From: Euonymus europaeus
Taxonomy: Eukaryota; Streptophyta; Magnoliopsida; Celastrales; Celastraceae
Direction: 5' to 3'
NCBI GenBank assembly: GCA_963580455.1
Contig: OY756961.1
Coordinates: 19,077,001-19,141,000 of the forward strand
Length of the DNA stretch: 64,000 bases
The notes below the pieces were generated by a model that saw only the letters and a program-made list of their open reading frames with translations, was not told where the DNA came from and searched no databases. Shown here piece by piece: positions 1 through 64,000 of the stretch. The stretch's first letter is position 1. The number at the start of each line of letters is the position of its first letter. Both the position numbers and the translations under genes were made by a program.

Positions 1-751
1 GCAAAAATGTAGTGCAGATTTTGTTATTTTGAGATTCAAATTGAGACAGAAAGAAATCAAGAAAAGTATAGATACAGGGCAGAAGCAGTCAAGCAGCAGA
101 TTGGCAGATTCCAAATACCAAATGCATTGGCATTGCAGTGCAGAAATCTAAATTGGCTTGCACACAACAGAATTGCAGAATTAATAAAGTGCAGAATTCC
201 AAAAAAGCAGTGCAGAATTCCAAACATATAGTGCAAAATTGGCTTGCATACAGCAGAATTGCAGAAATGCACTACTGCAGTGCAGATTGCAGAATTTCAA
301 AAATGCAATACAGAATTTCAGTGGACAGTTGACATTTAGACTTTAAAGGACTTGCAGTAAGCCAGAAACAGAATACAAATTACAAAGAAACAGATTACAG
401 ATTACAGAATACAGAAATATATATTATATAGATTAGATATTACATTAATCATTATTCTACAACTTTTTGAATTTTCAAAATTCAATATTTCATACCTGCA
501 ATCATAATGACATAAACATAATTGTGAAGCAATGCCAGAAGCTTGTGTTGTTGATCCACTTGGCATTCCTTGAAGATTTTGCACTGATAAAATCTCTAAA
601 ATTTTCAATCATCAAATGAAATAATCAATAAGTAAACTGTAAAAAAACATCAACAAATAAAGTAATAAACTACAAAAAGATAAAAAAAGGTACCATGTTC
701 AACTTCTTCCAATGTCGAATAAAGCTCCAATTCAACTTGGGTTGGATCCTT

Positions 752-2848
752 CTAAAAATGAAATTCATCCGCCTTGAGCCAATCACTTGTACATATCAAT
801 GCCTCCATCATTTTCGGAGTTAAACAACTCCTAAAAGGATCCACAACCCTTGATCCTGAACTAAATGCACATTCGGAAGCCACACTTGAAACCGGCATTG
901 CAAAGATGTCTTTGGCAATTTTTGCTAAAGTTGGAAATCTAACCATTTTCGATTTCCAATAATGCAAAATTTTGAACTTGTTCTTCTTCACTTCTAAGTG
1001 AGGTTCATGTAAGTATCTGTCAACCTCATCACTTAAGGCAATCATTTGGTTTTCCTTTAAAGATTGATGATATAACATATCATCCTCATCTTCTCCTAGA
1101 TCATCACTATCACCCTCTTCTTCCGAGTCACCACCCACACCTACACCGTCACCATGACCATCATCACTAGGTTGATTTCTTCTAGGCAAGATCTCTCCAT
1201 ATTCTTTAAACAAGTCATGGAGCATTTGTTTTACCTCCCCTTGTAGCTTTTCCACCATCTCTTTATTCATCCCTATGTGATTTAGTTGAAAACCCAAATA
1301 TGGCAACTTGTATCTAGGATCAAGGACAACCGCAAGGAAAATAAAGCGGTTTACATTCTCCCATTTCCCCCAATATTTATCAAACTTGATCTTCATTCTT
1401 GAAGCCACCCTATGCAATGGTTCATAACTTGGCCTTTTCATCTCTTTTTCCAACAAGACTTGGATATTCAACAATTGCTTGAATACCAAGTGTGATGTGG
1501 GTGTTTTAGTAGCACTTAGTTTGAGGGTTGCTTCATAAAATACCTTCAAGAAAACCACAAAATCCTTAGCATTTTCCCAATCCATCGTATCCAGGCACGT
1601 AGTGTTCCTATTCTCTTTGAAATAGTCTTGAAACCCTGAGTCTAAAAGACTTAACCTATCAAACACCTTGGAATACTTCAAAGCTTGCACCAACATAGTA
1701 TAGGTAGAGTTCCACCGAGTACAAACATTCATGCATACAATAGGTAGCCCTTCTATACCTTCATCATGAGCAAATTTCCTAAACTTTTCTAATCTTTGTG
1801 GTGATGATCTAACCCACTTCACAGCTAGCCTAATGCCTACAATTGATTCACTTAAAATCTCCATCCCATCTTGTACAATCAAATTAAGAATGTGACAACA
1901 ACACCTCATGTGCATATGAGCACCACCAAACACAAGCCCCTTACTCCTAGCAAGTCTTCCTTTGAAAATGTCAATGGCTTTGTCATTGGCCAAGGCATTA
2001 TCTACTGCTATTGTGAATACCTTCTCAATCTCCCAATCACCCAACAAACACTTCTCCAAAGCTTTAGATATTGTGTCACCCCCATGGTTGGCTATTTGAC
2101 AAAAAGAAAGGATTCGTTTGTGCAAATTCCAATCATCATCCATAAAGTGTGCAGTGATCACCATGTAATTAATATTTTTGATGGAGGTCCAAGTGTCCGT
2201 AGTGAGAGACACTCTTGAACTACCACTCAAAATACTCTTAAACTTTGCTTTTGCCTCTAAAAAATAATTCATGACACCTCTAGCAATCGTCTTATGACAA
2301 GGCATAATAAATTGAGGGCATATATAGTGAATAACCTCTCTTAAACCCTGTCCCTCTACAATACTGAATGGGTGTTCATCTCTGATTAACATCTCTATCA
2401 ATTTATTCCTAGCCCAATCCTTATCATAATGCAAAGGAACGAGCTCACCTTTGGGGTTATTTGACAACAATGGTTGCTTGGGATCATGCTTGTCCTTCCT
2501 AACAGGAGATTCTGAGCAAGCATTGAACACATGATGTCTCATATTAGTGGTTCCATGGCTCTTCGACCCACACGGATACTCCTTAATCTTGCAATAATTA
2601 CAAACTGCCTTTAATGGTTGGATCAATATGCCATCTTTATCCTTCTTGTAGCTGAAGTGTTTCCACACTTCTGATGTCTTCTTTCCCAGCTTAAATATTG
2701 GGGGTTGTGTCTGTGTTGTAGGTTGGGTCACACTTTGTTGAGATTGCATAGTAGCATGACCTTCGGATTGAGGATTTTGAGGAGGAAGAGGTGCTTGTGG
2801 TTGTGGGGTTGAGGCCGTAGAATGTTGCATTGATCGCCGCTTCGTCAT
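752..2848 (-). CDS. hAT family transposase (BED zinc finger, RICESLEEPER-like)
   Basis: This is a 698-residue transposase for cut-and-paste movement of hAT elements in the nucleus. In order it shows a low-complexity Gln/Pro/Thr N-terminus, a BED-type zinc finger at about residues 60-112 (CNYC followed by MRHHVFNAC) and a central catalytic region with LTTDTWTS and AVDNALAND acidic motifs. A CCCHILNLIV motif, a CTRWNSTY motif and an acidic linker of about 30 Asp/Glu-rich residues follow, then the C-terminal hAT dimerisation block with FPTLAKIAKDIFAMPVSSVASE. There is no internal stop or frameshift and the length is normal. I start at the ATG at 2848. A further in-frame ATG lies at 2866, but the sequence between reads TTTTCATTTATAG directly before A-ATG, a good 3' splice site, so the upstream ATG is probably intronic. 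Confidence 0.88.
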   Translation of the reverse strand: MTKRRSMQHSTASTPQPQAPLPPQNPQSEGHATMQSQQSVTQPTTQTQPPIFKLGKKTSEVWKHFSYKKDKDGILIQPLKAVCNYCKIKEYPCGSKSHGTTNMRHHVFNACSESPVRKDKHDPKQPLLSNNPKGELVPLHYDKDWARNKLIEMLIRDEHPFSIVEGQGLREVIHYICPQFIMPCHKTIARGVMNYFLEAKAKFKSILSGSSRVSLTTDTWTSIKNINYMVITAHFMDDDWNLHKRILSFCQIANHGGDTISKALEKCLLGDWEIEKVFTIAVDNALANDKAIDIFKGRLARSKGLVFGGAHMHMRCCCHILNLIVQDGMEILSESIVGIRLAVKWVRSSPQRLEKFRKFAHDEGIEGLPIVCMNVCTRWNSTYTMLVQALKYSKVFDRLSLLDSGFQDYFKENRNTTCLDTMDWENAKDFVVFLKVFYEATLKLSATKTPTSHLVFKQLLNIQVLLEKEMKRPSYEPLHRVASRMKIKFDKYWGKWENVNRFIFLAVVLDPRYKLPYLGFQLNHIGMNKEMVEKLQGEVKQMLHDLFKEYGEILPRRNQPSDDGHGDGVGVGGDSEEEGDSDDLGEDEDDMLYHQSLKENQMIALSDEVDRYLHEPHLEVKKNKFKILHYWKSKMVRFPTLAKIAKDIFAMPVSSVASECAFSSGSRVVDPFRSCLTPKMMEALICTSDWLKADEFHF

Positions 2849-2849
2849 T

Positions 2850-3262
2850 CTATAAATGAAAACCATTCACAATAGTGAATAATCAATTAATGGAACACAC
2901 AAATACACAATAGGTAAATACGTAATACCGTAATAGACTAATAGCATCAACAAAAATTGTCAAGCTCCTCAATAATCAATTTATAATAAATGACAAGTAA
3001 TCAATTAGTATTAAAAATCCAACACCAAAGTTAAACACTTAAACTGTTAAAGAGGCAGTGGTGCATTGGCAGTCTGGAACTTAAGCAATAAGCATAGGCG
3101 CATAACAAAGATTTAAAGTTCAAACAAACACATTACAATTTACAATTTACACATATATCAAACAATCAAAATTCAGATATGAGATTATGATTATCCATGG
3201 CCATATTAAATAAATAAATAACAAATATTTGTTGAATATTTATGATTTAGTTGATAAATTAC
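2850..3262 (-). other. Putative 5'-UTR intron of the hAT transposase
   Basis: On the minus strand a donor-like TTTCCAG/GTAATTTATC lies at about 3262 and an acceptor-like TTTTCATTTATAG at about 2850, immediately before the transposase ATG. The interval is A/T-rich with no open frame, as plant introns are. A 5'-leader intron is common in hAT genes. Inferred from splice-site appearance only. Confidence 0.45.
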
Positions 3263-3719
3263 CTGGAAAATAAAGGATGAGAGGTCTGATTGTCTGAAAG
3301 TGAAACTTCAAAGTCTACGAACACTCAAGTACTCAACGGACGGACGAAGTGGACTGCTCAGTGCTCACCGATTTGCAAGAGTGAGACTGCGACTTCGACT
3401 ACGTCTCTGACTCTCTATAGACTATGCGTTGCGACTTGCGACTAAGCCTGCCTCGTGTGGTGCCGATTCGATTTCAATCGCAAATTCGCAATTGCTGTCT
3501 ACCGTCTCTGTCTTGCCGATTTCTGTCTTGATGATTACTAAATACTGATTAGATCTAAGACTTTAGGGTTACCACTGTCCATTCAGTCCACTCATACAAA
3601 CAGGGGGCTGGCGGGCTGGGTGTTTGGGCCATTGGTTAGGGCTATTAAAGAGGCAATGGGATGGGCTTACTTACTGGGCTCAGAAAATATATTTAATTTT
3701 TGAAAATTTTGTTATAAAT

Positions 3720-3900
3720 AGCAGGTTAGCCGATATTATCGGCCAACCGACATTTGAGTAAAACTAAAACCACCAACCGACCCGTATGTGCATGTGTCGG
3801 TTGGTATTATCGGCCCGATAAATCGGGTCGATTATCGGGCCGATAATCAAAGGCCGATAATGGGTCGGTAGCCGATAATACCGACCCATGCCCAGGCCTA
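3720..3900. repeat. hAT terminus with palindromic subterminal repeats
   Basis: Many overlapping copies of CCGATAAT and its complement form local palindromes, for example ATTATCGGCCCGATAA around 3797-3812. They end at the presumed element terminus CCCAGGCCTA (3891-3900). Dense short subterminal repeats are typical of hAT ends. Confidence 0.6.
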
Positions 3901-5465
3901 GCAAAAGGAGATCATTTATTTTGTTTTTCAAAAATTAGGTCATATATGAGGTCATTCTTGCCAGTTTTCCTTAAATTTAGTAATATCAACAAAACACAAA
4001 TTCATATACATTTTTTTATGTTATTTTAGTCAAGCCAACAACTTTCATATCTTTCATATTATCCCCATTAAATTTACACCAAAATCAATACTAGTCTCAC
4101 CTTTATTATAAAAAGTCGAACCACATATTCATCAACATAAGCAAAACAAGTTTCTCTACATTCACATCAGTAAAAATGTGTTTAATTTTTTATAATGACA
4201 TTAGTTTGATTATTAAATATATGACATGTATTTATTTCTTTTTTTAATAATTATTGACGTGACAAACACGTGGCATTGACCAATAAAAAGGCAACCCATT
4301 ATAACTTTTAATAAAATTTAAAAGAATTACTAAGAAATCTCTCTCTGTGACACAATTTAACGTGGATTTGTAGATATCAAACACGAGAGAAGGTTTCTAA
4401 CAAAGAATAATGAATATCTATCTTTTTCATCACTCAATCCCTAATGCGAAAATTAAGATTTTGGAGGAACATTTTTCTTTACAATCAGTGTTGGAAAGAG
4501 GAGCATGTGTATTCTCCTTCACATTCCTTTCTCCTTCGATGAAATGAAGCCCCTTGAACATCATTCCCAAAGCTTTTGATGGATGCCTACAAGAACAATC
4601 GAAGGGGTAGAGCCTTTAGAGGACCAAATACAAGAAATACTAGGACATGAGCCTTGAATTGGGGACTTTTAGAAGTAGGAGAGTCAATTTGTTCAGCTAA
4701 ATAGTTCATCATCATTAGTTGGCACTGAGGTGATTTGAAAGATACCAATCAAGGCATCTACCTCGATCATCCCATCGTAGGATAGCTCGGTCATATACCT
4801 CAAAGGTCACTCTCGACTGTCCTTAAAGCACACCTAGGTCAGCCTCAATGAGGACACCTTAGTCTCAACCAGTGTCCATCATACAATATACTAATGATTT
4901 ACGTACGCTTCAAGCGGTACTTGTTAAAATGTGAGATTTAAATTGATTAATTATATTTTGTCTAAGAATTCATTGTTATGTCTTATATCCAGCCACACAC
5001 TCGACAAAACTTCCACTGCAATATCACATCAATAGTAATTAGTTATAGATATAGAAGATTTAAAACCCTCTCTGTATGGACCACACATTAACAATGTTTT
5101 CTATTTTGCAATTACATATGCCACAGATTAAATACGAGACTTACTCATGGCATGAAACTTCATAAGATTATTTTCCTTATTGTTGAAATGATCAACGCCA
5201 AGTTTGCTGCTGATGCTGGATTTACATGTGTCAAATCTAAATTCATCCGTACTACTGATAGTTTTCTATGGTTTTCCATCATCTGATGTGGTTTATGTAA
5301 TATCTGATTCAAAAAAAATTCAGAAAATTAAGTTTGTAAATTTGTGTTCGAAAAAGTTCAAGAATTGGGTTAAATTTGATTAAGGATGGATTAGCCATTA
5401 GTTAAATTGAATTAAAAAATAACGTGTAACATAAAATAAAAAATTAAAATGTTATATATATACAC
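3901..5465. other. A/T-rich intergenic stretch, no gene recognised
   Basis: Between the hAT terminus and the Mutator-like element I see only short, stop-rich frames and scattered A/T-rich sequence. No LTR, terminal repeat, coding motif or RNA gene is recognisable on either strand. Confidence 0.5.
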
Positions 5466-5777
5466 ACACAATGCTGATCATATGCAGGATCCCGCATGAA
5501 AATTTGTCATGCGAGATCCAACATATGTGGTCCGATCAATTAGACGGTACGAGATATTTGGGCCAGTTAAATCTTATTTCAATTTCAGTTTTTAAAAAAA
5601 CTCATATTTGCTCATGTTCTTTCACGAAATTAGAGGCAACAACGACGACATCGACTCAACTCATCTTCGTTCGTTCATCGTCTCCAATCACCATTGCAGG
5701 TCATAGTCTTCGGGCTTCCTCTCAAGTCATCTTCTCCGACCCTCACCTCCGATCTGAGTGTCCATGCTTCTTCTGTG
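5466..5777 (+). repeat. MULE left terminal inverted repeat
   Basis: This arm pairs with the reverse complement of 6893-7210. The outermost part also contains a small inner inverted repeat (GGATCCCGCATGA and TCATGCGAGATCC). The inner limit is placed where the match to the right arm fades after a gap of about 14 bases. Confidence 0.72.
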
Positions 5778-6060
5778 GTTGTCACATTCAAACAGAGGTA
5801 TGGTTTAACTTATTGAAATTGTTGGTTTCTAGTTGTTATGGTGTGCTGATACATGTATTCATGTGATGAAATTATTGGTTGGTAATTATTGGGTCTTCCT
5901 TTTGTCGTCTATATTGTATGAATGTGTCTGAATATTAATTGCTTAGGACTTGCCTGTAGTAAAGCCTGCAGTTATAAGGCTTTGGGGGTAAGCATTCAAG
6001 CAGCATTTGATGTGGGAGTCAAGGCAAAGAAAGGGGGTTTAAACTTATTTTGTAGGTCAT

Positions 6061-6510
6061 GGATGGTGAAATGCCTAATTTTCAAGAATGTGATTTGGGT
6101 TCTTCATCAAATATAGTTCAAGAATTCGTGCCCCAATTAGTGTTTGAAAAAATTCTCAAAGTAGGATAGGAGTTTGATTCGATTGAAGAAGCTTAAGCTT
6201 TTTACAACGAATATGCCAGGTATGTTAGTTTTGGTATTCATAAATATTACTCCTCATAGAAAACAAATTTAATGAGATTATGAGAAAATAATTTGTTTGT
6301 TACAAAGAACGGGTTCGAGATTATGAGAAATCAAAAGCTAGTGGGGTTAGAAAAAGGCCGGAAATGAGGGAAGGTTGTAAAGCAAAATTGACTATGGTGA
6401 AATCTGGCTGGAAGCAATGTTTCATTGTTTCCCAATTCAATGATATTCATAATCATGTATTTGTGATGCCTAGAAAAGTGCATATGTTGAGATATCATCG
6501 TTCTTTTTTA
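6061..6510 (+). pseudogene. FAR1-type DNA-binding domain fragment of a MULE transposase
   Basis: Translated on the plus strand, the region gives pieces typical of a FAR1 (WRKY-GCM1 fold) zinc-binding domain. EFDSIEEA and AFYNEYAR lie near 6172-6220, then RKRPEMREGCKAKLTMVKSG and FIVSQFNDIHNHVF follow to about 6460. At least two in-frame stops interrupt it (TAG after KVG, TAA after EEA), and the frame changes in the middle, which may be decay or an unremoved intron starting at AG/GTATGTTAG near 6219. Nothing of the MULE transposase or SWIM finger follows. Autonomous Mutator elements and the domesticated FHY3/FAR1 genes carry this domain; this copy is a relic inside the long inverted repeats. 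Confidence 0.7.
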
Positions 6511-6892
6511 GGAACTCCTCAGCAATGCAAAGGCCATCACAAAATCCATAAAAATAACCATCACAGAGTAATCCATCACCAAATGCATATCCCCTGCATC
6601 AAGATAATATTTTCACATCCATCGGGACCATTCTCATGTCTATTTTCTAACTGCATCAAGATTATAATTTTGATCAATCTAAAAAAAATTAAGCATAACC
6701 CATTTTATAATTCATCAAAAGAGAGACAAATGCACAAAATAAATCTAGTACCCTAGAATGTGACCACTGTAGTGAACGAGGGTAGGCATCACCAAGAATT
6801 AGAGAGGTTTGGAGGGGAAATTTAAATCATATAAACTATGACAGAAAAAGAAGGAAAGAGAGAACTTGAAAATTGAAGAATCATGCGCAACA

Positions 6893-7212
6893 TTGAAGCA
6901 CAGACACCCAATTCGAAAACCCAGATCGGAGGTGAGGGTCGAAGAAGATGACCTGAGAGGAAGCCCAAAGACTATGACCTGTGACGGTGACTGGAGACGA
7001 TAAATAGAGGACGATGAGCTGAGTCGATGTCTTCGTTGTTGCCTCTTAGCTCATGAAGGAACACGGGCAAATATGAGTTTTTTAGAAACTGAAATTGAAA
7101 TAGGATTTAACTGGCCCAAATATCTTGCATCGTCTGATTGATCGGACGACATATACTGGATCCGGCATGACATATTGTCATGCGGGATCCCGCATATGAT
7201 CAACATTGTATA
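6893..7212 (-). repeat. MULE right terminal inverted repeat
   Basis: Reverse complement of the left arm, ending at ATATGATCAACATTG beside a TA-repeat flank. It is about 14 bases longer near the inner end than the left copy. Confidence 0.72.
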
Positions 7213-7454
7213 TATATATATATATTGTGTGTGTGTCATATGTCTCCACCTTCAGTTGACTCCACCGAAAGTGGAGTCTTAAGTTATTTATTTAAAAAAT
7301 ATTTAAATAAGAGAATTATTGCTGCAACTAGCAGCAACAATTAAGTAAAAAAGAAGCTTTGGATTTTACCTAGAGAAAAGACAAGTAGAGAGGAAGAAAG
7401 AGAGAAAGAAATAGAGGGATTGGCTTGGATTTTGAAGGTTCATGAGTGCCTAAG
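7213..7454. other. Spacer between MULE and LTR, nothing recognised
   Basis: A TA/TG simple repeat (7206-7234) is followed by a small hairpin (GACTCCAC...GTGGAGTC around 7259-7278) and A/G-rich sequence. No gene is visible. Confidence 0.4.
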
Positions 7455-8624
7455 TGATCGATATTTTTTTAACCACAAATTAAATTCGCAACTAATAATA
7501 TCGACGGGTTTACCCAATCGCAAGAGTACGTGTCGCTAAACAGTAATCAATGAACGGGATCGAATCCTCAAGGACTGTACTAACTACCAGTTGTCAATTC
7601 ACGTGATTTAAATGAGCGATTATTAAACTAAAATCAAACTTAAATTCAGAAGAAATAGATCTAGCTTCGATTTGGCGTTTCAAATACCTCCCCTCAAGAA
7701 CACAGATTAATATGCAAGCACACAATTTAAGAATTTAACGATGTCAGTCAAAAGGCCTTGGTCCAGCTGCAGTCAACTAGATTTCCCTAAACAACGATCC
7801 TGACTTTGGTCCAGTTGCAAGATCTTTTCTTATCGTAGGCGTCTTGGTTTGGTCTCTCCTAAGAACATCCTAAGGTAAGCATGAGCACTAGAAAATCGAC
7901 AAACGCACAACCTAGGGTAACAATCTATCACCCAATCAGCTATGTCTATTGTTCCCAAAACTTGGATCTTACGCAAGCTCTCGTCACTTCGTCAAACACC
8001 GGGTCATGGTCAGCCGAATATGTTTAACTAACAATACCTACAATTAAGATGTTGATCAGGCATACATAATCATAGGCAATCAACTTTAAATCCAGAGAAC
8101 AATAAATAAAACTCAGTCTGCTTGTCAATTAAATCTGCAAACAAGGTTTTGGTATAAGACTTACCAAACCTAGCTAGAAATTAATTTAGCTACGCATAAC
8201 AATAATATTAAAATCCAACATCATAATAAACACTGTTCAATTTCAGTAATGGAGGAAAAGAATTGATGCTCCAATGCGTGCGCTTGATTCTTCTCTCCTT
8301 CTTGCCTTTGATTTTTCTCCTTTGAATTCTGCTGTCACTCCTCTGGATGGCTGCGTGTTCTCTTTTTAAATTCCTAGGGTTTCTTCTTTAAGTACAAATC
8401 ATCTGATCCAATGAGCCCTCGCCACGTCAGCTTCAAATTCCGTAAAGAACTAAATCCGCGTCCTGCGGCCGCGCCCAGGGTGCAAGAATCGAGTTTAGCT
8501 CAATTCCAGCTCTTTTGCTCCACTTCAGTACCTGTTCACACAAACACCCAAAAGAGGTAGAATCTATACCAATACCCATCAAAAATTAACTCTTTTAACA
8601 CCATTAATTAGGTGCTTTTCAACA
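7455..8624 (-). repeat. LTR (3' LTR) of a truncated Ty3-gypsy-like element
   Basis: On the minus strand the LTR would start TGTTGAAAAGCACC at 8624 and end in CA at 7455. It is preceded by a polypurine tract, AGTTTGGGGGAATTT (about 8627-8646), next to the TTGCTTGTCCTCAAGC motif that I know from Athila/Tat-type plant elements. The left part contains a GGGATCGAATCCTCAAGGAC motif common near LTR 3' ends of such elements. No second copy of this LTR exists in the window, so the boundaries rest on TG..CA and the purine tract only. Confidence 0.55.
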
Positions 8625-8646
8625 CCCAAAAAAATTCCCCCAAACT
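8625..8646 (-). promoter_or_regulatory. Polypurine tract next to the 3' LTR
   Basis: The minus strand reads AGTTTGGGGGAATTTTTTTG immediately before the presumed LTR start. A G-run of this kind primes plus-strand DNA synthesis in plant LTR retrotransposons. Confidence 0.5.
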
Positions 8647-9260
8647 AACAATTTGCTTGTCCTCAAGCATCCACAATAACACTCAAAATCAAGGCACCAT
8701 AATTTTGCAAAATCCATATTTTATTCTTAAAATCAACAGCCATATTCTGGACACACAAGCACCTCATTATTATTACCATGAAAAAGCATCTAGCAGAAAA
8801 GTGCACTTTGTTCACTACCACTTAGTATACATAATTAATTCACACCCTCACACTGATTCACACCATTGCATGTATTTATTCTGTTTCACTCAAGTGTTTG
8901 AAGGTTAGTGTTTCTCTCGTATGGATGCATTAACTGCAGCCATAAGCTTGCATGTGAACCAATACAACTGCCTACCTCTAATGAGTTCAATGTGTCAAAA
9001 GGACTTGAGACTTAAAATATGGCAAAAAGGATTGGCTCAAGCATATTAGGAAAACTAAACAAAATAGGTAATCAGAATGTCCACAGTCTAGAAATTAGGC
9101 TATAAAATGTAGCAAAGGCGGACAAGCATAGGTGAATAAAAGGGTAGTGACACCATGCATCAAACATGTCCGGAAATTTAAACAAATTGGGCAGCCAATA
9201 GGAGACTATCCTATGTCTCTAACTAAGCACCAAAATTTTGCTGCCCCACAACTTCACTCC
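8647..9260 (-). other. 3' non-coding region of the truncated element
   Basis: No open frame with recognisable motifs is present. By position this is the untranslated region between the extra ORF and the polypurine tract. Confidence 0.4.
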
Positions 9261-10457
9261 TCATGGTAGAGTCCACTCCTGAATGAGGTCAAACATCTCC
9301 TGCTGCTTGGCTTCATAACGCTGCTGAAACTCCTTCATATCCTGCAGCATTCCATCAACATTACCCTGCATCCCATCCACAACAGTGACTAATTTATCCA
9401 GCTGCCCCATCATTTTATCTTGTACCAATTTAACCTGCTCAAAACCAGTGCCAAACACAGCTAACTTTTCCTCCACAGCCTTCAATCTATCAGCTAACTC
9501 ACCCACCTGCTCACCTGAACTCTCCTTAACCACGGTACCACTTGAACCAGCCCCATCTCTACTAATAACCTTCTGCTGCTGCCTCACCAATTGCACTTCA
9601 CTTCTCTCCCACCAAGTCCTATTAAGAGGAGCCTTCCTCTTCTCAGTTGTATCCAACGGTTCAGGTTCAATCCCCTCACTCAAACACAGAGAAGTGATCA
9701 GCACTCCAAACGGTAAAATCTGCCCCACATTCTTAGCTACCTTCACCCTCACAATGTGATCATAAATTGTAGTAGCCATACAAAAATTCATCCTGCACAC
9801 TATTGCATACATCAAATAACAAGTTTTTGCATTCACAGAGGACATGTGAGAAACAGGTATCACATTCCTAGATACTATCCGTGCCAGCAATCTATATGGC
9901 TGCAACAAATCAACATATGCAATCACATTCTTACTTGAATCCATCTCTTCCCGGCCACTTAATAAATCAACAACAACACTCCACTCTGGCCACACTGTAC
10001 CAGACTCAGAGGTACCAAAATCCTTGAACCTAAAACTAGGTTTTTTTACAGGGTCATGCAGTTTCATAATGGCACTAATTCTCCTTGCATTAAAGAAGAA
10101 TTGTTTTCCTCTAACATATGCTACACAGTGATTATCATTCACAACCAAATTGGCGTAAAACTCATGAGTTATATTGATATTTGCTACCCCAGGCACTGAT
10201 GCAATAGGCAACCAACCCCTCTCCTCTAAAATCGAATACCAGCTTACCTGAGCAAAATCACCAATGGCCACATGCCTCTCCACGTGTAAACCTCTATTCT
10301 TCCATACCTTCTCATACTCTGCCTGAGCCTCTGGTGTCATAAATCGCTCCATCACAGCATCGTCTTCACTTGGGCTCCCTGGGTTTTCCACTTCTTTCTC
10401 TTTTTCTTTACCTTTGATGGCTGCCACCTTCTTCCTTTTCGAGCTTCTTGTCGACAT
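9261..10457 (-). CDS. Extra ORF of an LTR element, 'putative plant transposon protein' family
   Basis: This is a 398-residue open frame starting at ATG 10457 (MSTRSSKRKKVAAIKGK). A basic Lys/Arg-rich start that could be a nuclear localisation signal is followed by an acidic segment. Then comes a conserved core with ILEERGW at about residue 81, HEFYANLVV and VRGKQFFF. The C-terminal 90 residues (from about GEQVGELADRLKAVEE) are heptad-like and probably coiled coil. The ERGW..EFYAN pattern is what I know from the plant family called putative plant transposon protein (Transposase_32), found as extra ORFs in Ty3-gypsy elements. Its function is unknown. The frame is intact although gag and pol are absent. 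The upstream 290-bp duplication repeats its start codon at 10747. A second family member lies at 21114-22226. Confidence 0.7.
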   Translation of the reverse strand: MSTRSSKRKKVAAIKGKEKEKEVENPGSPSEDDAVMERFMTPEAQAEYEKVWKNRGLHVERHVAIGDFAQVSWYSILEERGWLPIASVPGVANINITHEFYANLVVNDNHCVAYVRGKQFFFNARRISAIMKLHDPVKKPSFRFKDFGTSESGTVWPEWSVVVDLLSGREEMDSSKNVIAYVDLLQPYRLLARIVSRNVIPVSHMSSVNAKTCYLMYAIVCRMNFCMATTIYDHIVRVKVAKNVGQILPFGVLITSLCLSEGIEPEPLDTTEKRKAPLNRTWWERSEVQLVRQQQKVISRDGAGSSGTVVKESSGEQVGELADRLKAVEEKLAVFGTGFEQVKLVQDKMMGQLDKLVTVVDGMQGNVDGMLQDMKEFQQRYEAKQQEMFDLIQEWTLP

Positions 10458-10991
10458 TCTCTGGTTATGCGGCAGCAAGGCAGAAAATTGACTCTGGGAA
10501 TGAAAGGAAAATGCACAATACTTAAAGTGAAGTTGAGCCCTAACTCTCCTTTTGAACCCTTATTCCATTCTGGGCTGGGCCTGATGGTTTCGTAATCTGC
10601 GGCCGCCCAAGGTGCACAATTCTGTTTTGTTTGGCCATTTTTTTTTTTAAAATTAAATTCAAACCACGCGATTCTTGCGGCCGCCAGAAGCTTGCATTTT
10701 CCTTTGATGGCTGCCACCTTCTTCCTTTTCGAGCTTCTTGTCGACATTCTCTGGTTATGCGGCAGCAAGGCAGAAAATTGACTCTGGGAATGAAAGGAAA
10801 ATGCACAATACTTAAAGTGAAGTTGAGCCCTAACTCCCCTTTTGAACCCTTATTCCATTCTGGGCTGGGCCTGATGGTTTCGTAATCTGCGGCCGCCCAA
10901 GGTGCACAATTCTGTTTTGTTTGGCCATTTTTTTTTTTTAAAATTAAATTCAAACCACGCGATTCTTGCGGCCGCCAGAAGCTTGCATTTT
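10411..10991. repeat. Near-perfect 290-bp tandem duplication (two units)
   Basis: Unit 1 (10411-10700) and unit 2 (10701-10991) agree at nearly every position; I see one T/C change (ACTCTCC versus ACTCCCC) and one extra T in a homopolymer. Each unit contains the first codons of the extra ORF, its leader and two GCGGCCGC sites. The period is not a multiple of three, so the second start codon reads into a different frame after one unit. The near identity marks a recent event or an assembly artefact. Confidence 0.92.
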
Positions 10992-11817
10992 CCTTATTCT
11001 CACATATGCATCACTGGGCACTTTAGGCCCCCCTAAGTTTTATGTATTGATCAATCAATTGCACATTCTCTCTCTTCAATCCTATGTGGGTTAGTGTTAT
11101 CCCCATGCTTCACACGAGTTGTTCTTAACTACATGATTATTCTTAACAGCATGATGATATTTTTTTCTCATTTACATAGTCACCTTAATTATTTTTCATG
11201 TAGTTTAGCGACTAATACCACAAAATATCTCATGTCCTATTTTTCTATGTCCGTTCATAAAAAAATGTATATATGTAGTTTTTTTTCTTTCATTTCTTGA
11301 CTTAATGAGTGTCAAATGATGATTAAGTTGCTTCAAACAAAAGATTAAACATATATGGTCATACTATACTCTATGCACAATTGAATTGAAAATATATTGG
11401 AACAAAAGAAAAATAAAACACGGTCTACTCCTCCAACCCATCCTGGCAGCTAACTCTGCTACTATCAATTGTCAGGTTCAACCCCAACCATCCACACAGA
11501 CTCACCTCTCGTTCTCCCCATTATTCCTGAATTTTTCTTCAAGAAAAACATCCTCAGAGACTGAATAGAATCAGTAGGAAACTGATTTTTAGAACTTTAA
11601 CACACCTAATGCAAAATCAAACTATATTAGTAAGAAAATCAAAAGCAACACCTTAGGATTTGAGATAATCACTCTAAATGCATTAAAGGTATCATATAAA
11701 ACATCATGTGGAAGGCGAAAATGCTGAGTAGTAAATATCATTGAAAATATACCAGCTAGAATATGCTCTCAAAAAATGATACAGGGTTAAGGTTCCAATA
11801 AAAATATTTGCCCTATT
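10992..11817. other. A/T-rich stretch, no gene recognised
   Basis: The body of the truncated element ends near 10991 and no 5' LTR or primer-binding site is visible. The rest is A/T-rich with short frames only. It may be older host sequence, since the part just to its right (11818-11984) occurs again at 37148-37313. Confidence 0.4.
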
Positions 11818-11984
11818 ATCCAAGGTCTTCTTACATTTGAATGCTTGATAAAAATCTGAATGAGAAATTACGATTAAAAATGTGTGAAAAATGAACAAAT
11901 AGCAAATTGGAGGCAATGAAAAAGAGATGTATAATTCTCCATGGTTTTAAAAAAAAGACATGCAATGAACAAAATTTTATTTGG
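11818..11984. repeat. Left copy of a ~166-bp direct repeat flanking the nest
   Basis: From ATCCAAGGTCTTCTTACATT to ...TTTTATTTGG the sequence matches 37148-37313 in the same orientation, with only a few substitutions and single-base indels. The left copy borders the start of the old LTR remnant and the right copy borders its end. Confidence 0.88.
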
Positions 11985-12863
11985 AAGAAGTCTCCAGAAA
12001 GGATTTAGAAAGGAAGAAGAGGATATATTGGAGAAGAAGACGGGCCAGGCTGCCAGATTTGGGCTTGTTGGGTCAGGCTATTATATTGGGCCATTTTCTT
12101 GTTTTTGGTTTCGGGTTGAAACATATGGGCTTGTGGAATGTATATTAGATTTGGTTTGTATTTTTCTTTTTTAGATTTTGGCCCCAAATAATGTAATAAT
12201 GTAGTAAAAATAGTGTAAATATTAATTAGATTAATATGCATGCCTAAGATCTAATTTTGTAATTGATCTTAGGGTGTATGTTCAAAGAATTTCCAAAAAA
12301 GAATCGAAATCACAAGATTGATAAGGTTTGTATACCCAACCCGCCAAACATCCAATCATGTTAAGAGAATTTCAAAGTATTGATTTCTCGAAACATTTAT
12401 TTCAAAAACAGAATTTAAACTCCTTAAATAGATGTTAAAGAATTGCAAAATATTGATTTCTCTAAAGGTTCTATTTTATGGAATAAATTTCACCTAAAAA
12501 AGGAAATTTAAAATAAAAAGAATAAATGGCGAAATTTCAAATTATTTGGATATTGTATTTTAAAACTGATTAGGAGGAGGACTTGAAAGTATTCAGCTCC
12601 GTCTAAAAAGTTTTATTTATGGTATCACTTGAATAAATTGGTTTTATCATTTATTCGAAATTAATGGAATTTCTTCCACCCATTTGACAATAAATGATTT
12701 CTCGGGCATATGAAAATTTCATTAAAACAAATTGGGACATACAATAAAAATTTTAAGAAAAAGCATGAATAATAAAAAAGGCAACCGATTAGGGAGTTGT
12801 GGGGTGCCTAACACCTTCCCCACACTCAATAGATCCCCGTACTCATTTTCTCTGATTCGCAGA
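11985..12863 (+). repeat. Old truncated LTR (left part), plus orientation, split by the Ogre-like insertion
   Basis: Read on the plus strand, this matches the reverse complement of the Ogre-like LTRs in diverged form. Shared parts are ATGTAATAATGTAGTAAAA near 12190, TTAGATTAATATGCATGC, CCAACCCGCCAAACATCCAA (12338-12357) and GGGGTGCCTAACACCTTCCC near 12808. It is interrupted at 12863 by the younger element and resumes at 37059. The original copy is much shorter (about 970 bp) than the 2.3-2.7-kb LTRs of the young element, so it was already truncated or deleted. Confidence 0.75.
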
Positions 12864-13375
12864 TGTCGCAATCAAAATCCCGACGCATACCAGCGCTATC
12901 GAAAAATGCATAAGAAAATGTGAGAGCCGCCACCAATTGATTATAGTGCAATTGGACACTAAAATGTTAGGTCTGCGAACCAGAGAAAATGGATAAGGAG
13001 GTCTATTGAGTGTGGGGAAGGTGTTAGGCACCCCACAACTCCCTAGTCGGTTGCCTTTTAAATTATTTATGTTTTTTCTTAAAAACATTTTTGTATGTCT
13101 CAAATTGTTTTAATAAATTTCATGTGTTCGAAAAAAAATAATTTATTGTCAAAATGGTAGAAGAAGTTCCATTAATTTTGAATAAATGTTAAACTAACTT
13201 ATTTAAGTGATGATATAATTAAAACTTCAGACGAAGCTGAATACTTTCAAGTCCTCCATCTCAATTATTTTTAAAATATGAGATCCAAATAAATCGAACC
13301 TTTATCATTTTATTTTTAATAAAAGTTTGCTTATTATTATTTATGAAATATATTCCCTAAAAATAGAATATTTGG

Positions 13376-13935
13376 AGAAACCAATACTTTGATATTCCCT
13401 AACATCTATTCAAGGAATTTAAACTTTGAAATGTCTCGAGAAACCAATACTTTGATATTCTCTTAAAATAATCAAAATTTTGAAAGAAATGTCTCGAGAA
13501 ATCAATACTTTGATATTCTCTTAAAATAATCGGATGTTCGAAAGAAATGTGTCGAGAAACCAATACTTTGATATTCTCTTAAAATAGTCGGATATTGAAA
13601 AGAAATGTCTCGAGAAACCAATACTTTGATATTCTCTTAAAATAATCAAATTTTCGAAAGAAATGTCTCGAGAAATCAATACTTTGATATTCTCTTAAAA
13701 TAATCGGATGTTTGAAAGAAATGTCTTGAGAAACCAATACTTTGATATTCTCTTAAAATAATCGGATGTTCGAAAGAAATGTCTCGAGAAACCAATACTT
13801 AGATATTCTCTTAAAATAATCGGATATTTAAAAGAAATGTCTCGAGAAACCAATACTTTGATATTCTCTTAAAATAATCGGATATTTAAAAGAAATGTCT
13901 CGAGAAACCAATACTTTGATATTCTCGATATCGTT
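13376..13935. repeat. ~58-bp minisatellite inside the 3' LTR (about nine units)
   Basis: Units read AAATGTCTCGAGAAACCAAT, then ACTTTGATATTCTCTTAAAA, then a short variable part. I count about nine occurrences of the TCGAGAAA core between 13428 and 13910. The other LTR has four (35284, 35341, 35399, 35457). It produces spurious short open frames. Confidence 0.9.
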
Positions 13936-15086
13936 GGATGTTTGGCGGGTTGAATATATAAAATCGTATGATTTGATTCTTTCTTTGAAATTATTTAAAT
14001 ATACCTCAAAATAAATTATGAAATTAAATATAAGCATGCATATTAATCTAATTAATATTATCTATACTACTTTTACTATTTTACTACATTATTACATTTT
14101 TGTTTGAGCTCACCCCTCATGAATATAAATCCCAACCCAACCTATTGCTAAAAAACCAAAAATGAATAAATAAAGATATAAAGCCCATACAAATCTCAAG
14201 ACTAACCTACAGGCCCAATACATTTACTTTCCTATGGCCCAACCCATCAATTAACAAAATAAACAATACATTACCATTTATCAAATAACCACATCTGACT
14301 CGGCCCAATAATAGTCAAAGAAAAGCCCAATATACAACCTAAATCTGGCCATTAACAGAAAACAAAACTAGTGGACCCAAGCCCAAAACCGACTCACCCA
14401 AGACAAAACAAAACCCGGCCTGTTAACAGTACAAACAGAAACCTAAGCCCAAAAATAAAACAAATCCGGCCCGAACAAATAAGGCCTGGCCCGGCCCAAT
14501 ACTGTTCATCGTCTTCTCCCAGTGAACGCCCGGGCCAGTAGCTCCTTTCCTGCCGCCCAATCTGCAAACAGAAAAACCAGAGAAAGAAAAAAAAAACAAA
14601 CAGATCCAAGACAATCTTCAATGAAAACGAGCATGGTATGAGCCATATATATGTTGATTATCGGTGAATCTGAGACCGATCGAAATCATCAAATCTGAAA
14701 CAAAATCAAACTAACACCTAACATCTCCCAAATGCAAGAACAAACAAAATACTCAAAATAGGCATAAAAAATGATATCAGGGAAGAAATCACCTTTCGAT
14801 CTGTCACTCAAGCCTCTCGATTTCTCTTTATTTCTTCTTCCGATTTCCTCGTCCGTTTTCCATTTTCCAAGAAACTCCCTGGTTTCTTTTTTCTTTTCTT
14901 TTGCTGTCAATCTTTCTTGGATTCTCCACGAAAGAACAACTCTGAAAAGCTCTCGGTTTTTCCCTCAAGAAGGCTTCCGGCTTTCTCCAAGACCAACCCC
15001 TAAGACAACTCGAAAATTCCTTCTAGAGACTCTCTCAATCTCTCCCTTTTCTTCCTTTGAAAACTTCTCCGTCCTTCCCCCCTCTC

Positions 15087-15094
15087 TTTATAGC
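15087..15094 (-). promoter_or_regulatory. TATA-like box in the 3' LTR
   Basis: The minus strand reads GGGCTATAAAGAGAG here, and the same is found at the equivalent place in the 5' LTR. Confidence 0.4.
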
Positions 15095-15527
15095 CCAAAA
15101 TCAGCTGCCTTCCAACTCATCTTCAACCACTCTCCACTACCTTTGCTTTTCTTTCCACTATCTCCTCTTTCTCAACCACTCCCTCCTGTCACTTCTGCTT
15201 TTCTCTCCTACGGTCGGCCACCATTTTCCTCCATTGTCGCTGCCCCTTCCTTCTATCACCAAAGCTTCCCTTTTCTTTTGATCAAGCTTTTTAGGGTTAG
15301 GTTTAGGTGGGCTGGGCCGGGTAGGTTAATTTTAAGTTTGGGCCAGGCCGGCTAGGTAGGTAAATTAATTAGGGTTTTGGGCTTAATTGGGTAGCTTTAA
15401 TTTAAGTTTGGGTCTTTAGGGCTTGATTTGGTAAGTTATTAAGTTTTTTTTATTTTTGTTTTCTCTTTTATTTTTATTATTATTTTATTAAAAATTATAA
15501 GCTCCCGGACAAAAATGGGGTACTACA

Positions 15528-15540
15528 GCTGCCCCCCTTT
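15528..15540 (-). promoter_or_regulatory. Polypurine tract of the Ogre-like element
   Basis: The minus strand reads AAAGGGGGGCAGC directly before the LTR start TGTAGTACCCC. This is the standard position and composition for the plus-strand primer. Confidence 0.75.
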
Positions 15541-16189
15541 GCGTGACTTTACATCGTAAATGACGCGCAAAAGAGTAGAAAGCCGATTTTTGTACCACTT
15601 GAAACATGTAAAAATATACGGGATCTCTGTAGCCAATCTCTGGCTTGGCGAAATTTGAAAAAATAATATTGCTTGGGATCACTGTGGTTTTTTTTTTTTT
15701 TTCGAATTTTGCACAGGGTCACTGTAGCCACTCTTAGCTTGGCTTAATTTTGAATAAATTAAAACTGCTCGGGATCACTGTTGCCATCTCCGGCTTGACT
15801 TGATTTTGAATAAATTAAAATTGCTCGGGATCACTATTGCCATCTCCGGCTTGGCTGAATTTTTTGTTTTGATTTTTTCCTTTAATTTTTTTTTGAATTT
15901 TGTATGTACATAAACAAATTTGCACTTGGCTGAATTTTGAATGAATTGGATTTTATTTTGATTTTTTTGATTTTGCAAGCAATTTTATGAATTTTTATTT
16001 ATTTTACATTTACACAAATATTTACAGGGTATTTTTGTATTTATCCCTGGGCTTGTCCGTGACATGGGCTGGACTTAGGTAAATAGTACAATGACTAACA
16101 CTGTAAAATTCTCAATTAGGCCTGTCCACATTCGCGACCACATTCAACAGTTGCTCCCACCTTCGTTGCCTGGCCTCCGATTGATGCTT
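15541..16189 (-). repeat. 3' non-coding region with ~57-bp tandem repeats
   Basis: Five imperfect units around CGGGATCACTGTTGCCATCT, followed by CCGGCTTGGCT, lie at about 15619, 15675, 15714, 15770 and 15827; the last two are nearly identical. The remainder is T-rich with no gene. Confidence 0.7.
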
Positions 16190-17098
16190 CTAAGATAGTG
16201 TTTCCTGAGTACGGTCAGGCAAAGATGGTTTAGCAGCAGACCAGAATGTTTCTCCTAGTACTGGAACTCGAGACCGTGATGCTTGTAGTCTCTTTGCAGT
16301 AGTGGCCATTTGGGTAATACTCTTCCGCCAGTTATTTTTCTGTATAGTAATTACTGGATAAAGTAGGGAAATTTGGCTTAAAGGAGGACGAATGTGTTTA
16401 CTCAAAACCAGTCGGGTAATGAGTCGTGGAAAATATAATTTCTCCACCTTCGTTGGTCTGTTCTCCACCAAACTCTGTGCCTTTAGGATAGTGGCCATAA
16501 AGAATTCTTCAATGTCAAACCATACTCATTTATACATATAGTATAAGGCGTGGAGAATATTACCCCGTCGCTGGTGGTGGTGACCAATGGGGCAGAGGTT
16601 GTGCCGGACAGCATCGTCCAGCAACCACATATTCGATGGCAAATATGAGCGACTTGTAGCCTTTACCTTCTCATCGATCTGTCCTCCACACATGTCATGA
16701 ATTATCTCTTCCTTAGAGACAGACACCGGTGCTTTGAAACCAGTAGCCACTTCGTAAAAAGGGGGATACCCTAGACATTCGCATATGTCCGCCGTGGTGA
16801 ATCGAAATTTTATACCAATTATTTCCACCTGATAAACCGGTTGTGATTCGGTTCTCGCACTCGGTGGTAACATTTCTAAAGTTTCGTAAAAACCATGAAC
16901 TATACGAGGATACACTGACAAATCACCCTCAGGATCGGGGTTAATCAGAAATAGCATGGAGTGATCCTGGAGGTATTTCATAGCCCAGCGGGCGTTGGAA
17001 TCTCTAAGAATATGAAAGTCAAATCGTCGCTCAGGAATGATTTCCGCTTTAGCAAACGATACAATCGTTTGTGAGTGGGGTGATAAACCGTCGTCCAT
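16190..17098 (-). pseudogene. Second extra ORF of the Ogre-like element, broken by one stop
   Basis: Starting at ATG 17098 (MDDGLSPHSQTIVSF), an open frame runs to a stop at 16526-16528. It then continues in the same frame through EEFFMATILKAQ to about 16190, so a single nonsense codon splits a protein of roughly 300 residues. The pattern GFYETL ... VEIIGIKFRFTTADICECLG resembles, in more diverged form, the FYAN..VRG..F core of the proteins at 21114-22226 and 9261-10457. I therefore place it tentatively in the same plant transposon protein family. Its role is unknown. Its position between integrase and the 3' LTR, in sense orientation, matches known extra ORFs of Tat/Athila elements. Confidence 0.55.
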
Positions 17099-17648
17099 TC
17101 GAAAGTTCAAAAGACAATATATCTGAAAGAGATGAAAAAAAGGGTTGGAGAGATGAATCTGCGATGATCCGAACAAAAATCAAGAATGGTGACGAAGTGA
17201 TGGTGAAGGTAGTCGGAAAAGAGACGAAGTGATGAACAAAAATGAAAATGTGCAGCTTAGATGAGAAAGAAAGGAAATTGTGCCAGAGCAGACAGAACAT
17301 TACAGGTGAAACGCGAGTCTGTCAAGAGATAATGGAAAAAATTGGAAAATGAAAGATGTGACCGAACAGACAATGCCTTTAAAGAAAGGTCACGTCATTG
17401 TCGGAGAGTGATTTGAATATCATGATTAGGCAAGGTGGAGGTGATAGAGAAATTTCGACTCCGTGATGAAAGCAAAATTATTTGACCAGAAAAGACAAAA
17501 TGTAAAGCGATCCAAAACTTTCAAAAAGGCGCTGAAAGTCAGGGTCCCGTCTGTCTTCTCCCTTTTCTTTTTGTTTGCTTTTTTTTAATTTTTTAAAATT
17601 TTTCCATGGATGCGTACGAGTGACAAGACGTAAATATGGATTGAAAGA

Positions 17649-17848
17649 ATGGATCGGGGTTTATAGCCTCCCATCAGGGCAATGATGAAATGAATTGATC
17701 GGGGTTTATAGCCTCTCGTCAAGGCAATAATGAAATAAATTGATCAGAGTTTATAGCCTTCCGTCTGGGCAACAATTTTATGGATTGACCGGGGTTTATA
17801 GCCTCCCGTCAAGGCAACAATTTCAAAGAATTGATCAGGCTTTATATG
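17649..17848. repeat. ~57-bp tandem repeat, four units
   Basis: Four imperfect units share GATCGGGGTTTATAGCCTCC followed by CGTCAAGGCAA. They lie just upstream (minus-strand sense) of the broken extra ORF. Function unknown. Confidence 0.8.
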
Positions 17849-18715
17849 ATATGTAATTTAAAAGCTGATTCAAGAAAAATGACACCTTCAAAAATTTACT
17901 TTTCGAACAAACTTGCAGCACCACACAAATGATATACAATGACGATGTATTCAATGATGGATTTTTATGAATATCTTATTTTTTTAAAAAAATGCACAAC
18001 TTCTTAAAGACCTTTTCATTCCTAAACACGCGTGCAATTGCGGATCCCTAAACCAGTAAGTTTCTTTATAAGGATTGAACATTTTACTCAAAAAGCCTTC
18101 ACTAAATGGTAAAAATGTCATTCACTTAAAAAACCAACCTTTGTGCAATTTTCAAATTTTATGTGTACAAACATTTTTGGTTTCAACAGTTCATGTTCAC
18201 TAAAACGTCTCTTTTTTAAAAAATGCTCATATTTTTATGATAAGGACCGTTCCTCTTCTGATAATACTTGTCTTGACCACATGTTTGTCCATCAGGCCTT
18301 TTTCATCTTAAAGTGCCAATATCTATCAATTCTCTATCAAAAGTAATATCCTAATGCACTCATAACATTCACTGTCAAGACTTCAATCAATGATAAATTC
18401 AGTAGTACGACTAAAGCATGCCAAGAATGAGAAATTTTTGGAATATGAAATCAGAATATGGAAATGGAAGGAAAGAGTAGCAAAGTCGAAGAAATGGATA
18501 AACTCGTGATATCTCAAAAAAAAAGAGTGATAATCAAAGAACTCTTTTAGAGTATGATAAATATATATAGAGAGAAAGAAGTAAAAGAAAGGGAAGGTAA
18601 ATCGAGGCTCTCCAAGATGAAATATGTGATAAGTCAAAGATTGTGCCAAAATTGCCCCAGTTTTGGTGTGCACCCAATTAACAACAGTCAAATTCAGAAC
18701 TCATGAAGTAGTTGC
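17849..18715. other. Non-coding part of the Ogre-like 3' region
   Basis: A/T-rich sequence without a supported gene. One copy of the recurring AATTGCCCCAGTTTTGG palindrome lies at 18647-18667. Confidence 0.4.
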
Positions 18716-20224
18716 TGATAAGTGCCAGAATATAAGTTTTTAAAGTGCTAAAATACTACCAAAGCAATGCCAAGAAATTGTGCTTAAAAGCTGAATTTTC
18801 AAGATTATTGTACTTAAGATCTTCTTGGATGTTTTGGAGGTTAAGAGGTAGTAAGAACTGTCGGAATAAGATTTGATCTTCAGCAAATTTTTAGAGGACA
18901 CTTCAAGATTTTCAGGAAGTACTGGTTCACAAAAATCAGAGTTTGTTTGGGCCTCTAAAGGTTGCCTGAAAGTCAAGTTTGGAAGTTATATCCGAAGTAG
19001 AATTTCTGTTTGCAGACCAGACCTTTAGAAGCCCATAACTTGAGTGTCTGATGTCCAAATTGAGTGATTCAAAAGCCCATAATTATCTACAATATAGATG
19101 AAGGGTTTAAGTTCATAATAGGCTTATTTTAGGCCCAGAATGCAGTTACAAGATTAGTGTGTAATTGGAAGTTGATGTCATTGATGATACCATTTCCATT
19201 CAAAGAGTGGACAATCCACCACACGAATTTGATGGAAAATCCACCACCAAAATATGGCACTAACCCCTCCACTATGTGCTCATTTTCTCTATAAATAGAG
19301 AGGAGAAGGAGTAGAAGGGTGAGCTAGGAGAAGGAGTGGAAGCAAAAAGAGGAGAAGGAAAAGAAGAAAACAAGGCTTGTGTTTGTAATTATGTTTTTAT
19401 GTTTCATGTTTTATTTGGTTATGTATAACTAAACTATTGTTAGTTTGGGCTTGTCTGAAAGCCCTAAGCATTCTTTCAATTTTATAAGTTGTGTGGATTT
19501 CAATTTCTACAAGCATGATGATTTTGATTTTTCTATGTTTTGTGAGTTCTAGTATTGTGTTTCTTTGAGTAGCTAACTTTGAAACATGTATTAGAATTAA
19601 TTGTTGTAGAACATGGTTAATTGCCTTGTTGAATATGTTCTTTCTTGCAACATATAATTCAGTTGAAAATGAATTATGAAAAATCAATTCTTGAATACCT
19701 AAGTACAAATACCATGTATTAGAATTCTTGTGACATTCATATTCTCTTTGCTCTTATTGGATTCTTGATTGTTGATTGATGCAGACGCCATGCTAGATTT
19801 CGATTAAGAATACACGTAATGAGGTAGACGTCATACACTTTACATGCAATTAAGAGAGAATCATACAACTTGAGTTTGGCCATGACCTTATTGTGAATGT
19901 TGTCATCATATGCTTGTTAAAATTGTTAGTCTATTATTTCTTATAAATTGTTTGAATGTTTTGTGGTGGATAGTGAGTCTTAGCTATTATTTTCATTAAT
20001 ATCAATTCTCATTCTTATTCTCAACGTCAATTTCTTTGTCTTAATTTTTATCTCTTACAAGATTTAACCCCCCTTTTCCCCCTTTTATAATTGTATCAAT
20101 TATATTCAAGTGTTAGATTGTATATCTATTAGCATCACTCCTTGTGGGATCGACTCTTACTTGTTCACTATATATTAATTGTACATTTGTAAGTATATTT
20201 TAAATTGTTACTAACGACGTAACA
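18716..20224 (+). repeat. Solo-LTR-like insertion (1509 bp) inside the Ogre-like element
   Basis: The segment begins TGATAAGTGCCAGAATA, a start I recognise from plant Ty3-gypsy LTRs that follow a GGGGGAATT tract, and ends ACGACGTAACA. The flanks are GTTGC (18711-18715) and GTCGC (20225-20229), a 4-of-5 target duplication. A TATA box (TCTATAAATAG, 19288-19298) lies in plus orientation. A CCTTGTGGGATCGACTCTTA motif sits near the 3' end, as in Athila/Tat-type LTRs. No internal genes are present, so recombination between two LTRs probably left this solo copy. Confidence 0.65.
19288..19298 (+). promoter_or_regulatory. TATA box of the solo LTR
   Basis: TCTATAAATAG stands in a symmetric context (TCTCTATAAATAGAGAGG), followed by a purine-rich GGAGAAGG leader. 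Confidence 0.5.
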
Positions 20225-21113
20225 GTCGCTCAACCCAACATATTTGTCTTCAAACTCCTTCTGTATGATTTATCTTCGATGAAATTGTAATAACAGGAAC
20301 GTCGCACCAAAAACTGCCCCAGTTTTGGTGCGTGTGTTATTAACTGTCATGAAGCCTACACTTCTCATGTCTGCCAACCAAAATTTCTTTGTCAAGATAA
20401 CAGAAACATCGCACCCAAAACTGCCCCAGTTTTGATTCGTGTGCAATTAACTATCATGGTGCGTGAGCAATTAACTGTCATGAAGCCGGAACTTTCCATG
20501 TCTGCCAACCTAACTTCTTTGCCAAGCTATCAAAAATGTCGCTCCCAAAACTGCCTCAGTTTTGGAGCGTGACCCATTCACTGTTATTCAATCTAAACAC
20601 CAGGAATCTGATTCATCCATATCCATTCGAGAAAGAGTACTGACCAAATCAACACCGCTCATTGATGCAACAGGTTTATGTCCCATAAATTTTTCTTCAA
20701 GTAACCAGAACGTGCAGCCTGAATTTAAAGCGCAGGCCTTTTACTCTTTTTTTTCTCTTTACAAACCCCGTTTTCACTCAAGCAATTTTTCTTTTTCTTT
20801 CTCTTTTCTTTTTTTTAGATCGTCATTTCTGACTTTTACTCTAGCATTTTGCTTTTTTACAAACCCTAATTTTTGCCAAGAATGCCTTTTCAGGTTTTCA
20901 CTCAAGTGGGTTTTTTTTTTACCTCTCGAATGAACAACTGTACCATCACGATGGTAACTTTTATACCACTCAAGGATCAAGCCAATCATAATTGTTCAAA
21001 TACTTTCATTGAAGATAACAAGCAACAAGGGACAAATATGGAGTAAACTTATTAGAACATATTAGCTAACTCTCCATAAACAACAACAGTACAATGCTCA
21101 CAATACTCAACAT
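20225..21113 (-). other. Non-coding 3' region with recurring palindromic motif
   Basis: Three copies of (C)CAAAACTGCCCCAGTTTTGG or near variants lie at 20309-20328, 20416-20435 and 20546-20565. Each is followed by similar sequence of the kind GTGTG..ATTAACTGTCATGAAGC. At 20884-20920 a TTTTCAGGTTTTCACTCAAG motif plus a T-run resembles one in the Tat element at 53843-53889. No gene. Confidence 0.5.
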
Positions 21114-22226
21114 TTAATGAAATGATGGAAAATAGAAATTCTCTGATTGAAATCCTGGGTTTTCATGATTTTTCGAAGGATAAAGATCCTGTTGTTGGGC
21201 TAGTGAAGTCGAAAACTGCATGTTATGCACTCCAAAGTTGTTGGCTAGCTGATTGTGCATCTGATCTATGGTCCCATTATTGGAGCCTGTAATATATGTA
21301 ATTAACTGATCAATACTTTTGGACAGACAGTCCAGAAGTGCCTCAATCTGCATCATCCTTTCAACTATAGCAGTGGTTCCTGATGAACTGGAATAATGAA
21401 CAGTAGAAGATCCAATATCTAGATGAGCATCAACAATCCCATCATCTTTGTAACGATTGATCATCCTATGATCAATCACTTGTCGTGGATATTTCACCTC
21501 TTTATTTGATTCCCAATGAACCCCAGCTCTCATACACAATGTACAGACCAGAGAAGGGAGGCAAAGCCCTATAGTCGTTGTAGTATGAAGGCTGTGGACA
21601 ATAGACTTGTGTAAAACTTTCCCGACATCAATCGATTTTCCAGACATAATAGAATAAAGTAATAATGCTCTATCTTTTGAAACGTCAACTGAATGAGTGC
21701 TAGGCATGAGTTTCACCCAAATAAAACGCATCCAAGCCTTGCTGTTCCTGGTCATAGATGCTGTAGGGAACGAGACTCCCACCCCTCTAAATTTCTTCCA
21801 GGCAGCGCCTAGTTTACATACTTTACGAATTATTGCATCCATATCAACATCAGATTCTAGCAACTTAGAAAAATCATCGTTGGCAAAGTTTGGAAGATTG
21901 TAAACGTCATTAATAGTTTGGCTATCAAATGAAACCCTTACACCTCGAACATTTATCTGTCCATATCCAACCATTGCATTGGCATAAAATTCTCTTACCA
22001 ACTGAACAACTGCAGGTTTTGGCTGTGCAACGAGCTTCTCCCAACCTCGCTCAGCAATTATTCTAGCAATAGTGGGCTCTGTTGTATAAGAAACTTGGAT
22101 GCCTCTCTCCGGGATTATATTTCGCACACCAACTGATTGTTGGTATCTTTTAAATGCTTCCTGACTCACAAAGATATTTTCATCATATATCTGAAGAGAT
22201 TGTGTGCGTTGTTTTTTGGAAGCCAT
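21114..22226 (-). CDS. Intact extra ORF of the Ogre-like element, 'putative plant transposon protein' family
   Basis: This is a 370-residue open frame from ATG 22226 (MASKKQRTQSLQIYDENIF). The core shows ARIIAERGWEKLV at about residues 60-72, LVREFYANAMVG and NVRGVRVSFDSQTI. These match, motif for motif, the ERGW..EFYAN..VRG core of the protein at 9261-10457. The N-terminus has KKQR, a possible nuclear signal. The C-terminal third has a hydrophobic repeat (MMQIEALLDCLSKSIDQL) likely to form a coiled coil, then a Gln/Asn-rich tail. It is sense-oriented, downstream of integrase. Unlike the gag and pol genes of the same element it has no stop or frameshift. Biochemical role unknown. Confidence 0.68.
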   Translation of the reverse strand: MASKKQRTQSLQIYDENIFVSQEAFKRYQQSVGVRNIIPERGIQVSYTTEPTIARIIAERGWEKLVAQPKPAVVQLVREFYANAMVGYGQINVRGVRVSFDSQTINDVYNLPNFANDDFSKLLESDVDMDAIIRKVCKLGAAWKKFRGVGVSFPTASMTRNSKAWMRFIWVKLMPSTHSVDVSKDRALLLYSIMSGKSIDVGKVLHKSIVHSLHTTTTIGLCLPSLVCTLCMRAGVHWESNKEVKYPRQVIDHRMINRYKDDGIVDAHLDIGSSTVHYSSSSGTTAIVERMMQIEALLDCLSKSIDQLITYITGSNNGTIDQMHNQLANNFGVHNMQFSTSLAQQQDLYPSKNHENPGFQSENFYFPSFH

Positions 22227-22629
22227 AACGTGTATCAGAAAGAAACTCAACTAAAGGAGCGAAGGACTTCTCAAAGAGAGAAAGGTAGTGAGTTGCCCAC
22301 TTGGTGAAGGACTTCAGACAGGGTATTCCAGTAATATAACGGGGAAGATCTTGGCAATTAGCCTTTTGAATAATTTGGGTGGACAACAGCATAAAATCTC
22401 GTGATGTCAATTACATCATGAGCCTCGTGTCGGGAAATAATTGATAGTAGGTTGTAGAAATTTGAAAAATAAGCCTGAATCACATAATGGTGATATGACA
22501 CTGCTTTTGACAATATGGGCATGAATCTGATTGCAGATGGTGACCAGTGGAAGTGAACTTTGACCGTTATAATCGGTGACAAGTTATCAACTGTTCATTC
22601 TGCCAAACAAACTAATACTACTGTATAGC

Positions 22630-24548
22630 ATATCATTTGTCATTTTCCATTATCCCCACAACAGATGGTTTCTCAAAAAAAGTACTTGAATGACTCCATT
22701 CTCGAATAAAATATCTAAGCCAATATGATGATAGCTCAAATTCATTTCCAGTTCTAGAGGAAGATTCAACATTGTCATTGAGTACACCTGAAAAAGGTTT
22801 TATTAGACTCATCTTCTTAATTATCATCAATTTCAATCTTGTTGGATGGAATGATTAAGATTTAACATTTGGAAATGATGAAGAATGAGGGCGAATTCAT
22901 GCAGAAATTTGGAACATGGACTTTTACTTCACAAGGGACATAATAGAAATATGCAAATTTCGTACTATAAAACTTCATCAAATCAAAGTCATGATAGAAC
23001 ATAGATGGTGGTGCATTTTGGAGATTACTCTTAGAGACAATTGTCGTGAGATTGGAAATCCCCAAACTGATCCAGTTAATGATCAAAACTCGATGGTCGT
23101 GAGATGACATAACAAGGATTATCATTAGAGTTTTGATCCTTTTCCACAATAGTAACATGAGACTTTTTAAATTGCTCACTAAATTTCCCAAATGTTTCCC
23201 TAGCATAATGCATTTAAATTTGTCCAACCATAAGATTAAGAGTTAATTTCCCCAAAATTGCCCCAATATTGGGTAGATTGACACTTCTTAGAAAAACCGT
23301 AAATATAAAGTTGTCATAAAACCAATCGATGGATTTTCTCTAAATCATTGTGGATGCAAATGTCATGAATAATGTGTATGAAATGTTCATATGAACATGT
23401 GTGAGTAGTTAATGAACATGCAAATGATGGACAAATGTATATATAAGTAGAGTTAAGAGCAAAAGTGTTTCCCGTGGTTCTTAATTAGGGTCAAGTTCCT
23501 ACAAACTTCTGAAGGTCTTGAACCGGATCTAGGGTTATCTAATGTGCATACGAGTGGCATATCTAACTATAACGCAACTTTGCGAGAGGCCACTAGATCA
23601 TGTGACTTTTGATCCATACTCGGATAACAAAAGTCCATCCCTTAATACTTTAAGAGGACGTCGATCCAGGAGAGTGTCTTCCCCCACCTACACAGGGAAG
23701 TAAATCCCAAAAAGGTGGTAGGTCAACTCTCACTAATTACAAGGAAAACGCGGGCATAGGGTTATGTTTTTATCAAGGAAAATAAAAAGTTGGGATTACG
23801 TTTGGCCACGTTATACATTTTATTATTTTCTTTTATTTTTGTTGGGTCATCTCATCATGAGCATCATCATCCCTATCATCCCCCAATCTTTCACATATTG
23901 ACCAAATTTCTCCTCCACCTTTATTCGAAAAAAAATTCTTTTATCAGTTTCTATTTGCAAATCATTCTGCTATTCCCGGTCCTGGACCATTTTTCCTTTT
24001 GTCATCAAATATACATTCTTTCCTCTTTCACTTGAATCGGACTATTATTCAAATTTCCACATCTCCCACGTCCTTTAGACTTCTCCATGCTTCCTTACAG
24101 TTGTATCTTTTAAATATCTCTCAAATCCTCGCGAAGAGTAATGTCCTAATGCATGTATTATGCTTCTTGTATGACATCACTTCAATTTCAAATAAATCAA
24201 TAGTATGGGGACATTCATATGATATGCAAATTTACAAGGAGATGTGAATAGGGCAACATTTTTACAGGACATAAATGTAATAACTCTGATTCTAACACAA
24301 AAACTGCCCCAGTTTTTGTGTACACCTATTTCACAATTGTTGAACCTGATTTTCTCACTGAGGTTGACTTATTCCCAGACCCAACTAATGACTTCAGTCG
24401 TGCACTTTATCTGGGTACTTTCACCATTCTTCCAACCAAAACATTCCTCCAAACTCTGTTGAAAATACCAATAATTCCATCTTGATCTCATTACTACTCT
24501 AATTTTGCATGGACCACCTTTTCAAGCTTTCAATCCAACGAGCCTTTT
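22630..24548. other. Mosaic non-coding region with pieces duplicated from elsewhere in the element
   Basis: 22640-23110 resembles the intron-flanking region at 27840-28260; for example AGATTCAACATTG and the GTGAGAT.AC block recur in the same order. 23530-23770 resembles the 5' leader at 34370-34570, sharing TGTGACTTTTGATCCATACT, TTAATACTTTAAGAGGACGTC and AATCCCAAAAAGGTGGTAGG. A GCCCCA palindrome copy lies at 23250-23272 and another at 24298-24318. The open frames here are remnants of these copies. It looks like a rearranged second fragment of a related element. Confidence 0.6.
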
Positions 24549-25799
24549 TTATGAGTAGTACTTTTTTACTGCATCAGCATTTACTGGCTGAAGCAAATCT
24601 TCCCCATCCATTCTAGTCAATATCAATGCCCCTCCTTCAAAAGCTTTCTTAACCACATATGGTCCTTCATAATTTGGAGTCCATTTACCTCGGTGATCTT
24701 TTTGAGGCGGCAAAATCATTTTCAAAACTAGATCTCCCTCTCTGAAATAACGAGGTCGAACTCTTTTATCATGTGCTTTTACCAATCTTCTTTGATACAA
24801 TTGTCCCTTAAAGATTGCTTGTAATCTTCGCTCTTCAATCAAATTCAATTGTTCGTATCGTATTTTGACCCATTCTGATTCTTCCAAACCTGCTTTTAAA
24901 ATCACTCGAAGAGAGGGTATCTCTACCTCAATAGGCAAAATAGCCTCCATTCCATACACTAAAGAGAAATGAGTCTCTCCAGTGGATGTGCATATTGATG
25001 TACAGTAACCATACAGGGCATAAGGGAGCTTCTCATGCCAATCTTTGTAGTTTACTGTCATCTTTCCAATGATCTTCTTGATATTTTTATTTGCTGCTTC
25101 AACCACTCCATTCATCTTTGGACGATATGGTGTTGAATTATGGTGATTAATTTTGAACTGATCACAAAAATCTTTCACCATCTTACTATTGAAATTCGTA
25201 CCATTATCAGTGATAATTCTTTCTGGGACTCCATATCGACACACGATATCCTTCCTCAAAAATCGCAAAACCACATTACTTGTCACACTGGAATAAGAAG
25301 TAGCTTCCACCCATTTGGTGAAGTAATCAATGGCTACCAAAATGAAATGATGTCCATTAGAAGCTTTTGGTTCTATTGGACCAATGACATCCAGACCCCA
25401 CATTGACAAAGGCCATGGTGATGATAATACGTGTAACGGGTTGACTGGGACATCTGTTCTGTCTGTGTACACCTGACACTTGTAACATTTGCATGCATAT
25501 TCTATGCAATCTTTCTCCATAGTTAACCAGTACTAACCTGCGCGAATAATCTTTCGTGCCACTGAGTGTCCACTGGAATGGGTTCCGCATATTCCTTCAT
25601 GAATCTCTTTCATGAGCTGTTTGGCTTCAATGACATCAACACAACGTAGGAATACTACACCATCATTCTTTTTATAAAGGATATTTTTATTTAAAAAGAA
25701 AGACCCAACCAATGTACTGCCAGATATCATGATACCAAGGTTTACTATCTGGCTCTTCTTCCACATTTGAACAATACCCTTGAACTTCTCTCTTCTCAA
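24549..25799 (-). pseudogene. Integrase of the Ogre-like element
   Basis: An H2C2-type zinc-binding region (EIHEGICGTHSSGHS ... CKCYKCQVY) is followed by the catalytic core. Its acidic triad is visible as GLDVIGPIEP, ERIITDNGTNF and NGVVEAANKN, so D, D and E are all kept. A GPY/F-like C-terminal module (NYEGPYVVKKAFEGG) follows. The integrase inserts the cDNA copy into the genome. A TAG stop at about 25533 replaces the usual Tyr after KIIRAG, and the junction with RNase H near 25800-25980 has shifted frame and lost sequence. Not functional as it stands. Confidence 0.85.
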
Positions 25800-25977
25800 T
25801 CTTAATCACCTGCCCTTCACCTTTCAGATCTATATCGAACATGGCTGCCAATGTTGCTAAAGCATCTGCTATCTGGTTCTCCTCCCTTGGAATATGGTCA
25901 AACTCTATCCAATCGAAAAACTTGGTTAGTTTTTTTATGTGTCGATGGTATGGGATGAGTTTACCATCTTTGGTCTC

Positions 25978-27937
25978 CTATTCATCATTCAATTGTCTAA
26001 CCACCAATTGTGAATCCCCATAGACTTGCAACCTTTTAATTCCCATGTCAATAGTTGCTTGAATCCCCATTGTGCATGCTTCATACTCAACCACATTATT
26101 GGTACATTCAAAATATAGCTTGGCTGTGAACGGGATAACATTCTCTTCGGGTGATATCAATGCTGCTCCAATTCCGCATGCTATAATATTAGATGCACCG
26201 TCAAATAACAAAGTCCATTCTTCCAATTCTTTCTGTCTTTGATCCTTTAATATTGCCATGATGTCGATATCTAGGAACCCTAAATTCATAGACTGAAGAT
26301 CATTAATTGCTCCATCGGCCAAATAATCTACTATTGCCCTTCCTTTGATTGCCTTTTGTGTCACGTACAAAATATCATATTCCGAAAGTAACATCTGCCA
26401 CTTAGCAATCCTTCCTGAAAGTGAAGGCTTCTCAAAAATGTATTTGATAGGATCCATCCTGGAAATCAACCATGTAGTATGATACAACATGTATTACCTA
26501 AGCCTATGTGTCGCCCAAACTAGCGAGCAACAAGTTTTCTCCAATATTGAGTAATTAGTTTCACAACTTGTAAATTTCTTACTCAAGTAATAGATGGCAT
26601 GCTCTATCCTTCCTAATGAATCATGTTGTCCAAGCACACAACCCATTGAAATCTCTAAAACTGTTAAATAGAGTATAAGTGGTCTACCAACCACATGAGG
26701 CATCAACACTAGAGGATTCTGCAAAGATCGCTTAATTTGCTCGAATGCCAGTTGGCATTCCTCATTCCATTTTGTTGAGCTGCTTTTACGTAATAACTTG
26801 AAAATGGGTTCACAAGTAGTCGTTAATTGCGAAATAAATCGTGCAATGTAATTCAATCTTCCTAAGAAACCCCTAACTTCTTTCTCAGTGCGAGGTGGAG
26901 GCATCTCCAAGATTGCTTTAACTTTGTCAGGATCTACTTCAATTCCTTTCCTGCTTACAATGAACCCTAGCAACTTCCCCGAGGTTGCCCCAAAGGTGCA
27001 CTTTGATGGATTCAATTTCAATTGATGCTTTCGTAATCGATCGAATAACTTCTGAAGATTTGTGATATGATCCTCACCTTCTTTAGATTTCGCTATCATA
27101 TCATCAACATATACTTCAACCTCTTTGTGCATCATGTCATGAAATAAGGTGACCATAGCCCTCTGGTAAGTTGCCCCTGTATTCTTCAAACCAAATGGCT
27201 TGACTTTATAACAGAACGTTCCCCATAAGGTAATGAAAGTTGTTTTCTCCTAATCTCCCGGTTCCATTTTAATTTGGTTATATCCTGAAAACCCATCCAT
27301 AAAAGAAAAAGTTGAATGTCGGGCTATATTGTTCACCAAGACATCAATATGAGGGAGAGGGAAGTTATCTTTTGGGCTTGCACGATTGAGATCCCTGTAG
27401 TCCACGCACATTCGAACCTTGCCATCTTTTTTAGGAACCGACACAATATTTGCTACCCATTCAGGATATTGAGCTACCGCTAAAAATCCTGCATCAAATT
27501 GTTTCTTCACTTCATCTCTTATCCTCAGCAGCATATCTGTTTTCAATCTTCTCAACTTTTACTTCACGGGAGGGCATTCTGGTATCAACGGCAACTTGTG
27601 AACAACAATATTTGCATCAAGACCAGGCATGTCCCGATAAGACCATGCAAAGACATCCTGGTAATTATGCAATATATCTATTAACTTCTTTTGCTCCCCT
27701 CTCTCAAAAGCAGCACCTATTTTGACCTCTTTCTTCTCTGTTTCAGTTCCCAAATTCACCACTTCAGTTTTTTCGAGGTATGGTTGTATTATCTTTTCTT
27801 CTTGATTGATCTGTCTCATTATTTCAGGTAAAATTTTTACTCCTTCCTCAGTTTCATAGTCAGATTCAACATTGCTAATAGGTGCATCAAAATCTGGTTT
27901 GTTAAGTTCGTCTTCTTTGTTATCATCATTTTCAGTC
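25978..27937 (-). pseudogene. Reverse transcriptase, RNase H and archaeal-type RNase H of the Ogre-like element
   Basis: One reading frame carries reverse transcriptase (VRMCVDYRDLNRASPKDNFP, FSFMDGFSGYNQIKM, active site YVDDM near 27090) and then RNase H (PLILYLTVLEISMGCVLGQ). The second, archaeal-type RNase H has DGASN near 26200, NNVVEYEA and YGDSQLVVRQLNDE. The double RNase H is the mark of the Tat clade. The frame is kept throughout but is broken by single stops after PECPPVK (27556-27558), after KMEPGD (about 27247) and after THRLR (about 26491). At least the first and third are where Gln is normal, so CAA/CAG to TAA/TAG changes explain them. Frame is lost beyond 25978. Confidence 0.88.
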
Positions 27938-28230
27938 CTGTTAAAGAATTGAATGAGAGTGGAATTGAAACGGAGAACCAATGAATAGAGAATTTGGAAC
28001 AAAGGTGATTAAATATGGATAACTATTGCACAAATCTTTTATTTCGTGAAGGGAAAATGTTGCTAAATTGAAAACATGCAAACGCCACACTAGAAAATTT
28101 ATTTCAAATAAAAGCAAGCATGCTCATTACACAATATCCAAATGAAAACCATGAGTTAGGTTATCAATGGTAATGCACTCGGAATTACTCTTGTAAGTCT
28201 CTGAGAGATACTGGGAATTCCAAGCTGGTC
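27938..28230 (-). other. Putative intron between protease/G-patch and reverse transcriptase
   Basis: Ogre elements are known for an intron in pol upstream of reverse transcriptase. Here the minus strand has CATTCAATTCTTTAACAG ending at 27938, a good acceptor, then GACTGAAAATGATG, which opens the acidic linker before reverse transcriptase. The upstream frame closes at about 28230 after PPGFCLSN. The donor cannot be placed with confidence, so the right limit is approximate. Confidence 0.5.
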
Positions 28231-29569
28231 TAGTTGCTAAGGCAAAATCCCGGAGGGCGTGAGATAACGAAATTAGATGCAGTGACCAAGCTTTGCTCTT
28301 CCTCTACAACTGCCCCTGTGTCAATCATTCTTATCTTATTCTGCATCCCTCCATAGATAAATGTGCCATAAAGCCAAGGGGGTAATTCACTTTGAACCTC
28401 TAACCTCCTTTCATGCTTTACAGTCCTCTTTGCCCGCTTCTCTTCTTGTATTCTGATCTTGTCAGCCCTAGTTGGTATGTAACCTAAACCCCAGCGCTCA
28501 GGGTGCTTTACCAATTCTATTGGCCTCTTGATCCCTTGCTGATTCTTTCCAAGGCCTTCTCCTGGGCAATACCCTTTTTTTAACATAAATTTGGCAACAT
28601 TTTTTACTGTCTTTGATAACTCCGGCTTCGCAGGATAACACCCATCCTTTGCGTAGGTAGCGCTAGCAATTTTGAAAGACTGAAAAGAACTTTCAACTCC
28701 AGTCATTGGAGCATCAATATGACCATCAACAGACAAGCTAGCAACCATCCATTCGGACTGGCCCTTTACTATATAGACCCTTCCATTATGGGCGAACTTA
28801 AGCATCTGATGCAATGAGGATGGAACAACCCCCACAGTATGGATCCAAGGTTGCCCCAACAAACAATTTTAAGTGGGAGAAATATCCATGACCACAAATG
28901 GCACATTGAAAGTTATACTGGCCACCTCTAATGGTATCTCAATTTCTCTCATGATTTCCCTTCGAGTTCCGTCAAATGCCCTTACTACCATGGGTACTTC
29001 TTTGAGATAAGACTTTTCAATAGGCAATCTCTCAAAAGTTTCTTTAGGTAGAATATTAAGTGACGACCCATTATCTATCAAAATGCTTGACAACTCCTTT
29101 CCGCGACACATAGCGGAAATATGCAGAGCTCTGTTATGCCCCATTCCTTTAGATGAAATTTCATGCTTAGTAAAAGACAGTAAATGAGAAGCCAACACAT
29201 TTACCACAATGTTATCAAAGGCCTCTGTAGGAATTTTGTTAGGCACATAAGCTTGATTCAACAAAACAGGACTTGCCTATGTGGTTCTGAGCTCATTATC
29301 AATTCCAAAATCGAAATTCTTGCTGGGGTCTTTTTTAGTTGATCTACGATCATATATTCATTCTGTCGGATGATTTTTAAGAACTCTTGCACTTCTAAAT
29401 CACTTACTGTTTGTTTTACATCATCCGGGGACGTGAAGAGGCTCTCAGTCGAGAGGGAAACTGATTCTTCCACTCCGAGTATATTTTTCCCCTTCCTTTT
29501 GCGCTCTGCCTTAGAATCTACTGTTGGCCTTTTGTCTGGCTTACTATAACATCTCCAACTCCTAGTCAT
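28230..29569 (-). pseudogene. Aspartic protease and G-patch region of the Ogre-like element
   Basis: The protease active site reads SILIDNGSSLNILP at about 29090-29055, a typical Ogre DNGSS form. A stop (TAA, 28866-28868) follows VVMDISPT, where a Tyr normally lies in the run into NCLLGQPWIH. The same frame goes on to a G-patch (VAKFMLKKGYCPGEGLG, about 28605-28540) and the GLGYIPTRADK stretch. G-patch domains bind RNA, and in Ogre one lies between protease and reverse transcriptase. A frameshift near 29260 separates the upstream linker. The protease would process the polyprotein. Confidence 0.82.
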
Positions 29570-29818
29570 CCCGCTGATACCAGAGACCTTTAATACTGCT
29601 GGTGCCTACTTCATAGACCCAAGGTACTGCTTTATCATTCTTGTATAACGGGTCTGCCATTGGCTTTGATGTGGCAATTGGGGGCACATCTTCCACATAA
29701 TATTGCAAGACAAATTATGGCATGGAATTTGGTCTAGCACCTTGATAATATCCTCTGACGACATTGACTTCCTCGGGCTGGATTTTTACTTATGACAGCG
29801 ATATTATCTTCAAGTCCA

Positions 29819-31685
29819 TTAATTCTTGTATTTTTTCCGAAAATCAACACAACTCTCAATGGCATGCCCTTTATGTCCTTTATGATATTCACAAACCTTG
29901 GTTGCATCATAGAGTTCATCTTCCTTATCCGTGCTCATTGCATTTTCACCAATCAAGCCTTCTTCACTCAATATAGCAAATAAGCGACCCGAAGGCATTG
30001 ATATTTTTGAAACCCCTCTTTTGACATCACAGCATTCTTCTACAAGGTTTACTCCCTCCTTCTCATGATTAGGCAAAGGATTATTGTTGACATTTGGCTT
30101 ATTGACAGCGCTAAGGTCAAGCCATTTTGCCTCCACCATTCCCTGTACTATCCTCTTAAATTGCAAACATGTCTCTATTGAATGTCCTGGTGCACCTCCA
30201 TGGTACAAAAATGTCAAATCAGGGTCGTACCATGATGGATATGGAGGTAGGTGGACTCTTCTAGAAACTGGGGCGACTGCTCCTTGCGTTTGCAACTTAG
30301 TAAAACACTCAGTAGAGGTCATCGAAATTGGGTCAAACTGTTCAAAAGGCCTTCGGGGTCTATGATTGGTGTTTCGGAAATTTGGGCGAGGGTTTTGGAA
30401 GGTATTTTGGTTGTTAGGGTATCGATTGAAATCAGTGTTTCGAGAATTTGGACGAGGATTTTGGTCGGTGTTTGGGTGTTGAGGGTATTGATTAGGGGAT
30501 GGAGCATTATATTGGGGAAGATAGGTGCTTGCTGGTTGATTAAAGTACATTTCTGGATTTTGCATATTAGGGGGCATCATCCCTTGGTTGGTAATTTGAA
30601 GTAGATGACTTATAGACAACTGGTGGTGGAGTGAAACTCACGGAATGCACCTTTGTCTTTTTTCCTTTGCCAGATTTCGAAACTTTCAGTTTTTCCAAAC
30701 AAGGATTGTGCAAATTCCCTCCTTTTATGCAACGTTCAACTCGTTCACCTGAATGTATGATATCCACCAGGTCATTGTGACCTCCTCCTGCCAGATTTGA
30801 AGTATAGGGCTCCTGAAGAGCATCAATGAATGCATTCAATAGATCCTTCTTTGATAATGGTGGGATTATCTGGGCCGCTAAATCTCTCCACCGATGAGCA
30901 TATGCTCTAAAAGCCTCCCCTTCCTTCATCATAGTGTTCTGCAAGTCGTAAACGCTAGGAACCTTCTCTTCATTATGTTTATATTGCTTCATAAACATTT
31001 CTGCCAAATCTTCCCAAGAAGAAATTTATATAGGGTTGAGTGCATTGAACCACCTTTGAGCTGGTCCATCCAGGCTATCTTGGAAAAAGTGGACCATTAC
31101 TTTCTCATTACTTGCGTAAGGCTGCATCCGTCGACAGTACATAGTCAAGTGATCCAACGGGACACCTGTGACATTAAACAAGCTGAACTTTGGTAGGAAA
31201 AATTCATGCAGAATTTGTAAATTCTTCACCAAACATAAACTTGATGGTTTCAAAGCACCAGACATGCTGAACCCTTCCATGGCCCTCATTCATTTTTCCA
31301 GTTTCTTAAAATCCTCAAAGGGAATGCTTCCCATATTCTAAACTTCTTCTCCCATAACTCCAACGGGGTATACTATATTAATGTGATCAATGTGAGCATG
31401 AGCATTGGGTGGTAGAGCTCTAGTTGGAGGGACATATGCTTGATTTGACGGTGAAGCATACTGTGGCTGATGTGATTCCGGTAATGATTGACCGTGAGTA
31501 GGAGTGAACCCTGGCGGATAAGGTGGTGTAGCATGGTAAGTGGCATTCTCTGGTCCCATAGAAGGTTCTGAACTTCCTGCCATTTCCTTCCCTTTTACTA
31601 ACAGAGCTACATTTTGAGCCAATAGGGCAATCTGCTCCCTTAGCTCTGCTATTTCTTGATTCGGACCCTCTATTTCTTGTTCCAT
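29819..31685 (-). pseudogene. gag of the Ogre-like element
   Basis: Starting at ATG 31685 (MEQEIEGPNQEIAELREQI), a coiled-coil N-terminus and a Pro/Tyr-rich segment lead to the capsid (Retrotrans_gag) domain. It is recognisable by DSLDGPAQRWFNALNP, SWEDLAEMFMKQYKHN and FRAYAHRWRDLAAQI. Near the end is a C-x-H-x-C-like linker (CEYHKGHKGHAIESC). Stops at about 31338, 31290 and 31023 and a single-base frameshift near 30600 break it; another stop-rich gap lies at 29570-29818. Gag forms the particle that packages the RNA. Confidence 0.82.
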
Positions 31686-31932
31686 TCTCTTGGCTAGCCT
31701 TAGCTATAGGCAGGTCTGATAAGGATGATGATGCTTTTCTGATGCTATTTTTGCTTATATTTTCTCTATTCTGTGCACTGTAGAGAAAAAATATTAATTT
31801 CAATTTTAATATCCCATTTTAAGGTATGCATGAGTGTGATTATTATTTGTGCAAGACCTAATAAATCTTTGTAATTTGAAAAGATAATAATAGCAGAAAT
31901 CATTTCATTAAAAGTGCTTGTGAATCAAAAGG

Positions 31933-34158
31933 TTACATTTCTTCTTCATCAACTATCTCAACTACATTGGAATTTTCTAACTGAGCCTGGAATATTTGCT
32001 CCTTGAGCACGTGTAAATCACTTCGAAGGTTTGCTAAAAATAAGGAAACTCTGGCTAGTTCTGGTGTGTTTAGCATCTGGCTCATCCTCAAATTTTGCTC
32101 ATGCACTTCATAATCACTAGCCCACTCTGATAGACGCATTGCTCGGCTCATTATCATCCTGATCTTATCATTAATAGCTTGTTGTTGCTCTCATAGTACA
32201 CACCCTTCATCATGCAGAAAATCATTCTCTTGATTCAACTCTCTTATTTCGGCCACCTTTTGCTGAATTGAGGCATTACATCGTTCTTTGATCAGTTGGT
32301 TTTCATACAAAACACGATCCATCTGTTACTTTAGTGTGTGAATCTCGACAATATTTTTTTTCAGCTGCATGGTTTTATCAAACATTTCTATCTTTGCGCC
32401 ATAATTTATTTCTTCTAGAGCAGCAACTGTTTCCTTAAGCTGTTTAATCTCATTGCATGCTTCTTGGAGCTCCTTTTGCGTCCTTCTTTTCTCTTCTTCA
32501 GTTTCGATTATCAAGGCTTCTTGTGATTGCAGTTTCTCTTTCTCAACTAATTCCGCCCTTGCTTCCTTGAATTTCCCTTTATACTTCTTATATTTTTCTG
32601 TCATCATTTCTAACATCTTTCACACTATTTTAGCTTCTTTCCCTGGGAGTTCGGATGGCCCTCCTACCATCTCGTCGTCACTTGACATATTTTCCGATTG
32701 AAGACTCCCATCCACTTCTTGTTCCTCAACATCTACCGTTGATTTCGGAAATGACTGGTCTTTCACTATCGCCGCCTTTTCTCCTGCTTCTTCGCCCATC
32801 TTCTGAGCCACTGCTTTATCTTCTTGGGCTCGCTTCCTTTTCCTTTGGTCCACATCTACAGATTCTTCTTTTTTCATACCGAAGACCAATTGAGATTTTG
32901 CCCTCTTTAAATGCCATGCTTCGTATCGAGCCTTTTCGTGAGTATTCCAAGCTCCCTTCTTCACCCCTTGAGGATTACTCCAAGCCTCCACTACTTGTCT
33001 TATAATCATCTTAGCTTGATCATCTTCAACAGAGAATTCCAATTCCTTTAGGCCATGTGTCACTGGTCGACAGAGATTCCCGCCTATTTGTCGAAAGAAC
33101 ATTGCTGGTGCTTGACTTGTGATTCCCCAAGGGCCTATAAGGGGGACCCAATTGAAACTACCACATTTGTATATTAGCCCATTTGCTTTGTGCCGCAATG
33201 CCTTCATGTACACCTTTGTCTCATCTAATTTGCTAAGCAAACATCTCCATTTTTCAAATGAAGGTTTTTGCGGCTGCAATCCAGATTTCTCATAATCCTG
33301 TATGGGATCTCTGAGCTGATAGTCATCTTTTTGAAACTGGACTAGGGGTGGTCCGATGGTTTTGTCATACTTTAGGTGACTGACGAGCCAAATTCCTAGT
33401 AGTTGTGAACATTCAACAAATTTCCCTTCAGTGAAAACACGGCATTGATTAAGAGATCGAATTGTTTCACACAATATTGCTGGTACTGAAGTTGCTCGGT
33501 ATCTGACGTCATCGACCATGTTAATAACACTTTTGTCCACATACCCACCTATACGTAGAAAAATCACAGTTCTGTAAACAATGATGGCGAAAGCGAACCT
33601 CCCTTCCTCCTTATGGAAATTTTCTCTGGCAAAATTAATCAATATCTGAGTCGAGAAAGTCCATCTTGTGCCTTGCATCTTCCCCATATCTTTGGCTTTC
33701 TTTGTAGTTATCCCTAGTAGCTTAGAAATAATGACCTCTGCATAAGCCTTCTTTTCGGGATTGTAGATTTTATTAGCGTGCTTGGCGTATCCCAATAAGT
33801 CGACATATTCTTCAATCAATGGTGACAAGTCAACTGACCCAAAGACAAAACACCTATATGTCGGGTCCCAATGGTGCATGGCTGCCTGGAGGAGAGTTAC
33901 TGGTGCTTGTATGGTCAACAGATAGTCGATTCGTCCATAGGCACTTCTGAAAACTTTTCTTGTATGCAAATCTTGTTCTTCCCATAACTCTGCTAGGGCT
34001 GCTGGTGCCTGAGTTAGAAATGTAATTTTCTTCACTGGTCCCAAAAATTGATCTTCTTTCAAACTGTCTCCCCATCTTTCTTGTAATTTTTCTAACTTCT
34101 CCTTGACCTCTTGGGAATCTTCTAATGTTATTGCATTGGTCCCTATCGGTATGATCAT
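31933..34158 (-). pseudogene. Ogre ORF1 (DUF7745-like protein) with three in-frame stops
   Basis: The frame starts at ATG 34158 (MIIPIGTNAITLED) and stays in register to about 31933, some 740 codons. Only three nonsense codons interrupt it: TGA at 32617-32619, one at about 32326 and one at about 32190. The N-terminal half has the signature AMHHWDPTYRCFVFGSVDLS followed by PLIEEYVDLLGY, which I know from the DUF7745 domain of Ogre ORF1. The middle is Lys/Glu-rich. The part after the first stop (about 32616-31933) is strongly heptad-patterned coiled coil. ORF1 precedes gag only in Ogre-like elements; its function is unknown. The absence of frameshifts contrasts with gag and pol. Confidence 0.82.
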
Positions 34159-34698
34159 TCTGCAAGTACTATCTAATTAGATTACAAAGATTTGTGCTCT
34201 AGTGTATGTATGAACAAAAAGTAGGAAGGGGATTTCCAATTTAGGACATGTAAAACAAACCACAACTTGGATATGCGCAATTATGTACAATTAATCATAA
34301 GATAGTAATAAACTGTTTGAAATAAGGATACCCTTGTTGTTCCTAGTTTGATAGATAATCCTAACATGTCTGGAGGTCTAATGTGCATTTGGGTTGTGTA
34401 TCTAAACTAAAACGCGACTACGCGAGAGGTTTACTGGATTATGTGACTTTTGATCCATACTTGGATAACAAAAATCCATCTCTTAATACTTTAAGAGGAC
34501 GTCAAATCCCAAAAAGGTGGTAGGTCAACCCTCACTAATCATAAGGAGAAACCCAGGTATAGGGTTACGTGTGTGTAAATGTGTTTTAAGACATACCAAT
34601 CAATAAACTATAATATTAATACTTCACAAAAAAAATTTAAGAAAAGCATAAACATTACTAATATAAAGGCTCGACCCCTTTGGTAAAAAAACCTGGCA
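34159..34698 (-). other. 5' leader of the Ogre-like element
   Basis: Non-coding leader between the primer-binding site and ORF1. 34370-34570 has a diverged direct copy at 23530-23770. Confidence 0.6.
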
Positions 34699-34716
34699 TC
34701 CCCAGCAAAGTCGCCA
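34699..34716 (-). promoter_or_regulatory. Primer-binding site of the Ogre-like element
   Basis: Two bases after the 5' LTR end (CA at 34719-34720, minus strand) comes TGGCGACTTTGCTGGGGA. This closely resembles the tRNA-Arg-type primer-binding site that I recall for Ogre elements. Confidence 0.75.
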
Positions 34717-34718
34717 GT

Positions 34719-37053
34719 TGTCGCAATCGAAATCTCGACGCATACCGGCGCTATCGAAAAATGCATAAGAAAATGTGAGAGCCGCCACCAATTGATTATA
34801 GTTCAATTGGACACTAAAATGTTACGTCTGCGAACCAAAGAAAATGGGTAAGGGGGTCTATTGAGTGTGGGGAAGGTGTTAGGCACCCCACAACTCCCTA
34901 GTCGGTTGCCTTTTAAATTATTTATGCTTTTTCTTAAAAATATTTTTGTATGTCTCAAATTGTTTTAATAAATTTCATGTGTTCGAAAAAAAATAATTTA
35001 TTGTCAAAATGGTAGAAGAAGTTTCATTAATTTTGAATAAATGTTAAACTAACTTATTTAAGTGATGATATAATTAAAACTTCAGACGGAGCTGAATACT
35101 TTCAAGTCCTCCATCTCAATTATTTTTAAAATATGAGATCCAAATAAATTGAACCTTTATCATTTTATTTTTAATAAAATTTTGCTTATTATTATTTATG
35201 AAATATATTCCCTAAAAATAGAATATTTGGAGACACTAATACTTTGATATTCCCTAACATCTATTCAAGGAATTTAAACTTTGAAATGTCTCGAGAAACC
35301 AATACTTTGATATTCTCTTAAAATAATAGGATATTTAAAAGAAATGTCTCGAGAAACCAATACTTTAATATTCTCTTAAAATAATCAGATATTCGAATGA
35401 AATGTCTCGAGAAATCAATACTTTGATATTCTCTTAAAATAATCGGATATTTAAAAGAAATGTCTCGAGAAACCAATACTTTGATATTCTCGATATCGTT
35501 GGATGTTTGGCGGGTTGAATATATAAAATCGTATGATTTGATTCTTTCTTTGAAATTATTTAAATATACCTCGAAATAAATTATGAAATTAAATATAAGC
35601 ATCCATATTAATCTAATTAATATTATCTATACTAATTTTACTATTTTACTACATTATTACATTTTTGTTTGAGCTCACCCCTCATGAATATAAATCCCAA
35701 CCCAACCTATTGCTAAAAAACCAAAAATGAATAAATAAAGATATAAAGCCCATACAAATCTCAAGACTAACCTACAGGCCCAATGCATTTACTTTCCTAT
35801 GGCCCAACCCATCAACTAACAAAATAAACAATACATTACCATTTATCAAATAACCACATCTGACTCGGCCCAATAATAGTCAAAGGAAAGCCCAATATAC
35901 AACCTAAATCTGGCCATTAACAGAAAACAAAACTAGTGGACCCAGGCCCAAAACCAACTCACCCAAGACAAAACAAAACCCGGCCTGTTAACAGTACAAA
36001 CAAAAACCTAAGCTCAAAAATAAAACAAATCCGGCCCGAACAAATAAGGCCTGGCCCGGCCCAATACTGTTCATCGTCTTCTCCCAGTGAACGCCTGGGC
36101 CAATAGCTCATTTCCTGCCGCCCAATCTGCAAACAGAAAAACTAGAGAAAGAAAAAAAACAAACAGATCCAAGACAATCTTCAACGAAAACGAGCATGGT
36201 ATGAGCCATATATATGTTGATTATCGGTGAATCTGAGACCGATCGAAATCATCAAATCTGAAACAAAATCAAACTAACACCTAATATCTCCCAAAATTCA
36301 ATCCACATTCAGTAATCCCAAACGCAAGAACAAACAAAATACTCAAAATAGGCATAAAAAATGATATCAGGGAAGAAATCACCTTTCGATCTGTCACTCA
36401 AGCCTCTCGATTTCTCTTTATTTCTTCTTTCGGTTTCCTAGTCCGTTTTCCTTTTTTCGAGAAACTCTGAAAAGCTCTTGATTTTTTCCCTCAAGAAGGC
36501 TTCCGGCTTTCTCCAAGACCAACCCCTAAGACAACTCGAAAATTCCTTCTAGAGACTCCCCCAATCTCTTCCTTTTCTTACTCTGAAAACTTCTCCGTCC
36601 TTCCCCCCTATCTTTATAGCCCAAAATCAGCTGCCTTCCAACTCATCTTCAACCACGCTCCACTACCTTTGTTTTTCTTTCCACTATCTCCTCTTTCTCA
36701 ACCACTCCCTCCTGTCACTTCTGCTTTTCTCTCCTATGGTCGGCAACCATTTTCCTCCACTGCCGCTACCCCTTCCTTCTATCACCAAAGCTTCCCTTTT
36801 CTTTTGATCAAGTTTTTTAGGGTTAGGGTTAGGTGGGCTGGGCCGGATAGGTTAATTTTAAGTTTGGGCCAGGCCGGCTAGGTAGGTAAATTAATTAGGG
36901 TTTTGGGCTTAATTGGGTAGCTTTAATTTAAGTTTGGGTCTTTAGGGCTTGATTTGGTAAGTTATTAAGTTTTTTTATTTCTGTTTTCTCTTTTATTTTT
37001 ATTATTATTTTATTAAAAATAACAAGCTCCCGGACAAAAATGGGGGTACTACA
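34719..37053 (-). repeat. 5' LTR of the Ogre-like element (2335 bp)
   Basis: Direct repeat of 12864-15527 with high identity but fewer minisatellite units (four). TATA-like CTATAAAG lies on the minus strand at 36612-36619. It is followed by the target duplication GCAGA (37054-37058). Confidence 0.92.
36612..36619 (-). promoter_or_regulatory. TATA-like box in the 5' LTR of the Ogre-like element
   Basis: The minus strand reads GGGCTATAAAGATAG. Its place, conserved in both LTRs, suits the promoter of the genomic RNA. Confidence 0.45.
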
Positions 37054-37058
37054 GCAGA

Positions 37059-37147
37059 ACATTTTAGTGTCCAATTGCACTATAATCAATTGGTGGCAGC
37101 TCTCACATTTTCTTATGCACTTTTCAATAGCGCCGGTCCGCGTCGTG
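37059..37147 (+). repeat. Old truncated LTR (right part)
   Basis: AACATTTTAGTGTCCAATTG to about GCGTCG continues the old LTR interrupted at 12863. It equals the reverse complement of the outer end of the Ogre-like LTR (around 34740-34825). The last ~14 bases of the expected LTR end are missing. Confidence 0.78.
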
Positions 37148-37313
37148 ATCTAAGGTCTTCTTACATTTGAATGCTTAATAAAAATCTGAATGAGAAATTA
37201 CAATTAAAAATGTGTGAAAAATGAACAAATAGCAAATTGGAGGCAATGAAAAAGAGATGTATAATTCTCCATGGTTTTAAAAAAAGACATGCAATGAACA
37301 AATTTTATTTGGA
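37148..37313. repeat. Right copy of the ~166-bp direct repeat
   Basis: Same orientation and nearly the same sequence as 11818-11984. It begins exactly where the old LTR remnant ends. Confidence 0.88.
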
Positions 37314-38621
37314 TTTTGTTCTCTCAAACCTTTTATTAATGCATGATCAGTATATGGAAGAATTGTTGTTCTTTTGACTCAATAGCACACTGTTCAAAAG
37401 GAATAATTTTACTTGCATACATCACTGTCAACTTTAAAAATGGGTTTGTTGCCCATACAAAGTACGCCAATCAACTACAGTACATGAATCTCTATAGAAA
37501 ATTGAAGGAAGTAACAATAGCAACATGCACACATTTTTCATTTTAAATTTGCGGATCAAGTGTTTGCGCATATTTACCATGAATAAATCTAAAAACATAA
37601 GTTGTTGAAAAATGCTAACCATCCAATATTGAAATCTGTGAAGCCCTTACGATTGACCAATAATATTATTGAGAGCATCAGATATAATAGGAGTGTATCT
37701 CTTCACGTTTTTCAAAGTCATTTTGAAGTATCTTATCGATGAATCAATGCCATAAATATAAAATATAAAATATAAAATATAAAATAAATGATGCTATCTA
37801 AATTCTAAAATATGTAAAAAGTTCAACCGTTGAAGTAAAGTGTAGATAAATCTTACTGGATTGGTGGGCTAATAGAAACCATGGCTTTATTGTCAAAGAT
37901 TATTTTCAGGTATCACAAGAGCCCTTGCCAGGAAACAAACTTGCAACATATGTGAATAGTAAAAGAGTAAGAAATAAAAAAAATGTTGCAAATAAATTCT
38001 TTTGCATGAGAGGTTTGGGCTAATTCAGTGAACCTGATTGCCAGAAAATTAAACCACCACGCAATATATTCCAACAAACAAAAAAATGGTTATAAAAGTT
38101 AAACAACAAAATTCTTCTTATATTTCTCTAATAGTTCCTGCATGCAGATTTCTCCACAAATAAATTGATTTTGAAAATTTAGTTTCAACAATATATTTTT
38201 TAGGCAGATTAACTCATTAGAACCTCATATTGAGAACTTGAGGACAACCCAAGAATTTAGTCTCATCCTTCTTTCATTGATCATGATCTACCGCTGTTGC
38301 TAATATCCTTTAAAATTTCTTGATGCACTGATATATATATATATTATGCATCATCAATGCCTAGGAAACCTATTGTTCAAGCATACAAATCACCTTAAAA
38401 GGACAACCCAATTTTTTTTTGAGATATATTAATCATAAAAATAATAGTCTTGTTCATGATTTTTGACCTATTTAGGCTCTTGCTAGGTCCTTATTTTTTA
38501 TATAATTGAACTACCAACTGGTAAAAGTTTTATATAATTGACTCTCAAACCTTTCACTGATTCATTCCAAATTCTATTATTCAAATGATTGACATTGAAC
38601 TGTCTGTCAAGTAAACATACC
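37314..38621. other. A/T-rich stretch, no gene recognised
   Basis: Probably the continuation of the locus left of 11818. It holds short (AT) and ATAAA repeats (37760-37785) and scattered frames but no recognisable protein motif, LTR or RNA gene. Confidence 0.4.
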
Positions 38622-38943
38622 TGTAAAAGAGACGATCCAACTCTAATAAAACATAAACAAACAGAAAAGGTGGTAGTTTCCCTGCTGTAAGATAGTTGCA
38701 AGAAAAGAGAGTAAGAAGGCTTGAGAAAACTTCAGTAGCAAGTTCTGGAAAAGTCTCTCAAACTCTTTTCATACCAAGACAACTTAAATACAAGATATTT
38801 TTTACAAGTCATGAAACATCTAGAACCAAATAAAAAAACTTAAACAGGTCAAACATAATTTGACCAACAAAAGTTACATTAAACAAAAGCAAAACCTTAC
38901 AAAACATACACAGGAATATCTTCACAACTTCATAACCTCAACA
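38622..38943 (-). repeat. 3' LTR of the Ty1-copia element
   Basis: 322-bp direct repeat of 42988-43306, bounded by TG and CA, flanked on the left by ATACC. Confidence 0.93.
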
Positions 38944-38952
38944 CTCCTCCTT
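38944..38952 (-). promoter_or_regulatory. Polypurine tract of the Ty1-copia element
   Basis: The minus strand reads AAGGAGGAG immediately before LTR start TGTTGAGG. Confidence 0.75.
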
Positions 38953-38983
38953 GAAGTTCTTCCTGTGAACACCCAACATGCTT

Positions 38984-41900
38984 CTAAAAAAACTCAAACT
39001 TAGCTTTAGAAAGCGCCATTGTGAAAACATCTGCAACTTGAGCATCAGAATTGCAGAATAACAAACTTACTTCACCTGCTTTAATAGCTTCACGGATTGC
39101 ATGATATTTAACACTGATATGCTTTGTTCTTCCATGTTGAATTGGATTCTCAGCAATTGAAATTGCAGATTTGCTATCACTCCAAATGACTGTAGCTTCC
39201 AGCTGTGTGTTTCCCAAATCCTTCAATAATTTCCAAAGCCAAATGGCTTGATTTGTAGCACTAGCAGCAGCAATATATTCAGCTTCTGCTGTGGATTGAG
39301 CAACCACCTCTTGTTTTCTAGAACTCCAAGAAAGAACACCAGATCCTAATGTAAAAGCATACCCAGAGGTACTCTTAAAATCATCACTGCCAGCCCAGTC
39401 ACTGTCAGAATATCCTTCCAGCTTCATTTCTTCTGATTTTCTATACCAAATTTCATAATCTAAGGTACCTTTTAAGTACCTCAATACACGTTTAGCAGCT
39501 CCCATATGGATCTGACTTGGAGCAGTCATATATCTTGAGAGTAGACTTGTAGAAAACATGATATCAGGTCTGGTTGCAGACAAATATAGAAGACTTCCAA
39601 TTAGACTTCTAAAAGCTGTGACATCCGCCTTGCAACTGCCATCTTCTCTTTTCAACTTTTCATTCAACATCAAAGGTGTTGCTACAGATTTGCAACTCTC
39701 CATATTAAATTTCTTCAAAATATCCTTTGCATATTTCTGTTGTGACAGAAATATTCCATTATCAGTTTGAAATACCTCCATGCCCAAGAAATAACTCATC
39801 TGACCTAAGTCAGACATTTCAAATTCTTTCAGCATCTCCTCCTTAAACTGCTGCACAGAGATAAAATCACTTCCAGTGATTAAGAAATCATCCACATACA
39901 GAGATACAATCAACTGCTGTGAGCCACTTCTAACATATAAAGTCGACTCATTGTAGCTTCGTTTAAATCCATGCTCAATCAAGTAGGAATCAATCCTACT
40001 ATACCAAGCTCTAGGAGCTTGCTTCAAACCATAAAGGGCTTTTTTTAATTTATAAACTTTATCTTCCTTTCCAGCAATGACAAACCCATCAGGCTGTGAC
40101 ACATATATGTCTTCATTCAAGTAGCCATTGAGAAAGGCTGATTTCACATCCAGGTGGAAGATTTTCCAACCTAATTGAGCTGATAAAGCCACTAGTAGCC
40201 TGACTGTATCATGTCTAGCTACTGGAGCAAAAGTTTCAGTATAATCTAAACCATATTGTTGTGAATAGCCCTTTACAACTAATCTTGCTTTATGATTGTT
40301 GATTGTACCAACTGGATTGAGCTTTGTCCTAAAGACCCACTTTACTCCAATCACAGGTTGATCACTAGGCTTCTCTGTAAGTTCCCATGTTAAATTCTTC
40401 TCAATCATTGATATCTCCTCCTGCATTGCAACCATCCAGTGCTTGCTTTTGGCTGCTTCTGCATAGCTTGATGGCTCAGCAAGAGCTACATTACAGCTCT
40501 CATATATGTCTGCAAGAGACTTCATTTTAGGAGGAGGCTCATCAATAGAAGCATTATCCTCAAGATCAGCAATTTCATCAATTCTGGAATTTTTATCCTT
40601 CAAATCGCATAATTTCTTCTCCACTTTTTCAGAATCCCAATTCCATAAACTGTCTTCATCAACAGTAACATCTCTGCTAACCAAAAATTTCTTGGAATGC
40701 AAGTCATACAACCTATAGCCTTTTGACTGGGAAGAATATCCCAAGAATAAACCAATTGAAGCCTTTTCATCCAATTTTGATCTTTTTACAGAAGGAATAT
40801 GATAGTAACAAACAGATCCAAATACCTTCAAGTGACTAGCTGTAGGTTTTGCATCTGTCCAGGCTTCATATGGAGTCATCCCATCAACAGCTCTGGTTGG
40901 CAGCCTATTCAACAAATAAACTGCTGTATTAACAGCTTCTGCCCAAAATTGCTTAGGCAATTTTTTCTCTACAATCATACATCTGGCCATCTCCATGACA
41001 GTTCTGTTTTTTCTTTCAGAAACCCCATTTTGCTCAGGGGTGTAGCTAACTGTGAACTGACGCAGAATTCCTGCTTCTTGACAAAAGCGATCAAATGCAG
41101 AAGAAGTATATTCAGTTCCATTGTCTGATCTTAAGACTTTCAACTTTTTGCCACTTTGAGATTCAACTAGAGCCTTAAATTGTCTGAACACAGAAAAAAC
41201 TTCTGATTTTTCCTTCAAAAAATATACCCAAGTCATTCTGGTCAAGTCATCAATAAACAGAATGAAATATCTGCTTCCATTTAAAGAAGAGATGGATATT
41301 GGTCCACACACATCTGTGTGTACCAATTCTAATCTCGCTTTAGCTCTCCAAGCTTTATTAGAAGGAAATGAGGCTCTGTGAATCTTGCCTAGCTGACATG
41401 GTTCACAAACATCAGTGCTAATAGCACTCACAGTCAAGTCACTTATCAAACCCTTCGAGGATGCATACTTCAAGCCCTTTATATGAAAGTGACCAAACCT
41501 TCTATGCCAAAGTCTTGACTCGTCAGTAGAAACAGAAAAATTTGCATGAGTCATAGAACAATGCTTCAAGGAAAAACTGTTATCTCTCATTTCAATCTTA
41601 GCAATCAGCACATTACTATGATCATAAATAAAACAGTGATTATCATTAAACTTCAAAGAGTAACCCTTCTTCATCATTTGTGGTACACTGAGAAGATTTT
41701 GATTCAAACTAGGTACAAGCAAAACATCAGAAATATGCTTAATACCTCTTTTAGTTTGAATTTCAACTGTCCCCTTTCCAGCAGCTTTAACAAACTCACC
41801 ATTGCCCATTTTCACTGTTGTCTGGATTGAACTGTCAATAGAGGTGAATAAACTTGCATCCTTAGCCATATGACAGGTACAACCACTGTCAATAAGCCAT

Positions 41901-42910
41901 GAATTATCTGGAACAGATTGTGAAGTCACCATTGCAATGAAAAGATGATCCTCTTGTTGCTTCACTTGAACGTGATCTTCAGAAAAATTAGCCTGCTGAG
42001 ATGATGTATTCTCAGACTGTTTTTGTTTTATTCTGCAAAATTTCTCCACATGACCAGGCTTCTTGCAGTACCAACACTGAAGCTTAGGTCTTCCTTTCGA
42101 CCAACAATCTTTTTCAAGATGATTTGTATTTTTGCAATAACCGCATGGTGGATACTTGCCTTTTTTAGGAGGATCATTAAAAACTTCAGCTGCTTTGCCT
42201 TTACCACCCTTCTCAAAGCTTCCTCTTTTATTATCTCTCTGGAATGATGAACCCTGCTGTTGTTTGCCCTTATGTTTCATCTGAAATGCACCTTCAGTAG
42301 CACCCTCAGACTTCTTTGACAGCCTTAATTCCTGAGCTTGCAATTTGCTGCAAAGTTCGGAAATTGAAAGCTTTTTAAGATCACAAGACTCCTCAATTGC
42401 TGAGATTTTGGACTCAAATTTATCAGGCAAACTAATTAAAATCTTTTCCACCACCCTATGATCTGAAATATCTTCACCGTAAAGCTTCATCTGGTTCACC
42501 AACTCCATAAGTTTTGCTGAATAATCCTTAATAGCATCTCCTTCTTGCATCTTAAGCAATTCAAACTGCCTCTTTAAAGTCAAGAGCTTCTGTTGTCTCA
42601 CACGTTCACTACCTTGAAACTCTTCTTTTAACTTACTCCAAGCCTCTTTAACAGACTTGATGCCTACTATCCTTGAAAAGATAGTATCATCAATGGCTGA
42701 ATATAAAAAAGTTAGAGCTTTATAATTTTTCTTCTTCATTTCAGCATGATCCTTGATCTGCTGTAAAGTTGGATCTTCTGGTACGTCAAATCCTTCCTCA
42801 ACAATACTCCAAAGATCATGAGCCATAAAAAATGATTCCATTTTAACAGCCCAAAAATCATAATTCTCACCTTTAAAAACTGGAGGAGCTGGGAGAGAAG
42901 AAGCTGACAT
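38984..42910 (-). CDS. Ty1-copia gag-pol polyprotein
   Basis: This 1308-residue polyprotein starts at ATG 42910 (MSASSLPAPPVFKGENYDFW, context AAAAATG). In order: gag (about 1-230); two CCHC-like knuckles (CGYCKNTNHLEKDC, 256-269; CWYCKKPGHVEKFC, 279-292); aspartic protease (LIDSGCTCHM, D341); integrase zinc region (HRRFGHFH ... CEPCQLGK). The integrase core follows with HTDVCGPI, LRSDNGTEYTS and NGVSERKNRT (D, D, E kept), then reverse transcriptase (KWVFRTKLNPVG, YVDDFLITG) and RNase H (GYSDSDWAGS, AEAEYIAAA, ADVFTMALSKAKFEF). There is no internal stop. The C-terminus is cut by one extra A in a seven-A run (38986-38992), which shifts frame and removes about 15 residues that would have run into the LTR. 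Confidence 0.95.
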   Translation of the reverse strand: MSASSLPAPPVFKGENYDFWAVKMESFFMAHDLWSIVEEGFDVPEDPTLQQIKDHAEMKKKNYKALTFLYSAIDDTIFSRIVGIKSVKEAWSKLKEEFQGSERVRQQKLLTLKRQFELLKMQEGDAIKDYSAKLMELVNQMKLYGEDISDHRVVEKILISLPDKFESKISAIEESCDLKKLSISELCSKLQAQELRLSKKSEGATEGAFQMKHKGKQQQGSSFQRDNKRGSFEKGGKGKAAEVFNDPPKKGKYPPCGYCKNTNHLEKDCWSKGRPKLQCWYCKKPGHVEKFCRIKQKQSENTSSQQANFSEDHVQVKQQEDHLFIAMVTSQSVPDNSWLIDSGCTCHMAKDASLFTSIDSSIQTTVKMGNGEFVKAAGKGTVEIQTKRGIKHISDVLLVPSLNQNLLSVPQMMKKGYSLKFNDNHCFIYDHSNVLIAKIEMRDNSFSLKHCSMTHANFSVSTDESRLWHRRFGHFHIKGLKYASSKGLISDLTVSAISTDVCEPCQLGKIHRASFPSNKAWRAKARLELVHTDVCGPISISSLNGSRYFILFIDDLTRMTWVYFLKEKSEVFSVFRQFKALVESQSGKKLKVLRSDNGTEYTSSAFDRFCQEAGILRQFTVSYTPEQNGVSERKNRTVMEMARCMIVEKKLPKQFWAEAVNTAVYLLNRLPTRAVDGMTPYEAWTDAKPTASHLKVFGSVCYYHIPSVKRSKLDEKASIGLFLGYSSQSKGYRLYDLHSKKFLVSRDVTVDEDSLWNWDSEKVEKKLCDLKDKNSRIDEIADLEDNASIDEPPPKMKSLADIYESCNVALAEPSSYAEAAKSKHWMVAMQEEISMIEKNLTWELTEKPSDQPVIGVKWVFRTKLNPVGTINNHKARLVVKGYSQQYGLDYTETFAPVARHDTVRLLVALSAQLGWKIFHLDVKSAFLNGYLNEDIYVSQPDGFVIAGKEDKVYKLKKALYGLKQAPRAWYSRIDSYLIEHGFKRSYNESTLYVRSGSQQLIVSLYVDDFLITGSDFISVQQFKEEMLKEFEMSDLGQMSYFLGMEVFQTDNGIFLSQQKYAKDILKKFNMESCKSVATPLMLNEKLKREDGSCKADVTAFRSLIGSLLYLSATRPDIMFSTSLLSRYMTAPSQIHMGAAKRVLRYLKGTLDYEIWYRKSEEMKLEGYSDSDWAGSDDFKSTSGYAFTLGSGVLSWSSRKQEVVAQSTAEAEYIAAASATNQAIWLWKLLKDLGNTQLEATVIWSDSKSAISIAENPIQHGRTKHISVKYHAIREAIKAGEVSLLFCNSDAQVADVFTMALSKAKFEFF

Positions 42911-42973
42911 TTTTAATGCCTTAAACAAACTTTAATAGCCAAAAACTTACTTCACAGGTCCTCAAGACAACCT

Positions 42974-42986
42974 CGCTCCGATACCA
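42974..42986 (-). promoter_or_regulatory. Primer-binding site of the Ty1-copia element
   Basis: One base after the 5' LTR the minus strand reads TGGTATCGGAGCG. This closely resembles the initiator-methionine tRNA primer site (TGGTATCAGAGC) usual in copia elements; one base differs. Confidence 0.85.
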
Positions 42987-42987
42987 C

Positions 42988-43306
42988 TGTAAAAGAGACG
43001 ATCCAACTCTAATAAAACATAAACAAACAGAAAAGGTGGTAGTTTCCCTGCTGTAAGATAGTTGCAAGAAAAGAGTAGAAGGCTTGAGAAAACTTCAGTA
43101 GCAAGTTCTGGAAAAGTCTCTCAAACTCTTTTCATACCAAGACAACTTAAATACAAGATATTTTTTACAAGTCATGAAACATCTATAACCAAATAAAAAA
43201 ACTTAAACAGATCAAACATAATTTAACCAACAAAAATTATATTAAACAAAAGCAAAACCTTACAAAACATACACAGGAATATCTTCACAACTTCATAACC
43301 TCAACA
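42988..43306 (-). repeat. 5' LTR of the Ty1-copia element
   Basis: 319-bp direct repeat of 38622-38943, flanked on the right by ATACC. Confidence 0.93.
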
Positions 43307-43311
43307 ATACC

Positions 43312-46300
43312 TCCATAAATGTTGTGGATTATCTGGGACTCAACTTGGTGAAGGATTTCTATACTAAGATGATCAATTTGGTGAATCAAATGAGAATTTT
43401 GAGGGAATCAGTGATTGATCAGACAAGGGTTCAAAAGATGCTTATTAGTCTTCCTGAGAGGTTTGATGTTGTAGCTACTACTATCGAAGAGTCAAAGGAT
43501 CTCACTATCTTGAAACCTAAAGAGCTTGTGGGCTCTCTTGAGGCTCACGAGCATGGACGGCTTCGTTGTGCTGACCACAATCAAGCTTTGGAATCTACTT
43601 TTTAGGAAAATTTGAGCTTTACCGATGGCAAAGGAAGGTCAGTTGGTTCTTCTACATCACCCTGGCGAGGTAACTCTTCAAATTTTGAGCCTGGTTTTTA
43701 TAAGCAGTGTGATCTTTGTAAGAAGGTAGGCCAATTGGCTACCAATTGTTGGCATAAAGGCAAACCTCAGTGTCATCACTGTAAAAAGTTTGGCCACATT
43801 CAGAAAAATTGTAGGTTCAAGTCAGAGAATCATGCCAATCTTGCGGAGTTTAGTTCCTCATGTCCTTCTGAAGAGAATTTGTTTTATGCTACTCAAACTT
43901 CCTGTCTTCCTCATCCTACTGTCTAGTACGTTGATAATGGATGCACAAATCACATGTCTAGCCACGTAGCCTTGTTTGAATCTATCCATGATGTTCTACC
44001 TACAAATATTCGTCTTAGTGATGGTAAATTGTTAAATCTCAGGGGAAAGGGAGGGTGAAGATAGTCATTGCTGATGGTGTCAAGTTTATCTCCAATGTTT
44101 TGTATTTCCAGCATTGAGCAGTAATCTTCTCAGTGTTGGTCAAATGGTTGAAAATGGATACATGCTTGTGTTTAAGGGTTCTGGGTGTATTGTTATGATA
44201 AGGATGATGAAGATAAAGAGCTTTTGAGAGTACTTATGCAAGATCATAGGAATTTCTTGGTGGATTTTAAGGAGAAGGAAGTCACAGCTTTCAAGGCTGA
44301 AGTTGCTGGCTATGCAAATACAAAATTATAGCACATAAGGTTTTGTAATTTGAACACCACTGATTTGCAACTGTTGCAGAAACAAGAGTTGGTTCTAGGC
44401 CTTCCTTAGATACATGACCTGTGTGGAGTTTGTGAGAGGTGTCTCATGGGAAAGCAACACCGTGTTCCTTTTCCAAAGCAAGCCACTTGGAGAGCATCAA
44501 CACCATTATAACTCATTTATTCTGACTAATGTGGCCTTATGTCAGTGCCTACTTTGAACCAGTGCAGGTACTTCTGTACTTTTATTGATGATTTTACACG
44601 AAAAATTTGGGTTTACTTTCTCAAAGAGAAGTGTAGTGCTTTTTCAATTTTTCAAAGTTTCAAAACTTTAGTTGAGAAGGAGAGTGGCAAATTTATCAAA
44701 CAACTCAGGAGTGATCGAGGTGGGGAGTATACCTCCACTGTGTTTGAACAATTTTGTATGAAAGAAGGAATTGCTAGGCAGCTCACTACAGGTTTCAATC
44801 CCCGGCAAAATGGCGTTGCCGAGCGTAAAAATTGAACTATCATGGAGATGTCTCAAGCAATGATGTCTGAGAAAAATTTTCTTAAAAAATATTAGGCAGA
44901 GGCTGTCAATAGAGCCGTATTCATGTTGAACCTCTACCTTACCAAAGTAGTTCAGAACATGACTCCAAGTGAAGCTTGGTCAAGTTTAAAAACTTCGGTT
45001 TCTCATTTAAAAGTTTTTGGTTGTGTGTGCTATGCTCATGTACCTGTTGAGAATAGAACTAAGTTAAATTATAAGAGTCGAAAGTGTATCTTAGTTGGGT
45101 ATAACACTCAATCTAAGGCCTACAGATTGATTGATATGGAGACTGAAAAACTAGTGATCAGTAGAGATGTGGTGTTTGATGAAGACTATAAATGGAAATT
45201 CTCCTTTGACAGAGATATTGAGGCAGGTCAAATAGGTCTCTCCTTGTATGATACTGAATATGATTTGGAAGCCGTCGATGATGTTCTAGTTACTCCACAA
45301 ATGTCTCAGAATGTTGAGTCTGCGCCTCCAAATGTGCAGGCTGCTGTAGTTACAAATGATGATAGTGACTCTGAGGGAGCTCCACATAATATGAGAAGCA
45401 TTTCTAATATCTGTGCTACTTACAATCTGGCTATTCGCGAACCTGGATCTTATTTTTAGACCAAAACGGATCCTCTATGGTGCAAGGCCATGCAGGAGGA
45501 ATTTCATGTCATTCAGAAAAATGAGACTTGGGAATTGGTCAGTAAGCCTTCTGACAGAACTATTGTGGCAGTGAAATGGGTGTACAAACTTAAAATGAAT
45601 CCTGATGGCAGTGTTCATAAACACAAAGCACGACTTGTTGCTCACGGTTTTACCCAAAAATCAGTCGTGGATTTTTAGGAAACCTTTGCTCCTATGGCTC
45701 GCCTAGAAAATGTGCGACTTGTTTTCTCCTTAGCAGCTCAGAACCAATGGGCATTTCATCAACTGGATGTTAAATTAGCCTTTTTGAATGGTAAACTACA
45801 AGAGGAGGTTTATGTCGCTCAACCTGAGGGTTTCTTGGTGACCGGGGGAGAAGATAAAGTGTATAAACTTAATAAGGCTCCTTATGGCATGGCCTTAAAC
45901 AGTCACCGAGAGCATGGTATTCAGAGGTGGATAAATTCTTTATTACCAAAGGTCTCAAGAGGAGCAGAAGTGAGGCCACTTTGTACACACTCAAGGAAGA
46001 AGGTGCCATCTTGATTGTGTCCATTTATATAGATGATTTGGTTATTACAGGCAATAGTGAAAAATTGATCCAATAGTTCAAGTGCAATATGAAGAATATG
46101 TATGAGATGAATGATTTGGGCATGTGGAAATACTTTTTAGGGATAGTGGTGGATCAGTCTTCTGAAGGTATATTTTTATCTCAAGCTGCTTATGTGAAGT
46201 CTTTTCTGGAGAAGCATAATATGTTGGATTGTAATGTTGTAGCTATTCCCTTGGTTGTGAATGAAAATTTGTATAAAGATGAGGGATCTAAGAAGGTAGA

Positions 46301-46642
46301 TACTGGAGTTTATAGAAGTCTAGTTGGGAGTTTATAGAAGTCTAGTTGGGAGTTTATAGAAGTCTAGTGTTGCAGGAGCTTGAAATTGTGGAGCAGAGTC
46401 GAACTCAGATTATGTGTGATAGCAAGTCTGCAATTGCCATTGCAAACGATGTTGTTGATCATGATCTTACTAAACACATTGCTATCAAATATCAGTTTAT
46501 TAGAGATGATGTGCAAGATGAAATGGTTAAGCTAGAATTTATTAAAAATGAAGATCAGTGGGCGGATATTTTCGCCAAAGCTTTGCCAAGGGATAAGTTC
46601 TGTTATCTGAGGATTCTTTTGGGAGTTGTTTCGAGGAAGTAG
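43312..46642 (+). pseudogene. Decayed Ty1-copia gag-pol remnant
   Basis: Plus-strand relics of a different copia family in correct order. A gag tail (VKDFYTKMINLVNQ, LISLPERFD) is followed by two CCHC knuckles (CDLCKKVGQLATNC, CHHCKKFGHIQKNC) and protease (DNGCTNHM near 43940, with the usual Ser replaced by Asn). Integrase (LRSDRGGEYTS, NGVAERKN), reverse transcriptase (VKWVYKLKMNPDGSVHK, YIDDLVITG near 46030) and RNase H (DSKSAIAIAND, QWADIFAKALPRDKF) follow. At least eight stops or frameshifts occur. The gag N-terminus and 5' LTR are missing, and much of the RNase H region is deleted at about 46370. It starts directly beside the target site of the young copia element. Confidence 0.88.
46307..46372 (+). 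repeat. 23-bp tandem triplication in the copia remnant
   Basis: GGAGTTTATAGAAGTCTAGT followed by TGG is repeated three times in a row, at the border of the RNase H deletion. Confidence 0.85.
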
Positions 46643-46678
46643 AAACAAGAGTTCATCAAAGATGCAAGACAGCAGTGG

Positions 46679-46940
46679 TGTTGACTAGTCTTGCATTTTA
46701 ATTAACATCTGGTTAATTTGGTTTCCTGTTTTGCCCTCTGTATGAAGGGTATTTCTGTGAAGTTCTATTATTTTCTGAACTCTAACTTTGTCTGTCTCCT
46801 ATATGGTGCTTCATCTGTGCTTCTCGTTCAAGCTAATAAGAAATATTGAGCAACCCTAAATCTGAGTTTTGGGTTGACAGGGTTTATCATCATCTTGTTG
46901 TTGAGATTAAAGATTCTTTCTTTGTGTTCTATATCCTACA
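46679..46940 (+). repeat. Possible 3' LTR of the copia remnant
   Basis: From TGTTGACTAGTC to ATATCCTACA (about 262 bp), just after the end of the RNase H relic, the sequence has TG..CA ends and the T-rich character of a copia LTR. No partner copy is in the window and no clear purine tract precedes it, so this is tentative. Confidence 0.4.
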
Positions 46941-48351
46941 GTCACATGCTTCTTCTTTTTGCCGTAGTCCTTTAAGAGTAAGTCCCAATGTTTGTCAAGG
47001 ACTCATAACTAGCACTAGGAAGCATTGATGTGATACTAAAAACTATGCTTCAAACATGCAAGATAAAATTATACCATTTTGTTTATGCCATGTAACCAAA
47101 AGTTGATAGAACATCAAATATGATTGTCGAAAGGAAAAACATAAAGACTCATGGACTAATGCTTCAACCAATACCTTAAAATAATTGATTTTTGCTGATG
47201 TCGTGTCAATGTTAAATGCAAGGATACAAATAAGTGGGAGTAGTAATATTCATAGTGGAGATAACGATTAGATGTTATATTCATAGAAGGTGAAACACAA
47301 GAAAGTTAGTACATACTATATGAACTTGTACCCAGTGCTGGGTATAAAGTTCATATCGATGTAGATTCTTCATATACTCATCTGGTGTGTCTAATCAAAT
47401 TCTTTAACAACTAACACTATTTGAGTTCCTTTTTTAAAATAAAGAAACAATAATATGAATTACTAAGGATTAAAAAGTGAAAAATGAAAAAACCTTTTTT
47501 AATCTAATTCTTTGAAGTTACAATATGACTATAATGGATTTTTCATTTGAAGGGAGAAGATTGAACATACTATTTTGTCTTTTGTATATGCATATCAGCT
47601 TCATGGGCATCATTCCTAGCAGAATACCTTTATAAAATGTGAGAATACCTTCTTATATAATCCAAACATATAATATATATCAGCCACAAACGAGAGAATA
47701 AAAAAGAAAGTAAGAAAGGAGAAGAGAAACATACAAAGCCCTTGCTTCTTATCAAGGTATGAGTTTCAAACTATTGAAGATCTCAGTTGTTATGACCTAT
47801 GTAGTATGAATCATATTCCCATAAAAAATAAATCCTTTAGACATATCTCAATCGGAAACCCATTAAAGATATATCAATAAAAAAAAATTATAAAATGTAT
47901 TGGATTACAAGAAACACTAAGGAGCAACTCAAGAGAGTAAACCAAATACTAAGACATAGAATATGAAATTGAAAATACCCACTTAACAATTCAAGAAAAA
48001 TCTGCAAAATTGACTGACATATTGTTCTCCAAGAGTGCTTGTCTTTCTTCGATAAAATGAAAAAAATTATAGAAAGATTATTGGCATATACAAATATATA
48101 TTGATATAAGACACAAAATCAATGATGAAGACATTGAGATTGTTCTGGAGTTCAGAATCGTTGTGAATAATATAAGGGCACTTGAATATATTTGTCTAAT
48201 TGAGTTGCATTTCTCAATATCATGCGTTCCTTCAATGTACACGATCTTCGATAATGTAGATAATAATGACTTATCATGCCAATGAGTCCCAACGTGTTCT
48301 GTATGTGCCGTTACGTAAAGAAAATAAGCCGATTCCATAACTTTATGGAGA
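46941..48351. other. A/T-rich stretch, no gene recognised
   Basis: Only short, stop-rich frames occur. I see no recognisable coding motif, LTR pair or RNA gene on either strand. It borders the truncated end of the left LTR-X copy. Confidence 0.4.
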
Positions 48352-48525
48352 CCGGCCACTGGTGTCAACGCTAGAGCAGGCAAATACCTCCCAAGATACA
48401 ACACTCCCTTCTATCGGTAGGTGACACAAGTATACCAGCAGGCTCGTTTGAACCAAAAATTGAAAGCACTCTCAGAAAGGAATTCGGATAGGAAGAAGAA
48501 GAGAGGAAAAATGACTTTTCGTAGT
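48352..48525 (-). repeat. LTR-X left copy, distal part (interrupted by the Tat element)
   Basis: The reverse complement matches about 63740-63906, including GAGCCTGCTGGTATAC and GGGAGTGTTGTATCTTGGGA. The match stops at about 48352, where the right copy continues, so this LTR is truncated or recombined there. It joins 62253-62769 across the Tat insertion. Confidence 0.8.
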
Positions 48526-49414
48526 TGTACGCAACAAATTTCGCGTGTAAATTAAATACACTTAAAACTTGGTACAAATTAAAAATTTATAAATCAAAGT
48601 AGACTCGATCTCTTCTCTTTGAACGTAATCGTCACGTGCGTAAATCCTCTGATTATCGATTGAATGGTTGGAGAAGAACGTAAAGTTCTTAATCGGATTA
48701 AACAAATCCGTTCTAAGTCTTGGCTTGAACCCGAGATTTAGAGGAATTCTAAGGATTCCGAATTTGGAGATCTTGGACTAAGAGAACTTGGCTTGGGACT
48801 TGAACTTGGAGGAATTCGAACGAATTCCGGATTTGGAGATCTTGGACTTGGAGCACTTCAACTTGAAGGAATTCTTGAATTCCGGATTTGGGACTTGCAC
48901 TTGATCTTGAAGAACTTGAACTTGAGACTTGAAAAACTTAAAGGAATTCTTGAATTCCAATTTGAAGACTTGAACTTGAAGAACTTGGATTTGAGACTTG
49001 AAGAACTTGAGGGAATTCAAAGAATTCCGAATTTGAAACTTGGACTTGTGGAGAATTTGAGAGAGTTTTCCCAAAGTTCGTAAACTTTCTTTTCTCCTCC
49101 CATTTCCACCAAATGAGCTTGGTATTTATAGGAAAATGGAGATGTGGAATTTACGTAACCTACCCTTGGCTTCAAACTTTGACATCAAGGGCATTGTAGA
49201 GAAATCACTTGTTTAGTGATTATCTCTTTGATTTTATTTTAATTTTATTTTAATTTGATTTGATTTGATTTAATTTGATATTATCTTAGATTTTATCCCT
49301 TCAACCAATTCAATTTGGTTTGGACTCTTCCAAAATTAAATTAATTAAATTAATCAATTCAATTTAAAGGATCTAACAATTTAATTATTTTTAAATTATT
49401 TTTTAATGTCTACA
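48526..49414 (-). repeat. 3' LTR of the Tat-lineage element (889 bp)
   Basis: Direct repeat of 61427-62247. It is longer by about 68 bp in three indels: about 24 bp near 48985, about 35 bp near 49190 and about 11 bp near 49395. It contains a run of degenerate ACTTGAA/GAATTC repeats (48770-49060) and a minus-strand TATA box at 49122-49130 (TATAAATAC). Confidence 0.93.
49122..49130 (-). promoter_or_regulatory. TATA box in the 3' LTR of the Tat-lineage element
   Basis: The minus strand reads TTCCTATAAATACCAAGC; identical in the 5' LTR at 62001-62009. Confidence 0.55.
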
Positions 49415-49427
49415 AATGCCCCCTCAA
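49415..49427 (-). promoter_or_regulatory. Polypurine tract of the Tat-lineage element
   Basis: The minus strand reads TTGAGGGGGCATT directly before LTR start TGTAGACATT. Confidence 0.75.
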
Positions 49428-50296
49428 GACTTAATTTATCAAAAATTAGATAATTTAAGTCTTGAATTGTTTAACAAGATTTGTTTTATCTAAACATAAT
49501 TTGACTTGAATTAGATAACTTGTACCTAAACTTATTTGGTCTAGGACACTAGAATGTAATTTAAGTTTAGTTTATATGAAAGCCCTCTATTTGTCTTTTA
49601 CTTAAAGACTTACACGCCACTTCTCATGAAAGAAAGTCAAATTCAATTAGAACTAGTATAGTGGACTTCCTATATAGATACACTTTAAGGGTTTTCAAAG
49701 TTTACAACTTTTGATGTCAATGGGATATTACATGGGTAGCCGTATGACTCAAGCTTGAAGAACATTAAGATAGCAAGCTCTTTAATTCCACCATTATTTG
49801 GCTCCCAATCTCCAATGCCTTTTTGAAGCTTTTGACTACACCATCAAGATCTTTTAGTATCACGTAAGTCTACTCTTGAAGAGTAAATCTGACATGTTGC
49901 TCAAGAAGATTTCAATTCAACTTAGAATCTCCTCTTAACGTGCTTTCACCTTTTTTTTTTCTGTTTTGATTTGGGGTTTTGGACTTAACACATATTTTTT
50001 TTTAGGTTATTGTCTTCTTGTTGGCACACATATCAAGGATAAAACAACAAGGTATTGTTTTCTCATCACATGATACCCAAGAATTTGGTAGTGTTCAACG
50101 TGCAACATGATTTTTTTTTTGTCAAAATTTTCAGATTTTTTTAGCAGTTTTTTTAATTTCTGCCAATATTTTTTATTATTTCTGGCAGTTTTTTTTTGAC
50201 AGCAGTTTTTTTTTTTTTTTGGCAGAATTTTTTTTTTTGCCAATTTTTTTTTTTTTTTGAGACTTACTTAAATTGACATTTTTTTTTGGTAGATAC
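49428..50296 (+). promoter_or_regulatory. Upstream region of the antisense PMD gene
   Basis: Non-coding stretch between the 3' LTR and the PMD gene start. A TATA-like CCTATATAGATAC lies at about 49669-49681. From 50110 to 50290 the plus strand is a series of T-runs ending TTTTTTTTTGGTAG/ATACATGG, which looks like a 3' splice site just before the ATG and suggests a leader intron. The LTR itself points the other way, so the gene probably needs its own promoter here. Inferred. Confidence 0.35.
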
Positions 50297-52555
50297 ATGG
50301 CTCCTTTCAAACCGAATTCAGCTCAAAAGACGGATTCTGAAAGTAGCACAAACTCTAATCCCCAATGGATTACAGAATCTAGTAATCCCAAACTTAAAGG
50401 GAAAACAATTCGTTTTCCGATGGCTTTTGTTGGACTTCACTCTTCTACAGGTATGCAAGGTTATCTCAAGCTTCATGTCAACAATGCAATGACTGGTCGC
50501 TTTGCTATGACAGGTGTCAACCGATTTCAAGCTTTGGACATGTCTTTGATTAGCAGATTCGAAGAATTGGCATCCAAGGATGCCCCTCGCTCAGGCCTAC
50601 CTTACTTGTGTACTCCACATCATACTGAGGATATTTTTATCCCACGACCTTTGATTGCCGAGAGTATTGGAAACAGACATGTTAGATGGGGGTCATCTTT
50701 GAACTCTAGAGAAGAGATTTTATATCTCAATGGCTTTTGGGACTGGTCCAAACGAGTTGCTAGACTCCTCAAAGATAGAGGCTTGGAAGACTTGTCGCTA
50801 GCAGTCCAAGCAGCTACGATGGAATATCATCGTCCTTCTTCAGCATATCGGGCTCTATGTGAGGTATGGTGCCCTGAAACCAATACCTTTGTGACGAGGC
50901 GTGGAGAAATTGGAATTTCTCTTTGGGAAATACGAGATATTTCCGGATTGTCCATACTTGGCGACTACTATGAAGAAGTTATTCCGAGTTTTAGGGAACT
51001 CACTGACGGAAAGTCCCTTCCGGAATCTTGTCTTCATTTGTTTAAAGCTTTCCAACATATAGCCGGAAAGAAAAAAGTGGACAGAATCAAACATGCACAT
51101 TGGATCAACTTTTGGCTTAGTGGAGTTTCTCGAAAATCTAATCCACGAGCAGATTCAAGGTATAAGAAATTAACAAACTTAGGAAAGTTTGAATTTCTAA
51201 AGAGTGGAACAACAACACGTGTGCGGCGACCCATAGTGATTCCGAACCAGAGTTTTCCTTCTGAAGAAATAAGGGATTTAGATTTTTTAACGGAATTGGA
51301 CCTTGAATTATCCACCGATAAAATTGATGAACTGGAGATAGCTGCATATTTCTCAATCTGGCTTTGTCGATTTGTTCTTCCATCTGGTGATGATAACTTG
51401 AGACCTGCAACTTTTAAAGTTGCTTCCAGGATGGCTTCAGGTGTAAGATATAGCTTGGTTCTGCCTGTTCTGGCGAGCATTTATAAGGGTCTTACCCAAA
51501 CTTTTACTTCTGATAAAAAAGACCTTGGAAGAGTTGTTCAATCATTCCCAGGGCACTTTCTTTATGGTTGGGTAGCATTGCATTTTCCTCGTGGCATATT
51601 TGACATTATTGACACATCTTTTGGGCGTCCCACCCTTAGGAGATATTCTGGAATTTTAAATGTCTATCAATTTTGGGAACCTAACATGATAGACTGCAGG
51701 AAACTTCTTCGTGGAGACATGGACTCCAAAAACTTTAAGTGGATTGCGAGTCACCCTCCAAAACAAGTTGGTAATCACACAGACATTGAAGGGTCTGTCA
51801 GAAGAGATTCAGGAATTTATGATCAGTATTCGACCTGCCTATTTACCATGTCGTCGGGGGTCATTATACACCTTGGAAGTGTATAGTCCACGTCGATTTT
51901 CGAGACAGCGTGGATTCAAGCAAATCAATCCTGGATTTCCGAATCCACCTTCTTTTGAGTTGAATCCGAGTATCCTTTACAGTTGTTGGTTAACTCTGAC
52001 GAGAGTGGGGAGTAAGGCTGAATTTCATGTTCCGAAGCCTTGTACAAATATGTGTGATCAGATTGATCAGAAATATGAAAATTGGTGGAACACTACAGTG
52101 GCTCCCATATTGCTTAACGTTTCCACTACTGTTTTGGAGAGTAGTGAACGTATTGATTTTAAACTTGTTGACAATATTGCATCTACATTTTCTCGGAAGA
52201 AAAGAAGAGTTGGAGAGAACGAGTCCATTCCATTGTCACTGAAAGAAAAGTCTCCCAATGTGGATTTAGACATTTCAGAAGAACGTGCTTTGAAGAAATC
52301 TAAAGCCGGAACTTCAAGGGAGAAAACTTCAGTAGACAAAATATTGCCGAAGGTAAAGTCTGCAGTTGTTGCAGTTCCACCCGAAGGAGCACTTATCGAA
52401 ATTGAGTCTACTTGTGGCTCAGATGAGGTACCACTAGTAAGGAAATCTACTCACCTTCGCTGTGAAAAACAAATTAATCTCAAAAATAGTACCAAAGATA
52501 TTCCTATGGAAGAAAAGAGTGACAAGAATCTCTCTCCACATTCTTGGAATAAAGG
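50297..52555 (+). pseudogene. Antisense plant mobile domain (PMD) gene, exon 1, with one frameshift
   Basis: ATG at 50297 (MAPFKPNSAQKTDSESS) opens a frame of about 529 codons that carries the plant mobile domain ('aminotransferase-like' PMD). Recognisable stretches are LNGFWDWSKRVARLLKDRGL, YRALCEVWCPETNTF, GEIGISLWEIRDISGLSILG, YFSIWLCRFVLPSGD and PGHFLYGWVALHFP. The frame ends at 51886, but the PMD tail (VYSPRRFSRQRGFKQ, FHVPKPCTNMCDQIDQKY) continues in another frame from about 51800 to 52555. A single frameshift therefore lies near 51780-51850. PMD proteins occur as host genes (MAIN/MAIL type) and inside transposable elements; their biochemical role is poorly known. The gene runs opposite to gag-pol. 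Exon 2 follows at 52641. Confidence 0.78.
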
Positions 52556-52640
52556 TATTCCCTTCTTTTCTTTATCTTGTTATCTATTATTTGCCAATTC
52601 GTCATTGGAAAATAAAATATGTTACTCTTTTTTTTTGTAG
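52556..52640 (+). other. Spliceosomal intron of the antisense PMD gene
   Basis: The donor AATAAAG/GTATTCCC and acceptor TTTTTTTTTGTAG/CTTTCGAT bound an 85-bp T-rich interval. Joining the sides keeps one frame across the junction (..SWNK then AFDNIPVGEM..). Confidence 0.72.
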
Positions 52641-53515
52641 CTTTCGATAACATTCCTGTAGGCGAAATGATTGCAGCCCTTGAGGGTTTTTCTGGTGGCA
52701 GCTTCCCAATCAATTGTCCATCAGGTGATCTTCCTGATAGTATTGGAGGTGGTGTTATTCCCTCCCTAAATTCTTCAGAGAATGGGAGTCTAAACTTGAG
52801 AGATGGAGGGGCCAATTCAAGGAAATTGGAACATAAAGTTTCCTCCCACAAATCCCCACAAGCGACTGTTGTTTTATCCGTATCAACAAATCATAAAGAT
52901 GAGTCACCATGTCCTTTAAATGAACATGAAGAAATGCTTTGTGAAGCAATGACGGCATATCTCGAAAAGGAATTTAGCAAGGCATTACATGGAGACCTAT
53001 CTGACTTGAGAGGATGGTGGAATCAGAAGTCATCCTGTTATAAAGACTTTTGTCATCAACTTTTTCATATTGATATTTCTCCCTTAATGGAAAAGGTTGA
53101 TGAATACTTGAATGACATTGACGATTTCCTTCATGAGGAGAATGACACTATACATCTTCCATCTCTAGAAGAAAAGCAAAAGGAGTTGGCTTCTTTGGAA
53201 GATCTTATTTCTGCTCGCATGCTTATTGTTCCAGATTTGACCAAGGAACGCCACAAGGTAGAGGCAGAACAAAAGGAAGTTAGACTTGAGATTTCTCGTC
53301 TAGAGAAGCAAGACAATGTTTTGTCCTCCAAACTTAGCTCCATTGATGAGAAAATGAAGAAAGAAAGTGAGGACCTTGATCAATTGAAGGAATCTCGTTC
53401 AAAGTTAGAGAAACTCCAAGTTAAGGATGCTATCACAACTGAATCGATTGCTAGATGAAAGGCAACTTTAGAAGAAGGATTTCGTGAACTACCAAATTGG
53501 ATCAATAAGCCTTAG
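52641..53515 (+). pseudogene. Antisense PMD gene, exon 2 (coiled-coil tail) with premature TGA
   Basis: The second exon encodes an acidic linker and then, from about EEMLCEAMTAYLEKEF onward, a predicted helical region. Its last ~90 residues (EEKQKELASLEDLISARM ... LKESRSKLEKLQ) are a regular coiled coil. A TGA at 53455-53457 (after TESIAR, fitting CGA to TGA) comes 19 codons before the next in-frame stop, TAG 53513-53515. The natural end was probably the latter (..ELPNWINKP). A coiled coil after a PMD suggests self-association or partner binding, which is inference. Confidence 0.7.
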
Positions 53516-53941
53516 GCATATTATTTCTTTATTTATTCTTGCATTTTTTTTATTTTTTTTAGCTAGTTCTTTTCTTTCATGTAATAAACATTCATATCAA
53601 TGAATTCACTTGCTCTATTTTTAGAATATTTTGTTGCACAATCAAGTACATTCAAAGATTCTCTCAAAGAAGAAACCTAAGAACTCATTTCAATATGAAT
53701 ACATATTGTCTCAAACAAGGGAGAACCTCTCTTTTTTTTTTTTTGAATTTGACTGAACTTGAGAATTCCCAAGCTGCCTACGTACCCCTTTTGAGGGATC
53801 AAGTCAAACGTAGTTCCATGCAAGGTTTTTTTTTTTGCCTAGACCGCCCTTTCGGGTTTTCAATCTAGTGAGTTTTTTTTTTTTTTTTTAGTGCCATTCA
53901 TAGTTTATACTCATATGGGCAAGGAGTATTACAATTTGTTT
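53516..53941 (-). other. Spacer between antisense gene and integrase, with conserved Tat motif
   Basis: Converging 3' ends: the PMD gene and the integrase both stop at this spacer. At 53773-53815 is CAAGCTGCCTACGTACCCCT followed by GAGGGATCAAGTCAAACGTAG, a non-coding motif I recognise from Tat/Ogre elements of many plants. At 53843-53889 a GGTTTTCAATCTAGTGAG motif plus T-run resembles 20884-20920 in the Ogre-like element. Function unknown. Confidence 0.5.
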
Positions 53942-56083
53942 CTAAGCGTAAAAACACTTCAAAATTTTTGCATTGATAGGTCCAATCCGTAGACCATCCT
54001 TATCGACAATCTTATAAGCACCATTTGAGTAAACCTCCGTGACTACATAAGGTCCATCCCATTTGGGTAGGAACTTGCCCCCAGTTCGACGAGTGATCAC
54101 GATCGGTCTTCTTATAGCCAAGACCAAATCTCCTACTTGGAATGATCGAGGACTTACTTTTTTATTAAAAGCTCTGGACATACGAGCTTGATAACATTCT
54201 AGTCGCTTTTGAGCTTCTAGCCTTCTTTCATCTAAGGACTCAAGTTCTTCCAACCTTAATTGGACATTTTGCTCCATGGTAAGGCCTTCCTAGATAGCAA
54301 TTCTGAGAGACGGAATTTGACATTCCAATGGTATCACTGCTTCAACGCCATAAACCAAAGAATATGGTGTGGCTTGTGTTGGTGTTCGATAAGTTATTCG
54401 GTAAGCCCACAAAGCTTCTCCTACTCTTTCATGCCAATCCCTCTTTGACTTGGAGACAACTTTCTTTAGCAAATTGCAGAGAGTTTTGTTAAAGTCTTTT
54501 GCAAGTCCATTTGCTGCTGCATTGTACATGGAGGAATTATGTTGGACAAAATGAAACTTTTGACAAAGTCTGTCCATTAGACTATTATAGAATGGCTTCC
54601 CATTATCAGTAATGATATATCGGGGAACTTCATACCTATAGATGATTTGACCTTGGATAAAATCTACAACGGTCTCTTTTTTAACTTCTTTTAATGGAAG
54701 TGCTTTCGCCCATCTTGAGAAATAATCCGTAGCTGCCAAGATATACAAGTGGCCAGCGGAAGATTTCGGATTTATAGGTCCCACAACATCTAAACCCCAG
54801 GCATCAAAAGGCCATGAAGCAACGGTCGGATGTAAGGGCTCTGGCGGTTGATGTATAAAGTTCGCATGGACTTGGCAAGCTTCACATCTTTTGGCATGGT
54901 CCATAGAATCTTTTACCATGGTTGGCCAATAATATCCCATTCTTTTTATTCGGAAGTGAAGTTTTGGTCCGGATTGATGGGCTCCACATATCCCAGAATG
55001 AGCTTCTTCCAGCACTTGATTTACTTCTTCTTTGCTTAGGCATCGAAGAAAAACACCGTCAAAAGAACGCCGATAAAGCGTACTTTTGTAATAAATGAAT
55101 TTGGGGGCACGTCGTCTCACTTCGGACTTGTGGGAATGATCACTTGGTAACTTTCCATATTGAAGAAAGTCAATAATTGGTTGCCTCCAATCTTCATTTT
55201 CTGTTTCGACTACTGAGATATTATTATTGACTTCCACTTCATCTTCAAGTGTCCATGATGGAATGATCCATTTTTGAGAAATGGACTTGACTGTGATGTC
55301 TATATCAGAACTAGCTAATACAATAGCTAAATTGGCCAATGCATCTGCTTGTCGATTTTCATTCCTTGGAACATGGATAATGCTAACCAAGTCAAATTGT
55401 TCCAAAAGCTTAGCTGCATGCTTTTGGTAAGGAATCAAATCAAGCTTCCGGACTTCATATTTTGATAAGAGTTGGTTGACTACCAACTTAGAATCTCCAA
55501 AAACTTCAAGTTGTCCGAGTTGCATTTCCAAAGCCATTTCCAAGCCAATTATCAAGGCTTGGTATTCCGCCACATTATTGGAACATGTTTCCATCAACGT
55601 GAATGAGAAAGGCATGACTTCATTTTGAAGAGTGACAAAAACTACCCCAGCTCCTGCACCATATTTTCGAGCAGCACCATCAAAGAACAATCTCCATAAT
55701 GGTATTACATCGGTGAAAAAGACTTCTTCATCTGGAAACTCTTCTGGAAGTTCCCACTCCGCTGGAATTGGATGGTATGCTAGAAAATCTGCCAAGATTT
55801 GTCCTTTTACAGACTTTTGAGGCACAAAGACAATATCAAACTCTGATAAAAGAAGTGCCCACTTTGCCAGTCTTCGAGATAAAATTGGCCTTGACATAAG
55901 GAATTTAAGTGGATCCGCCCCTGAGATTAAGTGAATCTCATGTGCAAGCATATAATGTCTCAGTTTCTTTGTTACAAAGACTAATGCTAGACACACCTTT
56001 TCAATTGGCGTATAATTTAACTCCGCTCCTACCAACGTACGACTCACGTAGCACGATGCACTTTCTTTCCCTTCATCATTCAC
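53942..56083 (-). pseudogene. RNase H, archaeal-type RNase H and integrase of the Tat-lineage element
   Basis: An open frame of about 597 codons carries the tail of RNase H (ELNYTPIEKVCLALVF) and the archaeal-type RNase H (LFFDGAARKYGAGAG, NNVAEYQALIIGLEMALEM, FGDSKLVVNQL). The H2C2 zinc region (EEAHSGICGAHQSG ... CEACQVHANF) and the integrase core follow. The core reads WGLDVVGPINP, RYIITDNGKPF and NGLAKDFNKT. In the third motif the catalytic Glu expected at NGLAE is Lys, so the integrase is predicted dead. A stop at about 54288 (after SLRIAI) splits off the C-terminal module, which goes on in frame (LPKWDGPYVVTEVYSNGAYK) to 53942. Confidence 0.87.
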
Positions 56084-56223
56084 TTGTCCAACAAGTGCTC
56101 CTAAGGACTGCTCTTGGGCAGCAATATATAGGATTAACGGCTTTCCGGCATTGGCGCCATCAGTACATGAGGTTTTAGAAGGTACTCCTTGATACTTTTA
56201 AATGCATTTCGGCAAGTATCATC

Positions 56224-57491
56224 CTATTTAAATGGGGTTTCCTTTTTCATCAACTTATTGAAAGGATGACATCGTCCAGCAAGGTTTGAAATAAACCTTC
56301 TAATGTATGCGAGCTTTCCTTTCAAGCTTTTCAGCTCATGTAAATTAGTTGGCTCTGGCATTTTCAGAATGGCATCGATCTTTGTTTGATCAATCTCAAT
56401 ACCTCGATGCCTTACGATGAACCCAAGAAACTTTCCAGAAGTGACGCCAAAAGCACACTTGAGAGGATTCATTTTTAATTGGAATCGACGAAGTCTTTCA
56501 AAGATAACTCGTAGATCCTCTAAGTGATTTTTACGATCCTTGGTTTTTACGACTAAGTCGTCTACATAACATTCCACCCTTTTATGCAACATGTCATCAA
56601 AGATTTTTTGCATGGCACGTTGATACGTGGCTCCGGCATTCTTCAATCCAAAGGGCATAACTTTGTAACAATATATTCCTTTTGGAGTATGGAATGCAGT
56701 GAACTCTTCATCCTTTGGGTTCATCCGAATTTGATTGTATCCAGACGAGCCATCCATGAAGGATAACACTTCATGTCCAGTAGTTGCATCCACCATTAGC
56801 TCTGTAATAGGTAATGGAAAATCATCCTTTGGACATGCTTTATTTAGGTCTCTGAAATCAACACAGACCCGGAGTTGTCCATTCTTCTTCATGACTGGAA
56901 CAATATTGGCGATCCATGTAGGATACTTAACTTCTCGAATGAATCCAGCTTCAATTAGCTTATTGACTTCATTCTCAATCTTTGGGATCAATTCCGGTCG
57001 GAATCGCCTCTGAGTTTGTTTGATAGGACGCACTCCATGTTTGATAGACAAATTATGGACAGCGATCCTTGGATTTGGCCCGAGATTTCTTTATAAGTCC
57101 ATGTAAACACGTCTATGTATTCTTGCAAAAGCTGGACGTATTTTGTTTCTTCTTCTGGACTTAAAAGTGTGCTAACAAAGGTTGGTCTTGGATCAGCTTC
57201 AGTTCCAAGATTGATCTATTTGAGATCGTCAACCGTAGCTTGCCCCCCTTCTTCAAAGGTAAGAGGTGCCAATGTAGTCTCTTCATCAGAAGATGACTCA
57301 GAACCATGTTCCTTTTCACCGATTTCTTCAATAGTGACATGGTTGATAGAAACAACCATCTTTTCTTTACCTTTGTTTCTAGCTGGAATGTTACGTCTAT
57401 GACGTCTTTGTCTTGTTTGTTTCTTTGGCTTCTCATTTTGGACTTTTGGCCCGAGCCTAGAAAATACAGAGACGTTTTGGATGGACTTCAT
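56224..57491 (-). pseudogene. Reverse transcriptase of the Tat-lineage element
   Basis: Recognised by LRVCVDFRDLNKACPKDDFP, LSFMDGSSGYNQIRMNPKDE, MPFGLKNAGATYQRAM and the active site ECYVDDLVVK near 56560. The upstream linker (57200-57491, ATVDDLK then a stop at 57218-57220) is in a different frame, with a shift near 57085. A stop after KETPFK at 56224 and a frameshift near 56100-56200 separate it from RNase H. Reverse transcriptase makes the cDNA; not functional here. Confidence 0.87.
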
Positions 57492-57521
57492 TTGGTTTGA
57501 TGTTGATGGATTATCACCTAG

Positions 57522-58715
57522 TCATTCAAATACAGAAATTCGAGTATTTTGCTCTTGTATTTGAGTCGAAGCAGGAGACTCCACAGGTCTTTCATCCTCA
57601 TACTCAAAGATTTGCACCATGATCGGGTTCGCTGATGCTTTCTTTGCTCTAATTCGGATAGGGCGTGAATTGTGAGAATCATGTCCCAATCCATGCTTTG
57701 GTTGTGGAATACATATTCCTTGTTTATTTATCACTGGAGCTCTTCCACTAGAAAGAATAGTATCAAGGTCACCCAGTTTAAGAGGTTCCCCTTTTCCATA
57801 TCCAGCTTTCTCAAAAAGTTTCTTCACACGTGGATCAAACCATGCATTTGAATGGTCTTCTGAAGTTTTAGGAAGCTCAGCTTCCCTAATATCTTTTGAT
57901 GTGGGAATCACTTTCTCAATAGAAGGATTCAAAAGAGTCAGATCTCCCTTGAGAATGTCGACATCACATTTAGACAACTCAATTTTTTGTGATTCTTTTA
58001 CAAAAATTCGAGACAAGATGTTCTCAGTTGAGTCATCTTTTTCATCATTTTTTGATTCCGGAATCAGCACTGGAAGAGCTTCTTGGGGAATATTTTCTTT
58101 TTCATAGAATTTAGCATCCGCAAAATGAGACTCCTCACTTGTAAATGGTCTTGACTCAGCTACAATGCATTTCTCTTCACCATCTCGAGTATACTTAAAG
58201 CATTGGTGCCATGTTGAAGCAATTACCCCAGTCTCATGCAACCAAACACGTCCTAGAAGTAATTCATAGGATGTTTTTGAATCAATTACATGAAATAGAG
58301 CCGATGAAACTAATTCACCCATCTCTATTTTCAACCGGATTGTGCCAATAACACGTTGCCCTTTTTGATTGAAGCCTTGGATTGTAAGTTTGCTTTTGGA
58401 AAGCTCATTCACCGAGATTCCAAGCTTTCTCAATGTATGGACTGGCATAATGTTTACAGCAGATCCGCAGTCAATGAGGATTTGAGAGACTTTGTGCTCT
58501 CGTATTAGTCCACTAACATAAAGTGGTCTATTATGAAGTCTTGTCCCAAGTTGAAAGTCATCGTCTGTGAAAGTAATGGTTGCCATACAATCAACAACAC
58601 TAACTTTACTTATATGGGAGAATACTTTCCCTCTATATTCTTTCGGATTGAGCAACATTTGAACTAAAGCCAAACGAGTATCCGTAGGGAGGTCGAGAGC
58701 TTCTGAGATGTTCAT
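57522..58715 (-). pseudogene. Protease region of the Tat-lineage element
   Basis: The protease active site reads SQILIDCGSAVNIMP at about 58500-58455, with Cys where Asn is frequent in this clade; the catalytic Asp is kept. YELLLGRVWLHETGVIAST follows, then a linker with KKLFEKAGYGKGEPLKLG. The latter may be a degraded G-patch-like segment. A stop after VFE (57522) precedes the reverse transcriptase linker. It would process the polyprotein. Confidence 0.8.
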
Positions 58716-58925
58716 ATTGGAGGGGATTTCCCGGAATGAAGTAACAACTCATTTTTCCTCAAAGCTAGAGGCTTCCCTCTTAGAATCATCTTTTTCTTCT
58801 TTTGACTCTTTAGAGTCCACTGCACTTATCATATATGTTGTCATATGTTCTTTTAGAAAGTAATCTCTTGGAAAGTATTCCTTAAGAGTTACTTCTTTTC
58901 GGGAAGTTAAATGAGTGTCATTGAG

Positions 58926-61358
58926 CTAAGTATCAACGCGGGTCTTTCTTCGATTTCTTCTTGGTCGATTCTTAGCTCGAGAGACCTTATTTTCTTTTCT
59001 AAGGCCAGACTCTTCATTTGGAACAGTAGCAATCGGACTTGGAAGAGCCAAAATTTGATTTGGACGGGATACACATCCTTTCTGACTTCTTACTTCCACC
59101 CAACCTTCATCTTGGCCTAGCAGTTCTTCCATATAATACCAACCAGTTGGTTGGTTTTTTGAGCACCATTCACTTCGAAGGAAATCCTCGAGATCCAAGG
59201 AAGGTGTTGCCAAATCCCACAACCTTTGTGGTCTATACTTCTCTTTTTTGGTAATAAAAGTGGACCACCCATCACCTACTTCATCTTCAGACTCAGATGA
59301 TGATTCCCACACATCCAGATCATCAGTCATGATTTTATACAAAGTTGGCCTATTAGGAGCTTGTGGTGGCGACATTCCTGGATATGTGTAAACTGTAGTA
59401 GCTTCATCATCTACAATAAACTGGACCCTTACGGCTCCTTCAGGTAGCTCAGCAATTAGCTCCATATTTGATGTTTCCTCTTTATGAGATAAGAAGATGG
59501 ATTGGTCTTCTACTTGTAGTGGAATAGGATCAAATGATCCAAAAGTCACCATCACACAATTAGCTTTGACATTACTAGTAAGATCAAGATCGATCTTGTT
59601 TTCCCTAGTCAATCGCATGATTATGTCCTTTAGAACAAAACATTTCTCAATCGGATGACTGATGATTTGGTGATATTTACAATACTTGGGATTATCAACT
59701 AGACCAACTTCTTCTGGCCTCTTTGAAATGGGAAGCTCTATGAGTTTTTGCTCCAGCAGTTGGTCAAGAATCCTAGAAACTTCAGAATCCGCAAATGGGT
59801 ATTCCTTTTCTTGCATTTGTTTCAAGGTTGGTCGTTCCTTGAATTGAGTTTGATCTTTACGAGTCTTAGGCTCGGATTTAGATTTCTTTGTGGAAATATT
59901 GACTGGATTAGTTGTGACAGCCATGGATTCTTTAGTCCGAGAGGGCTTTGAATCCTTTTTTACTTCTTTCTTTGTTTCTTTCTTTTCACGAGGATCACTT
60001 GGCAAATAGCTTCCATGTCTTGCTATTTGAATTTCCAAGTCATGGGCTCGAGTTGCAAGTTCCTCGAAGGAATGAGGCATATTAGCTTGAAGGAAGGTTA
60101 TATAGTAACCCCCAATGCATTCCTTGAACACACATATCAATGGAAGAGCTTTCGCTTATACGTTCCTTGCAATTTAGGACAAGGTTCCTCCAGCGCTCAA
60201 TATACTCAACCACAGCTTCTTCCTTATTTTGCCTCATCCTTGCAAGTTCTGAAAGACTAACAGTTCGTCGAGTACTGTAGAAGTGAGTTAGAAACTCATC
60301 CCAACCTTCAATAGAGCCCGCTGGAAGGTCGGTATACCATTCAAATGCGGCTTTTTTTAGGGAATGCATGAATTGTTTTACCATTGAATCACCAAACATG
60401 CCCGCATTATTGCAAGTTTCGATGAAATGAGCAACATGTTGTTTCGGATTACCCTTTCCATCAAATTGTTGGAACTTGGGGGCTGATAACCCCATGGCAT
60501 GCGAATCTCATCGATTCGACGACTATAGGGTTTTGCATAAACCAAAGACGATTGCGGGGCTCCACCATACTGAGCCCGGATTGTATCAACAATCATGTTT
60601 TGGAGCTGATTGATAGAGAGTGAAGCAACAGATAAGTGGGTAGAATCGCGGAGAGCATTTTGTGTTGTCAGACAATCCTGCTCTTCTTGCCTTTGTTGAG
60701 CTTTAAGAGAATTTGAACTTTCCGGTGCTTTACCTTCTCTTGAAACAAAAGTTTCATGGCTTTGTTCCGTGATTGGACTTAGGGAATCCAATCGCTTTAT
60801 GAGTGCAGCAATTTGTTTGTCCTTCTCTTCCAAGGACTTTGTCATTTGCTGCATGGCGGAAGTCATTTGTTTTAGCTGATCTTCCGAACTGGTTGTCGCC
60901 TCAGTCATCATGACTGGCACGGGAACATCAGATTCCGATGTACTGATGTCGTAAGCAGCACACTTCCATGATATCCACTGCTCAGAATGAGACTTAGACT
61001 TGGGATCATCATCCGAGTCACTGGAATATACATATTCCTTTTCTTTTGATTTGGGAGATGTGGACTCATCTTCTGAAGAAGAGGTGTAATCACCCCACTT
61101 TCTTGATGCCAACTTCATTGAATGAGATTCAGATTCATCATCTGAGGATTTAGAATGTACATCTTCCATAGATTTGGACTTGGACTTAGACTTAGTCTTA
61201 GTCTCAAGGGACTTTTTCTGACCCTTGTTTGAGAACTTCTTCAAAGGAGAAGTCAATTGTGATTCTCCAGCTTTAACTCGCGTACGAGTTGCATGGGAGA
61301 CTTCGTCAATGACATCAGTCTCCGTTATGGGAATCAAGGATTCATTCGTAGATTCCAT
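58926..61358 (-). pseudogene. gag of the Tat-lineage element
   Basis: Starts at ATG 61358 (MESTNESLIPITETDVID) with a long Ser/Lys/Asp-rich, low-complexity N-terminus. The capsid (Retrotrans_gag) domain lies at about 60480-60100: PKFQQFDGKGNPKQHVAHF, ALKKAAFEWY-like KKAAFEWYTDLPAGSI, and YIERWRNLVLNCKERISESS. A CKYHQIISHPIEKC motif near 59680 is the single zinc-finger-like signature of Tat gag. The capsid part is shifted relative to both sides, so two compensating frameshifts lie near 60490-60400 and 60140-60090. Stops at 58926 and about 58746 close it before protease. Confidence 0.82.
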
Positions 61359-61402
61359 TATTTTGATTTGAAAATTCAATCAAGAGATGAGAGGAGAAGA
61401 GT

Positions 61403-61420
61403 GTCCCACCGGGTGTGCCA
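61403..61420 (-). promoter_or_regulatory. Primer-binding site of the Tat-lineage element
   Basis: Six bases after the 5' LTR the minus strand reads TGGCACACCCGGTGGGAC. TGG at the start and high G/C fit a tRNA 3' end complement; I could not assign the tRNA. Confidence 0.65.
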
Positions 61421-61426
61421 GAAATT

Positions 61427-62247
61427 TGTACGCAACAAATTTCGCGTGTAAATTAAATACACTTAAAACTTGGTACAAATTAAAAATTTGTAAATCAAAC
61501 TAGACTCGATCTCTTCTCTTTGAACGTGATCGTCACGTGCGTAAATCCTCTGATTATCGATTGAATGGTTGGAGAAGAACGTAAAGTTCTTAATCGGATT
61601 AAACAAATCCGTTCTAAGTCTTGGCTTGAACCTGAGATTTAGAGGAATTCTAAGGATTCCGAATTTGGAGATCTTGGACTAAGAGAACTTGGCTTGGGAC
61701 TTGAACTTGGAGGAATTCGAACGAATTCCGGATTTGGAGATCTTGGACTTGGAGCACTTCAACTTGAAGGAATTCTTGAATTTCGGATTTGGGACTTGCA
61801 CTTGATCTTGAAGAACTTGAACTTGAGACTTGAAAAACTTGAAGGAATTCTTGAATTCCAATTTGAAGACTTGAACTTGAAGAACTTGAGGGAATTCAAA
61901 GAATTCCGAATTTGAGACTTGGACTTGTGGAGAATTTGAGAGAGTTTTCCCAAAGTTCGTAAACTTTCTTTTCTCCTCCCATTTCCACCAAATGAGCTTG
62001 GTATTTATAGGAAAATGGAGATGTGGAATTTACGTAATCTACCCTTGGCTTCAAACTTTGACATCATCTCTTTGATTTTATTTTTATTTTATTTTAATTT
62101 GATTTGATTTGATTTAATTTGATATTATCTTAGATTTTATCCCTTCAACCAATTCAATTTGGTTTGGACTCTTCCAAAATTAAATTAATTAAATTAATCA
62201 ATTCAATTTAAAGGATCTAACAATTTAATTATTTTTTAATGTCTACA
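61427..62247 (-). repeat. 5' LTR of the Tat-lineage element (821 bp)
   Basis: Direct repeat of 48526-49414 with three deletions relative to it. TATA box on the minus strand at 62001-62009. The target duplication GTAGT follows. Confidence 0.93.
62001..62009 (-). promoter_or_regulatory. TATA box in the 5' LTR of the Tat-lineage element
   Basis: CTATAAATACC on the minus strand; position conserved in both LTRs. Probable promoter of the genomic RNA. Confidence 0.55.
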
Positions 62248-62252
62248 GTAGT

Positions 62253-62769
62253 GTCTACTCTTCTTACACTATGCTTCTATTTATATTAGAGTCTAGCATT
62301 AAAACCGACCCTAAAACTAGGGATGCCAAATAAATTTCAGTAATAAAGTGAATTTAAAAATTGTAACGGACATTTTTGAATTTGAATTGTCCTCATGTCC
62401 ACATACAATGAACCTAGGTAGTGGGCCGGTACAAAATGATAAGTCAAGATGGGCTACGGACACGCAAGTCCATCACAAAAGCTTGGGTGCCCTTGGGCCC
62501 AAGTCTTACATCCAACACTTCACATACATCACAATTCTTTAATGTGAGATTCCCACATCTCTCTTAATTTTGCACATAATATATCATGTCTAACATGACC
62601 ACTTTGGAGTCAATTTTCATTCAACCAAAAAATGGTTTTGGACAACTTTCAACTCCAATATCTAATTTTCATATTGAAGATTAAAACCCACTAAATTACA
62701 TTTAACTAATACTCAATTAGTTGTAATTAATTATTGGTCAAATAGTGGTTAACCACCATTTTTCCAACA
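62253..62769 (-). repeat. LTR-X left copy, proximal part
   Basis: Reverse complement of 63200-63730, starting (minus strand) TGTTGGAAAAATGGTGGTTA at 62769. Shared landmarks are GGTTAACCAC, ACTTGGGCCCAAG and CTAGTTTTAGGGTCGGTTTT. A TATA-like box on the minus strand (TATAAATAG) lies at about 62276-62284. It is continued at 48352-48525 beyond the Tat insertion. Confidence 0.85.
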
Positions 62770-62861
62770 CAAACCTTAAAGTATATTTTTACCCATTCCT
62801 CATCTCATTAAAAGTATTCAGTGTTCATAAGAAAATCGAAATTAAAAAAGCAGAAGCTCAC

Positions 62862-63007
62862 CGAGAATGAAATTGTTTGTGGCGACAGGAAGCTCTGCAC
62901 AACGAAAATTCCTCCAAGAAGGCTTCGTCACATGCATGCCTTCAAAATCAATCCCCATTTTGTCGTCATGACTCTGTACCCGACTCAATCTCCACTTTGA
63001 AGACATC
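62862..63007 (-). pseudogene. Exon-like fragment of a receptor-like cytoplasmic kinase
   Basis: The minus strand shows ATTATCAG/GATG.. at 63008 and ..CTCG/GTGAGC at 62861, consensus splice borders around a 146-nt open stretch. It translates as MSSKWRLSRVQSHDDKMG to about KPSWRNFRCAELPVATNNFIL. The PSWRNF..EL..ATNNF pattern is the segment just before the glycine loop in receptor-like (RLCK VI/RBK-type) protein kinases. No further kinase exon is near: the LTR-X copy starts about 90 bases downstream. It is either a captured exon or a host gene split by insertions. The family call rests on about 20 residues. Confidence 0.45.
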
Positions 63008-63078
63008 CTGATAATCTCGTAGTTTGTCAGTAGAGGTTACGTTTTATGTGATTCGCAAAGATGGATGCCGTAACTTGA

Positions 63079-63187
63079 CACTACAAGAAAACGATAAATT
63101 ACCGACGGAAATTTCTATACCGACGGAAATTTTTGGTAAAATTTCCATCGGTAAAATTCGTCGGTAATTGATAGATTTCTTGTAGTA
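63079..63187. mobile_element. CACTA-type miniature element (109 bp)
   Basis: It starts CACTACAAGAAAACG and ends TTTCTTGTAGTA, imperfect inverted termini typical of plant CACTA (EnSpm) elements with one changed end base. Inside are repeated ACCGACGGAAATTT words in both orientations, as in CACTA subterminal repeats. The 3-bp target duplication TGA is present at 63076-63078 and 63188-63190. No coding capacity. Confidence 0.85.
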
Positions 63188-63199
63188 TGAAGACTAAAA

Positions 63200-64000
63200 T
63201 GTTGGAAAAAATGGTGGTTAACCACTATTTGACCAATAATTAATTACAACTAATTGAGTATTAGTTAAATGTAATTTAGTGGGTTCTAATCTTCAATATG
63301 AAGATTAGATATTGGAGTTGAAAGTTGTCCAAAACCATTTTTTGGTTGAATGGAAATTGACTCCAAAGTGGTCATGTTAGACATGATATGTTATGTGCAA
63401 AATTAAGAGAAATTTGAGAATTCCACATTAAAGAATTGTGATGTATGTGATGGGTTTATAAACCCAAGTGTTGGATGTAAGACTTGGGCCCAAAGGCACC
63501 CAAGCTTTTGTGATGGGCTTGCGTGTTCGTAGCCCATTTTGACTTATCATTTTGCACCGGCCCACTACCTAAGTTCATTGTATGTGGACATGAGGATAAT
63601 TCAAATTCAAAAATGTCCGTTACAATTTTTAAATTTACTTTATTGCTGGAATTTATTTGGCATCCCTAGTTTTAGGGTCGGTTTTAATGTTAGGCTCTAT
63701 TATAAATAGAAGCATAGTGTAAGAAGAGAATACACTACGAAAATTCATTTTCCTCTCTTCTTCTTCCTAGCCAAATTCCTTTCTGAGAGTGCTTTCAATT
63801 TTTGGTTCGAACGAGCCTGCTGGTATACCTGTGTCACCTACCGGTAGAAGGGAGTGTTGTATCTTGGGAGGTGTTTGCCTACTTCAGCATTGACACCGGT
63901 GGCTGGGGCATTTTCACCTTAAGGAGATTTGCGGTTCGCATACCTCACTTCAATATTTTGGTTTCGTACCGATCAGAGTTTTCGGTAACATCTTTTGTTC
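63200..64000 (+). repeat. LTR-X right copy (runs out of the window)
   Basis: Starts TGTTGGAAAAAATGGTGG and is the inverted partner of 62253-62769 plus 48352-48525. A TATA box (CTATTATAAATAGAAG) lies at about 63698-63712. The LTR continues past the homologous part (about 63906) to the window end, with GTTTCGTACCGATCAGAG near 63961. The internal region of its element, if any, is outside. Confidence 0.82.

Follow-up and report, generated by a model that had tools for sequence, protein, structure and literature searches.

Plant mobile domains (PMDs) encoded by gypsy elements form the clades PMD-A1 and PMD-A2, which contain only gypsy sequences (Ikeda et al. 2017, PMC5418596), and 57% of Ogre elements carry a PMD (Neumann et al. 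2019, PMC6317226). Retand elements carry extra ORFs in antisense orientation (Vicient 2025, PMC11963269). For Grande GENE23, another such protein, antisense transcription and nuclear localization are described (PMC7264820), and HBZ of HTLV-1 has a nuclear role (PMC11963269). Counter-silencing has been suggested for the PMDs of transposons (PMC8616336) and of MULEs (PMC5418596). VANC proteins are anti-silencing proteins of VANDAL MULE transposons (PMC5735166). Antisense accessory genes are a common feature of plant LTR elements. The presence of a PMD in extra ORFs of Tat elements was reportedly first described by Steinbauerova in 2011, and HBZ of HTLV-1 is spliced.

We analysed a window (the whole stretch of 64,000 nucleotides) from Euonymus europaeus that contains a PMD gene on the strand opposite to the pol genes of a retrotransposon. 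We think it likely that Tat-clade Ty3/gypsy elements have long carried this gene for an accessory protein of PMD, linker and helical/coiled-coil tail, and that the copy in the window is damaged.

The retrotransposon and its antisense gene

The gene lies in a Tat-clade Ty3/gypsy element at 48526-62247, as defined by the TSD GTAGT, LTR alignment and domain order. The 3' LTR is 889 bp (48526..49414, minus strand; TSD GTAGT at 48521-48525) and contains minisatellite-like tandem repeats at 48786-49048. The 5' LTR is 821 bp (61427..62247, minus strand; TSD GTAGT at 62248-62252), and a primer-binding-site-like sequence, TGGCACACCCGGTGGGAC, is just inside it at 61403-61420. When aligned, the two LTRs were 805/872 identical, with 57 gap columns. 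Remains of gag-pol, broken by stops and frame changes, extend over 54293..61379 on the minus strand. Two minus-strand ORFs (60381-61379 and 58929-60155) were assigned to gag by position, as neither had a Pfam gag match. The protease ORF (57525-58748) scored under the Pfam cut-off. It is followed by the RT ORF (56227-57090) and by a single ORF (54293-56197; all minus strand) in which Pfam placed RT_RNaseH at residues 18-120, an RVT_3-type second RNase H at 172-291 and the integrase at 389-559. Tat elements are recognized by an extra RNase H, which in angiosperms lies between RNase H and integrase (PMC6317226), and the RVT_3-type domain in this interval bears out the Tat lineage claimed in a preliminary description of the locus.

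The same description placed a gene antisense to gag-pol, and we found this arrangement. The RT, RNase H and integrase ORFs are on the minus strand; the PMD gene is on the plus strand, tail to tail with pol and within the LTRs of the element. The longest plus-strand open stretch in 50297-53515 is 529 codons, more than expected by chance (at most 203 codons in 500 dinucleotide-shuffled versions of the region). No plus-strand ORF of at least 150 aa was found in the 869 bases 5' of the ATG (49428-50296) that had also been included in the gene's interval. TATATA at 49671..49676 (plus strand) is a weak candidate promoter; no other plus-strand sequence from the LTR to the ATG matched the TATA patterns used.

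Exon 1 is in two parts, both on the plus strand. The first (50297..51787) contains the ATG, the N-terminus and most of the PMD, and is identical at 425 of 498 residues to P0003, a protein of Tripterygium wilfordii. Pfam confirmed the PMD that had been recognized from motifs (PF10536 on 50297-51883, E 6.1e-21, 75.4 bits vs a cut-off of 34.9). The second part (51795..52554) encodes the end of the PMD, a basic cluster (SRKKRRV) and a linker with RKSTHLR; of the residues aligned to P0003, 105/122 are identical in its PMD portion and 91/132 in its linker. Motif patterns of the basic cluster were present in only 5 of 24 fetched proteins, so nuclear entry by this route is not general. Exon 2 (52641..53455, plus strand), common to 8 of the 24, encodes more linker, a conserved helical segment (AMTAYLEKEF...LRGWW...DISPL) and a coiled coil. 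A TAG at 53513..53515 (plus strand) closes the homologous region, with AATAAA 3' of it at 53583-53588. That the C-terminus is a helical/coiled-coil tail, as first described, is supported by the sequence, by relatives and by the predicted structure of P0021, in which residues 811-984 are helical (pLDDT blocks 62-92).

The Euonymus copy is broken at two places and cannot encode the full protein as the sequence stands. One is a frame break inside the PMD, at approximately 51788..51805 (plus strand). ORF 50261-51886 and ORF 51693-52640 are in different frames, and the match to P0003 leaves the former at about 51787 and resumes in the latter at about 51795. That is, the Tripterygium protein keeps its frame where the element copy breaks. 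The other is an in-frame TGA at 53456..53458 (plus strand), 5' of the TAG; six of the eight relatives aligned there read past this position. The initiating ATG of the preliminary description was confirmed, at 50297, but exon 1 of the Euonymus copy is split between two frames. The frame break and the early TGA were both missed there.

The probable intron and relatives of the gene

An intron with GT..AG borders that joins the two frames in phase had been described as 85 bp long. The borders and phase are correct, but the intron is 86 nt (52555..52640, plus strand, phase 1; AAAG/GTATTC ... TTTTGTAG/CTTTC). Its T content is 52%, compared with 30% and 28% in the flanking exons. Identity to P0003 drops from 69% (91/132) before the donor to 36% (9/25) in the reading beyond the donor. 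The T. wilfordii model lacks exon 2 and reads into the intron, and both P0009 and P0003 read an apparent pyrimidine tract and acceptor at the matching place. The spliced window protein aligned to P0021 and P0022, both from one species, with no gap across the junction. The junction was gapped in P0023 and P0014, there was a gap close by in P0024, and the alignment to P0004 ended before the junction; two of the six aligned relatives support the exact position. Based on these comparisons we infer splicing at 52555-52640. An intron can persist in such a gene because the genomic RNA carries its complement, where it is unspliced. This argument, made previously, holds in principle and agrees with an intron position that is apparently conserved, as judged from two relatives.

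The T-rich 3'-splice-like site noted before the ATG is present and ends at 50292. It may close a 5'-UTR intron of 241 nt (50052..50292, plus strand, 55% T; AAG/GTATTG ... TTTGGTAG/ATACATGG), the donor of which is a guess. SRIK-D immediately precedes the MA start of P0003, and the window can be read as SRIK at 50033-50044. In a degenerate-codon alignment to 49415-50296, the first 16 residues of P0003 scored 6.0 vs a mean of 7.6 for 60 shuffles, and the SRIK site was not chosen. Because this leader scored under the shuffles, what speaks for the candidate intron is the look of the sequence and a four-residue match.

P0003 is 85% identical and belongs to a cluster of 9 members; a second relative, found with profile A1, belongs to a cluster of 24. 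Such clusters are as expected for repeated genes; the relatives were compared as protein sequences. Exon 2 is homologous to the C-termini of 8/24 fetched relatives (E 4e-24 to 9e-11 in the 24-sequence set) from rosid, asterid and Tetracentron species (Abeliophyllum, Rubroshorea and Tetracentron); the relatives P0021 and P0023 come from Oleaceae and Dipterocarpaceae. Because the homology has this span, the fusion of PMD and coiled coil is old; rosids and asterids separated over a hundred million years ago. Exon 2 alone matched none of 1194 candidates in a protein database, as expected in part because candidates were limited to proteins of similar length.

The best relative scored 993 bits, and two MAIN-LIKE 2-like proteins scored 41 and 37; the close similarity to MAIN-LIKE that would indicate MAIN/MAIL (PMD-C) membership was not found. 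None of 5 pattern matches in viral contigs (alignment A1) and none of 53 in prokaryote contigs (P0003) was confirmed as a relative. A succinate dehydrogenase match of profile A1 was discarded because P0013, one of the sequences in A1, is a gene model that includes a fusion to this enzyme. P0013 was also in alignment A2 (20 rows: 18 of 26 proteins and two window pieces), on which the P0021 model is based. Alignment A4 (23 rows) was made without P0013 and P0015.

Possible function and alternatives

The protein would most likely serve in the nucleus to regulate how its own element is silenced or expressed. The antisense gene would be transcribed from the strand opposite pol, and the transcript would be spliced at the apparently conserved phase-1 intron and perhaps also in the leader. 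The product would be a nuclear protein whose coiled coil mediates oligomerization. It would counter silencing or regulate the element, acting on that element's own chromatin or on its transcription. Broken copies may be served in trans by intact ones. A role in counter-silencing in particular is a tentative suggestion, less likely than not. We infer transcription, splicing and a protein product for the antisense gene as such. The proposal that the element carries its own antisense gene stands in part: homology supports a two-exon PMD/coiled-coil gene in a Tat element, but this copy is unable to make the full protein.

A more specific model seems unlikely. The PMD might share the VANC21 fold, and the antisense gene might supply the retrotransposon with a VANC-like anti-silencing factor that binds DNA. 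Short repeats of the element would be recognized by the PMD (candidates are the LTR minisatellites with GGAATTC and AACTTGA units), the coiled coil would oligomerize the protein, and the intron, because the gene is antisense to the genomic RNA, would have persisted from before rosids and asterids split. The lead is a fold match of VANC21 (9lnj) to the first, low-confidence model (P0021). Of the 50 matches listed for this model, 49 fall in residues 805-985, the helical tail, and are uninformative on function. The second model, of the window PMD fragment, had a pLDDT of 41.5, too poor for comparison with VANC21, which was absent among its 11 matches listed. With an E cut-off of 0.001, Foldseek found nothing in the PDB for the first or the second model, and nothing among viral structures for the second. 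Sequence searches gave no solved PMD relative for P0003 or profile A4 (for A4, no PDB chain at E up to 10). A Pfam search of nine proteins, of which eight were PMD relatives, gave no match to DUF1985 at E up to 10, with HMMER filters dropping most matches above about 0.1. Comparison of A4 by hhalign with a DUF7745 protein, a Transposase_32 ORF and another ORF gave nothing significant. We found no PMD-VANC link in the literature searched and no sequence match between VANC proteins and the antisense PMD gene, and VANC is from another element class (MULE). If the VANC-like model were true, a transposon anti-silencer would be related to MAIN/MAIL, the silencing proteins of the host.

It is also unlikely that the importance of the antisense region lies in its RNA. 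In this case a transcript of the plus strand would pair with the genomic RNA and regulate the element through dsRNA and small RNAs, with the protein secondary. This possibility has been raised for antisense transcripts of LTR elements (PMC7264820), and the element copy is broken as a protein gene. However, protein homology of both exons is kept between rosid and asterid species. In addition, identity to P0003, compared at the protein level, peaks in the PMD and drops in the linker and intron, the pattern of protein constraint.

We consider it quite improbable that a single element recently captured a host gene that has no role there. Host PMD genes exist (MAIN/MAIL) and an intron marks a host gene, but the close relatives belong to clusters with 9 and 24 members, the scores of the two MAIN-LIKE 2-like proteins are just 41 and 37 bits, and gypsy PMDs form their own clades (PMC5418596). 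Equally improbable is an accidental intron, with exon 2 a separate ORF or the frames joined by chance: the T. wilfordii model does stop in the intron, and since exon 1 has a plain frame break, a change of frame in this copy is not necessarily the sign of an intron, but the same two parts are in one predicted protein in 8/24 relatives, two relatives are gapless across the junction, and the intron is T-rich with exact GT..AG borders.

Comparison with known systems

The preliminary description called this a poorly described system, which holds only in part. Gypsy PMD clades, Ogre PMDs, Retand antisense ORFs and the counter-silencing idea are already in print. In a comparison of papers other than Steinbauerova 2011 we met no report of an intron in an antisense gene of this kind, a negative that could be wrong. 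A 2020 review calls for antisense and spliced transcripts to be examined (PMC7264820). A two-exon gene with an apparently conserved intron provides an exact splice junction to seek and a means of separating true antisense genes from chance ORFs. It also provides a substrate for asking if retroelements encode anti-silencing factors related to host MAIN and MAIL1, and the presence of the same two-part protein in distant plants makes the suspected role in silencing escape testable.

The gene resembles HBZ of HTLV-1 in being an accessory gene that a retroelement carries in antisense close to its 3' LTR; HBZ belongs to an animal retrovirus and we claim no homology. The element resembles Ogre in belonging to the Tat clade, in having a PMD and in the position of its second RNase H, which follows the first and precedes the integrase. 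In Ogre an intron separates gag-protease from RT, whereas in the Euonymus element frame 0 (61379 to 56991) consists of long stretches parted by stops, with RT then in another frame, a decayed region with no clear intron. Transposase_28 (PF04195) is present in 97% of Retand clusters, and introns are not described in the available part of that report (PMC11963269); in the Euonymus element, three plus-strand pieces had no PF04195 match at E up to 0.01. The Retand ORFs are similarly antisense and between pol and the 3' LTR, and some have Smc-type matches (coiled coil, in our reading). Intron, coiled coil and strand are not discussed for PMD-A1/A2 in the available part of PMC5418596. As in those clades, the Euonymus PMD is encoded within a gypsy element and is distant from MAIN-LIKE; it lies between the LTRs, antisense to RT-RNase H-integrase.

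The PMD frame and its disruption

We found that the plant mobile domain (PMD) of the antisense gene, judged by alignment, is disrupted in the window copy and unbroken in its best relative. The gene is read from the plus strand and sits between the end of pol and the 3' LTR of the Tat element. An ATG at 50297 starts a frame of 529 codons, compared to at most 203 codons for the longest frame in 500 dinucleotide shuffles of 50297-53515. This frame scores 75.4 bits against PF10536, above the cut-off of 34.9. The best relative, P0003 from Tripterygium wilfordii (85% identity; 806 aa; LOC119998390; 9 clustered members), matches the first window frame up to about 51787 and continues in a second one from about 51795. 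Because this homology spans two frames, the one ATG-initiated frame of the preliminary description is absent as such.

The basic cluster SRKKRRV and the motif RKSTHLR are located C-terminal of the window PMD. P0003 has SRRKRKA and RRSTRLR as counterparts, and two Abeliophyllum proteins have RRKRSTRL. Of the 24 proteins fetched for comparison, five had such patterns, two of them MAIN-LIKE proteins; those of Rubroshorea and Tetracentron did not.

The second exon and the proposed intron

The exon 2 frame runs from 52641 to a TGA at 53456-53458. Eight of the 24 proteins have C-termini homologous to it (E = 4e-24 to 9e-11 within this set): three from Abeliophyllum (asterid), four from Rubroshorea (rosid) and one from Tetracentron (Trochodendrales). 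PF10536 is listed for seven; the eighth, P0014, has no domain in its listing, but both PMD pieces of the window align with it. The fusion of the PMD to exon 2 is therefore old and no accident of this locus. Past the TGA, toward a TAG at 53513-53515, homology persists in six of the eight aligned relatives. In the predicted model of P0021, an Abeliophyllum relative, residues 811-984 are helical (pLDDT by tens, 62-92), and the PMD is of poorer quality than this tail. The predicted helical region fits a helical segment plus coiled coil, as expected.

Excising 52555-52640 (86 nt, phase 1) joins exon 1 to the downstream frame. The borders are AAAG/GTATTC (donor) and TTTTGTAG/CTTTC (acceptor), and T content is 52% in the proposed intron versus 30% and 28% in the exons. 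Identity to P0003 was 86% (105/122) over the last part of the PMD, 69% (91/132) in the linker as far as the donor, and 36% (9/25) beyond it. We aligned the spliced reading to six relatives (P0021, P0022, P0023, P0014, P0024 and P0004). Two of the six, P0021 and P0022, both from Abeliophyllum, were gapless over the junction, with SPHSWNK/AFDNIP of the window aligned to SPQTRNAGNNEN and SPQTRNAGFPKIP. P0023 and P0014 were gapped at the junction, P0024 was gapped nearby, and the P0004 alignment ended before it. At the junction in the relative P0009, HFFL immediately precedes GFPKIP, a pattern that resembles translation through a pyrimidine tract and an acceptor; P0003 continues into FFFFFFFLGSFR at the same position. 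Our reading is that this is a conserved phase-1 intron, treated unevenly by gene models. Against this reading, the gene model of P0003, the closest relative, is entirely without exon 2. A further intron is possible in the leader (50052-50292, 55% T), with weak support and a formal test to the contrary.

It had been argued that such an intron survives reverse transcription only because the gene is antisense. This holds in principle: the genomic RNA is the complement of the antisense gene, and would bear the intron complement and not be spliced there, unlike a sense gene.

The Tat element and its neighbors

The Tat element is a minus-strand Ty3/gypsy LTR retrotransposon, with its 3' LTR at 48526-49414, its 5' LTR at 61427-62247 and a flanking 5-bp duplication, GTAGT (48521-48525 and 62248-62252). 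The aligned LTRs have 805 of 872 columns identical and 57 gap columns; divergence is 1.2% (10 mismatches in 815 aligned bases). Because the LTRs differ by so little, the insertion is young, about half a million years old if 1.3e-8 substitutions per site per year are assumed. A single minus-strand ORF, adjoined by the RT ORF, contains RNase H, an RVT_3-type second RNase H and integrase. This order marks the Tat subclades Ogre and Retand of angiosperms (PMC6317226). Pfam recognized no gag domain in the element. Stops and frame changes break up gag-pol, and therefore this copy is not autonomous.

The element inserted into a long inverted repeat, one arm of which it split (48352-48510, 62248-62763 and 63200-63906; arms 92-96% complementary). 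Its LTRs contain minisatellites of CTTGAACTTGAAGG-like and GGAATTC units (48786-49048 and 61620-61927); 18 of the 26 GGAATTC copies in the window are inside the element, 17 of them in LTRs. Elsewhere, a compact Copia element (38621-43314) has an uninterrupted 1315-aa polyprotein and LTRs that are 97% identical, and looks recently active. A hAT transposase (752-2866) has an open 704-aa frame with a BED finger, RNase H fold and dimerisation domain. Three ORFs match Transposase_32 (PF20167, 'putative plant transposon protein'): 9264-10559, 21117-22250 and, under the Pfam cut-off, 16529-17179.

A second, giant Ogre-like element occupies 12857-37055 on the minus strand. Its LTR pieces are long (12857-15529 and 34711-37055) and share about 95-96% identity. 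Integrase lies at 24552-25532, RT at 26497-27249 and an ORF with a G-patch at 28233-28868. On the 5' side, a 518-aa ORF (32620-34176) reads in the sense direction and matches DUF7745 (1.4e-43). Because this ORF also matches the PMD weakly (2.2e-5, under the Pfam cut-off), the window holds a PMD-like accessory gene in sense as well as in antisense position.

Proposed function and published accessory genes

The gene converges on pol, an AATAAA follows it at 53583 and one TATATA lies in its leader (49671); these features are compatible with an independent transcript, although such short motifs prove little. An antisense gene of maize Grande is described as having its own promoter and encoding a nuclear protein, GENE23 (PMC7264820). 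The product here would be a nuclear, oligomerising protein that regulates its own element. Because the host PMD proteins MAIN and MAIL1 function in silencing, it has been proposed that transposon PMDs counteract silencing (PMC8616336; for MULE PMDs, PMC5418596). The modulation of silencing proposed in the preliminary description thus already stands in the literature, and is putative for the window gene.

PMD clades restricted to gypsy elements are on record (PMC5418596), the PMD is reported in 57% of Ogre elements (PMC6317226), and one screen of plant LTR elements met it more often than any other unusual domain (PMC9289625). Recent Retand clusters, as surveyed, all had antisense coding regions, 97% carrying Transposase_28 (PMC11963269). 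Plant LTR elements lack introns, with Ogre and EVADE singled out as notable exceptions in a 2025 review (PMC12786077). In the literature searched, with Steinbauerova et al. 2011 outside its scope, we met no description of antisense accessory genes with introns. Because PMD and antisense genes are known and such an intron was not met, the window gene is a two-exon variation, with a conserved helical tail and in a broken copy, on a published type of accessory gene.
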